Virus record (IMG/VR): IMGVR_UViG_3300030451_003752
Location: 1 to 42,426 of that record
Strand: one strand, 5' to 3'
Source: a virus
Length of the DNA stretch: 42,426 nucleotides
In this document: positions 1 through 42,426 of the stretch, piece after piece
How the letters are laid out: every line of letters starts with the position of its first letter
How positions within the stretch are numbered: the first letter of the stretch is position 1
The notes under the pieces: model-generated
What the model was told of the DNA's origin: nothing
What the model saw: only the letters and a program-made list of their open reading frames with translations
Databases searched by the model: none
Program-made: the position numbers and the translations under genes

Positions 1-1212
1 GCCATTTGAATTTTTTAAACTTTCATAATCGCCAAGCCAAGCATAATCATTTATTCTAGTAGTAATCGCTTGCCCTATTTCAGTTAAACCTTCTTTACCA
101 GCAATACCTATAACATCTAATATTTTATCTCCAACACTCTTATTAAGTTGTTTTACTGCGCTTTCACCAGCTTTTTTGCTCATGCCATTTGTTAAATACC
201 CAGCAGAGCTAAACATTCTTCTAGTTAAATAAGCATCCGCCATTTCAATACCTCCTGTGGTTATAGCATTGCCATATAGTTTTAATAAAGTTTGATCAGG
301 ATTATCTTCAACTTCTTCAATAAATTTATCTCCAGCTATACCAATACCTAAAGCGGTAGCAGTATATGGGTTTAACGATGCTATTGTATATGGCATACTT
401 GTTAACCCATCTGATATAATTCTTGAAGCAATTTGTGTAAAGTCTGCATCTGCTCCTTTAGCAATTTCTTCAGTTATAGTATTTTCGTATTGATAAGATT
501 GAGAAATTTTTCTAAAAGGCTCTCTCATTTCCTCAATCTCTTCTCGTGAAGTATTAAGAATGCTAAGTCCAGGTATAAATGCTTCTAAGAATTTACCATA
601 TCCTGAATCAAACATTGCGTCTTTAGCTTTAATTATATTTTTAGTTACTGCAGATATACCTTCTCTATTTTCGCCTTCAGGGTCTAATATATTAGATATT
701 ATTCCAAAAGTTAAAGCTTCTTCTGTATCTTTTATATTATCAAAAGATATTTCAATGCTTGTATCTATCATACCTGCACCACCTTTTTTAAAGCCTTCGT
801 TATATAAACTTTTAATAGTTTTTGTTGGATCTTTTCTAAAATCTTGTGCTGTTCCTGCTGTTACTATTCCAGTTCTAACTGCACCTTGTGCTCTTTCAGC
901 TATAGTATCTCCTGCCGCAAAAGTATCTATTGCAGGTCTCAGTGTAGCAGGCAATACTGCTTCAAATAATTTATTAACAATAGGTGAATTAATTACTCTG
1001 TTCAGAAATCCCGATGAACCATCTTCCGAACCGGAAGCCGTATCTTCTGACCCCATATCTGCTTCCTGGTTTATAGGGTCTGTTGGAAAATTTGCATTTA
1101 TTCTTTTTATCGAAGGGTTTTGTTGCAAATACTCCTCCATTGATAATCCTTTTTGTAAAGCTCTATCCTCTATTTCAGCATAGGTAAATGTATATCCGTT
1201 ATATTCAAACAT
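1..1212 (-). CDS. Large internal virion (ejection-type) protein, N-terminal part, runs off left edge
   Basis: The frame is open for about 404 codons from an ATG (complement of 1210-1212) to the window edge, so the C-terminus is missing. The protein starts MFEYNGYTFTYAEIEDR and has an acidic Ser/Gly linker at about residues 50-68. A long Ala/Gly/Thr-rich, mostly helical stretch follows. No catalytic motif is visible. It is the last gene I can see in the late block, after two other structural-looking genes, which is where podoviruses place large ejection proteins; that role is inferred from position and composition. An antisense open frame at 560-1183 is its shadow. Confidence 0.72.
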   Translation of the reverse strand, partial: MFEYNGYTFTYAEIEDRALQKGLSMEEYLQQNPSIKRINANFPTDPINQEADMGSEDTASGSEDGSSGFLNRVINSPIVNKLFEAVLPATLRPAIDTFAAGDTIAERAQGAVRTGIVTAGTAQDFRKDPTKTIKSLYNEGFKKGGAGMIDTSIEISFDNIKDTEEALTFGIISNILDPEGENREGISAVTKNIIKAKDAMFDSGYGKFLEAFIPGLSILNTSREEIEEMREPFRKISQSYQYENTITEEIAKGADADFTQIASRIISDGLTSMPYTIASLNPYTATALGIGIAGDKFIEEVEDNPDQTLLKLYGNAITTGGIEMADAYLTRRMFSSAGYLTNGMSKKAGESAVKQLNKSVGDKILDVIGIAGKEGLTEIGQAITTRINDYAWLGDYESLKNSNG

Positions 1213-1253
1213 ATCTAATAATTTAATTTTTCAATTAACATTTTGTTTTTAAA

Positions 1254-2657
1254 TTAAGGTAGTGATCTAGCTGGTTGTAAAATTTTCATACCACCTTGTA
1301 AGTTTTCTATCACCATTTCTAATGTTTCTGAGTCCATATTTCTAAAATCTACACTATCAGTATAACCTAATCCTTTTAATTCAAGAGTATGTACTTTACC
1401 CTGATCATCAGTAAATTGACTTCCTATAGTTATACCTAATTTTTGTAATTTCTTTTTGAAATCAGAATAATTTGTAATTCTTCTATCTGCTCCAGTGCCA
1501 GTAAATTTAATATCAGTATTAAAGTTTGCAGCAATATCTTTCCTATTCTTCATGGTTCTTTTGATATTTTCTGCAATTTGTAGCCTATCTTTTTCTGTTA
1601 AAGTAGGTTTATCTGTAGGATCTTTAGGTTTATTTGTTTTATTACCAAGTATAATACCTTTTCCATCTGGTCCTAAAAAGTCATTAACTAAATCTTCAGC
1701 TAGTGCATTTTCTAATTGACCAACTTGGTCTTCAGACCCGTTCCAAGAACCTATACCGTTTTTCATTTGGTCTTCAAAATATATTCTTTGTTGATCTGCG
1801 GTTAATTTACCTACAAGTTGTCCGTCTTCTTTTATTAAATCAATAATTTCATTTTTCTTACTACCGTCAACATATTCAGCACGTAATGACATTTCACCCG
1901 CTTCGTCTGCTGTTTCTCTAAATACAGTTAAATTATCACTTTCAACAATTTTTTGTCTTATATCTTTTTTTACGTTTCTTATATTTTGATTGTCGTCATG
2001 CCTATAATTAAGATCTGGCATGTATATTTTTTCATTAGAATTTAAATCAGATAAAAGCACGTTTTGAACAGGAAACTGACCTTGATTTAAACCAATAAAA
2101 GCAGGCATTTGTACTTGAACTTCACCTTGTGCATTATCACTTAATATAAATTGTCCATTACCAAGAGCTCTTCTTTTTATTTCTGCATCTATAGAAAGAG
2201 GATTACCTCTTAAATTATTCATTGCAATGTCATCTCCATTGTTTACTTTTTGTGAAGTATCGATAACGCCTTTTAAACCTTTTAAACTAACAAGTAAGTT
2301 TTCAAACCCATCCATTGCTTCTGTATACTCGTCATCACTAATTTGTTTAAGTCTATATTGTCTTACTATATCTCCGTATTCTTTTTTCTTTTGCTTTATA
2401 TACTTTCTATTTTGTGCTGTTGCATTACCAAGATATTCTTTCATTGCAGCACCATATTTTTGTGAAGATATTACAGCTTCTGCATTTGCGCCTTCAGTTT
2501 TCTTTTTTTGTGCACCTTTTATTTCGCCAAAAGTTTTAGCAGCTGTGCCTATAGCAGCAGCTAACCCTTCACCAAAACCTCCTTTGTATTTTATAGCTGT
2601 AGGATTTGCGTATTGTCCGTAATTATATGTTCCGTAACTAACTTTAGGTAAACTCAT
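1254..2657 (-). CDS. Putative internal virion/structural protein (467 aa)
   Basis: I do not recognise a named family. The N-terminus is Gly/Tyr-rich (PKVSYGTYNYGQYANP) and followed by an Ala/Gly-rich amphipathic stretch (GEGLAAAIGTAAKTFGEI). The rest is Lys/Glu/Gln-rich, probably helical, with a region rich in Asp and Asn around residues 180-330. It overlaps the preceding 269-aa gene by one base (TAATG), which implies coupled translation. The Ala/Gly-rich N-terminal segment and its place between two other presumed internal proteins suggest a role in the ejected core. This role is inferred. Confidence 0.7.
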   Translation of the reverse strand: MSLPKVSYGTYNYGQYANPTAIKYKGGFGEGLAAAIGTAAKTFGEIKGAQKKKTEGANAEAVISSQKYGAAMKEYLGNATAQNRKYIKQKKKEYGDIVRQYRLKQISDDEYTEAMDGFENLLVSLKGLKGVIDTSQKVNNGDDIAMNNLRGNPLSIDAEIKRRALGNGQFILSDNAQGEVQVQMPAFIGLNQGQFPVQNVLLSDLNSNEKIYMPDLNYRHDDNQNIRNVKKDIRQKIVESDNLTVFRETADEAGEMSLRAEYVDGSKKNEIIDLIKEDGQLVGKLTADQQRIYFEDQMKNGIGSWNGSEDQVGQLENALAEDLVNDFLGPDGKGIILGNKTNKPKDPTDKPTLTEKDRLQIAENIKRTMKNRKDIAANFNTDIKFTGTGADRRITNYSDFKKKLQKLGITIGSQFTDDQGKVHTLELKGLGYTDSVDFRNMDSETLEMVIENLQGGMKILQPARSLP

Positions 2658-3466
2658 TATTTAATTCTTTTAAATTCTACGTCTATTTTTGAATAATCAA
2701 CACCATCATAAATACCAATAAAGTTCTTTATAACCGCATCTGCTGGTATCTCGTCCGACATTACGCCTTCGTAAACGCCTTCTGCATTCTTATATTTAAA
2801 TGAATATATTTTTAACCCGCTAGGCGATAATCTTACAAATTCAATATCTTGTTTTAATCTTCTATCAGAAAGAGCAGAACCCACACCTTGTGCAATTCCA
2901 CCTAATGCAGTAGCAAAGTTAGAACCCATAGCTCCTCTTGCATCTGCTTCTTGTTGTCCATATTGTTGAACCATACCAGCTTCTCTTGAAATATTAGCTA
3001 TTTCTCTACTTTCTCTTGCTTGGAACATAAATGTTCTACCCATTACATCAGCATCCTGCACTCTTTGTGCTTGCGCTAATCTCATTGTCATAGCTTGTTG
3101 TTCGCCCTGTGCTCTTAATCTTGCGTTTTGCGCTTCTTGTTGTTCTATTGTAGCTGAAATACCTTGTTTACTTCTTAAAGCTGCTTGTGCTAATGCTGTT
3201 GCACCTGCGCTACCAGCTCCCGTAGCTCTTAATGTATCTAATGTATTAGCTAATGATATATCAGCTTCATCTGCTTGCATTTCTGCGGCTTGAGTTGCAA
3301 CTTGTAAATTAGCAAAAGGATTACTAATCATATCAGATAAATCACTAACGTTAGAATATGGATTTATTATCTGCTGTCTATTAGCTAGCAAATTATCTAA
3401 TTTTGCCTGGGCTTTTCTTTGTTTTCTGCCCGCTTTTCTTGCCGCTGCTGCGCTAAATACTGCCAT
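2657..3466 (-). CDS. Ala/Gln-rich helical virion protein with S74-like C-terminal chaperone tail
   Basis: The protein has 269 aa. The first ~195 residues are rich in Ala, Gln and Arg and look like a long helical coiled coil (for example ATALAQAALRSKQG and AQAQRVQDADVMGR). The last ~70 residues start at SDRRLKQDI (Ser200) and continue with a GLKIYSFKYK and GVMSDEI pattern. That is the signature of the intramolecular chaperone domain of endosialidase-type fibres (peptidase S74). In this family the chain cuts itself just before the Ser after helping trimer assembly. The tail is closely similar to the one on the Thr/Ser-repeat fibre at 22933-24852. Finding it on a helical, apparently internal protein rather than a fibre is notable. 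Confidence 0.78.
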   Translation of the reverse strand: MAVFSAAAARKAGRKQRKAQAKLDNLLANRQQIINPYSNVSDLSDMISNPFANLQVATQAAEMQADEADISLANTLDTLRATGAGSAGATALAQAALRSKQGISATIEQQEAQNARLRAQGEQQAMTMRLAQAQRVQDADVMGRTFMFQARESREIANISREAGMVQQYGQQEADARGAMGSNFATALGGIAQGVGSALSDRRLKQDIEFVRLSPSGLKIYSFKYKNAEGVYEGVMSDEIPADAVIKNFIGIYDGVDYSKIDVEFKRIK

Positions 3467-3469
3467 TTA

Positions 3470-3865
3470 CTATAAATTTTTTATTATTTCATAAGAAGGT
3501 TTTTTATCAACTAACCAACCTAATTCTTTATGAATATTTATTAAATTTTTATGTCTACTCATTGTAAACACATGTTTGATACCTTGATCGCTTAAAACAC
3601 GCTCTACGGCTTGAATTAAGAGCGTTATCGCGTCTTTTCTGTCACTTTCTCTATATTCTGGATTAGATATAATCCATTCAAGTAAAGCTGCTTTAGAATT
3701 GGTCATATACACATAACATGCAACTATACCAATTTCATTTTTTTCAACTAAAAAACCTGTATCTGGTAAAAAAGTTTTAGGTGGTGCTTGCCATCGCCAC
3801 CACTTCCACCACTTAACTAGTGTTTCGTAATCTGACTCTTCGAGTCTGCGTATATTAAATTCCAT
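3470..3865 (-). CDS. GNAT-like acetyltransferase-fold protein
   Basis: The protein has 131 aa when started at the ATG complementary to 3863-3865 (MEFNIRRLEESDYETL). An upstream ATG at 3898 would overlap the previous gene by 32 bases. The chosen start lies one base after that gene's stop (TAAaATG), a junction used elsewhere in this genome. The N-terminal pattern IRRLEESDYETLVKWWKWW, the AALLEWIISNPEYR segment and the later acceptor region KHVFTMSRHKNLINIHKELGW fit the GNAT N-acetyltransferase fold. Such proteins are common in late regions of marine phages. The substrate is unknown. Confidence 0.75.
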   Translation of the reverse strand: MEFNIRRLEESDYETLVKWWKWWRWQAPPKTFLPDTGFLVEKNEIGIVACYVYMTNSKAALLEWIISNPEYRESDRKDAITLLIQAVERVLSDQGIKHVFTMSRHKNLINIHKELGWLVDKKPSYEIIKNL

Positions 3866-3866
3866 T

Positions 3867-5126
3867 TTAACTTGATTGTGAGACTTCGTGGTCAACACTA
3901 AATAATTCTATTTCAGCGTCTGCACCATTAGTCATTTTTACTGTATTAAAAAATCCTTTAAATCCAGAAATATTTACACCAACAACTTGATTATCGCCGG
4001 TATCTGGATTATTATTCATTAATTGACTATAATATTTATTTTCTTTTTTAACAAATTGAGGTAAAATATCGCCAGATAATGCAACTCCTCCCACATCTCC
4101 AGCCGTTGTATTACCATATATTCTATAAGCATTCATGCCTAAATCTGTAGTGGCTGTTTCCATTTTCCAGTTTGCGTCTCCTTCATAACTAATAGCATGG
4201 AAATTTTTAATTACTCCCGGTTCTTGATTTGCTATAAAAGTAATTGTTGAATTACCACCGCCAAACCCATATGCAGCAGAATAAAACTGATTATGTTGTG
4301 AATTAGAATAATGAAGCCAAACATCATTATTATTTAATGTATAAAAATCTTTATTTTGACTAAAACCAAAATTTGGTTTATACGTATAAAAACTAACCCA
4401 ACCTTTAGCAATTTCATCAAATGCTAATGTATCATATCCTCCTGTAATTGAATCACCTTGTAAAGAAACTACATATTTATCATGATGATCATCATACATA
4501 CCAACAATTTTATCAGATACTTTAAGATTATCTTTAAAATAATCTCTCATACCTGCTTGCGATATTTCTGTAATACCATCTCTTGATAATCTTAATATCG
4601 CTCCTCTGTTTTTGTCTGCAAAATATTTTCGCATACCTTTAAAAGCAAAACTTTCAGGATTTTTACTTATACCATATTTTCCTAAATAAGGTACTACTTG
4701 TCCTATTACCTTTGCGCCTGATGCTGTAAGTTGTCCACCTTCAGCTGTAAATAACGCATCTTTATCAATTAATGCATAGCTAACTTTTTCTTCTTGAAAT
4801 ATATTTAAATTAGTATCTTCAGCATGCAGTTTTTGTATACTACCATGTGATGGATCAACTGCTCTTGTTATAGGTTCAGCAGCATTAAAAACATTTGTTC
4901 TATTAACATCTGTTCTTGAATTATATATTCCAGAATATATTAAAGCATTTTCACGTCTAGTTTCTGCATATGTTTCATCAACTAAATGTGCTTTTGGCCC
5001 ATTACTTACAAAAGGTTCATTAAACCCTCCTTTAATTCTTGATTCTTCAATAAATAGTTTATTATCATTTTCAAATCTTACAATAAAGGTGTTAAAAAAA
5101 TCAACTTTTAAATTATAATCAGCCAT
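3867..5126 (-). CDS. Tail/stabilization-type structural protein (419 aa)
   Basis: The sequence is beta-rich with many aromatic and Asn residues. It contains a segment, GWVSFYTYKPNFGFSQNKDF, followed by NDVWLHYS and later ANWKM. From memory this pattern occurs in the C-terminal part of large podoviral stabilization/tail-hub proteins, including those of crAss-like phages. It lies just after the 1216-aa gene that carries the matching N-terminal pattern. The two may be halves of one ancestral hub protein. The structural role is well supported by position; the hub assignment is an inference from pattern memory. Confidence 0.7.
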   Translation of the reverse strand: MADYNLKVDFFNTFIVRFENDNKLFIEESRIKGGFNEPFVSNGPKAHLVDETYAETRRENALIYSGIYNSRTDVNRTNVFNAAEPITRAVDPSHGSIQKLHAEDTNLNIFQEEKVSYALIDKDALFTAEGGQLTASGAKVIGQVVPYLGKYGISKNPESFAFKGMRKYFADKNRGAILRLSRDGITEISQAGMRDYFKDNLKVSDKIVGMYDDHHDKYVVSLQGDSITGGYDTLAFDEIAKGWVSFYTYKPNFGFSQNKDFYTLNNNDVWLHYSNSQHNQFYSAAYGFGGGNSTITFIANQEPGVIKNFHAISYEGDANWKMETATTDLGMNAYRIYGNTTAGDVGGVALSGDILPQFVKKENKYYSQLMNNNPDTGDNQVVGVNISGFKGFFNTVKMTNGADAEIELFSVDHEVSQSS

Positions 5127-5147
5127 ACTTTATTATTACATGTTTCA

Positions 5148-8100
5148 CTAAATACATAAACTAACGTTATTTACTGAGCCATTTGTAGTTATTTGAAATT
5201 TTAAATGATTTTCATCTGGATTATTTGATTGGTCTTCTAATCCAACATACCAAGCGTTTTGTCCATTAAACACTGATGTACCTGCGGCGGAAGTATAAAT
5301 AGTGTCGCCTTCTGTTGGTAAAGTGCCATTCCCCTCAAACCATGCTTCCTGATTTGCTGAGTCATTACATACTTGACTTTGATTTGTATTACCAGCAGAT
5401 CTATAAAAACTTTTAACACTTGAAGAAATTATCGTTATTGCTAAATTTGTTTCAGCAAATAAACCACCAACATCAGTTACTCTTATTGTTAAAGTATAAG
5501 TATCACCAGCTGTTAAAGACGATGTATTCGTTGTAAGAACACCTGTTTGACCTCCTATTGCAAATTTATTAGCACTATTACCAGCTGAAATACTAAAAGT
5601 TAAACTATTAGTTTGTGCTGAAACTTTACCTGCACCATTAGTAGCACTATAGGTCCCCACAGTAGTTCCAGAGCTTGAATTATTAGATACATTTACTGAA
5701 CTAAATGGCGCAACTAAAGTAGGCGCAATATTTGTTAATGTTATAGTTTTTGTTTCTGTATGTTCATTTCCTCCACTATCTGTTACTTTAATTTCAAAAC
5801 TAAAAGTATCTTCAGGTCTATTTCTAAACTCGTGGCCTAAATGTGCAATACCAGTAGCGGTTCTTAATGCACCTGATGCTATTTGAAATTCATTAATTCT
5901 ATTTGTGTTGCCACCGTCTGTTACAGATTCTAAAGTATATGTTTCACCCGATGGAGAACCACCATTTGTATCTGTGTAAGTCAATGAAGCTATTTGTGTA
6001 TTTGCCGCAATATTTTCTGCAAAAGTATTTGCTGAAATATTTATACCCGACGGTGTTGAGCCTAGAGAAGCTTGTATTGCTTCGTTTAAATCTGATAATT
6101 TTCCGCCGGTTGATGTTTCAAAATATATATCCAATGCTGAAATAAATGGATCTGTTTCTAATACACATAATTTAGATGTACTAGGGCCGTTACCGCCGCC
6201 AAAACCGTCAGGTATTTCAGCCATAATAGGTTTTCTTTTAAAGTTAACAATAGCTTGACTTTCTTTTATATTGGCATTTCCTGAATCTGAATTATCAAAT
6301 TGGTCTTGAGTTCCTAATGCAATAATTTCAACAAAATCAGTTGTAGTTTGTTGTTTATGTCCGTTACCCACTATTCCATCTGCAATACCAGTTGCGTCTA
6401 CATTTAATATTCTAGGTAATAGTTTTGTTTTTGATGATGCAATTTGATTATCTAAACTACCATCAATTATATCTCTTGGCACTTTATTAACATTATCACC
6501 AAATAAAGTAATAAAGGAACTTTTTCCTGTATTACCACTTTCATTTATGTTATCTATTAAAGATGGAACATATACATTGTAATATTCTTGTTGCGCTTGT
6601 TTTACAACAACTTTATAAGAATACCAGCCATAAGGATTTGTATTTTTATCATAAACATCACTTATTGTTGCACCAAAATCCATATTTAATGCTGTCCCAT
6701 TCCATCTATTAGCTGCTACAAAACCTTCACCACCATCTGAATTATCGCCATCATTATTTGTATCTGTCATAGGTGTTATAGCGTCTGAAGATGTATCTCT
6801 TGGTGTAATATACGTTGTATTTGCTGTTGGCAAAAATACTGTTGATTGTCTACCATATCTATCAGCTAAAACTAAACCTACAGAATATTCTCTAGCTTGT
6901 TTTACAGAATGCAATAAATATTGCGAGTTATATTCTTCTTGATCTCTACTAGTAACACTAATATTATCTTTTCTTTCTATAAGATTTGTTATTGGTCTAT
7001 TTAATTTAAAATTACCATATATAATTCTATTACCAGAAACCTCTTGTGCTGCTGCTTTCATAGGAACTATATCAGCTACTCTTGTAATATCTGATTCTGG
7101 TAAGGTTTTTATTGGTTTAGTTGAATCGTATACATATTCAATACCAAATTTTAATTTAGCTTTTGCGTCAGAAGCAGGTTCGGCTCTATGTTTTATTATA
7201 TTATCTAAACTTGTTTGCCCTGTAGGTATTTTTATAGTATCTACAATTTTTACAGCAGGGCTATCAGATTCTGCATATACTATTTCAACTCTTTTAATTT
7301 TTAATGGGTTAGTATATTGATAATAATTTGTATCACTCCCAGGTTTAAAAAAGTATAATTTTTCATTATGAAATATACCTAAATTTGCAGGTATTTCTTC
7401 ATTAAAAGTTATTGTAGATGTATCTCCTAAATCAGCAGCTTCAGTTATAGAAGCAACCGTATATTTATCACCTCTAGCGGTTAGCATTGTTGTTGTATTA
7501 TCAATAACACCTGAGGCTTGACCAGTACCAGGTATACCAATACTATGAATACTTTGATTTGAACTTGCAGCTCCTACCATATGACCATCAACACTTAATG
7601 AACTATCTTTTACACCAGCGTCAGCCGAAGCCACATTATTTTTGTCTTCTTCAGATGGTAAATCTATAAATAAATGCACACGGTTTACCATGTTTTGAAA
7701 AACATCCATTACAGTAGCTTTTTGAGTTGCCATTGCTTCGGTTTGCGTTATTAATCCAGCTTGGCCTGATTTAAAGCTACCGTGATTTATATTTTTGCCT
7801 TTACCCGGTAAAAAACATGTTTGTGTAAAAGGTGATATTAAAGAAACTTCATTATTATCATATACATATCTATATCCAAATTTTACAAACTTATCTCTTA
7901 AGTGTAAACTTGGAACCGTTGAAGAAGCTACTTTAGTTAATTTTACTTTAGGGGCCGAATAAGGTGCAAATTGCGCAACGCTAATTCTATCTTCAAAAAA
8001 ATCATCGTCAGGAAATGAAGTGCTATCAATATTTATTCTTCTAGGTTGATTATAATTATCTGTCCAAAATAATAAATTATCTAATAAGTTAACGTGATGT

Positions 8101-8798
8101 ATATGGTGATTTTTTGAAAAATTTAATCTTTTATTATCTATTATTGGTGAAGGAGAGGTGTTTTGTATTGTATTGAATCTATATATTCTACATGTATGCG
8201 TAAATGTTAAAGTTACATCATCTAACACTGTTTCACTAGATTGCGCTTTATTTAATGTTATTGTATGAACATTACTAGATGTAGAAACTGCTTGAACATA
8301 TGTATCTGTCGCAACACCAGTACCAGTAACTTTCATTCCGACTTGAATATCATAATTAGAAGCGTTAGCTATTTCTATAGTATTATGATTAGTTGTATCG
8401 TCGTCATGAGTTACATCATTACCATCACTCCCTCCTAAAACAACCACGTCAGCAGCAGTTTTATATAACAATACATCATCGCTTGCTGCATTGCCAGCAA
8501 AAGAAGTTACAAACCAAAATACATCGCCAGTTTGAGAATTATTATAAAATCCAATAGTTTCCCATAAAGAAAATGTATCTTCCCCAACCGCATCAATACT
8601 AACTGGTAAACCTGTAATTGTTCCACCAGCATAAGCATAATCATTTCCTAATACATTTTGTACAGCTCCAACGCTTGATCCTTCAGACTTTGAAACAGTT
8701 ATATTTTGTGCGTCTCTATACTGGCCGTTAGGTAATAATCTATCATCAAGGTCTTTGTTCATTTTACCTTGAATAAAGTTATTTTTAATTACTGGCAT
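5148..8798 (-). CDS. Giant tail hub/stabilization protein with cadherin-like domains and Cys-terminated module (1216 aa)
   Basis: The N-terminus (NNFIQGKMNKDLDDRLLPNG, then YRDAQNITVSKSEGSSVGAV) has the layout of phage packaged-DNA stabilization/tail nozzle proteins, which begin with a beta-propeller-like body. Residues about 915-1015 form a cadherin-like repeat (TFAENIAANT, then FSFEIKVTDSGG, ending TKTITLTNIAPT). A second, weaker repeat spans about 1020-1125 (YTLTIRVTDVGG). The last ~85 residues form a Cys-bracketed module (VCNDSANQEAWF to SLCI) shared with three other tail proteins here. The cadherin-like domains probably act in calcium-dependent adhesion or as spacers. It is the largest protein encoded in the window. 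Confidence 0.82.
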   Translation of the reverse strand: MPVIKNNFIQGKMNKDLDDRLLPNGQYRDAQNITVSKSEGSSVGAVQNVLGNDYAYAGGTITGLPVSIDAVGEDTFSLWETIGFYNNSQTGDVFWFVTSFAGNAASDDVLLYKTAADVVVLGGSDGNDVTHDDDTTNHNTIEIANASNYDIQVGMKVTGTGVATDTYVQAVSTSSNVHTITLNKAQSSETVLDDVTLTFTHTCRIYRFNTIQNTSPSPIIDNKRLNFSKNHHIHHVNLLDNLLFWTDNYNQPRRINIDSTSFPDDDFFEDRISVAQFAPYSAPKVKLTKVASSTVPSLHLRDKFVKFGYRYVYDNNEVSLISPFTQTCFLPGKGKNINHGSFKSGQAGLITQTEAMATQKATVMDVFQNMVNRVHLFIDLPSEEDKNNVASADAGVKDSSLSVDGHMVGAASSNQSIHSIGIPGTGQASGVIDNTTTMLTARGDKYTVASITEAADLGDTSTITFNEEIPANLGIFHNEKLYFFKPGSDTNYYQYTNPLKIKRVEIVYAESDSPAVKIVDTIKIPTGQTSLDNIIKHRAEPASDAKAKLKFGIEYVYDSTKPIKTLPESDITRVADIVPMKAAAQEVSGNRIIYGNFKLNRPITNLIERKDNISVTSRDQEEYNSQYLLHSVKQAREYSVGLVLADRYGRQSTVFLPTANTTYITPRDTSSDAITPMTDTNNDGDNSDGGEGFVAANRWNGTALNMDFGATISDVYDKNTNPYGWYSYKVVVKQAQQEYYNVYVPSLIDNINESGNTGKSSFITLFGDNVNKVPRDIIDGSLDNQIASSKTKLLPRILNVDATGIADGIVGNGHKQQTTTDFVEIIALGTQDQFDNSDSGNANIKESQAIVNFKRKPIMAEIPDGFGGGNGPSTSKLCVLETDPFISALDIYFETSTGGKLSDLNEAIQASLGSTPSGINISANTFAENIAANTQIASLTYTDTNGGSPSGETYTLESVTDGGNTNRINEFQIASGALRTATGIAHLGHEFRNRPEDTFSFEIKVTDSGGNEHTETKTITLTNIAPTLVAPFSSVNVSNNSSSGTTVGTYSATNGAGKVSAQTNSLTFSISAGNSANKFAIGGQTGVLTTNTSSLTAGDTYTLTIRVTDVGGLFAETNLAITIISSSVKSFYRSAGNTNQSQVCNDSANQEAWFEGNGTLPTEGDTIYTSAAGTSVFNGQNAWYVGLEDQSNNPDENHLKFQITTNGSVNNVSLCI

Positions 8799-8802
8799 TT
8801 AA

Positions 8803-9705
8803 TTAATGTTTAATACGTTTTGATTTACCTCTCATTACCTGAGTAAGCTCACCTATTTTTAAATTAGATAATCTTAATTTAGCATTTCGCATTGCAGCTC
8901 TTCTTTCTCTTCTAAATCTATTAATTATATATTCAGGAAAACTACTTCTAGTGCTTGCTATTGCATAAGTTATATATTTGTACATTGCGTCTTCGGCTAA
9001 TTTATGTATTTTCATTTCATCATCTGTTCCTAAGCCGTCAGATATATATTTTAAAGTAATAACTTTATCAACTAATTCATTGCTAAATCCTATTTTTCCA
9101 TTTGCTTCATCAATAACAAATACACCATTTTTTTGTGAAATTTCTGGATCTAAGCCGTATCTTTTACCAAATTCTGCAATTCTTTCGGCTGCATAAGACC
9201 CACTATAATTTACTTGTTCTCCATTGTATGTACCAACTATATTTCCATGCTCAAATTTATTAAAATTAGCTTGTACTACAGGTACACCAGTTAATAAATT
9301 ACCATCATTATCAAATAAATAATTATAATCGTCGTCTTGTAATATTGATTCAGAAGGTCTAGATGTATATCTAGCGGGATATATTATATGTTCTACACCT
9401 GCATCATCTACATAAGAAAGTCTAACGTAATGAACATAATCTTGAGGCATAGGAACTGATAAAGTGCTACTTACTTGCACTTCTTGTATTTTTTCTACTC
9501 TTGAAATATCATAACTAAATTCTTGTATACCTCTTTTTGCATGAAATATAACATCTGTTCTGTTACATACAGGTATTAGCTTACCATCACCTATGAAAGC
9601 TGTTATATAGTTATTTATAATATCTTTTAATGATATATATCTGTAGTTTCCGAAGTTACTTCCTTCGTAATACGTTTGTTGAGTTGTTGTTCCTAATAAT
9701 CCCAT
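8803..9705 (-). CDS. Tail tubular/head-tail adaptor protein (300 aa)
   Basis: The protein starts MGLLGTTTQQTYYEG. It contains a segment typical of phage connector proteins in which a helix with GIQEFSYDI precedes a beta region with VPMPQDYVHYVRLSYV. The C-terminal part has a second helix (IHKLAEDAMYKYITYAI) and ends with a very basic tail (RFRRERRAAMRNAKLRL). In many marine podoviruses this gene sits between the capsid group and the tail hub and forms the ring below the portal, like T7 gp11 or P22 gp4. I assign it on pattern and gene order; no catalytic function is expected. Confidence 0.75.
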   Translation of the reverse strand: MGLLGTTTQQTYYEGSNFGNYRYISLKDIINNYITAFIGDGKLIPVCNRTDVIFHAKRGIQEFSYDISRVEKIQEVQVSSTLSVPMPQDYVHYVRLSYVDDAGVEHIIYPARYTSRPSESILQDDDYNYLFDNDGNLLTGVPVVQANFNKFEHGNIVGTYNGEQVNYSGSYAAERIAEFGKRYGLDPEISQKNGVFVIDEANGKIGFSNELVDKVITLKYISDGLGTDDEMKIHKLAEDAMYKYITYAIASTRSSFPEYIINRFRRERRAAMRNAKLRLSNLKIGELTQVMRGKSKRIKH

Positions 9706-9710
9706 TTAAT

Positions 9711-10454
9711 TTAGCTTTGTAGTTGTATTTGTTTAGTTTCTTCAGCGCTAGCAGCTTGTATTACTGCAGGATCTTCAATAACTAATCCAGCATATTTTAA
9801 TATACCTAATATTAATTCAACTTGATCTGAAGGGTGTAGTGTAAAATCAACATAACCAGTTGTTGGTATTACTGTTGCCCCTGTACTTTCTGTAAATGTT
9901 AACGCACCTGTTGTGCTATTTTTTGTATGACCCCAAACCGGGCTTGCTGGTGTTTTTATATATTCAATAAGTAAGTTGCCTAATGTCCAACTACCATCCG
10001 ATAAAGCAGGCTCAACAATTATATCTGTTGCTCTCTGATAATATACAGGGAATGATGTTGTTGGTTTTGTTAAAGGTGAAGACAATAAGTATGATAAACT
10101 TCTTTTATCAACTTTTTCTAACTGAATAGTTTTATTAGTTATACTAATATTAATTGTTTTATACAAATCAGTAGGTAGAGTACCAATACCATTTGTTAAA
10201 GTAATATCCGCTTGTTTAAAAAACGGATCTAGTTTTTCTTCAATTTTTTCAGGTATATTTCCATACCCATTTACAGCCATACCTCTAGTTTCTTTAAAAA
10301 CAGCTTTGTTATAATCGTTAAAGTGTCTATCTAATACATCAAGCTGTACTTGTGTACCAATTCTTTGAAACTCATCTGGTGTTATAAAACCTCTGGACTC
10401 TTTATTTAGTATTGATAATACTGTTTTGTATACGCTATCGACTGATATTGCCAT
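9711..10454 (-). CDS. Second connector/adaptor-type structural protein (247 aa)
   Basis: The N-terminal half has helical segments (SVYKTVLSILNKESRGF, then DEFQRIGTQVQLDVLDRHF) and the remainder is beta-rich with Thr/Pro (DGSWTLGNLLIEYIKTPASP). The C-terminus returns to helix with QVELILGILKYAGLVI. This helix-beta-helix layout and its place between the capsid group and the 300-aa adaptor fit a head-completion or neck protein. I do not recognise a named family. A GC hairpin at 10475-10498 lies just upstream of its start. Confidence 0.68.
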   Translation of the reverse strand: MAISVDSVYKTVLSILNKESRGFITPDEFQRIGTQVQLDVLDRHFNDYNKAVFKETRGMAVNGYGNIPEKIEEKLDPFFKQADITLTNGIGTLPTDLYKTINISITNKTIQLEKVDKRSLSYLLSSPLTKPTTSFPVYYQRATDIIVEPALSDGSWTLGNLLIEYIKTPASPVWGHTKNSTTGALTFTESTGATVIPTTGYVDFTLHPSDQVELILGILKYAGLVIEDPAVIQAASAEETKQIQLQS

Positions 10455-10474
10455 AATATTTTTTTATATAATGA

Positions 10475-10498
10475 TTAAGCCGCCTTATAGCGGCCTAA
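10475..10498 (-). terminator. Intergenic hairpin between the 251-aa and 247-aa genes
   Basis: GCCGC at 10479-10483 pairs with GCGGC at 10490-10494 around a 6-base loop. Flanking TTA and TAA extend the stem across one mismatch. On the minus strand it is followed by A-rich rather than T-rich sequence. It is therefore either a weak attenuator or an mRNA processing or stability element rather than a classical intrinsic terminator. Confidence 0.45.
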
Positions 10499-10512
10499 CC
10501 ACTATAAGTAAA

Positions 10513-11268
10513 CTATTTTAGTTTCTTTTCAATTGTTTGGTAAACTTCAACACCTTCGTCAGTTTTAAACCATGCAGCTAATGCTGAATATGGATTTTCA
10601 TCAAAAGGAACTGTTATAAGTTTTCTACCAGTAGATGCCCAATTAAATGTTCTTTGATCATTTGAAAGAGTAATAATATTATTTTCTACGGCTCTTATAC
10701 CCATATTTCTAATATTAATGTTTTCATCATTTGCTAATTCTAAGAACAGCTGAGGTGCATTCTTTGCAAATAATAATAAATCTCTTTTAAGCTCCTTAGA
10801 AGTCATCTTAGATACCTCATTTCCAATCTCAGACCTCAATATTGCTTCTGCATGATCAACCTCTATTGTTTGGGCTGTGTTCATTGCTTCTAATTCTAAT
10901 TGCAAAATATCTAAATCATCTTCTGCAATTTGAACAGGATTAAATTCTTGGAATTTTTTACCATTTAAAGGGTGTACTTCCAAAAATTTTTGAAGTATTT
11001 GTTTTTCTTTTGGCACAAATAATTTACCATCTTTAAATGAAATATGTTCCAATCTTTGAACACCTTTCATTTCATCTGCAAATATTGTTTTTTGATTTGG
11101 ACAATATTTGATTTCTCTTTCATATCCCTTTTCAGGGTCAAACCATAATATACCTTTGCTTTTTATCATAAAAACAATTGGTGTTTCATGTATGGTTAAT
11201 TCGTATAATTTATCTTTATATTGTGGCTGCACTTTTTTAGGTTTAGCCACAGCTTTTGTTTTTTCCAT
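10513..11268 (-). CDS. Conserved protein of unknown function next to the capsid gene (251 aa)
   Basis: The N-terminus is basic (MEKTKAVAKPKKVQPQYKDK). A beta-rich part follows (YELTIHETPIVFMIKSKGIL), with a CPNQKTIFADE segment, then a helical C-terminal half rich in Leu/Glu/Asp. The gene is set off by hairpins on both sides (11294-11327 upstream, 10475-10498 downstream), which suggests its expression is tuned apart from the capsid gene. Position right after the major capsid gene is compatible with a head decoration or completion role. No motif proves that. Confidence 0.65.
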   Translation of the reverse strand: MEKTKAVAKPKKVQPQYKDKLYELTIHETPIVFMIKSKGILWFDPEKGYEREIKYCPNQKTIFADEMKGVQRLEHISFKDGKLFVPKEKQILQKFLEVHPLNGKKFQEFNPVQIAEDDLDILQLELEAMNTAQTIEVDHAEAILRSEIGNEVSKMTSKELKRDLLLFAKNAPQLFLELANDENINIRNMGIRAVENNIITLSNDQRTFNWASTGRKLITVPFDENPYSALAAWFKTDEGVEVYQTIEKKLK

Positions 11269-11293
11269 GATATAATATAATAAAAGTTAATAT

Positions 11294-11327
11294 AAAGGCA
11301 TTGGGTGCCGAAGCACCCGTTACCTTT
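11294..11327 (-). terminator. Strong hairpin with TTCG loop after the major capsid gene
   Basis: On the minus strand GGGTGC-TTCG-GCACCC forms a six-base-pair stem closed by a classic stable TTCG tetraloop (11303-11318). An outer AAAGG/CCTTT stem (11294-11298 with 11323-11327) encloses it, separated by short internal loops. T-rich sequence follows (CCTTTATATTAACTTTTATT). It lies directly after the capsid stop codon. A partial terminator or a 3' stabiliser of the highly expressed capsid mRNA is likely. Confidence 0.68.
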
Positions 11328-11335
11328 AATAAATA

Positions 11336-12742
11336 TTAAGAATCAAATCTGATAAAGTTGTTAGCAGCTTGTACTACTAAACATCTTTCTGAAAGATAGT
11401 GTACTTCCATCTTGTCAACACCAGAACTAGATGCTCCACCTAGTGAACCAGTGACCCAAGTTTTAAGTCTTCTATCATCAGCTTCAGACGCTCTATATCT
11501 AACGTGTAAGAAAGGTCTCTTAATGTTTTTACCTAAATTTTGGTCATAAACAGAAGATGTACCTGCTGGTACTAATACCCCTTCTAAACCACCAACTAAT
11601 CCTCTTGTAGATTTGTCATTTAAGTATTTCCAGTCAGTTTTATAGAAGTCATAAGAACCTCTTCTGAAACCAGAGAAACCTAAATTAAGTGCCATATCCT
11701 CAGAGTTGTTGAATACACCAAAAGATGTACCGCCATCATAGTTTGAATTAATAGCTCCTAACATATCATCAAGACCTAAATTAGCACCTCTATCTAAGAA
11801 TAACATGTTTTCTTCGATAGCTCCTTGCTCATCTAAGTTAGTTAATAATGTATCGAAACTTGCTAGTACTGGATCAGCTGCATCATCAAAGAAGCCAGTT
11901 GCTACAATACCTCTAGATCCAATTGCTGAGAATAATCCCTCAGTACCAACAGGAACAGCTGCATCAGCACTCGCTGCAGATTTTTCTGCTTCAACCATTA
12001 CCATTTCTAAGTAGTCCTCATATCTCTTAGAAGTATCTCCTTGAGATTTTAAGTACCATAAATATCCACCTTGCCCAGCTTCTCCACTTACTTCAATCCA
12101 TCCAATTTGTCCAGCATCAGAACCATTGATTTCAAAATGATCTTTGATGATGATTGGTGAATTACTTAAAGATAAGAATTTAGGTTCGATAGACTCATCC
12201 ATAGGGTTAGCACCTTTTCCAAATTCAGAACCATAAACAAATAATTTAATAGTTTGATTTGAATCGTCAGTGATACCAGAGATGTCTCCAGGTGTAGCTG
12301 CGTTATAAGGAACGATTACAGGGTTTGTACCTACTGATTTTACATATCCTTTAAACACTACACTTTGAACTGAACATACTACTGTGTTACCTACTCTTAA
12401 ACCATGTGCTACGTCAGATCCACTTGTATCATCAATATTTTTAATTGCTGATAATGAACCAGAACCAGTAGCTACAGTAGCTTGATATGCAATGTGCAAT
12501 CTACCTTGCTCAGACCAAATAACTTGATCAGAAGCCATAGGCATCTCAGCACCTAACATTTGTAGGAAACCTCCAATAGATCTGTCCCCGTATTTCTCTA
12601 CCTCAGCGTTATATAGCTCAGGAAGATATTGTTTTGCCCAGCCGTCATTTCTTATATCTAAATAAGAATTAGCTAGGGTCATTTTTTGTACGCTAGGAGT
12701 GACTAAACCGCCAGTCCCAACTGCAAAACTTGTTGCTGCCAT
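11336..12742 (-). CDS. Major capsid protein (HK97-fold expected)
   Basis: The protein has 468 aa, starts MAATSFAVGTGGLVTPS and is of normal size for a podoviral capsid protein. It follows the scaffold-like gene and lies two genes after the portal, the usual order. It has Ala/Gly-rich beta segments, an extended helical spine candidate (YEDYLEMVMVEAEKSAASAD) and a long loop with FSGFRRGSYDFYKTDWKYL. It ends with a beta strand region LSERCLVVQAANNFIRF. Its codon choice appears richer in C-ending codons (TTC, TAC, AAC) than its neighbours, which fits high expression. The HK97 fold is expected from family knowledge and not shown directly. Confidence 0.85.
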   Translation of the reverse strand: MAATSFAVGTGGLVTPSVQKMTLANSYLDIRNDGWAKQYLPELYNAEVEKYGDRSIGGFLQMLGAEMPMASDQVIWSEQGRLHIAYQATVATGSGSLSAIKNIDDTSGSDVAHGLRVGNTVVCSVQSVVFKGYVKSVGTNPVIVPYNAATPGDISGITDDSNQTIKLFVYGSEFGKGANPMDESIEPKFLSLSNSPIIIKDHFEINGSDAGQIGWIEVSGEAGQGGYLWYLKSQGDTSKRYEDYLEMVMVEAEKSAASADAAVPVGTEGLFSAIGSRGIVATGFFDDAADPVLASFDTLLTNLDEQGAIEENMLFLDRGANLGLDDMLGAINSNYDGGTSFGVFNNSEDMALNLGFSGFRRGSYDFYKTDWKYLNDKSTRGLVGGLEGVLVPAGTSSVYDQNLGKNIKRPFLHVRYRASEADDRRLKTWVTGSLGGASSSGVDKMEVHYLSERCLVVQAANNFIRFDS

Positions 12743-12763
12743 TTTTTAATTAATTTTAAGGTT

Positions 12764-13984
12764 TTAATAATTTTTAAGTTTAAATTTTAGCTTAGACTCA
12801 TTATCACCCGAAATAGCTCTTACCTTTATACCTCCAGTATCAACAAAGCCGTCAGAAGTTTTTCTTGCGTCCATGTTAATATTTTTGGCATCGGCTGTCA
12901 TTTGTTTTATTGCATCGGCTTTACCTTGCTCATAAAAATGACTTGCTATTGCATCAGGATTTGAAGCAGTAAATAAAGATTTGTGAAAATCAGCAGAGTT
13001 AGTAAGAAGTGAATCTTTACTAACAAATTTTTCAAAAACATTTGATAAATTCTGTGATTTTACTTTATTGACATCTTTAACATTAAACCTATATTTTTTG
13101 TCCCCAACGTTAAAATTAAAACCTTTAAATTTTTCATTGAAAACTTTATTTGTTTCTTGTTGAAAATGTGCATCTTGCTTCGCTAATAAATCATCAGCTT
13201 GTTTTTGCTCTTTATTATATCTGTTGAAAAAATCTATTGCTTTTTGCTGTTCCGGTAGTAACTTAGAACCCAACTTGACTTCTTTGTAATACTTATCCTT
13301 CAACCCTGTCAAAAAGTTTTTAGCATTTGCAACTTCTTCTTTAAGAGCAAGTTTTTTTCTACGCACGTCTCTTTCGTTATCAAGTTCTTCATCTATTGAA
13401 AATTTATCTTCCATTAGAAATTGAATTTCTTCATAACCAAGATGCGGCTTAGTTTGTTTATAATACTCTACTAATAAAGTATCATCGTCTACATTTGAGT
13501 AATCTGCATTTAATCTTGCATAATCCTCTATAGATCCACCAGTTTCCTCCATAAAGTCTATTAAACTTTTGATGTTTTCTGGTAATTTTATTTCAGGTTT
13601 TTCGGTTTCAGCTTCTGCTTGATTATCCTCTTCAACCTGTTGTTCTTCTTGTTCTGCAACCACTGCAGCCTCGTCATCACTGGTTTGTTCATCTTCTGTA
13701 ATTTCTTCTAATACCGGAGTTTCTTCTACTTCTTCTTGTTGTACTTCTTGCAATCCCACTTCGGTTTCTTTCCCAGCTTCTTCATCCTCGCTGCTTCCGC
13801 GTAACACGCCATCTTCTGTTTTTTGTTCTTGAACGGCATCTTGTTTTTCGTTAATTTTTGTTAAATCTACTTTGTATGTGCCAGATTCATCTAGCACAAC
13901 GCCAGCTTTTTCAGCGACGATTTGTTCTTTTTCTTGTATAGACTTTTCTTCAGAGTCTATAACTTTAGCTTTAATTTCTGCCAT
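12764..13984 (-). CDS. Scaffold/capsid assembly protein
   Basis: The protein has 406 aa. The first ~130 residues are extremely acidic with runs of Glu, Gln and Asp (for example EEQQVEEDNQAEAETEKPEI), followed by a charged helical region (LALKEEVANAKNFLTGLKDK). The C-terminus is basic (GDNESKLKFKLKNY). Acidic, helical proteins encoded between portal and capsid genes are typical of tailed-phage scaffolds, which fill the procapsid and leave before packaging. The basic tail could bind the inner face of the capsid protein. Function is assigned from composition and position. Confidence 0.78.
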   Translation of the reverse strand: MAEIKAKVIDSEEKSIQEKEQIVAEKAGVVLDESGTYKVDLTKINEKQDAVQEQKTEDGVLRGSSEDEEAGKETEVGLQEVQQEEVEETPVLEEITEDEQTSDDEAAVVAEQEEQQVEEDNQAEAETEKPEIKLPENIKSLIDFMEETGGSIEDYARLNADYSNVDDDTLLVEYYKQTKPHLGYEEIQFLMEDKFSIDEELDNERDVRRKKLALKEEVANAKNFLTGLKDKYYKEVKLGSKLLPEQQKAIDFFNRYNKEQKQADDLLAKQDAHFQQETNKVFNEKFKGFNFNVGDKKYRFNVKDVNKVKSQNLSNVFEKFVSKDSLLTNSADFHKSLFTASNPDAIASHFYEQGKADAIKQMTADAKNINMDARKTSDGFVDTGGIKVRAISGDNESKLKFKLKNY

Positions 13985-14016
13985 AATAAAATATAATTAT
14001 ATAATTGTTAAAAAAA

Positions 14017-16434
14017 TTATCTTGGTTCAAATTGTTCTAAACCAAACCCACCTAAGTTGTCAAAACCTGCGGATTCAAAATCTTTTGGTGGTGAATTTGT
14101 TTTTCTTTGATTTATAAGCTCACTCTGTTGTGTAGCTTGTATTTTAGTTCTTTCGTCTTTACGATCTTCTTTATACTTCTCTTTATTTTTAATCACGTCT
14201 GCCTCAGCTTGTTTAAGCTGCATATTGAGATTAAACTCATATTCCATCAATTCTTTTTTGATTGCAGCTTCTTTTTCCATTTTTTGTATATCGAACTGGC
14301 TTTGAGCTTGAGCGATTTTAACTTTGCTTTCAGCCACTCCTTGCTGCTTTTGCATGTCAGCTGCTGCAGCTGCTTGCGCAGATTGAGCATTAACTTGTGA
14401 CTGCATTTGCATGTTTTGCATTTGAATTTGTCTGTCATTTTCTGCTTTCTTTTTTCTTCTTAGTTTTAATAATTGATTTGCTAATTTGAGATTTTTAATT
14501 TCTCTTACATCAATAGCATCTTCTAACTCAATTTGTTTTTGAGTTATAGCCATTTGAATATTATTTTCAAGTAATTGTTTTTCTTCTTCGTCAGGTGCTA
14601 ATTCTAAAAATATACCAAAATCATGTATATGTAAATCACTAACTTCATTCAATGTAGCTACATCAATTTGGCCTAACGATTGTAAAAATGATTGTCTAGT
14701 ATTACCGTATTCTAATACATCTGCAATTCTTAATGAAACTGCTTCAGCTGTTTTTAAAGTAACATACAGCCCTCCTTGTAATATATGTCTTGTAGCTGTA
14801 TTACTATTAGCGGCTGCTATTTTTTGTATACCAACTAAAGCATTTTTATCTGGCGTGCTTCCATCTCTAGCTTCATTTAATCCCGTTACATCTCTTAACA
14901 TTTGTAAATAATAATTATAAGATTGTATTAAACTAGCTATTTTAGCATTACCGCCGCCTGCTTTTAATTCTTGAATAGGTACTCTTCCTTGATTAAAATC
15001 ACCGTCTTGCGTCATTGATCTACCAATAACAGAACCTGTTTGGAAATACATATTCAATGCTTCTTGCGGATTATAGTTTGTACCATTACCTAAATCTACT
15101 TCAGCAATACCATCCGCATCTAAGAATACTCCGTCTGGAACCATTCGTGAGAGTACTTGTTGTAATTTAAGATGCGTTATTTGAATCATGTCAGCAAATG
15201 TTGTCATTCTGCCAACTAAAGATTCAGGCTTACCTTTATATATTCTTGGCGCAACAATATTATAACTCATTGCACATTTTGTAATATCAGACTTTGGTCT
15301 AGTCATATTGACGGCTTTACGCCATCTTAACATACCTTCATGCCCAACAACTTTTACACCCTCATATATACATTCAATAGATCTATTTACTTTTTCAAAT
15401 CTATTATCTTCGCCTGTAGGTGGATTAAATTCATCTGTTTTTTCAATTGCTTTTTGTGCGCCAGTAGCTGTTTGTTTTATTTTATAAACTTGGTTTTCAA
15501 AAGTTTTATATTCAAAATATAATAATTGAACATATTGGCGATCTTCATCAGCAGAGGATGTAACAGCTTTATGATAAACTCTATTAGCAGTTCCACTATC
15601 CTGTATTTCTTCAACTTGTTGATTAGTTAATTCAGGAAATTGTTTTTTAAGCTCATGTATCGAAACTCTTCTTATTTCACCAACATAATATAAATCATCA
15701 AAATATGGAGATTCTGTATATGAATAAACTAAATCTGCAGGGTCAACGTATTCTAATTTAATACCTTCTGCTGTATTAAAACTATTTTTTATACAACCAA
15801 TACCTAAAACAGTTATATCATAATCTAGTCTTTTCTTTAATAAATCATATTTATTAAAATCAAAAACATTAGTTATTGCTTGTTCTTGTGCTATTTCAAT
15901 ACCTTGTTTATAATTTAATTGCATGTGAAGATTTAATTCCTCTTCGCTATCAGGTATTTCTGCAACAGGATTAGTTAATGTTTTAACACCAACCTCTTGT
16001 TCTAATTTTAAAGCAAAGTCTTTAGCATACATATCATTCAACATGTCATTAACAAATTGAGTTCTTTCCTTTGCCGCTATAGGATCTGTTGAATATGCTT
16101 TTAAATCATAAGTTCTTTCTTGTATACCATTTACAACTATATCTACAAACTTAGGTATAATAGGTACAGGCTTCCAATCTAAATTAAGATAAGACAAATC
16201 ACCATTAATTGATAATTCATCTTTATACTTTTGTATACTTTGTTCACCTCTTGCATATAATCTTAATCTATGAAAATTGTCTCTATTTGCAAAATAACGT
16301 GTACTTCCTGAGTCTTTTTTAAACCACTCTGATTCTATAGCCTTACCAACTTGGAGGCCATATGATATATCAGCTTTCTCGTAATCATAAACAGCTTGAC
16401 TCGGAAAAATACCTTTTGTTTTAATTGTTGACAT
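14017..16434 (-). CDS. Portal protein
   Basis: The protein has 805 aa, a size seen in large podoviral portals. The N-terminal region has the typical portal start with NFHRLRLYARGEQSIQKYKD, followed by VDIVVNGIQERTYDLKAYS. The body has wing-like beta segments such as LEYVDPADLVYSYTE. The region EARDGSTPDKNALVGIQKIA resembles the stem-proximal segment of portals. The last ~170 residues form a Gln/Ala/Lys-rich coiled coil, which would make a barrel. It is encoded directly after the large terminase and before the scaffold. The portal is the dodecameric ring through which DNA enters and leaves. Confidence 0.88.
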   Translation of the reverse strand: MSTIKTKGIFPSQAVYDYEKADISYGLQVGKAIESEWFKKDSGSTRYFANRDNFHRLRLYARGEQSIQKYKDELSINGDLSYLNLDWKPVPIIPKFVDIVVNGIQERTYDLKAYSTDPIAAKERTQFVNDMLNDMYAKDFALKLEQEVGVKTLTNPVAEIPDSEEELNLHMQLNYKQGIEIAQEQAITNVFDFNKYDLLKKRLDYDITVLGIGCIKNSFNTAEGIKLEYVDPADLVYSYTESPYFDDLYYVGEIRRVSIHELKKQFPELTNQQVEEIQDSGTANRVYHKAVTSSADEDRQYVQLLYFEYKTFENQVYKIKQTATGAQKAIEKTDEFNPPTGEDNRFEKVNRSIECIYEGVKVVGHEGMLRWRKAVNMTRPKSDITKCAMSYNIVAPRIYKGKPESLVGRMTTFADMIQITHLKLQQVLSRMVPDGVFLDADGIAEVDLGNGTNYNPQEALNMYFQTGSVIGRSMTQDGDFNQGRVPIQELKAGGGNAKIASLIQSYNYYLQMLRDVTGLNEARDGSTPDKNALVGIQKIAAANSNTATRHILQGGLYVTLKTAEAVSLRIADVLEYGNTRQSFLQSLGQIDVATLNEVSDLHIHDFGIFLELAPDEEEKQLLENNIQMAITQKQIELEDAIDVREIKNLKLANQLLKLRRKKKAENDRQIQMQNMQMQSQVNAQSAQAAAAADMQKQQGVAESKVKIAQAQSQFDIQKMEKEAAIKKELMEYEFNLNMQLKQAEADVIKNKEKYKEDRKDERTKIQATQQSELINQRKTNSPPKDFESAGFDNLGGFGLEQFEPR

Positions 16435-18648
16435 CTATTGTATTATTTTTGAAAAATTGCCTCTATTATCGTATTTGGCAAAACTGAAATTAACTTTGTC
16501 TTTTAATTCTTTTATTTGTTTAGGTGTATATCTATGTTTATTACATGCCATAATTGCTAGCCCTGAGCTAATCGCGGCATCAAACTTTGTTCTTTTATTT
16601 ATATCAAACTTAGACCAATCATTTAAAGTTTCATTAAAATACATATTTCCATATTCTCCATCAATCTTTATTCCTACATATTCATTTATATAACTTTCTA
16701 TTGCCGCAGCGTGTGCTTGTCTTATATCTTCGCTTGAGTTAGGTATACCACCTATTTCTTTTTCTGTAACAGATAATTTATTAAATGCTTTATCTGGTCT
16801 ATTCATAGAGTAACCTCTATATCCTCTTCTTTTTAAATAATATAATAATCTTGGTTTATTATTTTCTGCTAGTATAGGCATCCCATAAAATACTAAAGCC
16901 ATTAAAACATCTTCAAAAAACATTTCAGCAGTTTGCGGTCTAGCTATATATTCTAAAAAAAACTGATTAGCAGGTGCATCATCCATACTAAACTTAGTTA
17001 AACCGTGCAATGAACCTTTAGATCCTTTGCCATCGGTAGTTCCTGATATATCATAACTATCACAACCAAAAGCACCTATATGTTCGTTACCAGGATATTT
17101 AATACCGTTTTTTATTATTATACGGTTTTGGCTATCTATACCCGGAACCCAGCTGACTTTAAACCTTCCGTTAGGATTTGGCGTAAACTGGACTTTTGTG
17201 TCTTTAATTCCATTTTGCCACGAAAACGTTCCAGTCGTAAGCAGTGCGCTATATTTTGCTTCTTCATTAAAATCTATTTGTTCATATATTTTAGCAAGAT
17301 TAAATATGCTATTTTTAGTTTCATCTCTGAAAGCGTGTTCTTCAGTACGTGGAAACTGCCTATAAAATTCATTTAATGCGTCTTGATCACCTTTTAAGCC
17401 TTCAACTTCGTTTTCCCAGTGTTCAATAACTCCGACATCGATAATTTGTCCATCGCTATCTTTAATTGTTTCTTCTGGCGTATTGAATACAGGTAATCCA
17501 TAAGAATCAATGAATCCTTCGAAATTCCATTCCATAGGTATGAACAAACTATATAATCCCGAACGAGTCTGTCCGTTGCGGTTTCTTTTTGTAACATCTG
17601 AGTCATTATATAATTTTTTAAAGTTTTCACCTCCTTTATCTAATGAATTACTTGTTGAACCCATCATACACTTGCCAATAACTCTACTACCTAATCTTAA
17701 TGTAGTTTTTGTTACACGCCAGTTATTTAATATGTTTTCAGGTTTTTCCCATTTACCTGCTTCGTCATGTACTAATAACGCTAGCTTTTCACCATCATAA
17801 CTATTATCCCCTGTGTTTTTCCAATCTATGGTTGTATCGAGTCCCTCGAGCTCCTCGGTCCGCTCATTTGAGATAATCTTCCTCCTCGTGAATTTTGAGG
17901 CTGGTACTCTATATGCCAGTTCGGTTTTGGGACGGTCCATTCCATCTTGTATCGGTTTAAAAAAGAACGGATAATTGATCGATATTGGTACGACCTTATC
18001 TGTGAACATTTTTTTGGCATCCGCCCCAGATTTGGACAATATTCCAAACCGTGAATCGGAACTAATTGTTGCTGAATTAACCACTTCTCCTGAGGCCATA
18101 AACGAAAATCCTGATCGACGGTTTTTGAGATAGCACATTCCATAAGATCTGGTATCGGCTTTACAAGCTTCCCAAAAGATGAAGAAGAGTCTATTGGCTT
18201 CTCTATAGTCTGGAGCCCCAACATCAATTTTGGTCCACTGCAAGTACATATAGTGAGTCCCAGTAATATAAGTAGGAACATTCTTGTTGTAAAACCAAAA
18301 GCCTTCATCGCGCCTGGTAAATTCATTATCGATATACCCATGCCATTTGTTTTTAAATTCAGCGGGTAAATCTTTCCAATCAAATATGGTTTTTAGCTTT
18401 GATAATTCTTTTGGATATTCGGCTTTTACCCATTTGTTGTTTTTCTTTTCTAATTTTTTCGGCGCAGGAGGCAATGCTATTTTTAAATTTTGTATGCTAT
18501 ACACTTCACCTATTTGCCCCGTCTTGCTAATTACAACTATATCATGTTCTTTATTGTAACCGTATTCCCATCTTTTTGCTTTATTAAGCCTTTTAATTGT
18601 ATTAATTTTTATAGGCTCTATAACGCTATATAATGTTTGTTTATACAT
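16435..18648 (-). CDS. terL: Terminase large subunit
   Basis: The protein has 737 aa. It packages DNA into the procapsid with an N-terminal ATPase and a C-terminal RNase H-fold nuclease. A deviant Walker A lies at about residues 174-182 (LKNRRSGFS). Walker B with the catalytic acid is LLVHDEAGKW at about 291-300. A coupling motif GSTSN is at about 330-334. The nuclease domain begins near GAFGCDSYDISG, about residues 525-536, with candidate metal-binding Asp530 and Asp533. The 3' end adjoins the portal gene with no gap. Between about 17825 and 18310 (residues ~113-275) codon choice becomes more GC-rich than on either side, which suggests mosaic recombination. Confidence 0.92.
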   Translation of the reverse strand: MYKQTLYSVIEPIKINTIKRLNKAKRWEYGYNKEHDIVVISKTGQIGEVYSIQNLKIALPPAPKKLEKKNNKWVKAEYPKELSKLKTIFDWKDLPAEFKNKWHGYIDNEFTRRDEGFWFYNKNVPTYITGTHYMYLQWTKIDVGAPDYREANRLFFIFWEACKADTRSYGMCYLKNRRSGFSFMASGEVVNSATISSDSRFGILSKSGADAKKMFTDKVVPISINYPFFFKPIQDGMDRPKTELAYRVPASKFTRRKIISNERTEELEGLDTTIDWKNTGDNSYDGEKLALLVHDEAGKWEKPENILNNWRVTKTTLRLGSRVIGKCMMGSTSNSLDKGGENFKKLYNDSDVTKRNRNGQTRSGLYSLFIPMEWNFEGFIDSYGLPVFNTPEETIKDSDGQIIDVGVIEHWENEVEGLKGDQDALNEFYRQFPRTEEHAFRDETKNSIFNLAKIYEQIDFNEEAKYSALLTTGTFSWQNGIKDTKVQFTPNPNGRFKVSWVPGIDSQNRIIIKNGIKYPGNEHIGAFGCDSYDISGTTDGKGSKGSLHGLTKFSMDDAPANQFFLEYIARPQTAEMFFEDVLMALVFYGMPILAENNKPRLLYYLKRRGYRGYSMNRPDKAFNKLSVTEKEIGGIPNSSEDIRQAHAAAIESYINEYVGIKIDGEYGNMYFNETLNDWSKFDINKRTKFDAAISSGLAIMACNKHRYTPKQIKELKDKVNFSFAKYDNRGNFSKIIQ

Positions 18649-18920
18649 TACTTAGATCTTCTTTCTGCAAATCCTTTAAATGATTCTTCTTTTTTGTCTA
18701 AAGGTTTACCATCTAACATTGCATTTTCTTCTTCAATTCTATTTAATATCTCAAGTGCGTCAAATATTGCGAGCTTTTTAGTGGCTGCAGCGTTCTTGAG
18801 TCTATCGGCTGAAACATCATCATCAGTTTCAACAATCGGTTCTTTAGCAACTTTGATGAGTTGTTTGACTGCTTCATGTCCAGCTTGGATTATATTCTTT
18901 TTCGTTTCCTTGACGTTCAT
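18648..18920 (-). CDS. Small protein upstream of terL, candidate small terminase subunit
   Basis: The protein has 90 aa, is helical and highly charged, with a long helix candidate (KKLAIFDALEILNRIEEENA). It overlaps the large terminase gene by one base and the upstream 194-aa gene by 47 bases. Small terminase subunits are often encoded directly before the large subunit and are helical, but they usually also have a DNA-binding helix-turn-helix. None is obvious here. The assignment is tentative. Confidence 0.55.
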   Translation of the reverse strand: MNVKETKKNIIQAGHEAVKQLIKVAKEPIVETDDDVSADRLKNAAATKKLAIFDALEILNRIEEENAMLDGKPLDKKEESFKGFAERRSK

Positions 18921-19458
18921 ATTTAACAGTTATAAATTTAGTTAATACTCTATATAATCTTTCACCATCAACAATAAATTCATATTTACCGCCTGGAGCA
19001 AAACCAACTAAATCACCAACATTAATATTTTCAAGGTGTTTATTTGAATATTTAACAATACCACGAAATGGTATTTCTTTTTCTAAAACATTATTTGATT
19101 CAATTGGCTTAAGAAAGCAATAGTCTTTAGGTGCATTCCATTCATTGTTTCTTTTATACAAAAATAGCTGGTCTTGATTTACAAAATATTTATTGTCTTC
19201 CCAATAACCTTTACTATTTTTTTCTTCACCTTTTGCATTATACCATCTTCTAAAAACATTATGATGTACTATAACTTCGTCACCAACTTTTATTTCAGTA
19301 GATTGTAATTTAGGTACAGCTAAAACTATTCCTACACGACTAACATATCGATGATCAGATATTTCTGAATTTAATATCAGCTCTTTATCACCGATTTGTT
19401 TTGTATTGTCGTATCTTTTGTTTTTTGGCTTAACTATAAAATTAAATAAACTTTGCAT
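18874..19458 (-). CDS. Twin GroES-like beta-barrel protein (194 aa)
   Basis: Two halves each show a GroES-like barrel pattern. The first has VGIVLAVP followed by IKVGDEVIVHHNVFR and DQLFLYKR. The second has RGIVKYSN followed by NVGDLVGFAP, then EFIVDGERLYRVL and a closing strand. The VGD-hydrophobic motif followed by a DGExLYRVL-type strand is characteristic of Cpn10 chains. No mobile loop with a GGIVL-type motif is visible, so binding to GroEL cannot be claimed. It could be a structural or assembly protein that reuses the fold. It lies three genes downstream of the glycosyltransferase-like gene and just upstream of the terminase genes. Confidence 0.6.
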   Translation of the reverse strand: MQSLFNFIVKPKNKRYDNTKQIGDKELILNSEISDHRYVSRVGIVLAVPKLQSTEIKVGDEVIVHHNVFRRWYNAKGEEKNSKGYWEDNKYFVNQDQLFLYKRNNEWNAPKDYCFLKPIESNNVLEKEIPFRGIVKYSNKHLENINVGDLVGFAPGGKYEFIVDGERLYRVLTKFITVKYERQGNEKEYNPSWT

Positions 19459-19676
19459 TAATATTCTAAGTTATATTCAACAGCTATAGCCATATTTTTA
19501 TTAAAATCTTTCCATGGTAAAACTTCTTTACCCTTTTTAATAAATACTGAAAACTTATCTTGTTCTTCAATTATATTGCATATAGTGTGCCCGCCATATA
19601 CTTCTTGCCCTACGGAATAGTGCATGGCATCGTTTTTATAGTCTCGTCCAATACTAATTTTTCTTACTAGAGACAT
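19458..19676 (-). CDS. Conserved small phage protein (72 aa)
   Basis: The protein starts MSLVRKISIGRDYKNDAMHY and contains VGQEVYGGHTICNI. It is beta-rich with several charged residues, and ends VEYNLEY. I recognise the pattern as a small protein recurrent near structural genes of marine phages but know no function. Its start overlaps the 3' end of nothing upstream (6-base gap); its stop overlaps the ATG of the 194-aa gene by one base. Confidence 0.65.
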   Translation of the reverse strand: MSLVRKISIGRDYKNDAMHYSVGQEVYGGHTICNIIEEQDKFSVFIKKGKEVLPWKDFNKNMAIAVEYNLEY

Positions 19677-19682
19677 TTTATT

Positions 19683-19946
19683 TTATTTTTCTAAATTATA
19701 TTCTATTTTTCCAGTTCTAACATCAATATTAGCTTCTCCATATTTTTCTTTTAAACCAACTTGAAAATCTTTCAAATCCGCTTGAACCATAGTTAAAGCA
19801 TGTAAAACTTGATGTTTTTGCGTTTCTAAATTACCAACCTGTACAGTTCCATTATTAATTTTTTGTACAAATTCTTGTAATACTTGTAATTCTTCTTTTG
19901 TTACTTCTTTAGCAACTGGTGCTTTTTTCTTATAAGTTTTTCCCAT
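19683..19946 (-). CDS. Small coiled-coil protein (87 aa)
   Basis: A basic N-terminus (MGKTYKKKAPVAKE) precedes a heptad-like helical region (TKEELQVLQEFVQKINN, then QVLHALTMVQADLKDFQ). The end is an extended segment with NIDVRTGKIEYNLEK. This layout is common for small proteins of marine phage late regions. A coiled-coil homo-oligomer is likely; the role is unknown. Confidence 0.65.
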   Translation of the reverse strand: MGKTYKKKAPVAKEVTKEELQVLQEFVQKINNGTVQVGNLETQKHQVLHALTMVQADLKDFQVGLKEKYGEANIDVRTGKIEYNLEK

Positions 19947-19960
19947 AATATTTAATTTAA

Positions 19961-20848
19961 TTATTTTTTATCAGTAAGAAACCAATTTTTATATGTTTCT
20001 CTTTTAGCGCATATATAATCTATATACTTATCAACTTTTTCTTTCCAGTTTTTATCAACTTCAGGATTTATAATACCTGACTTATAACTTGAAAATGTTT
20101 TGTTAATATATTGTTTTGCATTTTTTTGATGCATTAATAAATGATTATTAATACAATAAAAAGATCCTTGCTGTATATTATTCCATACATCAATAGGTTC
20201 AGTGTTTTTACCTGAAACTATACCGTATAAACAACTTTCACTAATATGAGTTGTATATACACCTTTAGCTTTTTGTAAATAATAATACATGTTTATATCT
20301 CTTGGTAATATATTATCTTCCCCAAAAAAATCTTTTAGTTCACCTATAATCTGATGTGTTGTAATAGGATGTGGTTTAAAATAAACATTATCACCATGCA
20401 GTCTTGATATATATTTTAATCTATTTAAACATACGTTCTCACGTACTTTATTAGATCCTGGTAAAACTACTAAATAATCTTTAGGGGGATATTTGTCATA
20501 CAACTCTTTCCTATCTTCATATTTATTAGCTTTATTATCTACAATTCTATTTATAAACCAAGATGAATAATCAACAATTTCATTATTATCGTATAATGCA
20601 TCAATCATTTGTTCATTCCTAATTTTATAATTAAGAGGCTGTAAATAAAAACATCCTGCATACTCTGTGTATGCCATTGTTTTAAAATATGGCATTTCTT
20701 CTGCCATAACATCGTAGCTATGTTCTAAGCCATTTTCGCCACATTTTCTAAGCACATAACCTTCAACTGCTTCAAGGTTATATAATCCTTTAGATTTTTT
20801 AAGCGGCCCGATTCTTTTATCAAGCTCCGCTTTATTAAACATTTCCAT
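19961..20848 (-). CDS. Putative GT-B-like glycosyltransferase
   Basis: The protein has 295 aa. The central part has DYLVVLPGSNKVRENV, a Rossmann-type strand and loop. It is followed by NVYFKPHPITTHQIIGEL, then ILPRDINMYYYLQKAKGVYT and SESCLYGIVSGKNTEPIDVW. KPHP, a helix, and SExxLYGIxxGK...PID fit the nucleotide-sugar side of GT-B enzymes of the CDP-glycerol/capsule-transferase kind. It lies 52 bases downstream of two Thr/Ser-rich fibre-like genes and a methyltransferase-like gene. Modification of those fibres is a reasonable hypothesis. An alternative is modification of host surface glycans. Confidence 0.6.
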   Translation of the reverse strand: MEMFNKAELDKRIGPLKKSKGLYNLEAVEGYVLRKCGENGLEHSYDVMAEEMPYFKTMAYTEYAGCFYLQPLNYKIRNEQMIDALYDNNEIVDYSSWFINRIVDNKANKYEDRKELYDKYPPKDYLVVLPGSNKVRENVCLNRLKYISRLHGDNVYFKPHPITTHQIIGELKDFFGEDNILPRDINMYYYLQKAKGVYTTHISESCLYGIVSGKNTEPIDVWNNIQQGSFYCINNHLLMHQKNAKQYINKTFSSYKSGIINPEVDKNWKEKVDKYIDYICAKRETYKNWFLTDKK

Positions 20849-20900
20849 AAAATTTGATTTAATTTAACATATTATATTAATTACATGCTTTTATGTAATA

Positions 20901-22361
20901 CTAACTTCTTGGATGATGCACCGTTGAACCTGGTTGATGTGCAACTGTTGATGGACTATACCAAGTTGTTTGCGTTTGTACTGTTGTATTAAATGTCGTA
21001 GTATAAACTGTTGTTGTGCTAAACGTTGTCGTTGTGCTTGTTGACGTGTTATACGTTGTCGTTGTACTTGTTGACGTATTATATGTTGTTGTTGTAGCTT
21101 TTGATGTATTAAACGTCGTTGTTGTACTCTTGCTAGTTTCGTAAGCAGTTGTTGTATTTCTAGACGTACTAACAGTTGTATTAAACGTTGTTATTGTAGC
21201 AGTAGACGTATTAAAAGTTGTTGTTGTCGACTTGCTTGTTGAAAACGTCGTTGTCGTTGATCTAGTTGTTGACACGGTAGTATTAAACGTCGTTGTTGTT
21301 GCTGTGGACGTATTAAAGGTAGTAGTCGTGGCTCTAGTTGTTGAAAAAGTTGTAGACGTACTAATACTTGTTGGTACTGTTGTTCCAAATGTTGTAGTCG
21401 TTGATCTACTAGTGTTAAACGTAGTTGTTGTTGACCTTGTAGTCGCAAACGTAGTAGTGGTACTTTTGCTTGTTATTGTACTAGTATTAAAGGTTGTTGT
21501 CGTAGTATATAAAGTTGTTGTACTTCTTGATTCCGCTGTAGACTTAGAAGTTGCAAAAGTTGTAGTCGTAGACTTAGTTGTTAACTTACTTGTGCTAAAA
21601 GTTGTAGTTGTAGCTGTACTAGTATTAAATACTGTAGTTGTTGCATATGTTGTATTAAACGTCGTTGTTGTACTTTTTGATGTTACAGTACTTGTGTTAA
21701 ATGTGGTTGTAGTAGTAGTACTTGTATTAAACGTTGTTGTTGTTGCATAAGTTGTATTAAAAGTAGTCGTAGTACTCCTTGATGTTACCGTGCTTGTATT
21801 AAACGTTGTTGATGTCGTATATACAGTAGTGGTAGTTCTAGATTTAGTTGTATTTCTAGATGTAGCAAAAGTTGTTGTAGTGCTTCTAGTCGTGCTTCTA
21901 CTGGTATTATATGTTGTTGTTCTAGACGTGGCGAACGTAGTTGTTGTAGATTTACTTGTTACTCTACTAGTGTTAAACGTAGTAGTTCTAGACGTGTTAA
22001 ATGTTGTAGTCGTAGACTTAGATGTTATTGTGCTAGTATTAAAGGTTGTTGTTGTTGACCTACTAGTATTGTATGTAGTTATTGTTGTTGTACTTGTAGC
22101 TGTACTTTTAGATGTATTTCTACTTGTGTTAAAATAACTTGTATATGTAGTTGTAGTACTTTTACTAGTATTAAAAGAAGTTGTGGTGCTTTTACTAGTA
22201 TTATATGTCGTTGTTCTACTTGTATTAAAAGACGTACCATATACAGTAACATAAGTTGTTGCCGTAGACGTATTATAGCTAGTTGTGTAACTGGTATTAT
22301 AACTAGTTGTATAACTAGTTGTATACGTAGTATTATACGTAGTAGTAGTATTTGGTACCAT
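20901..22361 (-). CDS. Thr/Ser-rich repeat protein (486 aa)
   Basis: Almost the whole protein is built from ~10-residue units of the type STTTTFNTSK, with Phe/Tyr at one position and N-T-S in most units. The first ~60 residues are Tyr-rich variants (YNTSYTTSYNT). The end leaves the repeat with WYSPSTVAHQPGSTVHHP. No signal peptide or enzyme motif is visible. Codons for the same residues vary, so the repeat is kept at protein level. The composition is mucin-like and would suit an elongated beta-structured fibre or a glycan display surface. It follows the methyltransferase-like gene with a one-base overlap. Confidence 0.8.
   Translation of the reverse strand: MVPNTTTTYNTTYTTSYTTSYNTSYTTSYNTSTATTYVTVYGTSFNTSRTTTYNTSKSTTTSFNTSKSTTTTYTSYFNTSRNTSKSTATSTTTITTYNTSRSTTTTFNTSTITSKSTTTTFNTSRTTTFNTSRVTSKSTTTTFATSRTTTYNTSRSTTRSTTTTFATSRNTTKSRTTTTVYTTSTTFNTSTVTSRSTTTTFNTTYATTTTFNTSTTTTTTFNTSTVTSKSTTTTFNTTYATTTVFNTSTATTTTFSTSKLTTKSTTTTFATSKSTAESRSTTTLYTTTTTFNTSTITSKSTTTTFATTRSTTTTFNTSRSTTTTFGTTVPTSISTSTTFSTTRATTTTFNTSTATTTTFNTTVSTTRSTTTTFSTSKSTTTTFNTSTATITTFNTTVSTSRNTTTAYETSKSTTTTFNTSKATTTTYNTSTSTTTTYNTSTSTTTTFSTTTVYTTTFNTTVQTQTTWYSPSTVAHQPGSTVHHPRS
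20980..22340 (-). repeat. Degenerate tandem repeat encoding the STTTTFNTS units
   Basis: The plus strand reads as G/T-rich, GTTGTTGT-like DNA and the coding strand as A/C-rich, so the two strands are strongly asymmetric. Unit length is mostly 30 bases, with some shorter units. Third positions of Thr codons vary from unit to unit. Confidence 0.75.
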
Positions 22362-22930
22362 TAACTTATTGTTTCACCTGATATAGGTATTATTATTTTA
22401 CCACCCGCCTTTAAATGGCTGCTGTAATGATTAGTTAAATTTGTTTTATTATCCTGAGTAATATCATCTGGCTCAGCCCATAAATCACATATAATTATAT
22501 CATATGTTTTATTATTTGCAGGAACGTATGTCCATTCATCATGTTTAACTACATTAATATTTGAATTTATCCAGTTTACATGATCGACTAATGATGTGTT
22601 AGATTCAACAACATCTATAGAGGTTATTGATTTATTATTATAAATATAATCTGGTGTTACACCTAAATGTAAACCTAAATAAAGTATGTCGCCCCATGTT
22701 GCATTATCATATTGCGCTTTTGTTAAATCCCATCCACATGTATCACAATCGCCCACATATATTTTAGCTTCTATTTCTGTATTATATTTTATAAATATTA
22801 AATCAGATTTTTTTGTATAAGAAGATATTTGATAAGTTTCTGTAGCGCTGCTATATTTTACAACTTTTTGTATTATAAAATTTGATGTATTTGCGTCTAT
22901 TACATTGCTTTCGTTAAAATAAGTGCTCAT
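22361..22930 (-). CDS. SAM-dependent methyltransferase-like protein (Rossmann fold)
   Basis: The protein has 189 aa. The pattern WGDILYLGLHLG (motif I) is followed by SITSIDVVE (acidic end of strand two), then YDIIICDLW (motif II) and LKAGGKIIIPI (motif III). This strand order is that of class I methyltransferases and spermidine-synthase-like proteins. The glycine loop is GLHLG rather than GxGxG, so activity is uncertain. Two CxxC-forming cysteines (CDTCGW) lie at about residues 60-63. It sits between two Thr/Ser-repeat genes, whose products are the obvious candidate substrates. Confidence 0.6.
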   Translation of the reverse strand: MSTYFNESNVIDANTSNFIIQKVVKYSSATETYQISSYTKKSDLIFIKYNTEIEAKIYVGDCDTCGWDLTKAQYDNATWGDILYLGLHLGVTPDYIYNNKSITSIDVVESNTSLVDHVNWINSNINVVKHDEWTYVPANNKTYDIIICDLWAEPDDITQDNKTNLTNHYSSHLKAGGKIIIPISGETIS

Positions 22931-22932
22931 AA

Positions 22933-24852
22933 TTAAATTTGTTTAAATTCTACATCAATTTCTTTCATTGTATAATGAACCCATTTATATCCATTAAAAT
23001 TAATTACAGCTCCATCAATATGTTCTATTTCATCAGCCATAACACCTTGCCATAAACCTTTACCATATTTTTCATCTTTAAATTTAAACGAATATATATT
23101 TATTCCGTTAGAAGATACCCCAATTAGTTTAATATCTTTTTTCAATCTTCTATCTGAGAATCCACCTCCACCACATGTATCAAGAGAAATCACGCCTCCA
23201 GAACCACCACTAATTCTATATCTATGTGATGGACTAAAGCCTGCAACATTCGAAGCTCCATACCACCCATCACTTGGCGATGCAGTTCCGCTTGAATTTG
23301 TATATACAAAACTACTTGTTTGTGGTAATCCACTAGAAACATTTGATCCATAATACGTGTTTGAAATAAACTCATTACACACAAAATTAAAGTTACTTAA
23401 ACCTGTAGATCCGAAAGATGTTAAAGAAGATGTAGTACTTGTTGATCTACTAGTTGATCTACTAGTTACCCTGCTTGTACCCCTACTTGTTCCTTTGGTT
23501 GTTGTTCTACTTGTTCCTTTACTTGTTACTCTACTAGTGTTTTTATAAGTATTTCTACTCGTAACATATGTTGTTGTTCTAGATGTATTGAATGTAGTTG
23601 TAGTTGACCTACTAGTTCCAAATGTAGTTGTAGTTGACTTAGATGTAACTACACCTGTACTAAACGTTGTTACATAAACTGTTGATGTTCCATATACAGT
23701 TGTTGTTGATCTACTTGTAGCAAAAGTTGTTGTAGTAGTTCTTGATGTACTAAAAGTTGTTGTATAAACCGTCGTTGTAGATCTACTTGTAGCAAAAGTT
23801 GTCGTTCTACTGGTTGGGAATGTTGTTGTATACGTTGTAGTTGTAATAGTACTTGTGTTAAACGTTGTTGTTCTAGATGTATTATAAGTAGTGGTAAATA
23901 CAGTTACTGTTGATGTACTAGTATTAAATGTTGTACTAACCACATATACTGTTGTTGTACTTCTACTTTCTGTTGTATTTTTACTAGTATTAAACGTAGT
24001 TGTATAAGCAGTAGTTGTAGATCTTGAAGTACTTCTAGTTTCTTGTGTTGATCTTGATGTAGCAAATGTTGTTGTTGTACTTCTGCTTGTATTGAACGTG
24101 GTTGTATATACAGTAGTCGTAGATTTAGATGTGCTTCTAGTTTCCTGTGTTGATCTGCTAGTTGAAAACGTTGTGGTCGTGCTTCTAGTTGTATTAAAAG
24201 TTGTTGTATATTGAGTAACAGTTGAAGTACTTGTATTAAACGTAGTTGTTGTTGTATATAACGTAGTTGTGCTTCTACTTTCAGCAGTTGACCTAGTTGT
24301 TGCAAACGTGGTTGTATATGCTGTAGTTGTATTTGTACTCGTGTTAAATGTAGTAGTAGTAGATTTAGACGTAGAAAACGTAGTCGTTGTAGATTTACTA
24401 GTTGCTGTAGTAGTATTATATACAGTAATAGTATTTGTACTAGTATTGAATGTAGTCGTAGTAGATCTAGTTGTTGAAAATGTAGTTGTTGTAGATCTTG
24501 ACGTTGCTGTACTAGTATTAAATGTTGTAACAGTAGCTGTAGATGTGTTAAATGTAGTAGTAGTACTTCTTGATGTACTAAAGGTAGTTGTAGTACTTCT
24601 TGTTGTGGCTGTACTTGTATTAAATGTAGTTACTGTAGATGTACTTGTGTTAAAAGTTGTTGTAGTACTTCTTGTTGTATTGAATGTGGTCGTGGTAGAT
24701 TTAGATGTACTAAATGTTGTAGTAGTAGATCTAGATGTGGCAAATGTAGTATTAGTCGATCTAGTTGTATTAGTCGACTTACTTGTATTCTTGCTTGTAG
24801 ATCTTGTTGTAGCAGTGTTCCAAAAATCTATTCTTGACCATATCCACTTCAT
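22933..24852 (-). CDS. Thr/Ser-repeat tail fibre with Cys module and S74 chaperone tail (639 aa)
   Basis: Residues ~12-460 are Thr/Ser-rich repeats like those of the 486-aa protein (STTTTFNTS and shorter forms), with a Gly/Arg-rich stretch near the end (KGTSRTTTKGTSRGTSRVTS). Next comes a Cys-bracketed module (NFVCNEF, then FVYTNSSGT, ending SLDTCG). The last ~75 residues start at FSDRRLKKDI (Ser566), continue with INIYSFKFK and GVMADEI, and form an S74-type chaperone tail. In that family the tail is cut off just before the Ser after the fibre trimerises. The S74 tail marks this protein, and by association its 486-aa neighbour, as a tail fibre or spike. Confidence 0.85.
   Translation of the reverse strand: MKWIWSRIDFWNTATTRSTSKNTSKSTNTTRSTNTTFATSRSTTTTFSTSKSTTTTFNTTRSTTTTFNTSTSTVTTFNTSTATTRSTTTTFSTSRSTTTTFNTSTATVTTFNTSTATSRSTTTTFSTTRSTTTTFNTSTNTITVYNTTTATSKSTTTTFSTSKSTTTTFNTSTNTTTAYTTTFATTRSTAESRSTTTLYTTTTTFNTSTSTVTQYTTTFNTTRSTTTTFSTSRSTQETRSTSKSTTTVYTTTFNTSRSTTTTFATSRSTQETRSTSRSTTTAYTTTFNTSKNTTESRSTTTVYVVSTTFNTSTSTVTVFTTTYNTSRTTTFNTSTITTTTYTTTFPTSRTTTFATSRSTTTVYTTTFSTSRTTTTTFATSRSTTTVYGTSTVYVTTFSTGVVTSKSTTTTFGTSRSTTTTFNTSRTTTYVTSRNTYKNTSRVTSKGTSRTTTKGTSRGTSRVTSRSTSRSTSTTSSLTSFGSTGLSNFNFVCNEFISNTYYGSNVSSGLPQTSSFVYTNSSGTASPSDGWYGASNVAGFSPSHRYRISGGSGGVISLDTCGGGGFSDRRLKKDIKLIGVSSNGINIYSFKFKDEKYGKGLWQGVMADEIEHIDGAVINFNGYKWVHYTMKEIDVEFKQI
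23430..24830 (-). repeat. Degenerate tandem repeat encoding Thr/Ser units of the 639-aa fibre
   Basis: This is the same low-complexity A/C-rich coding pattern as at 20980-22340, with units such as TTTTFNTSR and TTTTFATSR, some shortened to TTTVYTTTF. The long Val/Leu open frames on the opposite strand are by-products of the repeat. Confidence 0.75.
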
Positions 24853-24863
24853 CTAATTATGTT

Positions 24864-25238
24864 TTATGGTTGAGGATAACCGCCAAAGTCTCCTACATAG
24901 TTTACTAGTACTTTATCTGCCGCTGCAATAAAATATGTTAATACAGCAAGTTTACTTGCAGTTGTATTGAAAGATATTGTTGAACCCCCTGGTGTATAAG
25001 CTGTAGCTGGTAATTCAGCCCAACCTAATGAACCAACAGTTCCTGGGTTAGTTATAACAATAGTACCTGCTTTACCAATTTTACTTGCATCTAAATTACT
25101 AAATGCAATTGTATTAGTAGCGTTTTGTGCAGCGATACTATAGTTATTACCGTGTGCATCAAAATCTATAGTATGCGTATTACTTGAATGTGTAATTGCA
25201 ACTAACGGTTGTGTTATATCTAAAGAAAATAATGCCAT
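24864..25238 (-). CDS. Small tail fibre/adhesin protein (124 aa)
   Basis: I start it at the ATG complementary to 25236-25238 (MALFSLDITQPLVAITHSSN). A longer start at 25277 would run through the intergenic hairpin. The pattern NTIAFSNLDASKIGKAGTIV is followed by GTVGSLGWAEL and LAVLTYFIAAADKVL, ending VGDFGGYPQP. It matches the receptor-end domain seen in many phage fibres. It is encoded next to the other fibre genes and after a hairpin. Confidence 0.72.
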   Translation of the reverse strand: MALFSLDITQPLVAITHSSNTHTIDFDAHGNNYSIAAQNATNTIAFSNLDASKIGKAGTIVITNPGTVGSLGWAELPATAYTPGGSTISFNTTASKLAVLTYFIAAADKVLVNYVGDFGGYPQP

Positions 25239-25255
25239 ATAAATATATTTAAATA

Positions 25256-25286
25256 AATACTGACGGTGCTTTCGCACCGCCGTATT
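25256..25286 (-). terminator. Hairpin with GAAA loop after the 627-aa fibre gene
   Basis: On the minus strand CGGTGC-GAAA-GCACCG (25264-25279) is a six-base-pair stem with a GNRA tetraloop. An outer AATAC/GTATT stem (25256-25260 with 25282-25286) encloses it. T-rich sequence follows. The architecture mirrors the hairpin after the capsid gene. Confidence 0.65.
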
Positions 25287-25296
25287 TTAATTGTTA

Positions 25297-27180
25297 TTAT
25301 GAATAAGCTACAGTTCCAGCAGTTGATCCTTTGATTGAAGTAATTAAAACTTCTATATCATTTGAAGGAGCAGCCGCAAAACTTACTTTAATTTTACTTG
25401 TTGATGCAGAATCAGCTTTATCTGTTCTAGCTATATCAGCATATACTTGCTCTTTTGAACTAGAATCAAATAATTGAACAATTACATCTTCAGTGCCTAA
25501 TGAATGCGTAATTTCAGCATATAGGTTAGATGTAAAGTTTGAATCAGAAACATCAATTGTAGCATGTACAGACTTAGCAGCTAATGAATCAGGACTAACA
25601 GCTTTAGTATTATTAGTTCCTGTTTGTACTTCAGCAGCTGAAGCTATAGATAATTGAGTGTTGTTTGTAGTTATAGATCCACCTAATGAAACAGATGTAC
25701 CATCAATTGTAATCGCACTATTAGCAAGTTTTGCATTTGCAATTGAACCAGCTAAGTGTACGTTATCAACTGAACCATCTGTAATATGTTCTGAATCGAT
25801 AGCATCATCAGCAATCTTAGCACCAGTTACAGCATCAGCATTTATCTTTGCAGTAGTTACTGCGTTAGAATCAATTTGTGCTGCAGCTACAGTGTCTAAT
25901 AACGCTAATGCACCTGTTGCAGTTCCGTTAATTGTAATTGCATCAGCTTCTAGAGTTCCGTCAACATCAACGTTTCCAGATATATCTAATGAAGCAGCAA
26001 TTAATTGGTCAACTTGTAAATCTTCATAACTTGATCCAAGTTTTAATTCAAACTTAGGTCCAGTTGTACTATATGTAAATGTTGCATCATCTCCAGAGCC
26101 ACCTTCTAATGTAATACCAGCGCCGTTAACAACAGCAGATGTACTATTACCACTATCAAGTCTTATGTTGTGATCATTAAGATCAACTGTTGTAGAATTT
26201 ACCGTTGTAGTAGTACCTGAAACTTGAAGGTTACCAGTTATTACTATTGTATCACCGCTATCAGTACCAATTACTATGTTTTCATTTGAAGCACCACCAG
26301 AAGATTCTAATGCAGCTAATCTAGTTAATAAGTTTGCGTTAGACACATCGTCATTATCATTAGCTGTCATATCGTTAACAACTAAATCAATAGTTCCATC
26401 ACCATCTTGATAAGTAGCTGCAATTCTTGTTTCTGTGTTACCAGTAAACATTGCACCAACTATATCTTGTACTTGCTCAGTACTTAATTGTGTGTTTGTG
26501 TCCGTTGCTGTAATAGTTAATGTGTCACCTGACATTGCAGTTGTAACATTAGTACCACCAGCAATTGTAAGTGTATCACCTGGTGTTATTGCAGTTGATC
26601 CAGAATCACCAGCTACAGTTGTATCAGATACTACAAAGTCTAAAGTACCGTCAGAATCTTCATAAGTTACTGTAATACCAGTTTCAGTATTTCCAGTTAC
26701 CATTCCACCAACAAAATCTTCAACTTGTTCTTCTGTTAATTGTGTGTTTGGTGTAGTTACTGATCCACCTAATGATATTGCAGATCCATTAATAGTTATA
26801 GAGCTGTTAGCTAATTTAGCATTAGCAATTGAGCCGCCAAGCATTGCATTTGTAATACCAGCAGCTTTAACTCTTACTGTATCAGAGTTTATTTCAAGTG
26901 AGCTATCATCAACATTAACAGCTAAAGAAACTGTTCCTGATGTCCCACCACCTGTTAAACCATCACCGGCTGTTACGCCTTCGATGTCTCCAGTTGCGTC
27001 TGATGTTCCTAATGTTTGCCATTGCGAACCATCATAAAATTTTACTTTATCTACGCCTGTGTCGTAAATAATCTTTCCTTCCACATTAGAGGCAGAAGCT
27101 TCTGTTGTTTTGTGGAGTAAAGCATTTCGCAGCTCTCCTGAACTTCTTAGATCTAAGTGATTTAAAATAGGTATTGCCAT
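25297..27180 (-). CDS. Tail fibre protein (627 aa)
   Basis: The start MAIPILNHLDLRSSGELRNA leads into the KIIYDTGVDKVKFYDGSQWQ pattern seen at the base of many phage fibres. Repeats follow: GDGLTGGGTSG, IANAKLANSSITINGSAISL (twice in similar form) and NTQLTEEQVEDFVGGMV or NTQLSTEQVQDIVGAMF. A middle region with DLNDHNIRLDSGN is another common fibre module. The C-terminal part (AEITHSLGTEDVIVQLFD) is a receptor-end type domain. It shares modules with the 1159-aa fibre at 32860-36339, which implies module exchange or duplication. Confidence 0.85.
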   Translation of the reverse strand: MAIPILNHLDLRSSGELRNALLHKTTEASASNVEGKIIYDTGVDKVKFYDGSQWQTLGTSDATGDIEGVTAGDGLTGGGTSGTVSLAVNVDDSSLEINSDTVRVKAAGITNAMLGGSIANAKLANSSITINGSAISLGGSVTTPNTQLTEEQVEDFVGGMVTGNTETGITVTYEDSDGTLDFVVSDTTVAGDSGSTAITPGDTLTIAGGTNVTTAMSGDTLTITATDTNTQLSTEQVQDIVGAMFTGNTETRIAATYQDGDGTIDLVVNDMTANDNDDVSNANLLTRLAALESSGGASNENIVIGTDSGDTIVITGNLQVSGTTTTVNSTTVDLNDHNIRLDSGNSTSAVVNGAGITLEGGSGDDATFTYSTTGPKFELKLGSSYEDLQVDQLIAASLDISGNVDVDGTLEADAITINGTATGALALLDTVAAAQIDSNAVTTAKINADAVTGAKIADDAIDSEHITDGSVDNVHLAGSIANAKLANSAITIDGTSVSLGGSITTNNTQLSIASAAEVQTGTNNTKAVSPDSLAAKSVHATIDVSDSNFTSNLYAEITHSLGTEDVIVQLFDSSSKEQVYADIARTDKADSASTSKIKVSFAAAPSNDIEVLITSIKGSTAGTVAYS

Positions 27181-27185
27181 TTTTT

Positions 27186-27524
27186 TTAGTTTAAGTATGC
27201 GTAACCGCTTTCGGCAGCCGCGAGAGTTATTGTTAAATTATTTGCGTCGGTATATGTTACTCCACCAAGTGCGCCGACATTAGTATAAACATTATCACTG
27301 CTTGAAAATTTTATACTAACACTAGGGAATTTATTTAAATTGTGTGCTATTGTCCAAGTTGTAGATGCACTATTTTGATTATGCGTAAAATGATCTTTTG
27401 ACTTAACATAAGCAGCTACATCTAACATTTTAAAATTTTTAGTTTCACCACTTACGTCGGTTCCTAATAATTTATCATTATCGGTTATTTCACTATCATT
27501 TGGAAAAGTGGTTAATCTAGGCAT
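27186..27524 (-). CDS. Small tail fibre-like protein (112 aa)
   Basis: The N-terminus (DSEITDNDKLLGTDVSGETK) is a short fibre-start motif. The C-terminal half (FTHNQNSASTTWTIAHNLNK, later YTDANNLTITLAAAESGYAYL) is a beta-sandwich domain common at fibre tips. It may form the tip of a fibre or a tail-associated adhesin. It lies 5 bases upstream of the 627-aa fibre start and 6 bases downstream of the holin. Confidence 0.72.
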   Translation of the reverse strand: MPRLTTFPNDSEITDNDKLLGTDVSGETKNFKMLDVAAYVKSKDHFTHNQNSASTTWTIAHNLNKFPSVSIKFSSSDNVYTNVGALGGVTYTDANNLTITLAAAESGYAYLN

Positions 27525-27530
27525 CTTAAT

Positions 27531-27992
27531 TTATTTTTTAAATATACTTGTAACCTTTTCTCCACTCCTTCCACCGAAATAGGCCAAAACGACGGCCATC
27601 ATGACCTTCTCGAAAGTGTCGTTCCATGTAACCCCAATGTTAAACGGTATAGATTCTACGCTATCAAGTATACCAGCAAAAGAAAATACAACAATACACC
27701 ACACTAAAACTAATGGGCGTACATTCTTCGAAAGCCATGAATCAGATGCGGCGTCCGCCTGCCATCTTGTTGTTATAGCTTCCATTTCTTTATTTTGCTG
27801 TTCGTATATTAATTGTTGTAATTTTATTTTATCATCACTGCTTGCATCAGATTTACCAATAGCAGCGATTGCTTCCGCAGGTGATGTAACGCCTTTTAAA
27901 ACATTACCTAATGCAGGATTTGCTATAGAAGCGGCGCCAAACAAAAGTTTACCTACGGTAGTTTCCGCAAATTTCTTTTTTGTTTTACTCAT
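27531..27992 (-). CDS. Holin, three-helix type
   Basis: The protein has 153 aa. Its N-terminal ~85 residues hold an amphipathic region and a charged helix (LQQLIYEQQNKEMEAITTR). After WLSKNVRP come two hydrophobic segments: about residues 93-109 (LVLVWCIVVFSFAGIL) and about 127-139, ending in YFGGRSGEK. The RP-hydrophobic-YFGGRxxEK pattern is typical of the GTA/3TM holin family, which makes holes in the inner membrane for lysis. No endolysin is seen in the window. It overlaps the upstream gene by one base (TAATG). Confidence 0.8.
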   Translation of the reverse strand: MSKTKKKFAETTVGKLLFGAASIANPALGNVLKGVTSPAEAIAAIGKSDASSDDKIKLQQLIYEQQNKEMEAITTRWQADAASDSWLSKNVRPLVLVWCIVVFSFAGILDSVESIPFNIGVTWNDTFEKVMMAVVLAYFGGRSGEKVTSIFKK

Positions 27993-28774
27993 TATCTTCT
28001 TCTAATTTTTCTTTTACCAAATATATTCTTAGCCATTGGATTACATTTACCTCTTCCGCATCCACCTTTAAATATACCACCTATAGCCTTGAATGGTAAA
28101 GTAACCGCGCCAACAGCTACATTACCCACTGTACGACCAACGTCTCCAGCTGCATATCCAATACCTCTTGTTATATTACTAATAGTTCCTCCTGGTTCAA
28201 AAGGCCTACGACCCAAAGGCCTAAAAGGTTTTCTTTTTTTCTTAGGTCTAGATTTAGGGTTAAGTTTAGGGCCTGATCCCAGTTCTATCTTATTCTTCGC
28301 CTTAGTGATGACTTTTGGCATAACTTCTTGTTGTTTAATTTTTGGGCTAGTAATTGGTGATGGGCCAGTAGATATAGGAATTATAGGATTAGCTTTAGGG
28401 CCTGATCCCATTTTTACTGGGCCAGCAGGTTTTAGGCTTAATGGTGCTACTCTTGCGACTCTCGGTGGCGCTGTAGATTTTTTTTCAACTTTTACAACTG
28501 ATCCTGTTCTGGTATTGTAATTTATTGCTGCTTTTTTAAATCCAGGAAAAGACATACCAGTTCCTGATTGTCCCCCTGCTTTTTTGTAAGCTTCTTGATA
28601 AGTAACACCTGTAGATTGTCTTGTTTGAGTATAAGGTGTTGTTGTTGTAGTTGTATTACCTTTTTTTACTACAACAGGTGTTCCGAATACTTTTGGTCCA
28701 AACGGTCTCACGGTTACTTTTTTAACAACCGGGTTTGGATTTTTCTTTACTACGTGTAGTGGATTATGTGCCAT
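27992..28774 (-). CDS. Basic Pro/Lys-rich protein of unknown function (260 aa)
   Basis: It is very rich in Lys, Pro, Gly and Arg and mostly of low complexity, with a repeat GSGPKANPI / GSGPKLNPK and basic runs such as RPKKKRKPFRPLGRRPF. A Gly/Ala/Val-rich hydrophobic stretch near the end (VGRTVGNVAVGAVTLPFKAI) could touch membrane. It ends with CGRGKCNPMAKNIFGKRKIR. A DNA- or RNA-binding virion component is possible, but there is no motif to prove it. Confidence 0.65.
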   Translation of the reverse strand: MAHNPLHVVKKNPNPVVKKVTVRPFGPKVFGTPVVVKKGNTTTTTTPYTQTRQSTGVTYQEAYKKAGGQSGTGMSFPGFKKAAINYNTRTGSVVKVEKKSTAPPRVARVAPLSLKPAGPVKMGSGPKANPIIPISTGPSPITSPKIKQQEVMPKVITKAKNKIELGSGPKLNPKSRPKKKRKPFRPLGRRPFEPGGTISNITRGIGYAAGDVGRTVGNVAVGAVTLPFKAIGGIFKGGCGRGKCNPMAKNIFGKRKIRRR

Positions 28775-28775
28775 T

Positions 28776-28955
28776 TTATTTCTTTTTGTTGAGTTTGAAT
28801 TCTTTATCGTAAGGCACTAAATTATTTAATGCTCTTCTTCTACCTTCGCAACCGCATGGAACGTTTAAACCTTCTGATACTTTGTCTACTATGGTTTTTA
28901 TACCGGTTGCTGTTGTAATTTTATGTATTGTATCTCCTAGTCCTCTTGATTTCAT
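28776..28955 (-). CDS. Conserved small phage protein (59 aa)
   Basis: I start it at 28955 (MKSRGLGDTIHKITTATGIK), one base after the stop of the 95-aa gene (TAAtATG), rather than at the overlapping 29021. The pattern GLGDTIHKIT-TGIK, then VPCGCEGRRRALNNLVPY, recurs in phages of marine bacteria. The CGC pair may bind metal. Function is unknown. Confidence 0.7.
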   Translation of the reverse strand: MKSRGLGDTIHKITTATGIKTIVDKVSEGLNVPCGCEGRRRALNNLVPYDKEFKLNKKK

Positions 28956-28956
28956 A

Positions 28957-29244
28957 TTAACAGTTCCATTTTCTTCTTGCTGCTCTACCTCTTTCAGATT
29001 TCCATCCTTTAGATCTAGCACAAAATGATTTTCTTCTTTTCCAAGCTTTACTACCTTTCTTTAGTTTAGAAGGTGGTGTTGTTACAGCTGTTTTTAGCTT
29101 ACTACCTGGATTATCTCTTCTATATTTAGCTACGCCTTTTTTAGTCATACCACCACCAGCTTTTTTACCGGTGCCACCTTTTTTATTGACCTTTTGGTAA
29201 TATCCCAAAGATTTTTTTCTTGATGGGGCTTTTTTATTTGCCAT
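28957..29244 (-). CDS. Basic small protein, DUF6321-like (95 aa)
   Basis: The protein is Lys/Arg/Ser-rich and ends with the pattern SKAWKRRKSFCARSKGW followed by RAARRKWNC. This pattern is typical of small basic marine-phage proteins listed as DUF6321. The strong positive charge suggests nucleic acid binding. Its start overlaps the 41-aa gene. The name is from memory of the pattern and not a search. Confidence 0.7.
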   Translation of the reverse strand: MANKKAPSRKKSLGYYQKVNKKGGTGKKAGGGMTKKGVAKYRRDNPGSKLKTAVTTPPSKLKKGSKAWKRRKSFCARSKGWKSERGRAARRKWNC

Positions 29245-29359
29245 AGCGTTTAGACTTTTTTCCTTTTCTTAACATTTTAAAATCAGCACCTGTGATTTTA
29301 TTAAAAGGCGGGGCCATTCTAGCAATCTTTTTTTGATTAGCGGTTAATTTTTTAGCCAT
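29234..29359 (-). CDS. Small basic phage protein (41 aa)
   Basis: It starts at the ATG complementary to 29357-29359 (MAKKLTANQKKIARMAPPFN) and continues NKITGADFKMLRKGKKSKRY. The KKIARMAPP-x-KITGADF pattern recurs in phages. It is too short for most gene callers and its stop overlaps the start of the 95-aa gene by 11 bases. No function is known to me. Confidence 0.68.
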   Translation of the reverse strand: MAKKLTANQKKIARMAPPFNKITGADFKMLRKGKKSKRYGK

Positions 29360-29361
29360 GA

Positions 29362-29454
29362 TTACTTTTTCTTTTTTTTCTTTTTAGCGTATGCTTTTGC
29401 TGCTGCTTTACCTTTTTTAGTATAAGCAAACTTTTTGTTTCCTACTTTTGGCAT
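29362..29454 (-). CDS. Tiny Lys/Ala-rich phage protein (30 aa)
   Basis: The product begins MPKVGNKKFAYTKKGKAAAK and ends in a run of lysines. It is a 30-residue basic peptide of a type (MPKVGxKKFxYTxxGKxAA) common in tailed phages near structural genes. It sits between the winged-helix gene and the 41-aa gene with 2-base gaps on both sides. Confidence 0.66.
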   Translation of the reverse strand: MPKVGNKKFAYTKKGKAAAKAYAKKKKKKK

Positions 29455-29456
29455 GA

Positions 29457-29897
29457 TTATCTGTTTTTGTCTTTGATCATATTGTCTATAGCTTTATTAT
29501 AAACTTTATCCGTATATGATCGGTTATTATAAAATATATTTCTTTCTGAAGTTGGAATATCCTCTTCACCCAATAGAATTCTGTATATACGGGATATAAG
29601 TTGACTTGATTTAAATGAGGTTTTGTATATACTGTATTTAATTGTAGTTCTGTTTCGATGACGCCATACTTCTATCCAGCCTTCTCTACGAAGTCTTTCC
29701 CACCGGTTTTTATCCCAGCTATATGTATAAACGCCCTCTATAAATTCATTACGCGTAAAACGACTTTTGCAATCTAAATAGATTAAAAGTTCTAAATCCG
29801 CATCTTTTAGATTATAAGTTTTACAGGCCCATTTACGAACGAGCCTGTAATACTTTAATAAATTTAATTCTCTAATATCTTGTGATGTTAATTTCAT
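29457..29897 (-). CDS. Winged-helix (MarR-like) DNA-binding protein candidate
   Basis: The protein has 146 aa. After a helical N-terminus (LNLLKYYRLVRKWACKTYNL) comes DLELLIYLDCKSRFTRNEF, then SWDKNRWERLRREGWIEVWR. This order of helix, recognition-helix-like segment and a basic wing (HRNRTTIKYSIYKTSF) fits a MarR/winged-helix fold. Proteins of this pattern are widespread in marine phages. It overlaps groES by four bases (ATGA). It may regulate late transcription or aid packaging; neither is shown. Confidence 0.65.
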   Translation of the reverse strand: MKLTSQDIRELNLLKYYRLVRKWACKTYNLKDADLELLIYLDCKSRFTRNEFIEGVYTYSWDKNRWERLRREGWIEVWRHRNRTTIKYSIYKTSFKSSQLISRIYRILLGEEDIPTSERNIFYNNRSYTDKVYNKAIDNMIKDKNR

Positions 29898-30151
29898 TCA
29901 ACTAAAACTATATCACTTAATCTTAAAACATAATACAGTTTTTCATTTAATTCTATACCATGTCCTTGATGCTTATCATAATGTACTATATCATTAGGAT
30001 TTAATCCTTCTGCTAATTTTCCAGCAGATATTATTTTACCTTTTGAATATCTTACATCTTTATTTTGATCCTCTGTTAATTCAAGGCCTCCTACTTTCTT
30101 CGGCGCCTCTTTTATCTTTTCAACAATTACGTAATGACTAAGCGCTTGCAT
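29894..30151 (-). CDS. groES: Phage co-chaperonin GroES (Cpn10)
   Basis: The protein has 85 aa, against about 97 in bacterial GroES. It has the Cpn10 order: VIVEKI strand, the mobile loop KKVGGLELTEDQ (equivalent to the GGIVLTG loop that binds GroEL), SKGKIISAGK, PNDIVHYDKHQGHGIELNEK, and the final strand YYVLRLSDIVLVE. The mobile loop has the hydrophobic triplet needed to dock on GroEL. The dome loop seems shortened. It overlaps the 3' end of groEL by 14 bases, so the two are co-translated, with groEL first, the reverse of the usual bacterial order. Confidence 0.9.
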   Translation of the reverse strand: MQALSHYVIVEKIKEAPKKVGGLELTEDQNKDVRYSKGKIISAGKLAEGLNPNDIVHYDKHQGHGIELNEKLYYVLRLSDIVLVE

Positions 30152-31703
30152 TTTCTAATCTTACATTACTTATTACACAATTAGCTGAGAATATTGTATT
30201 AACTACACTAACAGCATTTTTCAATGCAGTTTTAGTTACAAGTACTGGATCAATAATACCTGCTTCGATCATATTTACTTCTGAGTTATTTACAACATCA
30301 ATACCTATGCCAACTTTACCAGATTCTTTATGTGCCAATGCAGCATTATCTAGTATTGCAGCATAAGGCGCTTTTATTGCTTCTAACAATATAGCCTCAC
30401 CATCGTTTTCAGGTATTATCGCATAAGATGCATCTAATAATGCAACTCCTCCTCCAGATATTATACCTTCTTGCAATGCCGCTTTTGTTGCATATATTGC
30501 ATCTTCTACTCTGTCTTTCTTTTCTTTCATTTCAACTTGTGAATCTGCACCAACAGAGATCATTGCAACTTGCCCATTTAGCATTGCTAATCTTTCTTGC
30601 ATTTTCTTTTTAAAGAATGGATTTTTTTCTTTTTTAATTTTCTTTTCAACCATTTTAATTCTTTCATCCAAAACAATACCTTGATCGATTGTTTGAATTA
30701 CTGTATGTGAATTATCAGTTATTGACTGAACAGCTTCACCTAAAACATCTGGTTGTATTAAATCAAGATCATCTCCTAATTCTTCATTAATGACTTTTGC
30801 TCCGGTTAATATCGCAAGATCTTCAATCGTATCTTGTTTAGTTGGCCCGAATCCAGGCAAATCTACAACATTTACTTTTATATTACCTTTGACTTTGTTA
30901 GCAAGCAACGCCGCCATAGGTTGTTGTTCTACGCCCGCAACGATCAACAAACTCCTTTTCTCTTTAATAACAAACTCCAACACGCTTTGTATTTTACGAA
31001 TATTAGGTATCGGCGAGGAAACTATCAGTACGTACGGATTATCTAGCACTGCTTTACCTTTATCCTTATCTGTCATAAAGTGTGGCGATTTAAGTCCGCA
31101 GTCCAACCTCGTGCCCTCCACGAATTTAACGTGTGTGTCATGGGTCTCAGACTCTTCCATTAGGACGACACCATCCTTACCTACTTTTGAATAAGCTTGC
31201 GATATAATTTCACCAAGAGCTTTATCATTATTACAACTAATAGCACTTACAGCTTGTAGCATTTTACCATCAACTGGAACTGCATTTTTCTCTAAGTACT
31301 CAGTTACTTTTTTAAGACCTGAAAGAATACCTTCTTTTATAGGTCTTACAGTTTGTTCGTATTTCTTTTCATTAGCTAAATGTAGCAATGATTGCGCAAG
31401 TACAGTAGCTGTTGTAGTACCGTCACCTGCTTCTTTAACTGTATTTCTAGCTGCTTCTTTAATTAAAGTTGCACCTATATTTTCGACCGGGTCATATAAG
31501 ACTACGGATTCTGCTACCGTTACACCGTCTTTTGTAATTACCGGTCTTCCCATTGCGTCTTCATATATAACGCATTTACCTGATGCACCAAGAGTTGACT
31601 TCACTGCGTTAGCTAGCTTATCAACTCCGTGCATTATCTTGTCTTTTGCTTCTGTCCCGAAAGACAGATCTTTTACTATCTCACTCGGATTATTATATTC
31701 CAT
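30138..31703 (-). CDS. groEL: Phage chaperonin GroEL (Cpn60)
   Basis: The protein has 521 aa. All key Cpn60 elements are visible: TKDGVTVA, the ATP motif GDGTTTATVLAQ, the apical VVDLPGFG segment followed by QDTIEDLAILTGAKVI, and VEDAIYATKAALQEGI, whose Asp is the catalytic one. GGGVALL follows. The C-terminus stops at VISNVRLENASA, so the flexible Gly-Gly-Met tail of bacterial GroEL is absent. It probably folds bulky virion proteins such as the capsid or giant fibres. Between about 30890 and 31170 (residues ~178-271, start of the apical domain) codon use is more GC-rich than in the rest of the gene, which suggests recombination. Confidence 0.95.
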   Translation of the reverse strand: MEYNNPSEIVKDLSFGTEAKDKIMHGVDKLANAVKSTLGASGKCVIYEDAMGRPVITKDGVTVAESVVLYDPVENIGATLIKEAARNTVKEAGDGTTTATVLAQSLLHLANEKKYEQTVRPIKEGILSGLKKVTEYLEKNAVPVDGKMLQAVSAISCNNDKALGEIISQAYSKVGKDGVVLMEESETHDTHVKFVEGTRLDCGLKSPHFMTDKDKGKAVLDNPYVLIVSSPIPNIRKIQSVLEFVIKEKRSLLIVAGVEQQPMAALLANKVKGNIKVNVVDLPGFGPTKQDTIEDLAILTGAKVINEELGDDLDLIQPDVLGEAVQSITDNSHTVIQTIDQGIVLDERIKMVEKKIKKEKNPFFKKKMQERLAMLNGQVAMISVGADSQVEMKEKKDRVEDAIYATKAALQEGIISGGGVALLDASYAIIPENDGEAILLEAIKAPYAAILDNAALAHKESGKVGIGIDVVNNSEVNMIEAGIIDPVLVTKTALKNAVSVVNTIFSANCVISNVRLENASA

Positions 31704-31727
31704 TTAATTAAATTTTAAAAGTGGTTA

Positions 31728-32036
31728 TTATTCAAAGGTTTTTACAACTTTAGGTCCTTTAGAAAATTCTAATCTTTTGTTGTAATGTTCAATACTTCCA
31801 TCAATTGCAGCTTCTGCTGATTCTATGGTTTCTCTTCTGGTTACATCTGTCCAAGCATCGGTTGGGTTACCTTCTGAATCTAAGTTCTTACATTCAGTTT
31901 GATAAAATCCATTTGGTAGTTGTACAATTCTCCAGTTCTTTTTGTCTGCGAAAAATTCCCATGTTTTTTTGGTTTCTTCGGATATTCCTTGGTTACTATT
32001 ATTCGCCCAGGAATAGGTTTTGTAATAAAATGTCAT
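31728..32036 (-). CDS. Conserved phage protein (102 aa)
   Basis: The pattern WEFFADKKNWRIVQLPNGFY, then QTECKNLDSEGNPTDAWTDV, ends with a helical region SAEAAIDGSIEHYNKRLEF. I recognise this as a small protein seen in marine phages but know no function. It lies between groEL and the small Cys-module tail protein. Confidence 0.68.
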   Translation of the reverse strand: MTFYYKTYSWANNSNQGISEETKKTWEFFADKKNWRIVQLPNGFYQTECKNLDSEGNPTDAWTDVTRRETIESAEAAIDGSIEHYNKRLEFSKGPKVVKTFE

Positions 32037-32084
32037 TGGTTTTGGTTTTATTATATGTATATAATTACGTGGTTGTTATATATT

Positions 32085-32405
32085 TTAAGGGCCACCAAGT
32101 TCTCCACAGTCATCTACAGAGGCTACTTGACCTAATGAACCAGTTATTCTAAAAAACTGATTAGCTAAATTATCAAATCTATAATAACCTGCTGATAATG
32201 GTGTTGTTCCCGATGAATTCGTATATACATTGTCATTTACAACAGGTCTAGCTAAACTCCCATTGTGATAATATGTTTGGTTTGCTGTTGCAGAACAAAC
32301 ACCGCTAAATGTTTGCGATGTTGAAGCCGAAAACGATGTTACTGTCGAGCAATCTTGGTCGTAACCATACCAGCAAGTAAAAGAATAAGGAGTAGTTAAA
32401 GGCAT
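32085..32405 (-). CDS. Small tail protein with Cys-terminated module (106 aa)
   Basis: The protein has several Cys (CWYGYDQDC near the start, then SGVCSATANQTYYHNG). The module VYTNSSGTTPLSAGYYRF, followed by FFRITGSLGQVASVDDCGE, is shared with the fibre at 22933-24852, the 152-aa protein next door and the giant hub at 5148-8798. It is probably a small tail-surface or adhesion component. Confidence 0.72.
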   Translation of the reverse strand: MPLTTPYSFTCWYGYDQDCSTVTSFSASTSQTFSGVCSATANQTYYHNGSLARPVVNDNVYTNSSGTTPLSAGYYRFDNLANQFFRITGSLGQVASVDDCGELGGP

Positions 32406-32417
32406 AGTATTATTTAT

Positions 32418-32876
32418 TTAAGGGCATTGATCACATTGTCTAGCCGTTACAACACCTGATGAATTTACTGTTAGAATAGTATAACAACCATTATTCGTAG
32501 TACAACCAAAAGCGTTTATATCATCAGGTAACCAATACTCGCCAGCTGATAATGTACTGTTTGTAGAGCAAGGAGTTGTATAAAGTACCGTGTTTACTCC
32601 AGGTGAACCAGTATAATAAACAGGTGAAACATCAGTAAAACCTGGATTGTCATATCTTTCGATAGATGTTATTACATTACCATAAGATGTAGCAGGGTTT
32701 GGTGAACAGCTTGTATTCAATGTTGGATAACTAACAGTTGATCCATTAGTATTACCGCCATTCATCATATCGTACATAGAAATAGTACCCATACTTTGAG
32801 TACCATCATAGTCTCCATGCTTAGCTTCTCTAGCCATTTTTAGCATTGATAATGTTCCACTACTTGGTACTGCCAT
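32418..32876 (-). CDS. Tail protein with N-terminal fibre-base motif and Cys module (152 aa)
   Basis: The start MAVPSSGTLSMLKMAREAKH is a recurrent base motif of small tail proteins in flavobacterial phages, followed by MGTISMYDMMNGGNTNGS. The C-terminal half carries the Cys module: VLYTTPCSTNSTLSAGEYWL, then NNGCYTILTVNSSGVVTARQ, ending CDQCP. It overlaps the end of the giant fibre gene by 17 bases, so translation is likely coupled. Confidence 0.75.
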   Translation of the reverse strand: MAVPSSGTLSMLKMAREAKHGDYDGTQSMGTISMYDMMNGGNTNGSTVSYPTLNTSCSPNPATSYGNVITSIERYDNPGFTDVSPVYYTGSPGVNTVLYTTPCSTNSTLSAGEYWLPDDINAFGCTTNNGCYTILTVNSSGVVTARQCDQCP

Positions 32877-35800
32877 TTTTTAAAATTTCTATTTCAGCTT
32901 TCAAATCTTTTATAGCTTCTATTAAATATCCAACAACATTACCATAAGCTACTGCTTTATACTCACCTTCGTTATTAACTAGTTCTGGTGCAATTTTTTC
33001 TAACTCTTGTGCTATAACACCACTACTTTCTTTATTGTCTTTTATAAAACTAACACCTCGCATATCATATACTTTTGAGCCATCAAGTGTTTTTATATCC
33101 GATTTTAATCTTTCATCTGAATAAGCAACTACATCCCCACTGGCTGTCATAGCCCCTGTAACATTTACTCCTCCTGTAACCGTTTCTAATTTTTTAGCGT
33201 TATCAAAATACAATTCTGTTTTGCCATCGTTTCTTACTATAATACCGTTTTCACTTTCTTTTGGCCTAAGATGTATTTCACCACTAGGGTTACATCTTAT
33301 ATATAAGTTACCTGTATTATTATCAATATATGAATTATTACTTGTATGATATAAATCAAGATCAGCACCTGTACCTAATTCAAGTTTATGTCCATCTTCA
33401 AATGTCATATCACCATTTACAGTGACATCACCTGTTATAGTACCTCCAGATAATATATTTGTATTTGTATTTGTACTTGAAAAGTTTAATTTACCAGCTG
33501 AATCATTATATGTAACTGATATATTAGTCTCGGTATTACCGCTAACCATTGCTCCAACTATATCCTGTACTTGTTCTGTTGATAATTGAGTATTTGTATT
33601 AGTAGCATCTATTGTAACTTCACCGCTGCTTTCGCTTAATGTAATATTATTACCAGCTACTATATCTAATGCTGTAGTCGATCCAATAGAAGTGCCATCA
33701 ACTGAAATTGATCTAAATGTGTTTGTATCAGTATCTGTTGATGCAAAATTAAGTTTTCCATTAGCGTCGTCATATGTTACCGTTATATTTGTTTCTGTAT
33801 TACTAGACACCATACCGCCTACTATATCTTGTACTTGTTCTGTTGTTAGCTGTGTATTGGTATCTGTATCTGTAGATGTAATAGTTAAAGTATTATTAGC
33901 ATCGTCTTCAGATAAACTTACGTTAGTTCCAGCTTGTAACATTGCAGCAACTACATCTCTTATATCTTCGTCTGTTCTCTGTGTATTAGTATCTGTTGCC
34001 GCTATAGTTAAAGTATTAGCTGAATCATCTTCAGTTAAACTTATATTAGTACCAGCTGTAAGCATTGCAACCGTAACGTCTCTAATATCTTCATCTGATC
34101 GCTGAGTGTTTGTATCTGTAGATGCTATAGTTACTGCCCCGCCGCTTTCTGTTATTGTAACATTCGATCCTTCTGTAAAAGCAAGTGTTTCTGATGCACC
34201 TAAAGTATTACCGCCAGCTGTGACAGTTCTGAATGTATTATCGTTTGTATCTGTTGATGATATTGTTATAACACCTGCTGCTTCAGATAATGTTATATTA
34301 CTACCTTTTTTAAATCTTAATGTTTCGGACGCTTCTAAAGTAGTGTTGGCAGTGCCATTCCCATTACTATCAACCTCTACTGTTCTAAATGTGTTGGTAT
34401 CTGTATCGGTTGCAGCAATTGTAATTTGACCATTATTTTCAGTCAGGGTTACATTTGTACCTCCAACTAAATTTAAAGTTTCTGTATCTCCAATAGATGC
34501 TCCGTCAGCTTGTACAGTTCTAAATGTATTTGTATCTGTTGTATAAGAAGGTACTGCCCATTTATTATCTTTTGTTAAAAATCTATCGGTTGTATCTGAA
34601 GTTCCGTCAGTAGCGCTTAAATCAGCTGTAACTGTTATTGCCCCTGTAGCAGCACTATTAGGCGTTAAGTTGATAAAAGTACCATCTGTAGTTGTAACAC
34701 TTGATACAGCATCGGTTGGTGTTAACAATTCAGTATAATCAGCCATAGTACCAGCTGTCCCGCCATTATGTACATATGATTTGTTTTCATCTGATCTTAC
34801 AACTATATCACCTTCTTGTGCTGTTAAAGCTAGATGTGCTGTTTGGTTAGCTGCAGTTTGTACGGTTGTTAATGCAATTGCACCAACATTTAAAACACCA
34901 TTACCGTCAATTGTTAAATTGCCTCCGACTTTTACACCACCTAGCGTGCTTGACGATGCAGTCGGTAAAGTATACGATTGGTCATCTGCTACAAAGTTTA
35001 TTTTATTATTTGTATCATCATATGTAACTGAAATCCTAGTTTCAGTATTACTCGATAACATTTCTCCCACATAGTCCTGTACAGTTTCTTTTGATAATTG
35101 AGTACCTGAAGCTGTAAAATCTAATTTACCATTAGTATCATCATATGTTACAGTTACGTTGCTTTCTGTATTGCCTGATACCATTGCTCCTACAATATCT
35201 TGCACCTGTTCATCAGTTAACTGAGTATTTGTGTCTGTCGATGCAAAATCGAGCTTGCCGTTGGTATCATCATAAGTAACCGATATGTTTGTTTCGGTGT
35301 TACTTGAAACCATGTTGCCTATAATATCTTGAACCTCTTCTGTAGATAATTGTGTGTTAGTATCGGTCCATGGTACATTAACATATGCTTTTTCACTATC
35401 CAGCTCGACTGGATAATTTTTTCCGGATTCAGTATATCCTATCTTTATTCCACCTAAAGCGGAAGAACTTGCAGCTGGTAATGTATAATTCATATCATCA
35501 ACTACAAAATCTATGCTACCATTGTTATCATCATATGTAACACCTATTCTAGTTTCGGTACCACCCAACATATTACCTACAATATCTTGCACTTCTTCCG
35601 TTGACAACTGGGTATTTGTATCTGTTGAGCTAATTGTTCCATTGCCAGCAATAGTTATATTAGTTCCTGCTGTTAATGCTGCTACCACATTTGTAGTATC
35701 AGTCACATCAGCGTTACTTTCTATGTTATCTAGCTTAGTTTTTAGTGTATTTGTGAAGTCGTTGGCAGTTGGAGTAAAAGTTACGTCTGAATCGCTTTGT

Positions 35801-36339
35801 CTAGTAAGCGTTAATGTTTGTCCACTTACACTTGCGTTGGTTACATTGCCTTGTGCTAGCGTAAAATAAGCTGGAAGTGTTATAACTCCTGTAGAACTGT
35901 TATAACTTGCTCCTCCACCTGATACAGATATAGCAGATCTTGATCGTGCATTAGTAAAATAGAGATTACTTGACCCTTCAGCTACATCATCTGTGCCTAA
36001 TGTTCTAGAACCACCTAAAGAAACAGCAGTTCCGTTGATTGTTATGCTAGAATTAGCTAAATCTGAGTTAGCAAGTTGCCCTGTTATGTTCGATGCACCT
36101 AAATCTATAGCTAATCTGTCCACATTGTCAATAGTTTCCTCTACAATACCACCATTTGCCTTCAAATTGACTGATGCAGTACTAACATTTGCTCCGACGA
36201 AGTCGGAAATTTCTTTTAATGTGAAGTTATTTGTTTGAAATTGGTCAATACCGTTGATAGTATTGATATAATTGGAACCAATTACCTTATCTTTGTCTGA
36301 TAGTTGAGTATCTTTGACGTATGTATCAATTCTAGCCAT
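32860..36339 (-). CDS. Giant modular tail fibre with S74 chaperone tail (1159 aa)
   Basis: I start it at 36339 (MARIDTYVKDTQLSDKDKVI), one base after the stop of the upstream gene (TAAtATG). The body repeats three module types. One is NTQLSTEQVQDIVGAMVSGN with TETNISVTYDDTNGKLDF (six copies). One is QRTDEDIRDVVAAML (two copies). One is NTFRTVQADG with GGTNVTLTENNGQITI (four copies). Residues ~1000-1070 hold a beta-rich region with LRPKESENGIIVRNDGKTEL. The last ~86 residues from YSDERLKSDI (Ser1074) are an S74 chaperone domain ending in a coiled coil (LIEAIKDLKAEIEILKNG). Cleavage before Ser1074 is expected. Confidence 0.9.
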   Translation of the reverse strand: MARIDTYVKDTQLSDKDKVIGSNYINTINGIDQFQTNNFTLKEISDFVGANVSTASVNLKANGGIVEETIDNVDRLAIDLGASNITGQLANSDLANSSITINGTAVSLGGSRTLGTDDVAEGSSNLYFTNARSRSAISVSGGGASYNSSTGVITLPAYFTLAQGNVTNASVSGQTLTLTRQSDSDVTFTPTANDFTNTLKTKLDNIESNADVTDTTNVVAALTAGTNITIAGNGTISSTDTNTQLSTEEVQDIVGNMLGGTETRIGVTYDDNNGSIDFVVDDMNYTLPAASSSALGGIKIGYTESGKNYPVELDSEKAYVNVPWTDTNTQLSTEEVQDIIGNMVSSNTETNISVTYDDTNGKLDFASTDTNTQLTDEQVQDIVGAMVSGNTESNVTVTYDDTNGKLDFTASGTQLSKETVQDYVGEMLSSNTETRISVTYDDTNNKINFVADDQSYTLPTASSSTLGGVKVGGNLTIDGNGVLNVGAIALTTVQTAANQTAHLALTAQEGDIVVRSDENKSYVHNGGTAGTMADYTELLTPTDAVSSVTTTDGTFINLTPNSAATGAITVTADLSATDGTSDTTDRFLTKDNKWAVPSYTTDTNTFRTVQADGASIGDTETLNLVGGTNVTLTENNGQITIAATDTDTNTFRTVEVDSNGNGTANTTLEASETLRFKKGSNITLSEAAGVITISSTDTNDNTFRTVTAGGNTLGASETLAFTEGSNVTITESGGAVTIASTDTNTQRSDEDIRDVTVAMLTAGTNISLTEDDSANTLTIAATDTNTQRTDEDIRDVVAAMLQAGTNVSLSEDDANNTLTITSTDTDTNTQLTTEQVQDIVGGMVSSNTETNITVTYDDANGKLNFASTDTDTNTFRSISVDGTSIGSTTALDIVAGNNITLSESSGEVTIDATNTNTQLSTEQVQDIVGAMVSGNTETNISVTYNDSAGKLNFSSTNTNTNILSGGTITGDVTVNGDMTFEDGHKLELGTGADLDLYHTSNNSYIDNNTGNLYIRCNPSGEIHLRPKESENGIIVRNDGKTELYFDNAKKLETVTGGVNVTGAMTASGDVVAYSDERLKSDIKTLDGSKVYDMRGVSFIKDNKESSGVIAQELEKIAPELVNNEGEYKAVAYGNVVGYLIEAIKDLKAEIEILKNGSTK

Positions 36340-36340
36340 A

Positions 36341-36574
36341 TTATTTTTCTTTTTTGGTTCCTCTACCAAAACTACCTCTGTTATTTTTTACAGAAGTGAA
36401 CCTTTTTGTCTTATGATCGTAGTCTTTACCTTTAATATTCTTGCCTTTTTTCTTAGCTGCACGCCTTTTTCTCTGATTTTCAGCCTTTTTCTTGCGTCTA
36501 TCAGCTGTCATTGCATATCTTTTGTCTCTTCTCGCTTTTGCGGCCTTTGCTCGTTTACTTAGTTTTTGTGCCAT
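36341..36574 (-). CDS. Small basic protein, first gene of the late block (77 aa)
   Basis: It is extremely Lys/Arg-rich (AKAARARRDKRY-like runs, then DRRKKKAENQRKRRAAKKKG) with a C-terminal SFGRGTKKEK. It resembles other small basic proteins at 28957-29454. It is the first gene after the divergent region, so it would be the first translated from any late leftward promoter. DNA- or RNA-binding is likely from charge alone. Confidence 0.65.
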   Translation of the reverse strand: MAQKLSKRAKAAKARRDKRYAMTADRRKKKAENQRKRRAAKKKGKNIKGKDYDHKTKRFTSVKNNRGSFGRGTKKEK

Positions 36575-36825
36575 AATTTATTATTACGTGACAGGAGCTA
36601 CTTATTAAATGTATAATAATAGCTAACGTCGTATTGTTGTAAGATATAAGGAAGTAATGGGTTACACCTCGTATTTCCCTCGTAGGCCCACCATATAAAA
36701 CCCGATTTATTTACCCCACCGGGGCCTGTTTAGCGCGTATTCGGCCAGATGTTTCACCTTTTACGTGCGTAACACGGGACTCTGCGGATAATAAGTATGT
36801 AAATAACCTATAAAAACTTAATAAT
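36575..36825. promoter_or_regulatory. Divergent switch region between late (left) and early (right) blocks
   Basis: This stretch separates the leftward late block from the rightward genes. It holds CCCC-ACC-GGGG (36714-36724), an alternative GGCCC/GGGCC pairing (36685-36689 with 36722-36726), and a palindrome TTACG-TG-CGTAA (36761-36772) that abuts the first GGATAATA element. Leftward, TACGA on the minus strand (36629-36633) is followed by TTATTATA after 9 bases (minus strand, 36619-36612), a weak variant of the rightward element. A late promoter should be here; I cannot fix its position. Confidence 0.55.
36771..36793 (+). promoter_or_regulatory. 23-bp GGATAATA element, copy 1
   Basis: AACACGG, then GGATAATA starting 13 bases after the CACG. 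It lies upstream of the 56-aa membrane protein (ATG at 36826). The fifth base of the CACGA core is G here, the only deviation among seven copies. Confidence 0.7.
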
Positions 36826-36996
36826 ATGAAAACTTTATTCTCACACATCACAATCTACCAAGTAACACAAACAATGTTTAAGCTATGGGCAGCAGCGTTA
36901 GGCGTGTTAGCGGTAACCGGTATAATCGGAATCATATACACGATAATAACAAACCCAAGTGTAATCGACAATGCAACGTTCGGCATCTACGGATAA
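36826..36996 (+). CDS. Small membrane protein A (56 aa)
   Basis: The translation starts MKTLFSHITIYQVTQTMFKL. It has one hydrophobic segment at about residues 20-41 (WAAALGVLAVTGIIGIIYTI), then a short polar tail. It is the same length as, and related to, the 56-aa protein at 39132-39302 (shared MK-x-x-F-x-H-x-T-I, VT, M and TGI). The gene is flanked by GGATAATA elements on both sides. The role is unknown; action at the host inner membrane, for example superinfection exclusion, is only a guess. Confidence 0.72.
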   Translation: MKTLFSHITIYQVTQTMFKLWAAALGVLAVTGIIGIIYTIITNPSVIDNATFGIYG

Positions 36997-37019
36997 AGCA
37001 CGAGTACACACGGATAATA
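36997..37019 (+). promoter_or_regulatory. 23-bp GGATAATA element, copy 2
   Basis: AGCACGA, then GGATAATA with the fixed 13-base step. It begins directly after the stop codon of the 56-aa gene and precedes the 101-aa gene (ATG at 37055). Confidence 0.75.
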
Positions 37020-37054
37020 ATATAAATAATTAATAACAAATAAAATTAAATAAT

Positions 37055-37360
37055 ATGAACACTAAATTAAATGAAGCAATCGCGAAGTTATCAAAGAAAG
37101 AATTATCTGAGATATTCCCGCCAATCACAAGAAAGAACTTTGTAGTAAGAAAGTCATGGTACGGTAGAAATCAAATCATAACCTTTGTAAACAACAAGAA
37201 ACAAAAGGTAACGTACAACCACGACGAGGTACTTAAAGTAATGTTACCAAAGCTAAGCATCATGCCATGCTGGATTAAGCGAGGCTACTGGTCTCAATCA
37301 ACAGCGATGCCAAGCAACGTGAGAGACAAGGTAATCGAAAGAATCGACCTTGCTAAGTAA
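37055..37360 (+). CDS. Hypothetical early protein (101 aa)
   Basis: It is a basic protein starting MNTKLNEAIAKLSKKELSEI. It has a central segment with RKSWYGRNQIITFVNNKKQK and ends with a helical region SNVRDKVIERIDLAK. I do not recognise it. It stands alone between a GGATAATA element and a long non-coding stretch. Basicity and length would suit a nucleic acid-binding or host-takeover protein. Confidence 0.72.
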   Translation: MNTKLNEAIAKLSKKELSEIFPPITRKNFVVRKSWYGRNQIITFVNNKKQKVTYNHDEVLKVMLPKLSIMPCWIKRGYWSQSTAMPSNVRDKVIERIDLAK

Positions 37361-37367
37361 AGCATCG

Positions 37368-37421
37368 GGCCAGAGTATTCGATAAAACTCCCGGGATAAC
37401 GTAATGCGACCCGGGCTGGCC
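37368..37421 (+). terminator. Composite GC hairpin after the 101-aa gene
   Basis: GGCCAG (37368-37373) pairs with CTGGCC (37416-37421), and CCCGGG (37390-37395) with CCCGGG (37410-37415). The two 3' arms are contiguous. There is no T-tract, so it may be a structured RNA or a pausing signal rather than a simple terminator. Confidence 0.5.
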
Positions 37422-37422
37422 T

Positions 37423-37524
37423 GTATAGCATAATGTATAGCAAAGCGGTGTTCAGAGAGACATCAGTAAATACAAAGAAGCACCGAGTTTCGGTGTATAG
37501 CAATGTATAGCATTGCGTATAGCA
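37423..37524 (+). repeat. Five direct GTATAGCA repeats
   Basis: Exact copies start at 37423, 37435, 37495, 37505 and 37517, with steps of 12, 60, 10 and 12 bases. The 10-12 base steps are close to one helical turn, as in iterons that bind an initiator or repressor. Confidence 0.75.
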
Positions 37525-37557
37525 AAAACTGTGCCGGAAATTAGTTTTATGTCGTAT

Positions 37558-37650
37558 TGTCATATATACTTACTAACATGACAAACTGACAGTTCGGTAA
37601 ATAGTGTGACAAAAGCTTACTATTATTACTATATTTACTACCTAATGTCA
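37558..37650. repeat. TGACA/TGTCA repeat cluster
   Basis: TGTCA occurs at 37558 and 37646, and TGACA at 37579, 37587 and 37607, so sites face both ways around an AT-rich core. They may be binding half-sites. Five-base words are short, so chance contributes. Confidence 0.45.
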
Positions 37651-37741
37651 CTATTTTTACTTCTCACACAAGGAAGTCTAGTGTAATACTATATATACTT
37701 TTTCTACTAACAAACAAAGTACATACTTCTATTACAAACAA

Positions 37742-37764
37742 AACACGATACCATTTGGATAATA
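37742..37764 (+). promoter_or_regulatory. 23-bp GGATAATA element, copy 3
   Basis: AACACGA, then GGATAATA with the fixed 13-base step, followed by TATAATTGAATAT. It precedes the cluster of tiny genes that starts at 37789. Confidence 0.78.
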
Positions 37765-37788
37765 TAATTGAATATAAAAAATAATAAA

Positions 37789-37914
37789 ATGAAATATTTA
37801 CACCCAATAACACAAGAAGAAATTACAAGAGATGAACTATTTGAAATAATGTTCGGTAAAAGATTTATGAAAAGTAATGACAAAGGAGCAATTAAAGAAT
37901 ATAAAGAAATATAA
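37789..37914 (+). CDS. Tiny early protein (41 aa)
   Basis: It starts MKYLHPITQEEITRDELFEI, is mostly charged helix and ends in a Lys/Glu-rich tail. It is the first gene of a cluster whose members touch or overlap. One base separates its stop from the next ATG. The family is unknown. Confidence 0.6.
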   Translation: MKYLHPITQEEITRDELFEIMFGKRFMKSNDKGAIKEYKEI

Positions 37915-37915
37915 T

Positions 37916-38053
37916 ATGGAACAATTTGAAAATTTAATGACGGAAATAGGTTTCCAAATAACTAAACTAAATGATGGTACAATTGACAAAGACGATTTTA
38001 TCAATGCGATGGAGCAAATCCATGAATACTATAACACTACAATAACAATTTAA
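37916..38053 (+). CDS. Tiny acidic protein, EF-hand-like fragment (45 aa)
   Basis: It starts MEQFENLMTEIGFQITKL. The stretch NDGTIDKDDFINAM resembles an EF-hand calcium loop (D-G-T-I-D-K-D-D-F), but one loop in a 45-residue protein is weak evidence for calcium binding. It is a member of the tiny-gene cluster. Confidence 0.58.
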   Translation: MEQFENLMTEIGFQITKLNDGTIDKDDFINAMEQIHEYYNTTITI

Positions 38054-38058
38054 TAACT

Positions 38059-38175
38059 ATGAGTTACTATATATCAGAATGTTGCGGAGCTTCCCCTTGG
38101 TTAGGTAATACTGACTACGGAAGATGTGGAGATTGCAAAGAATGTTGTGACTTCCTAAACGAAGACGAATTATGA
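38059..38175 (+). CDS. Cys-rich mini zinc-binding candidate (38 aa)
   Basis: The product has two Cys groups, ECCGAS near the start and RCGDCKECCDF further on. With six cysteines in 38 residues, the layout suits a zinc knuckle or small ribbon. It ends in an acidic tail. The stop overlaps the next ATG (ATGA), so translation is probably coupled. Confidence 0.6.
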   Translation: MSYYISECCGASPWLGNTDYGRCGDCKECCDFLNEDEL

Positions 38176-38291
38176 CTAATCAATTAAAAGTAATAGACGG
38201 ATGTGTCTATGTAAGCGAAATCAATGAATGGGTGAGTATCGATTCACTCGAAAAGTGTAACCAAATGCTAGAATACTATGAAGGTAAATAA
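38172..38291 (+). CDS. Tiny hypothetical protein (39 aa)
   Basis: It starts MTNQLKVIDGCVYVSEINEW and ends in a helix with EKCNQMLEYYEGK. Overlap of four bases with the preceding gene and a one-base gap before the next support it as a real gene in the cluster. The family is unknown. Confidence 0.55.
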   Translation: MTNQLKVIDGCVYVSEINEWVSIDSLEKCNQMLEYYEGK

Positions 38292-38292
38292 T

Positions 38293-38490
38293 ATGCGAGA
38301 ACTACTGAAATATGTAGAAGACAAAAAGAAACAAAGAAGACACAGACATATTGAAATATTGAAAGTGTATGGCGAATGTAAAGGAATGGGTAACAGAAGA
38401 TACAAAGTACCACAAAAGAGTACATTCGGAAAATTTAAAAAGTATAGCTACACTGCAAGGTGGAATGATTACAAAGCTAACACGAACTAA
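38293..38490 (+). CDS. Small basic protein (65 aa)
   Basis: I start it at 38293 (MRELLKYVEDKKKQRRHRHI), one base after the previous stop. An ATG at 38278 would overlap the previous gene by 14 bases. It is rich in Lys, Arg and Tyr (FGKFKKYSYTARWNDYKA) and likely binds nucleic acid or protein. Its end overlaps the fourth GGATAATA element. Confidence 0.62.
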   Translation: MRELLKYVEDKKKQRRHRHIEILKVYGECKGMGNRRYKVPQKSTFGKFKKYSYTARWNDYKANTN

Positions 38491-38501
38491 AATGGATAAT
38501 A
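38479..38501 (+). promoter_or_regulatory. 23-bp GGATAATA element, copy 4
   Basis: AACACGA, then GGATAATA with the fixed 13-base step. The element overlaps the last codons of the upstream gene and precedes the gene at 38518. Confidence 0.78.
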
Positions 38502-38517
38502 AAATAAAATAAAAACT

Positions 38518-38742
38518 ATGAAAAACTTATACCAACAATTACAACCTAAGTACAAAAAAGTACTAAACGAAAATGTAAAACGATACCAAAGTGTACAACT
38601 AATCAAATACACTCTAATGTCTAAAACAATGTGGTCACAACTAACAGTTGAAAATGTAAAAGACCTAATGCTCTGGGCTGGTATTGATTCAAGAAAACTA
38701 ACAATTGACGGTCTAGTCTACGGTGAAAACATAATCAAATGA
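38518..38742 (+). CDS. Hypothetical early protein (74 aa)
   Basis: It starts MKNLYQQLQPKYKKVLNENV and is helical, with Lys/Gln/Tyr-rich and later hydrophobic segments (VKDLMLWAGIDSRKL). It overlaps the next gene by four bases (ATGA). It lies directly after a GGATAATA element and heads an overlapping gene string up to 39302. Confidence 0.65.
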   Translation: MKNLYQQLQPKYKKVLNENVKRYQSVQLIKYTLMSKTMWSQLTVENVKDLMLWAGIDSRKLTIDGLVYGENIIK

Positions 38743-38951
38743 AAGAATTCAAAGACTATTCAGCAGAAAAAATTGCAGACAAACTTAATCAAGTAATCGA
38801 GTTTGAAGCAAAGTACGGTGAGTCAACACGAACTATAGCATGGAAAAAGTGGTGTACAGACGTGAACTACCGAAGACGAGAATGGGCATTCAGGCAAGGT
38901 GTTGCCGAGTATGCAAAGTATAACGCACATAAAGCACTAAATATACGATGA
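38739..38951 (+). CDS. Hypothetical early protein (70 aa)
   Basis: It is rich in Ala, Lys, Trp and Tyr, starting MKEFKDYSAEKIADKLNQVI, with a basic centre TAWKKWCTDVNYRRREWAF-like in character. It overlaps both neighbours by four bases, which implies coupled translation. The family is unknown. Confidence 0.65.
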   Translation: MKEFKDYSAEKIADKLNQVIEFEAKYGESTRTIAWKKWCTDVNYRRREWAFRQGVAEYAKYNAHKALNIR

Positions 38952-39148
38952 CTAAATTAAATATAATACTGGAACTAGCGCAAGCTTTAACACAGTACGA
39001 CCAAGGTGAAGCTGCATTCACCGAGATGAAAGCTAACGGTACATTAAACCACAGCAACTATCTCAGAAGAAAAGAAGATAACGCAGATGATTTTATTAAC
39101 GCAATCAGAGGATTGTTAAACAGAATTGAAAATGAAACAAATATTTAA
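38948..39148 (+). CDS. Hypothetical early protein (66 aa)
   Basis: It starts MTKLNIILELAQALTQYDQG and is predicted to be helical throughout. It ends with a helix IRGLLNRIENETNI. Its 3' end overlaps the start of the second 56-aa membrane protein by 17 bases. Confidence 0.65.
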   Translation: MTKLNIILELAQALTQYDQGEAAFTEMKANGTLNHSNYLRRKEDNADDFINAIRGLLNRIENETNI

Positions 39149-39302
39149 ACACTTAACAATAGCAAAAGTAACGAACGTAATGCTTCACGCATTAGCAATA
39201 AGCTTAGGAACAATGGCATTTACAGGAATAGGTTATATGCTATTTTTATTACTAACTGGGCAAGTAACTAACATACATATACCGTGTGACATTTGCTACT
39301 AA
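39132..39302 (+). CDS. Small membrane protein B, paralogue of the 36826-36996 product (56 aa)
   Basis: It starts MKQIFKHLTIAKVTNVMLHA. A hydrophobic segment lies at about residues 20-41 (ALAISLGTMAFTGIGYMLFL). Length (56 aa), N-terminal pattern MK-x-[LI]-F-x-H-[IL]-T-I, VT, M and TGI are shared with protein A. The C-terminus differs (CDICY here, FGIYG there). It is embedded in the overlapping gene string rather than behind its own element. Confidence 0.7.
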   Translation: MKQIFKHLTIAKVTNVMLHALAISLGTMAFTGIGYMLFLLLTGQVTNIHIPCDICY

Positions 39303-39312
39303 ACCTAATACT

Positions 39313-39510
39313 ATGGAAAAATTTAATAGATACAAACAAAACTTAACGAGAGTCGGTGATGAAATATACTCTTACTCTACAAACGTCGCAACAATTGAAT
39401 ACCCAAACTTAATACAACACGGGTGGTGGAGTGTAACAACACAGAAGCATATCAACTATGTTGCAAACGAATTAGGATTAACAATTAAAAAACCATACTT
39501 AAATGAATAA
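39313..39510 (+). CDS. Conserved small phage protein (65 aa)
   Basis: I start it at ATG 39313 (MEKFNRYKQNLTRVGDEIYS) rather than at a GTG at 39286 that would overlap the membrane protein gene. The pattern YSYSTNVATIEYPNLIQHGW then WSVTTQKHINYVANEL is one I know from many phages. The function is not known to me. Its 3' end overlaps the next gene by eight bases. Confidence 0.7.
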   Translation: MEKFNRYKQNLTRVGDEIYSYSTNVATIEYPNLIQHGWWSVTTQKHINYVANELGLTIKKPYLNE

Positions 39511-39766
39511 AAAAGTAAGTAAAGAAGCACAAGAATTATATGACTTGGCTAAGCTACCACCGCCTATGCCAAGACCAAGACGTGTAAAAATGAAAGAACT
39601 AGATAACATTGCAGATGTTGTGGTAGATATACTTGAAGAACATTTAGAACATAATATTGAATGGACTATAAGTGATTGGCCACTCGATGGCAACGATTTC
39701 AACGATGCTATACACCAAATCAAATGCAATGTCGTTCACAAGCTAAATACGAAATACAATGGATAA
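39503..39766 (+). CDS. Hypothetical acidic protein (87 aa)
   Basis: It starts MNKKVSKEAQELYDLAKLPP and has a Pro-rich linker (LPPPMPRPRRVKM), then an acidic helical region (ADVVVDILEEHLEHNIEWTI) and a short C-terminal helix. Its TAA stop lies inside the fifth GGATAATA element. Confidence 0.65.
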   Translation: MNKKVSKEAQELYDLAKLPPPMPRPRRVKMKELDNIADVVVDILEEHLEHNIEWTISDWPLDGNDFNDAIHQIKCNVVHKLNTKYNG

Positions 39767-39768
39767 TA
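39746..39768 (+). promoter_or_regulatory. 23-bp GGATAATA element, copy 5
   Basis: AATACGA, then GGATAATA with the fixed 13-base step, followed by TATAATTGTATG. The next ATG lies only 15 bases from GGATAATA, so the mRNA leader would be very short. Confidence 0.8.
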
Positions 39769-39775
39769 TAATTGT

Positions 39776-39967
39776 ATGAAAATTTGTAAATGTAAAAATA
39801 TAATACCGATCGGTAGAGTCAAGCTAGGTTACAATACCTGTGTTAACTGTTCAACAACGCAACAGTATAGTTATGTACCGATTATTGCGAACAAACAAGT
39901 TCAAGAACTACAAATAGTTTCGCAAGAAGTCTCCGCTTCGGTACATAAAGCTTGGCGAAGAAAGTGA
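39776..39967 (+). CDS. DksA/TraR-type zinc-finger protein candidate (63 aa)
   Basis: The N-terminal CKCKNIIPIGRVKLGYNTCV ending in NC has the spacing CxC...IPxxRxxxG...CVxC of DksA/TraR zinc fingers, which bind RNA polymerase. The long N-terminal coiled coil of DksA is missing. A basic C-terminal helix ends SVHKAWRRK. TraR-like phage proteins act on host RNA polymerase; that role is inferred from the finger only. Confidence 0.6.
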   Translation: MKICKCKNIIPIGRVKLGYNTCVNCSTTQQYSYVPIIANKQVQELQIVSQEVSASVHKAWRRK

Positions 39968-40243
39968 GGTTTAAGTCTGGAAGCAGCGAGGCCTGATAAA
40001 TCATTGCTGCAAAAGACAGTATAAACAGATACGGGTAAGATATTTAAGGTCACACCGACGAACTATGACACCCCATTCCAGTTCTGTCCGCCTCACACAT
40101 TATAAGACCAGTAAGTTTAGCAACGTGGTTCAAACGTGGTCGCGGTAAAATTCCGCAGGGTCTAAAAATATTATGGGTTAAAACACGAAGGACGGTTAAT
40201 ACCTCAGAAAGCGTGGGTATGTGCACGATACCACCCAAGAAAT
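39964..40243 (+). ncRNA. Structured non-coding segment upstream of the tRNA (candidate RNA)
   Basis: G+C is about 40-45% by my count over 40021-40200, above the flanking genes. GTGAGG (39964-39969) pairs with CCTCAC (40091-40096), closing a domain. Inside are hairpins GTCT/AGAC plus GCAGC/GCTGC (39975-40017) and CCGAC-GAACT/AGTTC-x-GTC (40055-40088). A second domain is closed by AGACC/GGTCT (40105-40109 with 40159-40163) and contains GCGG/CCGC (40142-40156). A third hairpin, GGTAT/ATACC, lies at 40216-40232. No good reading frame runs through it. I do not match it to tmRNA, RNase P or SRP RNA. Confidence 0.5.
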
Positions 40244-40318
40244 AGCGGGATGGAGCAGTTTGGTCAGCTCGCTGGGCTCATAACCCAGAGGTCGATAGTT
40301 CGAATCTATCTCCCGCAA
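40244..40318 (+). tRNA. Initiator-type tRNA-fMet (CAT)
   Basis: A full cloverleaf is present. The acceptor is GCGGGA/TCCCGC, with A1 opposite A72 unpaired. The D stem is GAGC/GCTC (A11-T24 pair). The anticodon stem is CTGGG/CCCAG with loop CTCATAA (anticodon CAT at 40279-40281). The T arm is GATAG-TTCGAAT-CTATC. The unpaired 1:72 end, the three G:C pairs next to the anticodon loop and A11-U24 are the hallmarks of bacterial initiator tRNA, not elongator tRNA-Met. CCA is not encoded (A is followed by CT). Confidence 0.93.
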
Positions 40319-40332
40319 CTAAAATTAAAATT

Positions 40333-40494
40333 ATGAAATATATATTTGTATTAGATTTTATGGACGGTCAAGTCTATAGATACGACATGAGAAGTATAAG
40401 TATGAACGAAGAAGATTATCTTTCTTCACAGGGTCATTCATTGTCAAACATAGAGTGGATGTCAACTGATAACCCTGAAGTTATTACAGACTAA
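40333..40494 (+). CDS. Small hypothetical protein after the tRNA (53 aa)
   Basis: It starts MKYIFVLDFMDGQVYRYDMR and continues with an acidic middle (SMNEEDYLSSQGHS) and a Ser/Asp-rich end. It begins 14 bases after the tRNA. The N-terminal FVLDFMDGQVYRYD hints at a small beta sheet. The family is unknown. Confidence 0.65.
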   Translation: MKYIFVLDFMDGQVYRYDMRSISMNEEDYLSSQGHSLSNIEWMSTDNPEVITD

Positions 40495-40516
40495 ATACGA
40501 ACATTAACGGATAATA
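40494..40516 (+). promoter_or_regulatory. 23-bp GGATAATA element, copy 6
   Basis: AATACGA, then GGATAATA with the fixed 13-base step, followed by TTATTGTATG. It overlaps the last base of the upstream stop codon. The next ATG is 15 bases from GGATAATA, as at copy 5. Confidence 0.8.
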
Positions 40517-40523
40517 TTATTGT

Positions 40524-40763
40524 ATGAAAACAAGTGATATAATAAAAGAAAAAGCACACACAAAAATGTGGGCAACGATTAAAGGTCTTGACAGAAAAAT
40601 TACTGAACAAGAACTAGACTTAAAAAATGAAAGCTATAACCCCTTCATACCCAGAGAGTTACACGAACAAGTGTTAGACGGGTGTAAGCAAGAGCGAGAG
40701 CTTTACAAATATTTATTAAGCTTAATCGAACAAGACGGAATTAAATTAAATTATAAATTATGA
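40524..40763 (+). CDS. Hypothetical helical early protein (79 aa)
   Basis: It starts MKTSDIIKEKAHTKMWATIK and looks like a two-helix, charged protein (DRKITEQELDLKNESYNPF, then LYKYLLSLIEQDGIKL). It overlaps the next gene by four bases (ATGA). The family is unknown. Confidence 0.65.
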   Translation: MKTSDIIKEKAHTKMWATIKGLDRKITEQELDLKNESYNPFIPRELHEQVLDGCKQERELYKYLLSLIEQDGIKLNYKL

Positions 40764-41215
40764 GTGAAAAACTAAACTACGATGATGTCGTTCTAAAACT
40801 AGAAGAAGACGGCATAATGCAAGAACCAGATGCGGGATGGTTAATTGAGTACCTAAGTACAGAATACGGTGGTCACTTAGATAACAACAGCTCATGGTCT
40901 GAAAACAAACATGAACTAAAAATATATAGTGAATCCACGTGTGATGGCTATGACATATTTTGGTGTACTGAGGATGAAAAACCTTATGTATGTCAAGATG
41001 GCTATTACTATGAAGACTACCAAGCGTGGTCTGAACAAGCTATCGAAGCACTATCACATGGTCAAAATGTATGGATTGAATCTCACATATGGGATGATAT
41101 GGAATACGATTTTAATCATGAGTTAGAACAGTGGTGGTCTGATGTATATGACGATTTACATGCAGACAAAGTAGATGAATTAATTAACGACGGTTACGAA
41201 TACGAAGACGAATAA
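40760..41215 (+). CDS. Strongly acidic Trp/Tyr-rich protein (151 aa)
   Basis: It is rich in Asp, Glu, Trp and Tyr from end to end, for example QDGYYYEDYQAWSEQAIEAL and HELEQWWSDVYDDLHADKVD, ending NDGYEYEDE. No enzyme motif is visible. Strong acidity combined with many aromatic residues is typical of DNA-mimic anti-restriction and similar phage inhibitors, so such a role is possible but unproven. Confidence 0.68.
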   Translation: MSEKLNYDDVVLKLEEDGIMQEPDAGWLIEYLSTEYGGHLDNNSSWSENKHELKIYSESTCDGYDIFWCTEDEKPYVCQDGYYYEDYQAWSEQAIEALSHGQNVWIESHIWDDMEYDFNHELEQWWSDVYDDLHADKVDELINDGYEYEDE

Positions 41216-41216
41216 T

Positions 41217-41759
41217 ATGAGTACAAGAAATTTAACAATGGTTGTTGACAGACAACACGCAAGAGGTACAGGCAAAGGTCTTGCTATGTCACCTGATAAT
41301 CTTACTAGATATAGTTATGTACATATGTACTTGCATCATGACGGTTATCCTGAATGGCAAGGCGTACAATTAGCAAACTGGGTACTTGCAAACAATAGAC
41401 AAGATGGTACAGCAATGGCATCAAAGCTGGTGCACGATATGTACTACGACAGTTGCTACCTATATGCAGACGTAAATCATATAGACCATCAATATACATA
41501 TATAATATGGACTGGTGATAGAGATAAAACTATGATTGCCTGTCACGATCGGTATAAAGATGAGTGTATATTTGTTGCAACACCAGATGATTTAATTAAA
41601 ACATATTATGATGCTGAAATGGATTATACAGATTTTGCTAATGGTGAAATTAGAAATGATAGAAATACAGAATCACATAAAGTTAATTTAAGCTTGAAAG
41701 ATTATAATGGTGTTAGAAGTAATGCACAAAAAATAATTGATATACTAACTACAGACTAA
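41217..41759 (+). CDS. Conserved phage protein of the STR...HHDGYPE type (180 aa)
   Basis: It starts MSTRNLTMVVDRQHARGTGK and has VHMYLHHDGYPEWQGVQLAN. The pattern with His-Asp-Gly-Tyr-Pro-Glu is one I know from conserved phage proteins of unknown function. A beta sheet with YTYIIWTGDRDKTMIACHD follows. It starts one base after the preceding stop. Confidence 0.7.
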   Translation: MSTRNLTMVVDRQHARGTGKGLAMSPDNLTRYSYVHMYLHHDGYPEWQGVQLANWVLANNRQDGTAMASKLVHDMYYDSCYLYADVNHIDHQYTYIIWTGDRDKTMIACHDRYKDECIFVATPDDLIKTYYDAEMDYTDFANGEIRNDRNTESHKVNLSLKDYNGVRSNAQKIIDILTTD

Positions 41760-41781
41760 ACACGAAGCAACATGGATAATA
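41759..41781 (+). promoter_or_regulatory. 23-bp GGATAATA element, copy 7
   Basis: AACACGA, then GGATAATA with the fixed 13-base step. It begins on the last base of the upstream stop codon. An ATG (41772) lies inside the element, which is why I place the gene start after it, at 41787. Confidence 0.78.
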
Positions 41782-41786
41782 TAAAC

Positions 41787-42074
41787 ATGACAGAAGAAGA
41801 ATACCAAGCATTATATAATCGAATCAAAGCAGATTTATATGATGAATTCATTAACCCTGAAACAGCTACTTATGGGCTTGATGTCTTACGACAAAAGGAA
41901 CCTAAAGAAGATATATATGCAGGGTTAAATGATATGGCTTTTACTGAACGTGAAATAATAAAAGAAGAAATAGAACAACTACAATTAGTATTAAAAAAGT
42001 ATGAAGAAGCAGAAGAATATGAACACGCTGCATTCATGAAAAAAAGAATCGACAACCTCAAAAAAAGATTATGA
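41787..42074 (+). CDS. Small protein with UVR-like C-terminal motif (95 aa)
   Basis: I start it at 41787 (MTEEEYQALYNRIKADLYDE), 13 bases after GGATAATA, since the ATG at 41772 is inside the promoter-like element. The C-terminal ~35 residues (LKKYEEAEEYEHAAFMKKRI then DNLKKRL) match the helical hairpin motif shared by UvrB and UvrC. It overlaps the next gene by four bases. A link to host repair or ClpC-adaptor-type proteins (McsA-like UVR) is possible. Confidence 0.68.
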   Translation: MTEEEYQALYNRIKADLYDEFINPETATYGLDVLRQKEPKEDIYAGLNDMAFTEREIIKEEIEQLQLVLKKYEEAEEYEHAAFMKKRIDNLKKRL

Positions 42075-42426
42075 ATATATTTTTCTTACACCATGACCCT
42101 GCAAAAGCGGCGTCATATGTATACGACAAACATAAAGTTAAGATGATACTTGAGTCTGCTCAAATGCTATGTACTGCTCATCATTGTTATGGTAGCGCAG
42201 AACAAAGAGCCAACGTTCCTTATAAGCAGGCTCATTTAAATCATCCATCAACTATATGGGCTAGACGTTCAAGAACAACTTATATGTGGTTATATGACCA
42301 TATGATTGCTTTAGGCAAAGAGTATACTAAACGATATGGCAAAGAGCATCTCACTATAATTAAATGTAGAGATTTCTTAGCGACACCACCTGCTAATATA
42401 CAAGGCGATGAGTGGGTAGACCCGCC
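42071..42426 (+). CDS. Conserved phage protein, N-terminal part (runs off right edge)
   Basis: It is open for 118 codons to the window edge. It starts MNIFFLHHDPAKAASYVYDK and continues with KVKMILESAQMLCTAHHC, YKQAHLNHPSTIWARRS and EYTKRYGKEHLT. I know this pattern (MNIxxLxxDPxxAAxxxxDKHxVKMxLExAQ) from many marine phages. Some annotations call it a pyrimidine dimer glycosylase, which I cannot confirm from the sequence. Confidence 0.72.
   Translation, partial: MNIFFLHHDPAKAASYVYDKHKVKMILESAQMLCTAHHCYGSAEQRANVPYKQAHLNHPSTIWARRSRTTYMWLYDHMIALGKEYTKRYGKEHLTIIKCRDFLATPPANIQGDEWVDP

Follow-up and report, generated by a model that had tools for sequence, protein, structure and literature searches.

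Gene organization of the fibre cassette

The stretch of DNA analysed (referred to as the window) is a virus record of 42,426 bases from a crAss-like podophage. It encodes a muzzle protein (PF25731, 2.5e-15), a portal protein and a terminase. The terminase is closest to that of an uncultured Manatee Spring podophage (63%), followed by those of Flavobacterium and Cellulophaga phages. The four genes of the cassette are located on the minus strand, as the original prediction had placed them, and are arranged in the order of transcription FIB1, MT-like, FIB2 and GT-like. The features of this region, all on the minus strand, are as follows.

24864-25277, minus strand: 137-aa protein; in related loci, the gene immediately 5' of FIB1, or of the only fibre gene, usually encodes a similar protein
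22933-24852, minus strand: FIB1 (fibre D), 639 aa; dyad-repeat fibre chain with a C-terminal S74 domain (sequence and S74 match)
23419-24852, minus strand: FIB1 residues 1-478; repeat region, paired with FIB2 in an antiparallel manner (aromatic matches)
23158-23418, minus strand: FIB1 residues 479-565; non-repeat region preceding S74, a putative tip or receptor domain by comparison with the single-gene hairpins
22972-23157, minus strand: FIB1 residues 566-627; S74 intramolecular chaperone (PF13884; tblastn matches to S74 proteins)
22361-22930, minus strand: MT-like, 189 aa; Rossmann methyltransferase-like protein encoded between the fibre genes (profile comparisons)
20901-22361, minus strand: FIB2 (fibre B), 486 aa; dyad-repeat fibre chain without S74 (sequence and pairing)
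20904-20957, minus strand: FIB2 residues 469-486; C-terminal non-repeat tail, located where the pairing begins at the N-terminus of FIB1
19961-20848, minus strand: GT-like, 295 aa; GT-B fold with an HP motif (K158-x-H160-P161) and S203-E204 (model and alignment)
19683-19946, minus strand: 87-aa protein of unassigned function; usually encoded directly downstream of GT in window-type phages

Two relatives, MW202828 and a Flavobacterium elemo phage, were compared with this region by tblastn. The genes flanking the cassette on both sides match these two phages, whereas the four cassette genes are unmatched in their syntenic region. The FIB1/MT-like/FIB2/GT-like cassette therefore looks like a module.

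Repeat pattern of the fibres

Thr and Ser account for 49% and 16% of the residues of FIB2, and for 36% and 17% of those of FIB1, respectively. The Pro content of the fibres is about 1%. FIB1 ends in an S74 domain, as had been predicted (PF13884, 23.4 bits, above the Pfam cut-off of 22). This domain alone is matched when FIB1 is searched by BLAST with the low-complexity filter on, which masks the repeat, and sequence searches of the PDB with both fibres give chance matches only. Codon usage inside the repeats is mixed, indicating that the regularity of the fibres lies at the protein level.

In FIB2, 50 of the 52 aromatic residues and all 32 Lys and Arg residues are located on the same parity of residue positions. 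The aromatic residues, Lys/Arg and most of the Thr residues share one parity, and Asn is located on the opposite one. Even spacings represent 92% of the 5,728 spacings between aromatic residues in 38 pairs of fibres, with spacings of 10, 14, 4 and 6 residues intermixed. The repeat pattern is thus far from chance, in agreement with the earlier description. The face that carries the aromatic residues consists of Thr (60%), aromatic residues (20%) and Lys/Arg (13%), and the opposite face consists of Thr, Ser, Asn, Ala and Val. In the 10-residue units, the second, sixth and eighth positions after the aromatic residue are Thr in 97%, 97% and 99% of the cases, respectively. Thr on the aromatic face is hardly ever exchanged for Ser or Val, and Asn on the small-residue face is freely replaced by Ser, Ala, Glu or Gly. 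Judged from this distribution of residues, the repeat pattern corresponds to an extended beta strand, one side of which is small and the other side of which carries Thr, aromatic and basic residues.

FIB2 contains 32 formal N-glycosylation sequons, 23 of which are N-T-S, and FIB1 contains 24, 15 of which are N-T-S. The N-T-S sequence is therefore frequent, but it does not recur in most of the units as had been claimed. The reading of these sequons as N-glycosylation sites is doubtful, because Asn is located on the small-residue face, which is probably the inner one, and alternates there with Ser, Thr and Ala. A structure search with the model of the GT-like protein also gives its best matches in families other than N-glycosyltransferases.

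The two fibres had also been labelled mucin-like, a term that does not fit their low Pro content and their strict two-residue beta alternation. An unstructured, heavily glycosylated pair of fibres modified by the GT-like and MT-like proteins would account for the high Thr/Ser content and for the tight linkage to the GT-B and MT-like genes. It is extremely improbable, because the strict two-residue beta alternation, the low Pro content, and the residue-level complementarity and mirrored indels described below all need an ordered structure.

Antiparallel complementarity between FIB1 and FIB2

The 53 pairs of FIB1 and FIB2 collected were reduced to 43 distinct pairs, and then to 38 non-redundant pairs with a 7-mer Jaccard index under 0.5. 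Fibres cut by contig ends and near-identical pairs were excluded, and two loci (L004 and L039) were left out of the log-odds table. Several of the fibre pairs are mutually related and hence are not independent. In the 43 distinct pairs, the repeat regions of FIB1 and FIB2, which range from 426 to 1411 aa, are matched in length (r 0.98, slope 1.006).

The relative offset at which the aromatic residues of both chains coincide was determined for the parallel and antiparallel arrangements. Antiparallel offsets give two sharp peaks of roughly equal height that are exactly 10 residues apart and nearly empty between. In the window, 28 coincidences are detected at each of the offsets −5 and +5, whereas 0, 2, 0 and 3 are detected at four offsets between them, so that i+j equals 477 ± 5 (0-based). 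The score of this doublet is 51, while the maximum score of the shuffled sequences and the best parallel score are both 18, and none of 500 shuffles reaches it. Of the 47 aromatic residues that FIB1 contributes to the paired region, 41 are matched with an aromatic residue of FIB2. Parallel pairing of FIB1 and FIB2 was rejected, because nothing comparable is detected at parallel offsets and because it is contradicted by the mirrored indels.

The doublet exceeds all 500 shuffles of FIB2 segments in 36 of the 38 non-redundant pairs, the exceptions being L157 (1 of 500 shuffles) and L187 (32 of 500). Pairs with deviating outer peaks (at ±9 for L004 and L037 and at ±11 for L161 and L168) retain the inner peaks at ±5. 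The median of the normalised doublet is 0.80 for the matched pairs, as compared to 0.05 for 173 controls in which FIB1 and FIB2 come from mismatched genomes, and 36 of the 38 matched pairs lie above the 95th percentile of these controls. When the diagonal is chosen from the aromatic residues alone (36 pairs), Lys/Arg is located opposite Lys/Arg at 0.37-fold the background and Thr is located opposite Lys/Arg at 1.29-fold. One locus (L068) is contrary to this tendency, with more Lys/Arg-Lys/Arg coincidences (13 and 11, against a mean of 5.3). FIB1 and FIB2 are complementary in a mirrored, antiparallel manner, and confidence in this result is high.

Mirrored insertions and deletions

The indels that distinguish the fibres of close relatives are mostly even in length (246 of 264 gaps). 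For the indels of FIB1, corresponding indels are detected in FIB2 at mirrored positions and in the reversed order. When L121 is compared with L128, for example, the length changes are −10, +34, −8 and −12 in FIB1, and −12, −8, +34 and −10 in FIB2. In both fibres, a segment of 204 bp distinguishes L126 from L127, at codons of approximately 122-126 and 303, and these positions add up to approximately 427, the value at which the pairing of L126 is centred. No gap is detected in the MT gene that separates the two fibre genes (96% identity), and the flanking genes are gap-free with 96-99.7% identity, except for a tail protein with 91.5% identity and small indels. In 19 comparisons, the partner offset is predicted exactly by the antiparallel map at 75% of the positions on average, as compared to 21% by the parallel map. 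Comparisons between distant phages are poor, with a fraction of exact predictions of 0.06 for L126 and L151.

Phage fibres are usually homotrimers, and both FIB1 and FIB2 are long proteins with similar repeat units. They could accordingly be ordinary parallel homotrimeric tail fibres, whose lengths are matched through gene conversion of paralogues. This explanation is very improbable, because it predicts parallel similarity, whereas the signal is antiparallel and lies between two different proteins (51 against 18 in the window). A simple homotrimer is not supported either. In addition, the indels are matched at mirrored positions, and inversion of DNA cannot reverse the order of amino acids.

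Fibres encoded by one gene

Fibres encoded by a single gene show the same doublet inside one chain. The centre of the doublet is located at 0.48-0.55 of the length in 24 of 30 such fibres, and a non-repeat loop or a small domain sits at the fold point. The doublet exceeds all 300 shuffles in 14 of the 30 fibres. Most of the short ones fail in this test, and short hairpins such as L014, L033, L035 and L063 are individually not significant. When lone fibres from two-gene lineages are used as an internal control, such a centre is detected in one of 11. The two-gene form thus looks like a one-gene hairpin that is split at the tip.

Distribution of the cassette

A codon pattern for two repeat units was used as a probe to search viral contigs, and at least 119 stretches matched. 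They were divided into 91 in which the fibre is followed by another gene, 27 with no such gene in view and one without a fibre by the rule used. Among the 91 listed loci, a GT gene is detected by a profile HMM immediately after the fibre in 76, at a distance of two or three genes downstream in four, and upstream only in two, and is not seen in the remaining nine. When the whole records of these nine loci are searched, GT is present in eight of them. A search started from GT gave 122 relatives, of which 80 were kept, and 77 GT genes were examined in these loci. A fibre is encoded directly upstream of GT in all 68 GT loci that have an upstream gene; the other nine of the 77 have no upstream gene in view. 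These results support the proposal that the genes co-occur in related phages. Two fibre genes are present in many phages, and the slot between them contains a gene of approximately 189 aa in 47 cases, a gene of approximately 350 aa in 18, nothing in three and a 60-aa frame in one, in loci that partly overlap.

Cultured phages were also analysed. Vibrio phage KVP40 and the Caulobacter phages BL198, Lullwater, Quill_5.2 and Cr30 have fibres with a high Thr content that are encoded near GT homologues, and the mirror test of these fibres is not significant. For Vibrio phage F86, no fibre is detected among the four genes translated near the GT homologue. A full-text search of open-licence papers for Thr-rich, glycosylated or antiparallel fibres and KVP40 gave no description of such a fibre.

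The GT-like and MT-like proteins

Both proteins had been predicted to have transferase folds. This holds well for the GT-like protein, whose model has a pLDDT of 93.6 and a GT-B-like fold. Its best structural matches are KpsC (8fuw; Z 10.6, 221 residues, rmsd 3.9), WbbB (Z 9.8) and KrkA (Z 8.2), and the lower ones include a polysialyltransferase (Z 6.9). KpsC, WbbB and KrkA are retaining beta-Kdo transferases (GT99/GT107) that resemble the GT-like protein in fold, with approximately 215-223 residues aligned, and in the HP motif, of which K158, H160 and P161 are invariant in 48 of 48 aligned rows. They differ from it in that the identity is 8-15% and in that the acceptor is presumably a protein in the phage. 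According to PMC10148158, KpsC carries a QXXXD motif with Asp as a nucleophile. In a by-eye alignment with this motif, the corresponding loop of the GT-like protein reads LPGSNK (LVVLPGSNK134, against LVVDQTFN followed by residue 160 in KpsC), with P and K at the positions of Q and D. Because it lacks QXXXD and retains the HP motif, the GT-like protein is like the retaining beta-Kdo transferases rather than one of them.

The adjacent GT-B enzyme would glycosylate the outward Thr residues, using a CMP-activated sugar. Thr glycosylation is the most likely role of the GT-like protein, because the Thr residues of the array predicted to face outward are rarely replaced by Ser and because GT is present in nearly every record. 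Alternatively, the antiparallel pair may be right and the GT-like protein may be an assembly chaperone or have another non-glycosylating role. Genes located directly 3' of phage fibre genes often encode chaperones, and the nucleophile motif of the Kdo transferases is absent. Nevertheless this role is unlikely, because the GT-B fold is confident, the HP motif and the S-E pair are conserved in 48 diverse rows, and the outward Thr residues are rarely exchanged for Ser or Val.

The MT-like protein of the window is weakly but consistently methyltransferase-like. It matches a PHROG methyltransferase (0.0018) and methyltransferases of the PDB (0.004), and contains a degenerate glycine motif, LGLHLG. 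The gene of approximately 350 aa that replaces it in other lineages matches guanidinoacetate methyltransferase (9e-15), and its product has an intein-like domain at the C-terminal end (2e-4). The short MT-like protein is linked to this guanidinoacetate N-methyltransferase family by profile only, through comparison with the gene of approximately 350 aa (hhalign probability 90), and its glycine loop is degenerate. It might methylate the fibre, perhaps at Arg or Lys. Taken as a whole, enzymatic modification of the fibre is fairly probable, and the earlier idea of a cassette that builds and modifies a fibre is partly supported.

Proposed architecture of the fibre

FIB1 and FIB2 would complement each other as the two chains of a single fibre, long and thin, in which they are antiparallel and in register over the whole repeat. 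The register across the full length of the repeat is established statistically, and each chain probably forms a continuous beta strand, as suggested by the residue pattern. Each FIB1 aromatic residue would meet FIB2 aromatic residues at i+j = c−5 and c+5. Antiparallel neighbours at ±5 are expected if two strands intertwine and each of them completes a turn in 10 residues. The chains may therefore wind into a double-stranded antiparallel beta-helix of this pitch, with the small face (Ser, Thr, Asn, Ala and Val) directed inward and the Thr/aromatic/basic face directed outward. At the tip of a two-gene fibre, the C-terminus of FIB1, with its non-repeat domain and S74, would lie beside the N-terminus of FIB2, and at the base, the N-terminus of FIB1 would lie beside the C-terminus of FIB2. 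In one-gene phages, in which the mirror is observed inside the chain, both strands would be contained in one hairpin with the tip domain on its loop.

The space inside the tube was estimated from general strand geometry and amino-acid volumes, assuming round cross-sections. The side chains of the small face fill a radius of 4.0 Å, and a two-stranded tube at 10 residues per turn offers 4.0 Å. With four or six strands, the side chains fill 5.7 or 6.9 Å, as compared to 9.4 or 14.9 Å available, so that the core would be hollow. The pairing data are blind to copy number and are compatible with two, four or six strands. A closed tube of higher order, in which antiparallel strands (three copies each of FIB1 and FIB2, for example, or three hairpins) alternate round the axis with a 10-residue stagger per repeat unit, would give the same two diagonals 10 residues apart, as would any alternating closed sheet. 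The presence of S74 on FIB1 also favours this tube, because S74 domains usually act as trimers. The tube is nevertheless quite unlikely, in view of the hollow core calculated for four or six strands and because the mixed aromatic spacings do not provide fixed corners every 10 residues. The double helix with 10 residues per turn is rather probable as the specific fold. Prediction by AlphaFold2 of a one-gene hairpin fibre of 218 aa with 11 sequences gives a mean pLDDT of 35.5, and the fold is not modelled.

Pairing, helix and modification together are likely to be the best explanation as a whole, with the weight on the pairing. The complete form of this proposal, an antiparallel double-stranded beta-helix of L-residues only that has 10 residues per turn and is built from a hairpin or from the products of two co-evolving genes, with its outward Thr residues glycosylated by the adjacent GT-B enzyme, is tentative, its chance of being correct in every part being somewhat less than even.

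Comparison with known systems and significance

The proposed fibre resembles the triple-stranded beta-helix needles of the T4 gp5 type in that chains run round an axis, residues alternate between inside and outside, and the repeat is short. The gp5-type helices are parallel trimers of identical chains, whereas the chains of the present fibre are antiparallel, are different proteins or arms of a hairpin, and have a 10-residue register. The closest geometric idea is the antiparallel double-stranded helix of gramicidin, in which two antiparallel strands form one tube. Gramicidin is a short peptide of alternating L- and D-residues, whereas the chains described here are ribosomal products with 426-1411 repeat residues. 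In mycobacteriophage Maravista, glycosylation of the virion by phage-encoded GTs has been suggested for a capsid protein (PMC11256854). In this source the GTs are proposed to modify a structural protein of the capsid, whereas in the present system the GT gene belongs to a fibre cassette and is almost always adjacent to the fibre.

The mirror reading would account for a repeat that is widespread and unannotated in environmental phages. If the proposal is correct, this fibre differs in architecture from the known phage fibres, which are parallel trimers, with chains that read backwards relative to each other over up to 1,400 residues, and insertions in one fibre are compensated at the mirrored places in its partner. 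The pairing would then provide a simple code, in which aromatic residues lie over aromatic residues and basic residues lie over Thr with 10 residues per turn, for predicting or building thin rods of a set length. The cassette is also a concrete system for testing the glycosylation of a fibre by a phage enzyme. Together these results point to a mode of virus fibre construction that has not been described before.

Thr-rich proteins in cultured phages, and related loci

Two cultured phages, the Vibrio phage KVP40 and the Caulobacter phage BL198, encode Thr-rich dyad-repeat proteins that are annotated as hypothetical. A homologue of GT, the GT-B-like gene, is located near these genes, and the Thr-rich gene lies either two genes upstream of it or directly before it.

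NC_005083.2, 131224-131817 and 132125-132886: KVP40, neighbourhood of Thr-rich protein and GT homologue
OQ135102.1, 37489-38142 and 38139-39002: BL198, neighbourhood of Thr-rich protein and GT homologue

The GT match in the L072 record (G004; 5252-6079, minus strand) contains one in-frame TAA, and represents either a broken copy or a sequencing error. Of the two fibre proteins, FIB1 and FIB2, of the L094 locus, FIB1 contains a globular insertion of ~130 aa (about residues 731-860), to which FIB2 has no counterpart. The lengths of the two cores, 948 and 817, become about equal when this insertion is removed, as if it were a domain bulging out of the rod.

Other genes of the window

The GroES-like gene is located three genes downstream of GT, and this phage gene could possibly bear on fibre folding. 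The 1169-aa protein, which has its own S74 tail, is probably another tail fibre.

18874-19458: GroES-like gene (phrog_13932)
30138-31703: GroEL gene (phrog_5725)
32860-36369: 1169-aa protein with S74 tail (PF13884, 5e-9)
33866-34133: 123-bp tandem repeat inside the 1169-aa protein gene
5148-8798: crAss-type muzzle protein (PF25731, 2.5e-15) with C-terminal cadherin domain (PF00028, 1e-9)
40244-40319: tRNA-Met (CAT) gene

Inter-fibre gene and FIB1 C-termini

The product of the long (~350 aa) inter-fibre gene combines two domains, one resembling guanidinoacetate methyltransferase and, fused to it at the C-terminal end, one of intein-like type. L169 and L192 are examples among others.

L169, 4572-5669: long inter-fibre gene
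L192, 5232-6311: long inter-fibre gene

When nothing lies between the fibre genes (L004, L037, L039), FIB1 ends in 'NGILTHN', which we take to be an intein-like motif. The FIB1 C-termini, as judged by eye, are S74-like in 21 of the 24 pairs with the short methyltransferase-like gene, but in none of the 11 pairs with the long one. Most lineages thus seem to carry a self-processing module at the tip.

What the first reader, a model, noticed from the sequence alone, without database searches (positions are those of the whole stretch)
36771..41781. Seven-copy 23-bp element AAYACGR-N7-GGATAATA with constant spacing: a phage-specific promoter
The element is seen at 36771, 36997, 37742, 38479, 39746, 40494 and 41759. 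In each copy GGATAATA starts exactly 13 bases after the first base of YACGR (R is A in six copies, G in copy 1). The base before GG is always C or T. All lie on the plus strand, in gaps or at gene ends, 13-43 bases before an ATG, and none is found in this form in the late block. The constant 23-bp size recalls single-subunit phage RNA polymerase promoters. It does not match the Bacteroidota host consensus (TTTG, N19, TAnnTTTG). At copies 5-7 the mRNA would be nearly leaderless.
Basis: partly seen in the sequence, partly recalled or inferred. Interest (0 to 1): 0.85.

Follow-up and report, generated by a model that had tools for sequence, protein, structure and literature searches.

The report
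Phage promoter with matching sigma factor
The repeated DNA element is a real start signal for reading the early genes of a family of marine viruses related to the gut crAss-like phages, and it is most likely read by a sigma factor that these viruses encode to redirect the bacterium's own RNA polymerase.

Summary
Seven exact copies lie on the plus strand of the early block, none on the minus strand or in the late block, and none arose in 400 Markov shuffles. The window is a fragment of a marine phage related to crAss-like phages. The element recurs across this family, and about 150 copies show it is longer than described: TTACAAACTAAATACGA-N8-GATAATATAAATR, about 41 bp, with a purine in 99-100% of copies exactly where a sigma-70-type start site would follow a GATAAT -10 box. 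In copy 7 that start site is the A of the ATG. No T7-type or crAss-type RNA polymerase was found in long relatives. Instead they encode a 252-aa sigma-70-family protein. Loci picked by this sigma gene alone carry the element upstream in 40 of 43 cases, and the other three carry the same -10 box with a different upstream box. Four relatives without the element lack the sigma. So "phage-specific promoter" is supported, and the single-subunit-polymerase comparison is not. Best reading: promoter of a phage sigma plus host RNA polymerase core. The window stops about 1.1 kb before the expected sigma gene. No transcript data exist here. What expresses the sigma first is unknown.

The parts
36761..36800 (+). 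Promoter copy 1 (weak match); predicted start G36799; before ORF 36826-36996
   Evidence: 16.2 bits
36987..37026 (+). Promoter copy 2 (weak match); predicted start A37025; before ORF 37055-37360, a family found in all 20 main-type loci compared
   Evidence: (19.6 bits)
37732..37771 (+). Promoter copy 3; predicted start G37770; before ATG 37790
   Evidence: 44.4 bits
38469..38508 (+). Promoter copy 4; predicted start A38507; before ORF 38518-38742
   Evidence: 35.8 bits
39736..39775 (+). Promoter copy 5; predicted start G39774, 2-nt leader; before ORF 39776-39967 (small Cys-rich protein), then tRNA-Met 40244-40319
   Evidence: (43.4 bits)
40484..40523 (+). Promoter copy 6; predicted start G40522, 2-nt leader; before ORF 40524-40763
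   Evidence: 46.5 bits
41749..41788 (+). Promoter copy 7; predicted start A41787 is the A of the ATG of ORF 41787-42074 (leaderless); the upstream in-frame ATG at 41772 is part of the motif
   Evidence: (39.5 bits)
42074..42426 (+). Truncated gene of family phrog_624 (DNA binding protein); in the closest relative the sigma gene starts 1.44 kb after the start of this gene, that is about 1.1 kb beyond the window
14017..16434 (-). Portal protein, late block; used to place the phage
   Evidence: (phrog_6547)
16435..18648 (-). Terminase large subunit, late block; used to place the phage
   Evidence: (phrog_6681)
3867..8798 (-). Two ORFs matching parts of the crassvirus muzzle protein
   Evidence: PF25731

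Best explanation
The element is the promoter of the phage's early/middle genes and is used by a holoenzyme of host RNA polymerase core plus a phage-encoded sigma-70-family factor of about 252 aa. GATAAT is the -10 box, transcription starts 7 nt downstream at a purine, and the conserved upstream boxes (TTACAAA and TAAATACGA) act as the -35/activator region. Shown here: the element, its family-wide conservation, strand and place; the sigma gene; their co-occurrence; and the start-site-like YR signature. Inferred: that this sigma reads this element, the exact start site, that the core enzyme is the host's, and that this phage has the sigma just beyond the window. Open: what expresses the sigma first (low-level host transcription with feedback, or delivery in the virion).
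For: (1) Independent sampling: loci fetched by the sigma gene alone carry the element upstream in 40 of 43 with at least 8 kb of upstream DNA; 323 sites on the sigma strand against 7 on the other; 0 for the reversed matrix. The three exceptions keep GATAATATAAnTR and swap the upstream box. (2) MW202828, elemoE, phi18:3 and phi38:1 lack both element and sigma. (3) In 151 sites chosen without looking past position 20, position 26 is a purine in all and position 25 a pyrimidine in 82%: a YR start exactly 7 nt after the T of GATAAT. (4) ATG spikes at position 26, and 39 of 42 ATGs at position 24 do not open an ORF, as expected if they lie upstream of the transcript. (5) The sigma matches FliA over residues 30-244 (E 5.6e-11), phrog_351 RNA polymerase sigma factor (E 3.1e-19) and sigma chains by fold (Z 11-13). 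(6) The FliA consensus -10 is GCCGATAA (PMC2859248), which shares GATAA. (7) No polymerase was found. (8) The closest relative has six sites and an intact sigma in the same order.
Against: No transcript or binding data. Co-occurrence could reflect shared descent within one clade. In a few copies the ATG of a believable gene lies at position 20 or 24 (L118 7462, L125 1794, L267, L278, L385 8798), so a transcript starting at position 26 could not express that gene from its own promoter. The sigma gene lies downstream of the promoters it would need. The sigma itself is not inside the window.
Confidence: 0.7

Rival explanations
1. The element is a promoter for a phage-encoded or virion-carried RNA polymerase (T7-type single subunit, or the crAss-type two-barrel enzyme), starting at or near GG.
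For: Two conserved blocks at fixed spacing; AATACGA resembles part of the T7 promoter (own knowledge); crAss-like relatives use a virion polymerase for early genes (PMC10136315); copies with the ATG at position 20 fit a start at GG.
Against: PF00940 in 1 of 30 records, and that one has a single copy of the element. The phi14:2 polymerase finds nothing in 16 long family records, although the same query finds 139 phage records down to 25% identity. The giant late protein's conserved C-terminal part shows no polymerase signature. In many relatives the first G is not a G. A start at GG would put a useless AUG in many leaders.
Confidence: 0.1
2. Host RNA polymerase with host sigma reads the -10 box while a phage activator binds the upstream direct repeat TACRA-N6-TACRA (MotA- or PhoB-like layout); the phage sigma serves other promoters, such as the late ones.
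For: TACRA is repeated 11 bp apart, both halves in 178 of 298 sites; the upstream box varies between lineages independently of sigma region 4; HTH-like and DNA-binding proteins are encoded next to the sigma.
Against: GATAATATAA is not the Bacteroidota sigma-A box TAnnTTTG (PMC9723704); no one candidate activator was shown to be present in all lineages (the 204-aa HTH-like protein is missing in L320); linkage of sigma and element is nearly complete.
Confidence: 0.14
3. The element acts in the RNA, as a translation or processing signal before early genes.
For: Always just before start codons, often overlapping the stop codon of the preceding gene.
Against: The most conserved part includes bases upstream of the start site proposed here; distance to the ATG varies widely; a -10 box and a YR signature are not expected of an RNA signal.
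Confidence: 0.04
4. It is an operator for a phage repressor or a replication-protein site, not a promoter.
For: Repeated protein-binding-like boxes; the sister phage MW202828 carries a palindrome in the same kind of positions.
Against: Not a palindrome, strictly one orientation relative to genes, and carries -10 and start-site features.
Confidence: 0.02

Closest known systems
phiEco32 / phage 7-11 sigma factor and its promoters (PMC4331800)
   Same: Lytic phage with functional and structural gene clusters in opposite directions, a phage sigma distantly related to the sigma-A family, and a phage-specific promoter found as a repeated motif.
   Different: There the consensus is a short TAATGTATA-type box serving middle and late genes while host promoters serve the upstream functional genes; here a 41-bp element with extra upstream boxes precedes the early genes from the first one on, and no late-block copies were found in the window.
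SPO1 gp28 / gp33-34 and T4 gp55 phage sigma factors
   Same: Phage sigma redirects host RNA polymerase core.
   Different: Other hosts, other promoter sequences, distant proteins; SPO1 and T4 factors act on middle or late genes (PMC9429907 and own knowledge).
FliA / sigma-28 (group 3 sigma)
   Same: Best solved-structure match over nearly the whole length (1rp3); FliA -10 consensus GCCGATAA shares GATAA.
   Different: FliA -35 is TAAAGTTT 11 bp upstream of the -10 (PMC2859248); here the TAAA is 4 bp nearer to GATAA and a further box lies upstream. The phage protein has a RIPEH segment like the RIPVH of primary sigma factors.
Virion RNA polymerase of crAss-like phage phi14:2
   Same: Related portal, terminase and muzzle genes; the same early/late layout.
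   Different: No such polymerase detected in this family; phi14:2 has no matrix hit (maximum 0.8 bits).

Membership tests
Sigma-70-family transcription factor (the phage protein) | Sigma regions 2 and 4 in order | tested here: met
   Pfam Sigma70_r2 and r4 just under cut-off (21.2 and 21.7 bits); profile match to FliA 30-244, E 5.6e-11; phrog_351 E 3.1e-19
Sigma-70-family transcription factor (the phage protein) | Fold of sigma factors | tested here: met
   AlphaFold model mean pLDDT 75; best fold matches are sigma chains, VIA Z 11-13, with the domains better matched singly than in their relative placing
Sigma-70-family transcription factor (the phage protein) | Binds RNA polymerase core and directs it to the element | not testable with these tools
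   needs biochemistry
Phage-sigma promoter regulon | Repeated motif upstream of phage genes, one orientation, above chance | tested here: met
Phage-sigma promoter regulon | Sigma gene and motif occur together and are absent together | tested here: met
   40 of 43 loci plus 3 variants; four relatives without either
Phage-sigma promoter regulon | -10 box with a start site about 7 nt downstream | tested here: inconclusive
   sequence signature only: R at position 26 in 151/151 and 296/298; starts not measured; a few copies conflict
T7-type single-subunit RNA polymerase promoter | Cognate polymerase gene in the phage | tested here: not met
   PF00940 absent from 29 of 30 records; many records are not proven complete
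T7-type single-subunit RNA polymerase promoter | About 23 bp, conserved from -17 to +6 including the bases just before the start | tested here: not met
   conservation spans about 41 bp and the bases just before GG are largely free
crAss-type virion RNA polymerase promoter | Cognate two-barrel polymerase gene | tested here: not met
   no match to the phi14:2 enzyme in 16 long family records; single-sequence search, so a very distant one is not excluded
Bacteroidota sigma-A promoter | TTTG, spacer, TAnnTTTG | tested here: not met
   the matrix has no such boxes; a strict scan finds none at the early block start

The most novel reading that the evidence does not exclude
The sigma factor is carried in the virion or otherwise delivered at once, so that a sister lineage of crAss-like phages uses an injected sigma factor where crAss-like phages use an injected RNA polymerase; and the promoter has three parts, with a fixed -10 box read by the sigma and a fast-changing upstream box read by a second phage protein, giving leaderless early mRNAs.
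Probability: 0.12. Interest if true: 0.8.

Novelty: new variant of a known kind. Interest (0 to 1): 0.6.

Why it matters
It gives an abundant, uncultured group of marine phages a readable gene-control code: one matrix finds their early promoters, with one sigma gene beside them. It suggests that relatives of crAss-like phages take over transcription in different ways (a virion polymerase in one lineage, a sigma factor in another). The lineages with the same -10 box but other upstream boxes offer a natural experiment on how phage promoters and their readers change.

Tried and rejected
Virion polymerase of the crAss type: considered first because the window has crAss muzzle, portal and terminase relatives; not found. 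Giant late protein as polymerase: its conserved C-terminal part has a HAD-like segment (DFDDT) and a hydrophobic end, with no Pfam match or polymerase signature. Reading the upstream boxes as the target of sigma region 4: not supported by covariation, since L321 changes the box but not region 4. A host-type promoter upstream of the early block to start sigma expression: no conserved one found. The same de novo motif procedure on elemoE gave only weak blocks (17.5 bits), and on MW202828 a different palindrome. INPHARED holds no close homologue of the sigma (best 25-35% identity). The paper on the phi14:2 polymerase is not held in the library, so its promoters could not be compared from the text.

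Full report
What the window is. The record is a 42,426-base linear IMG/VR fragment. Its minus-strand block encodes a portal protein, terminase large subunit, crassvirus muzzle protein, GroEL and tail fibres, so it is a relative of crAss-like phages. The nearest named record is MW202828 (63% terminase identity), followed by Flavobacterium elemo phages and Cellulophaga phi18:3 and phi38:1. The plus strand from about 36.6 kb is the early block of small genes ("early" is inferred from position and from the layout of crAss-like phages, PMC10136315).

The observation. All seven copies are real, exact and on one strand. None occurs in the late block, and none occurs in 400 Markov shuffles. One small correction: copy 2 begins AG rather than AA.

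It is a family trait. Relatives found through the portal protein carry 5-8 copies each in several records where the early block is covered. In 30 long records chosen from that scan, matches within each record are all on one strand, up to nine per record, and the reversed control gives none. Terminase, portal and early genes place the records read in full in one family with the window.

The true element. Aligning 151 distinct sites shows conservation from position -12 to 27, counted from the Y of YACGR: TTACAAACTAAATACGA, seven to eight free bases, then GATAATATAAATR. A matrix of this length separates sites (mostly 22-50 bits; window copies 1 and 2 at 16.2 and 19.6) from shuffles (maximum 9.2), and every hit in the records scanned lies on the early strand. 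The upstream part holds a direct repeat TACRA-N6-TACRA with an 11-bp period, both halves present in 178 of 298 sites.

Where transcription would start. The 151 sites were chosen only by bases up to position 20. Beyond that, position 25 is a pyrimidine in 82%, position 26 a purine in 100%, and position 27 A or T in 98%. Position 26 lies 7 nt after the last T of GATAAT, the standard distance of a sigma-70 start site (established knowledge). ATG codons peak at position 26, while 39 of 42 ATGs at position 24 open no ORF. Against this, a few copies have the ATG of a believable gene at position 20 or 24.

Which enzyme. T7-type polymerase was found in only one of 30 records, one with a single copy of the element. 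The phi14:2 virion polymerase detects 139 phage records but none of 16 long records of this family. Instead, about 3 kb downstream of the last main copy lies a 252-aa protein. Its profile matches FliA over nearly the whole length (E 5.6e-11) and phrog_351 sigma factor, and its predicted fold matches sigma chains.

Sigma and element go together. In 80 loci fetched by the sigma alone, 43 have at least 8 kb upstream, and 40 of these carry the element; 323 sites are on the sigma strand and 7 on the other. The three apparent exceptions carry GATAATATAAnTR with other upstream boxes: TTCGAATnTTAATACGA in L320, CCCCC...TACTA in L321, CACGGACTTAT in L358. Loci fetched by the gene at window 42074 give 294 sites on the expected strand against 2. 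The four related named phages without the element have no sigma. In the closest relative (97% at that gene) the sigma starts 1.44 kb after the start of the gene at window 42074, so the window ends about 1.1 kb too early to show it.

Mechanism. Host core plus phage sigma initiating at position 26 is the best reading (0.7). The constant -10 box fits the conserved sigma. The upstream box changes without a matching change in sigma region 4, so a second protein may read it. The loop is incomplete: the sigma gene is downstream of its own promoters, and no conserved host-type promoter was found before the block. Feedback from low-level transcription or delivery in the virion are both possible and untested.

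Known or new. Phage sigma factors with their own promoters are known from phiEco32 and phage 7-11 (PMC4331800) and from SPO1 and T4 (PMC9429907). The host consensus TAnnTTTG (PMC9723704) does not fit; the FliA -10 GCCGATAA (PMC2859248) partly does. I found no report of such a system in this phage family in the searched library, which is not a complete search of the literature. I therefore class it as a new variant of a known kind.

Noticed in passing
L256 43745-50000 and L257 (MW202828 early block): The nearest named relative has 14 exact copies of the palindrome GTGTCGTTAACGACAC, all between 43.7 and 55.2 kb, mostly just before early start codons, in place of the window's element; it may be an operator or another kind of promoter.
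   Followed up: partly
L320, L321, L358 upstream of the sigma gene: Same -10 box but entirely different upstream boxes in three lineages, without a matching change in sigma region 4.
   Followed up: partly
L315 2403, L317 502, L325 2105, L329 2294, L345 4003, L349 2414, L350 1698: Single copies of the element on the opposite strand near the start of the early block, facing the late block, in a few genomes.
   Followed up: partly
39776-39967: A 63-aa protein conserved in nearly all relatives, with a C-x-C ... C-x2-C pattern that by eye recalls the TraR/DksA zinc finger; no Pfam match.
   Followed up: partly
37055-37360: Small protein of a family found in all 20 main-type loci and the three variant loci compared, among the first early genes; only a sub-threshold match to Tad2-like (E 0.12).
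   Followed up: partly
37361-37740: Non-coding stretch with several GTATAGCA repeats; a similar repeat is seen beside the variant promoters of L321.
   Followed up: no
39968-40243: Non-coding stretch of about 275 bases before the tRNA-Met; no credible Rfam match besides the tRNA.
   Followed up: partly
1-1233 (minus strand): Start of a late protein cut by the window's end, in the place where relatives have a giant protein of 2000-3000 aa with a HAD-like segment and a strongly conserved C-terminal part.
   Followed up: partly
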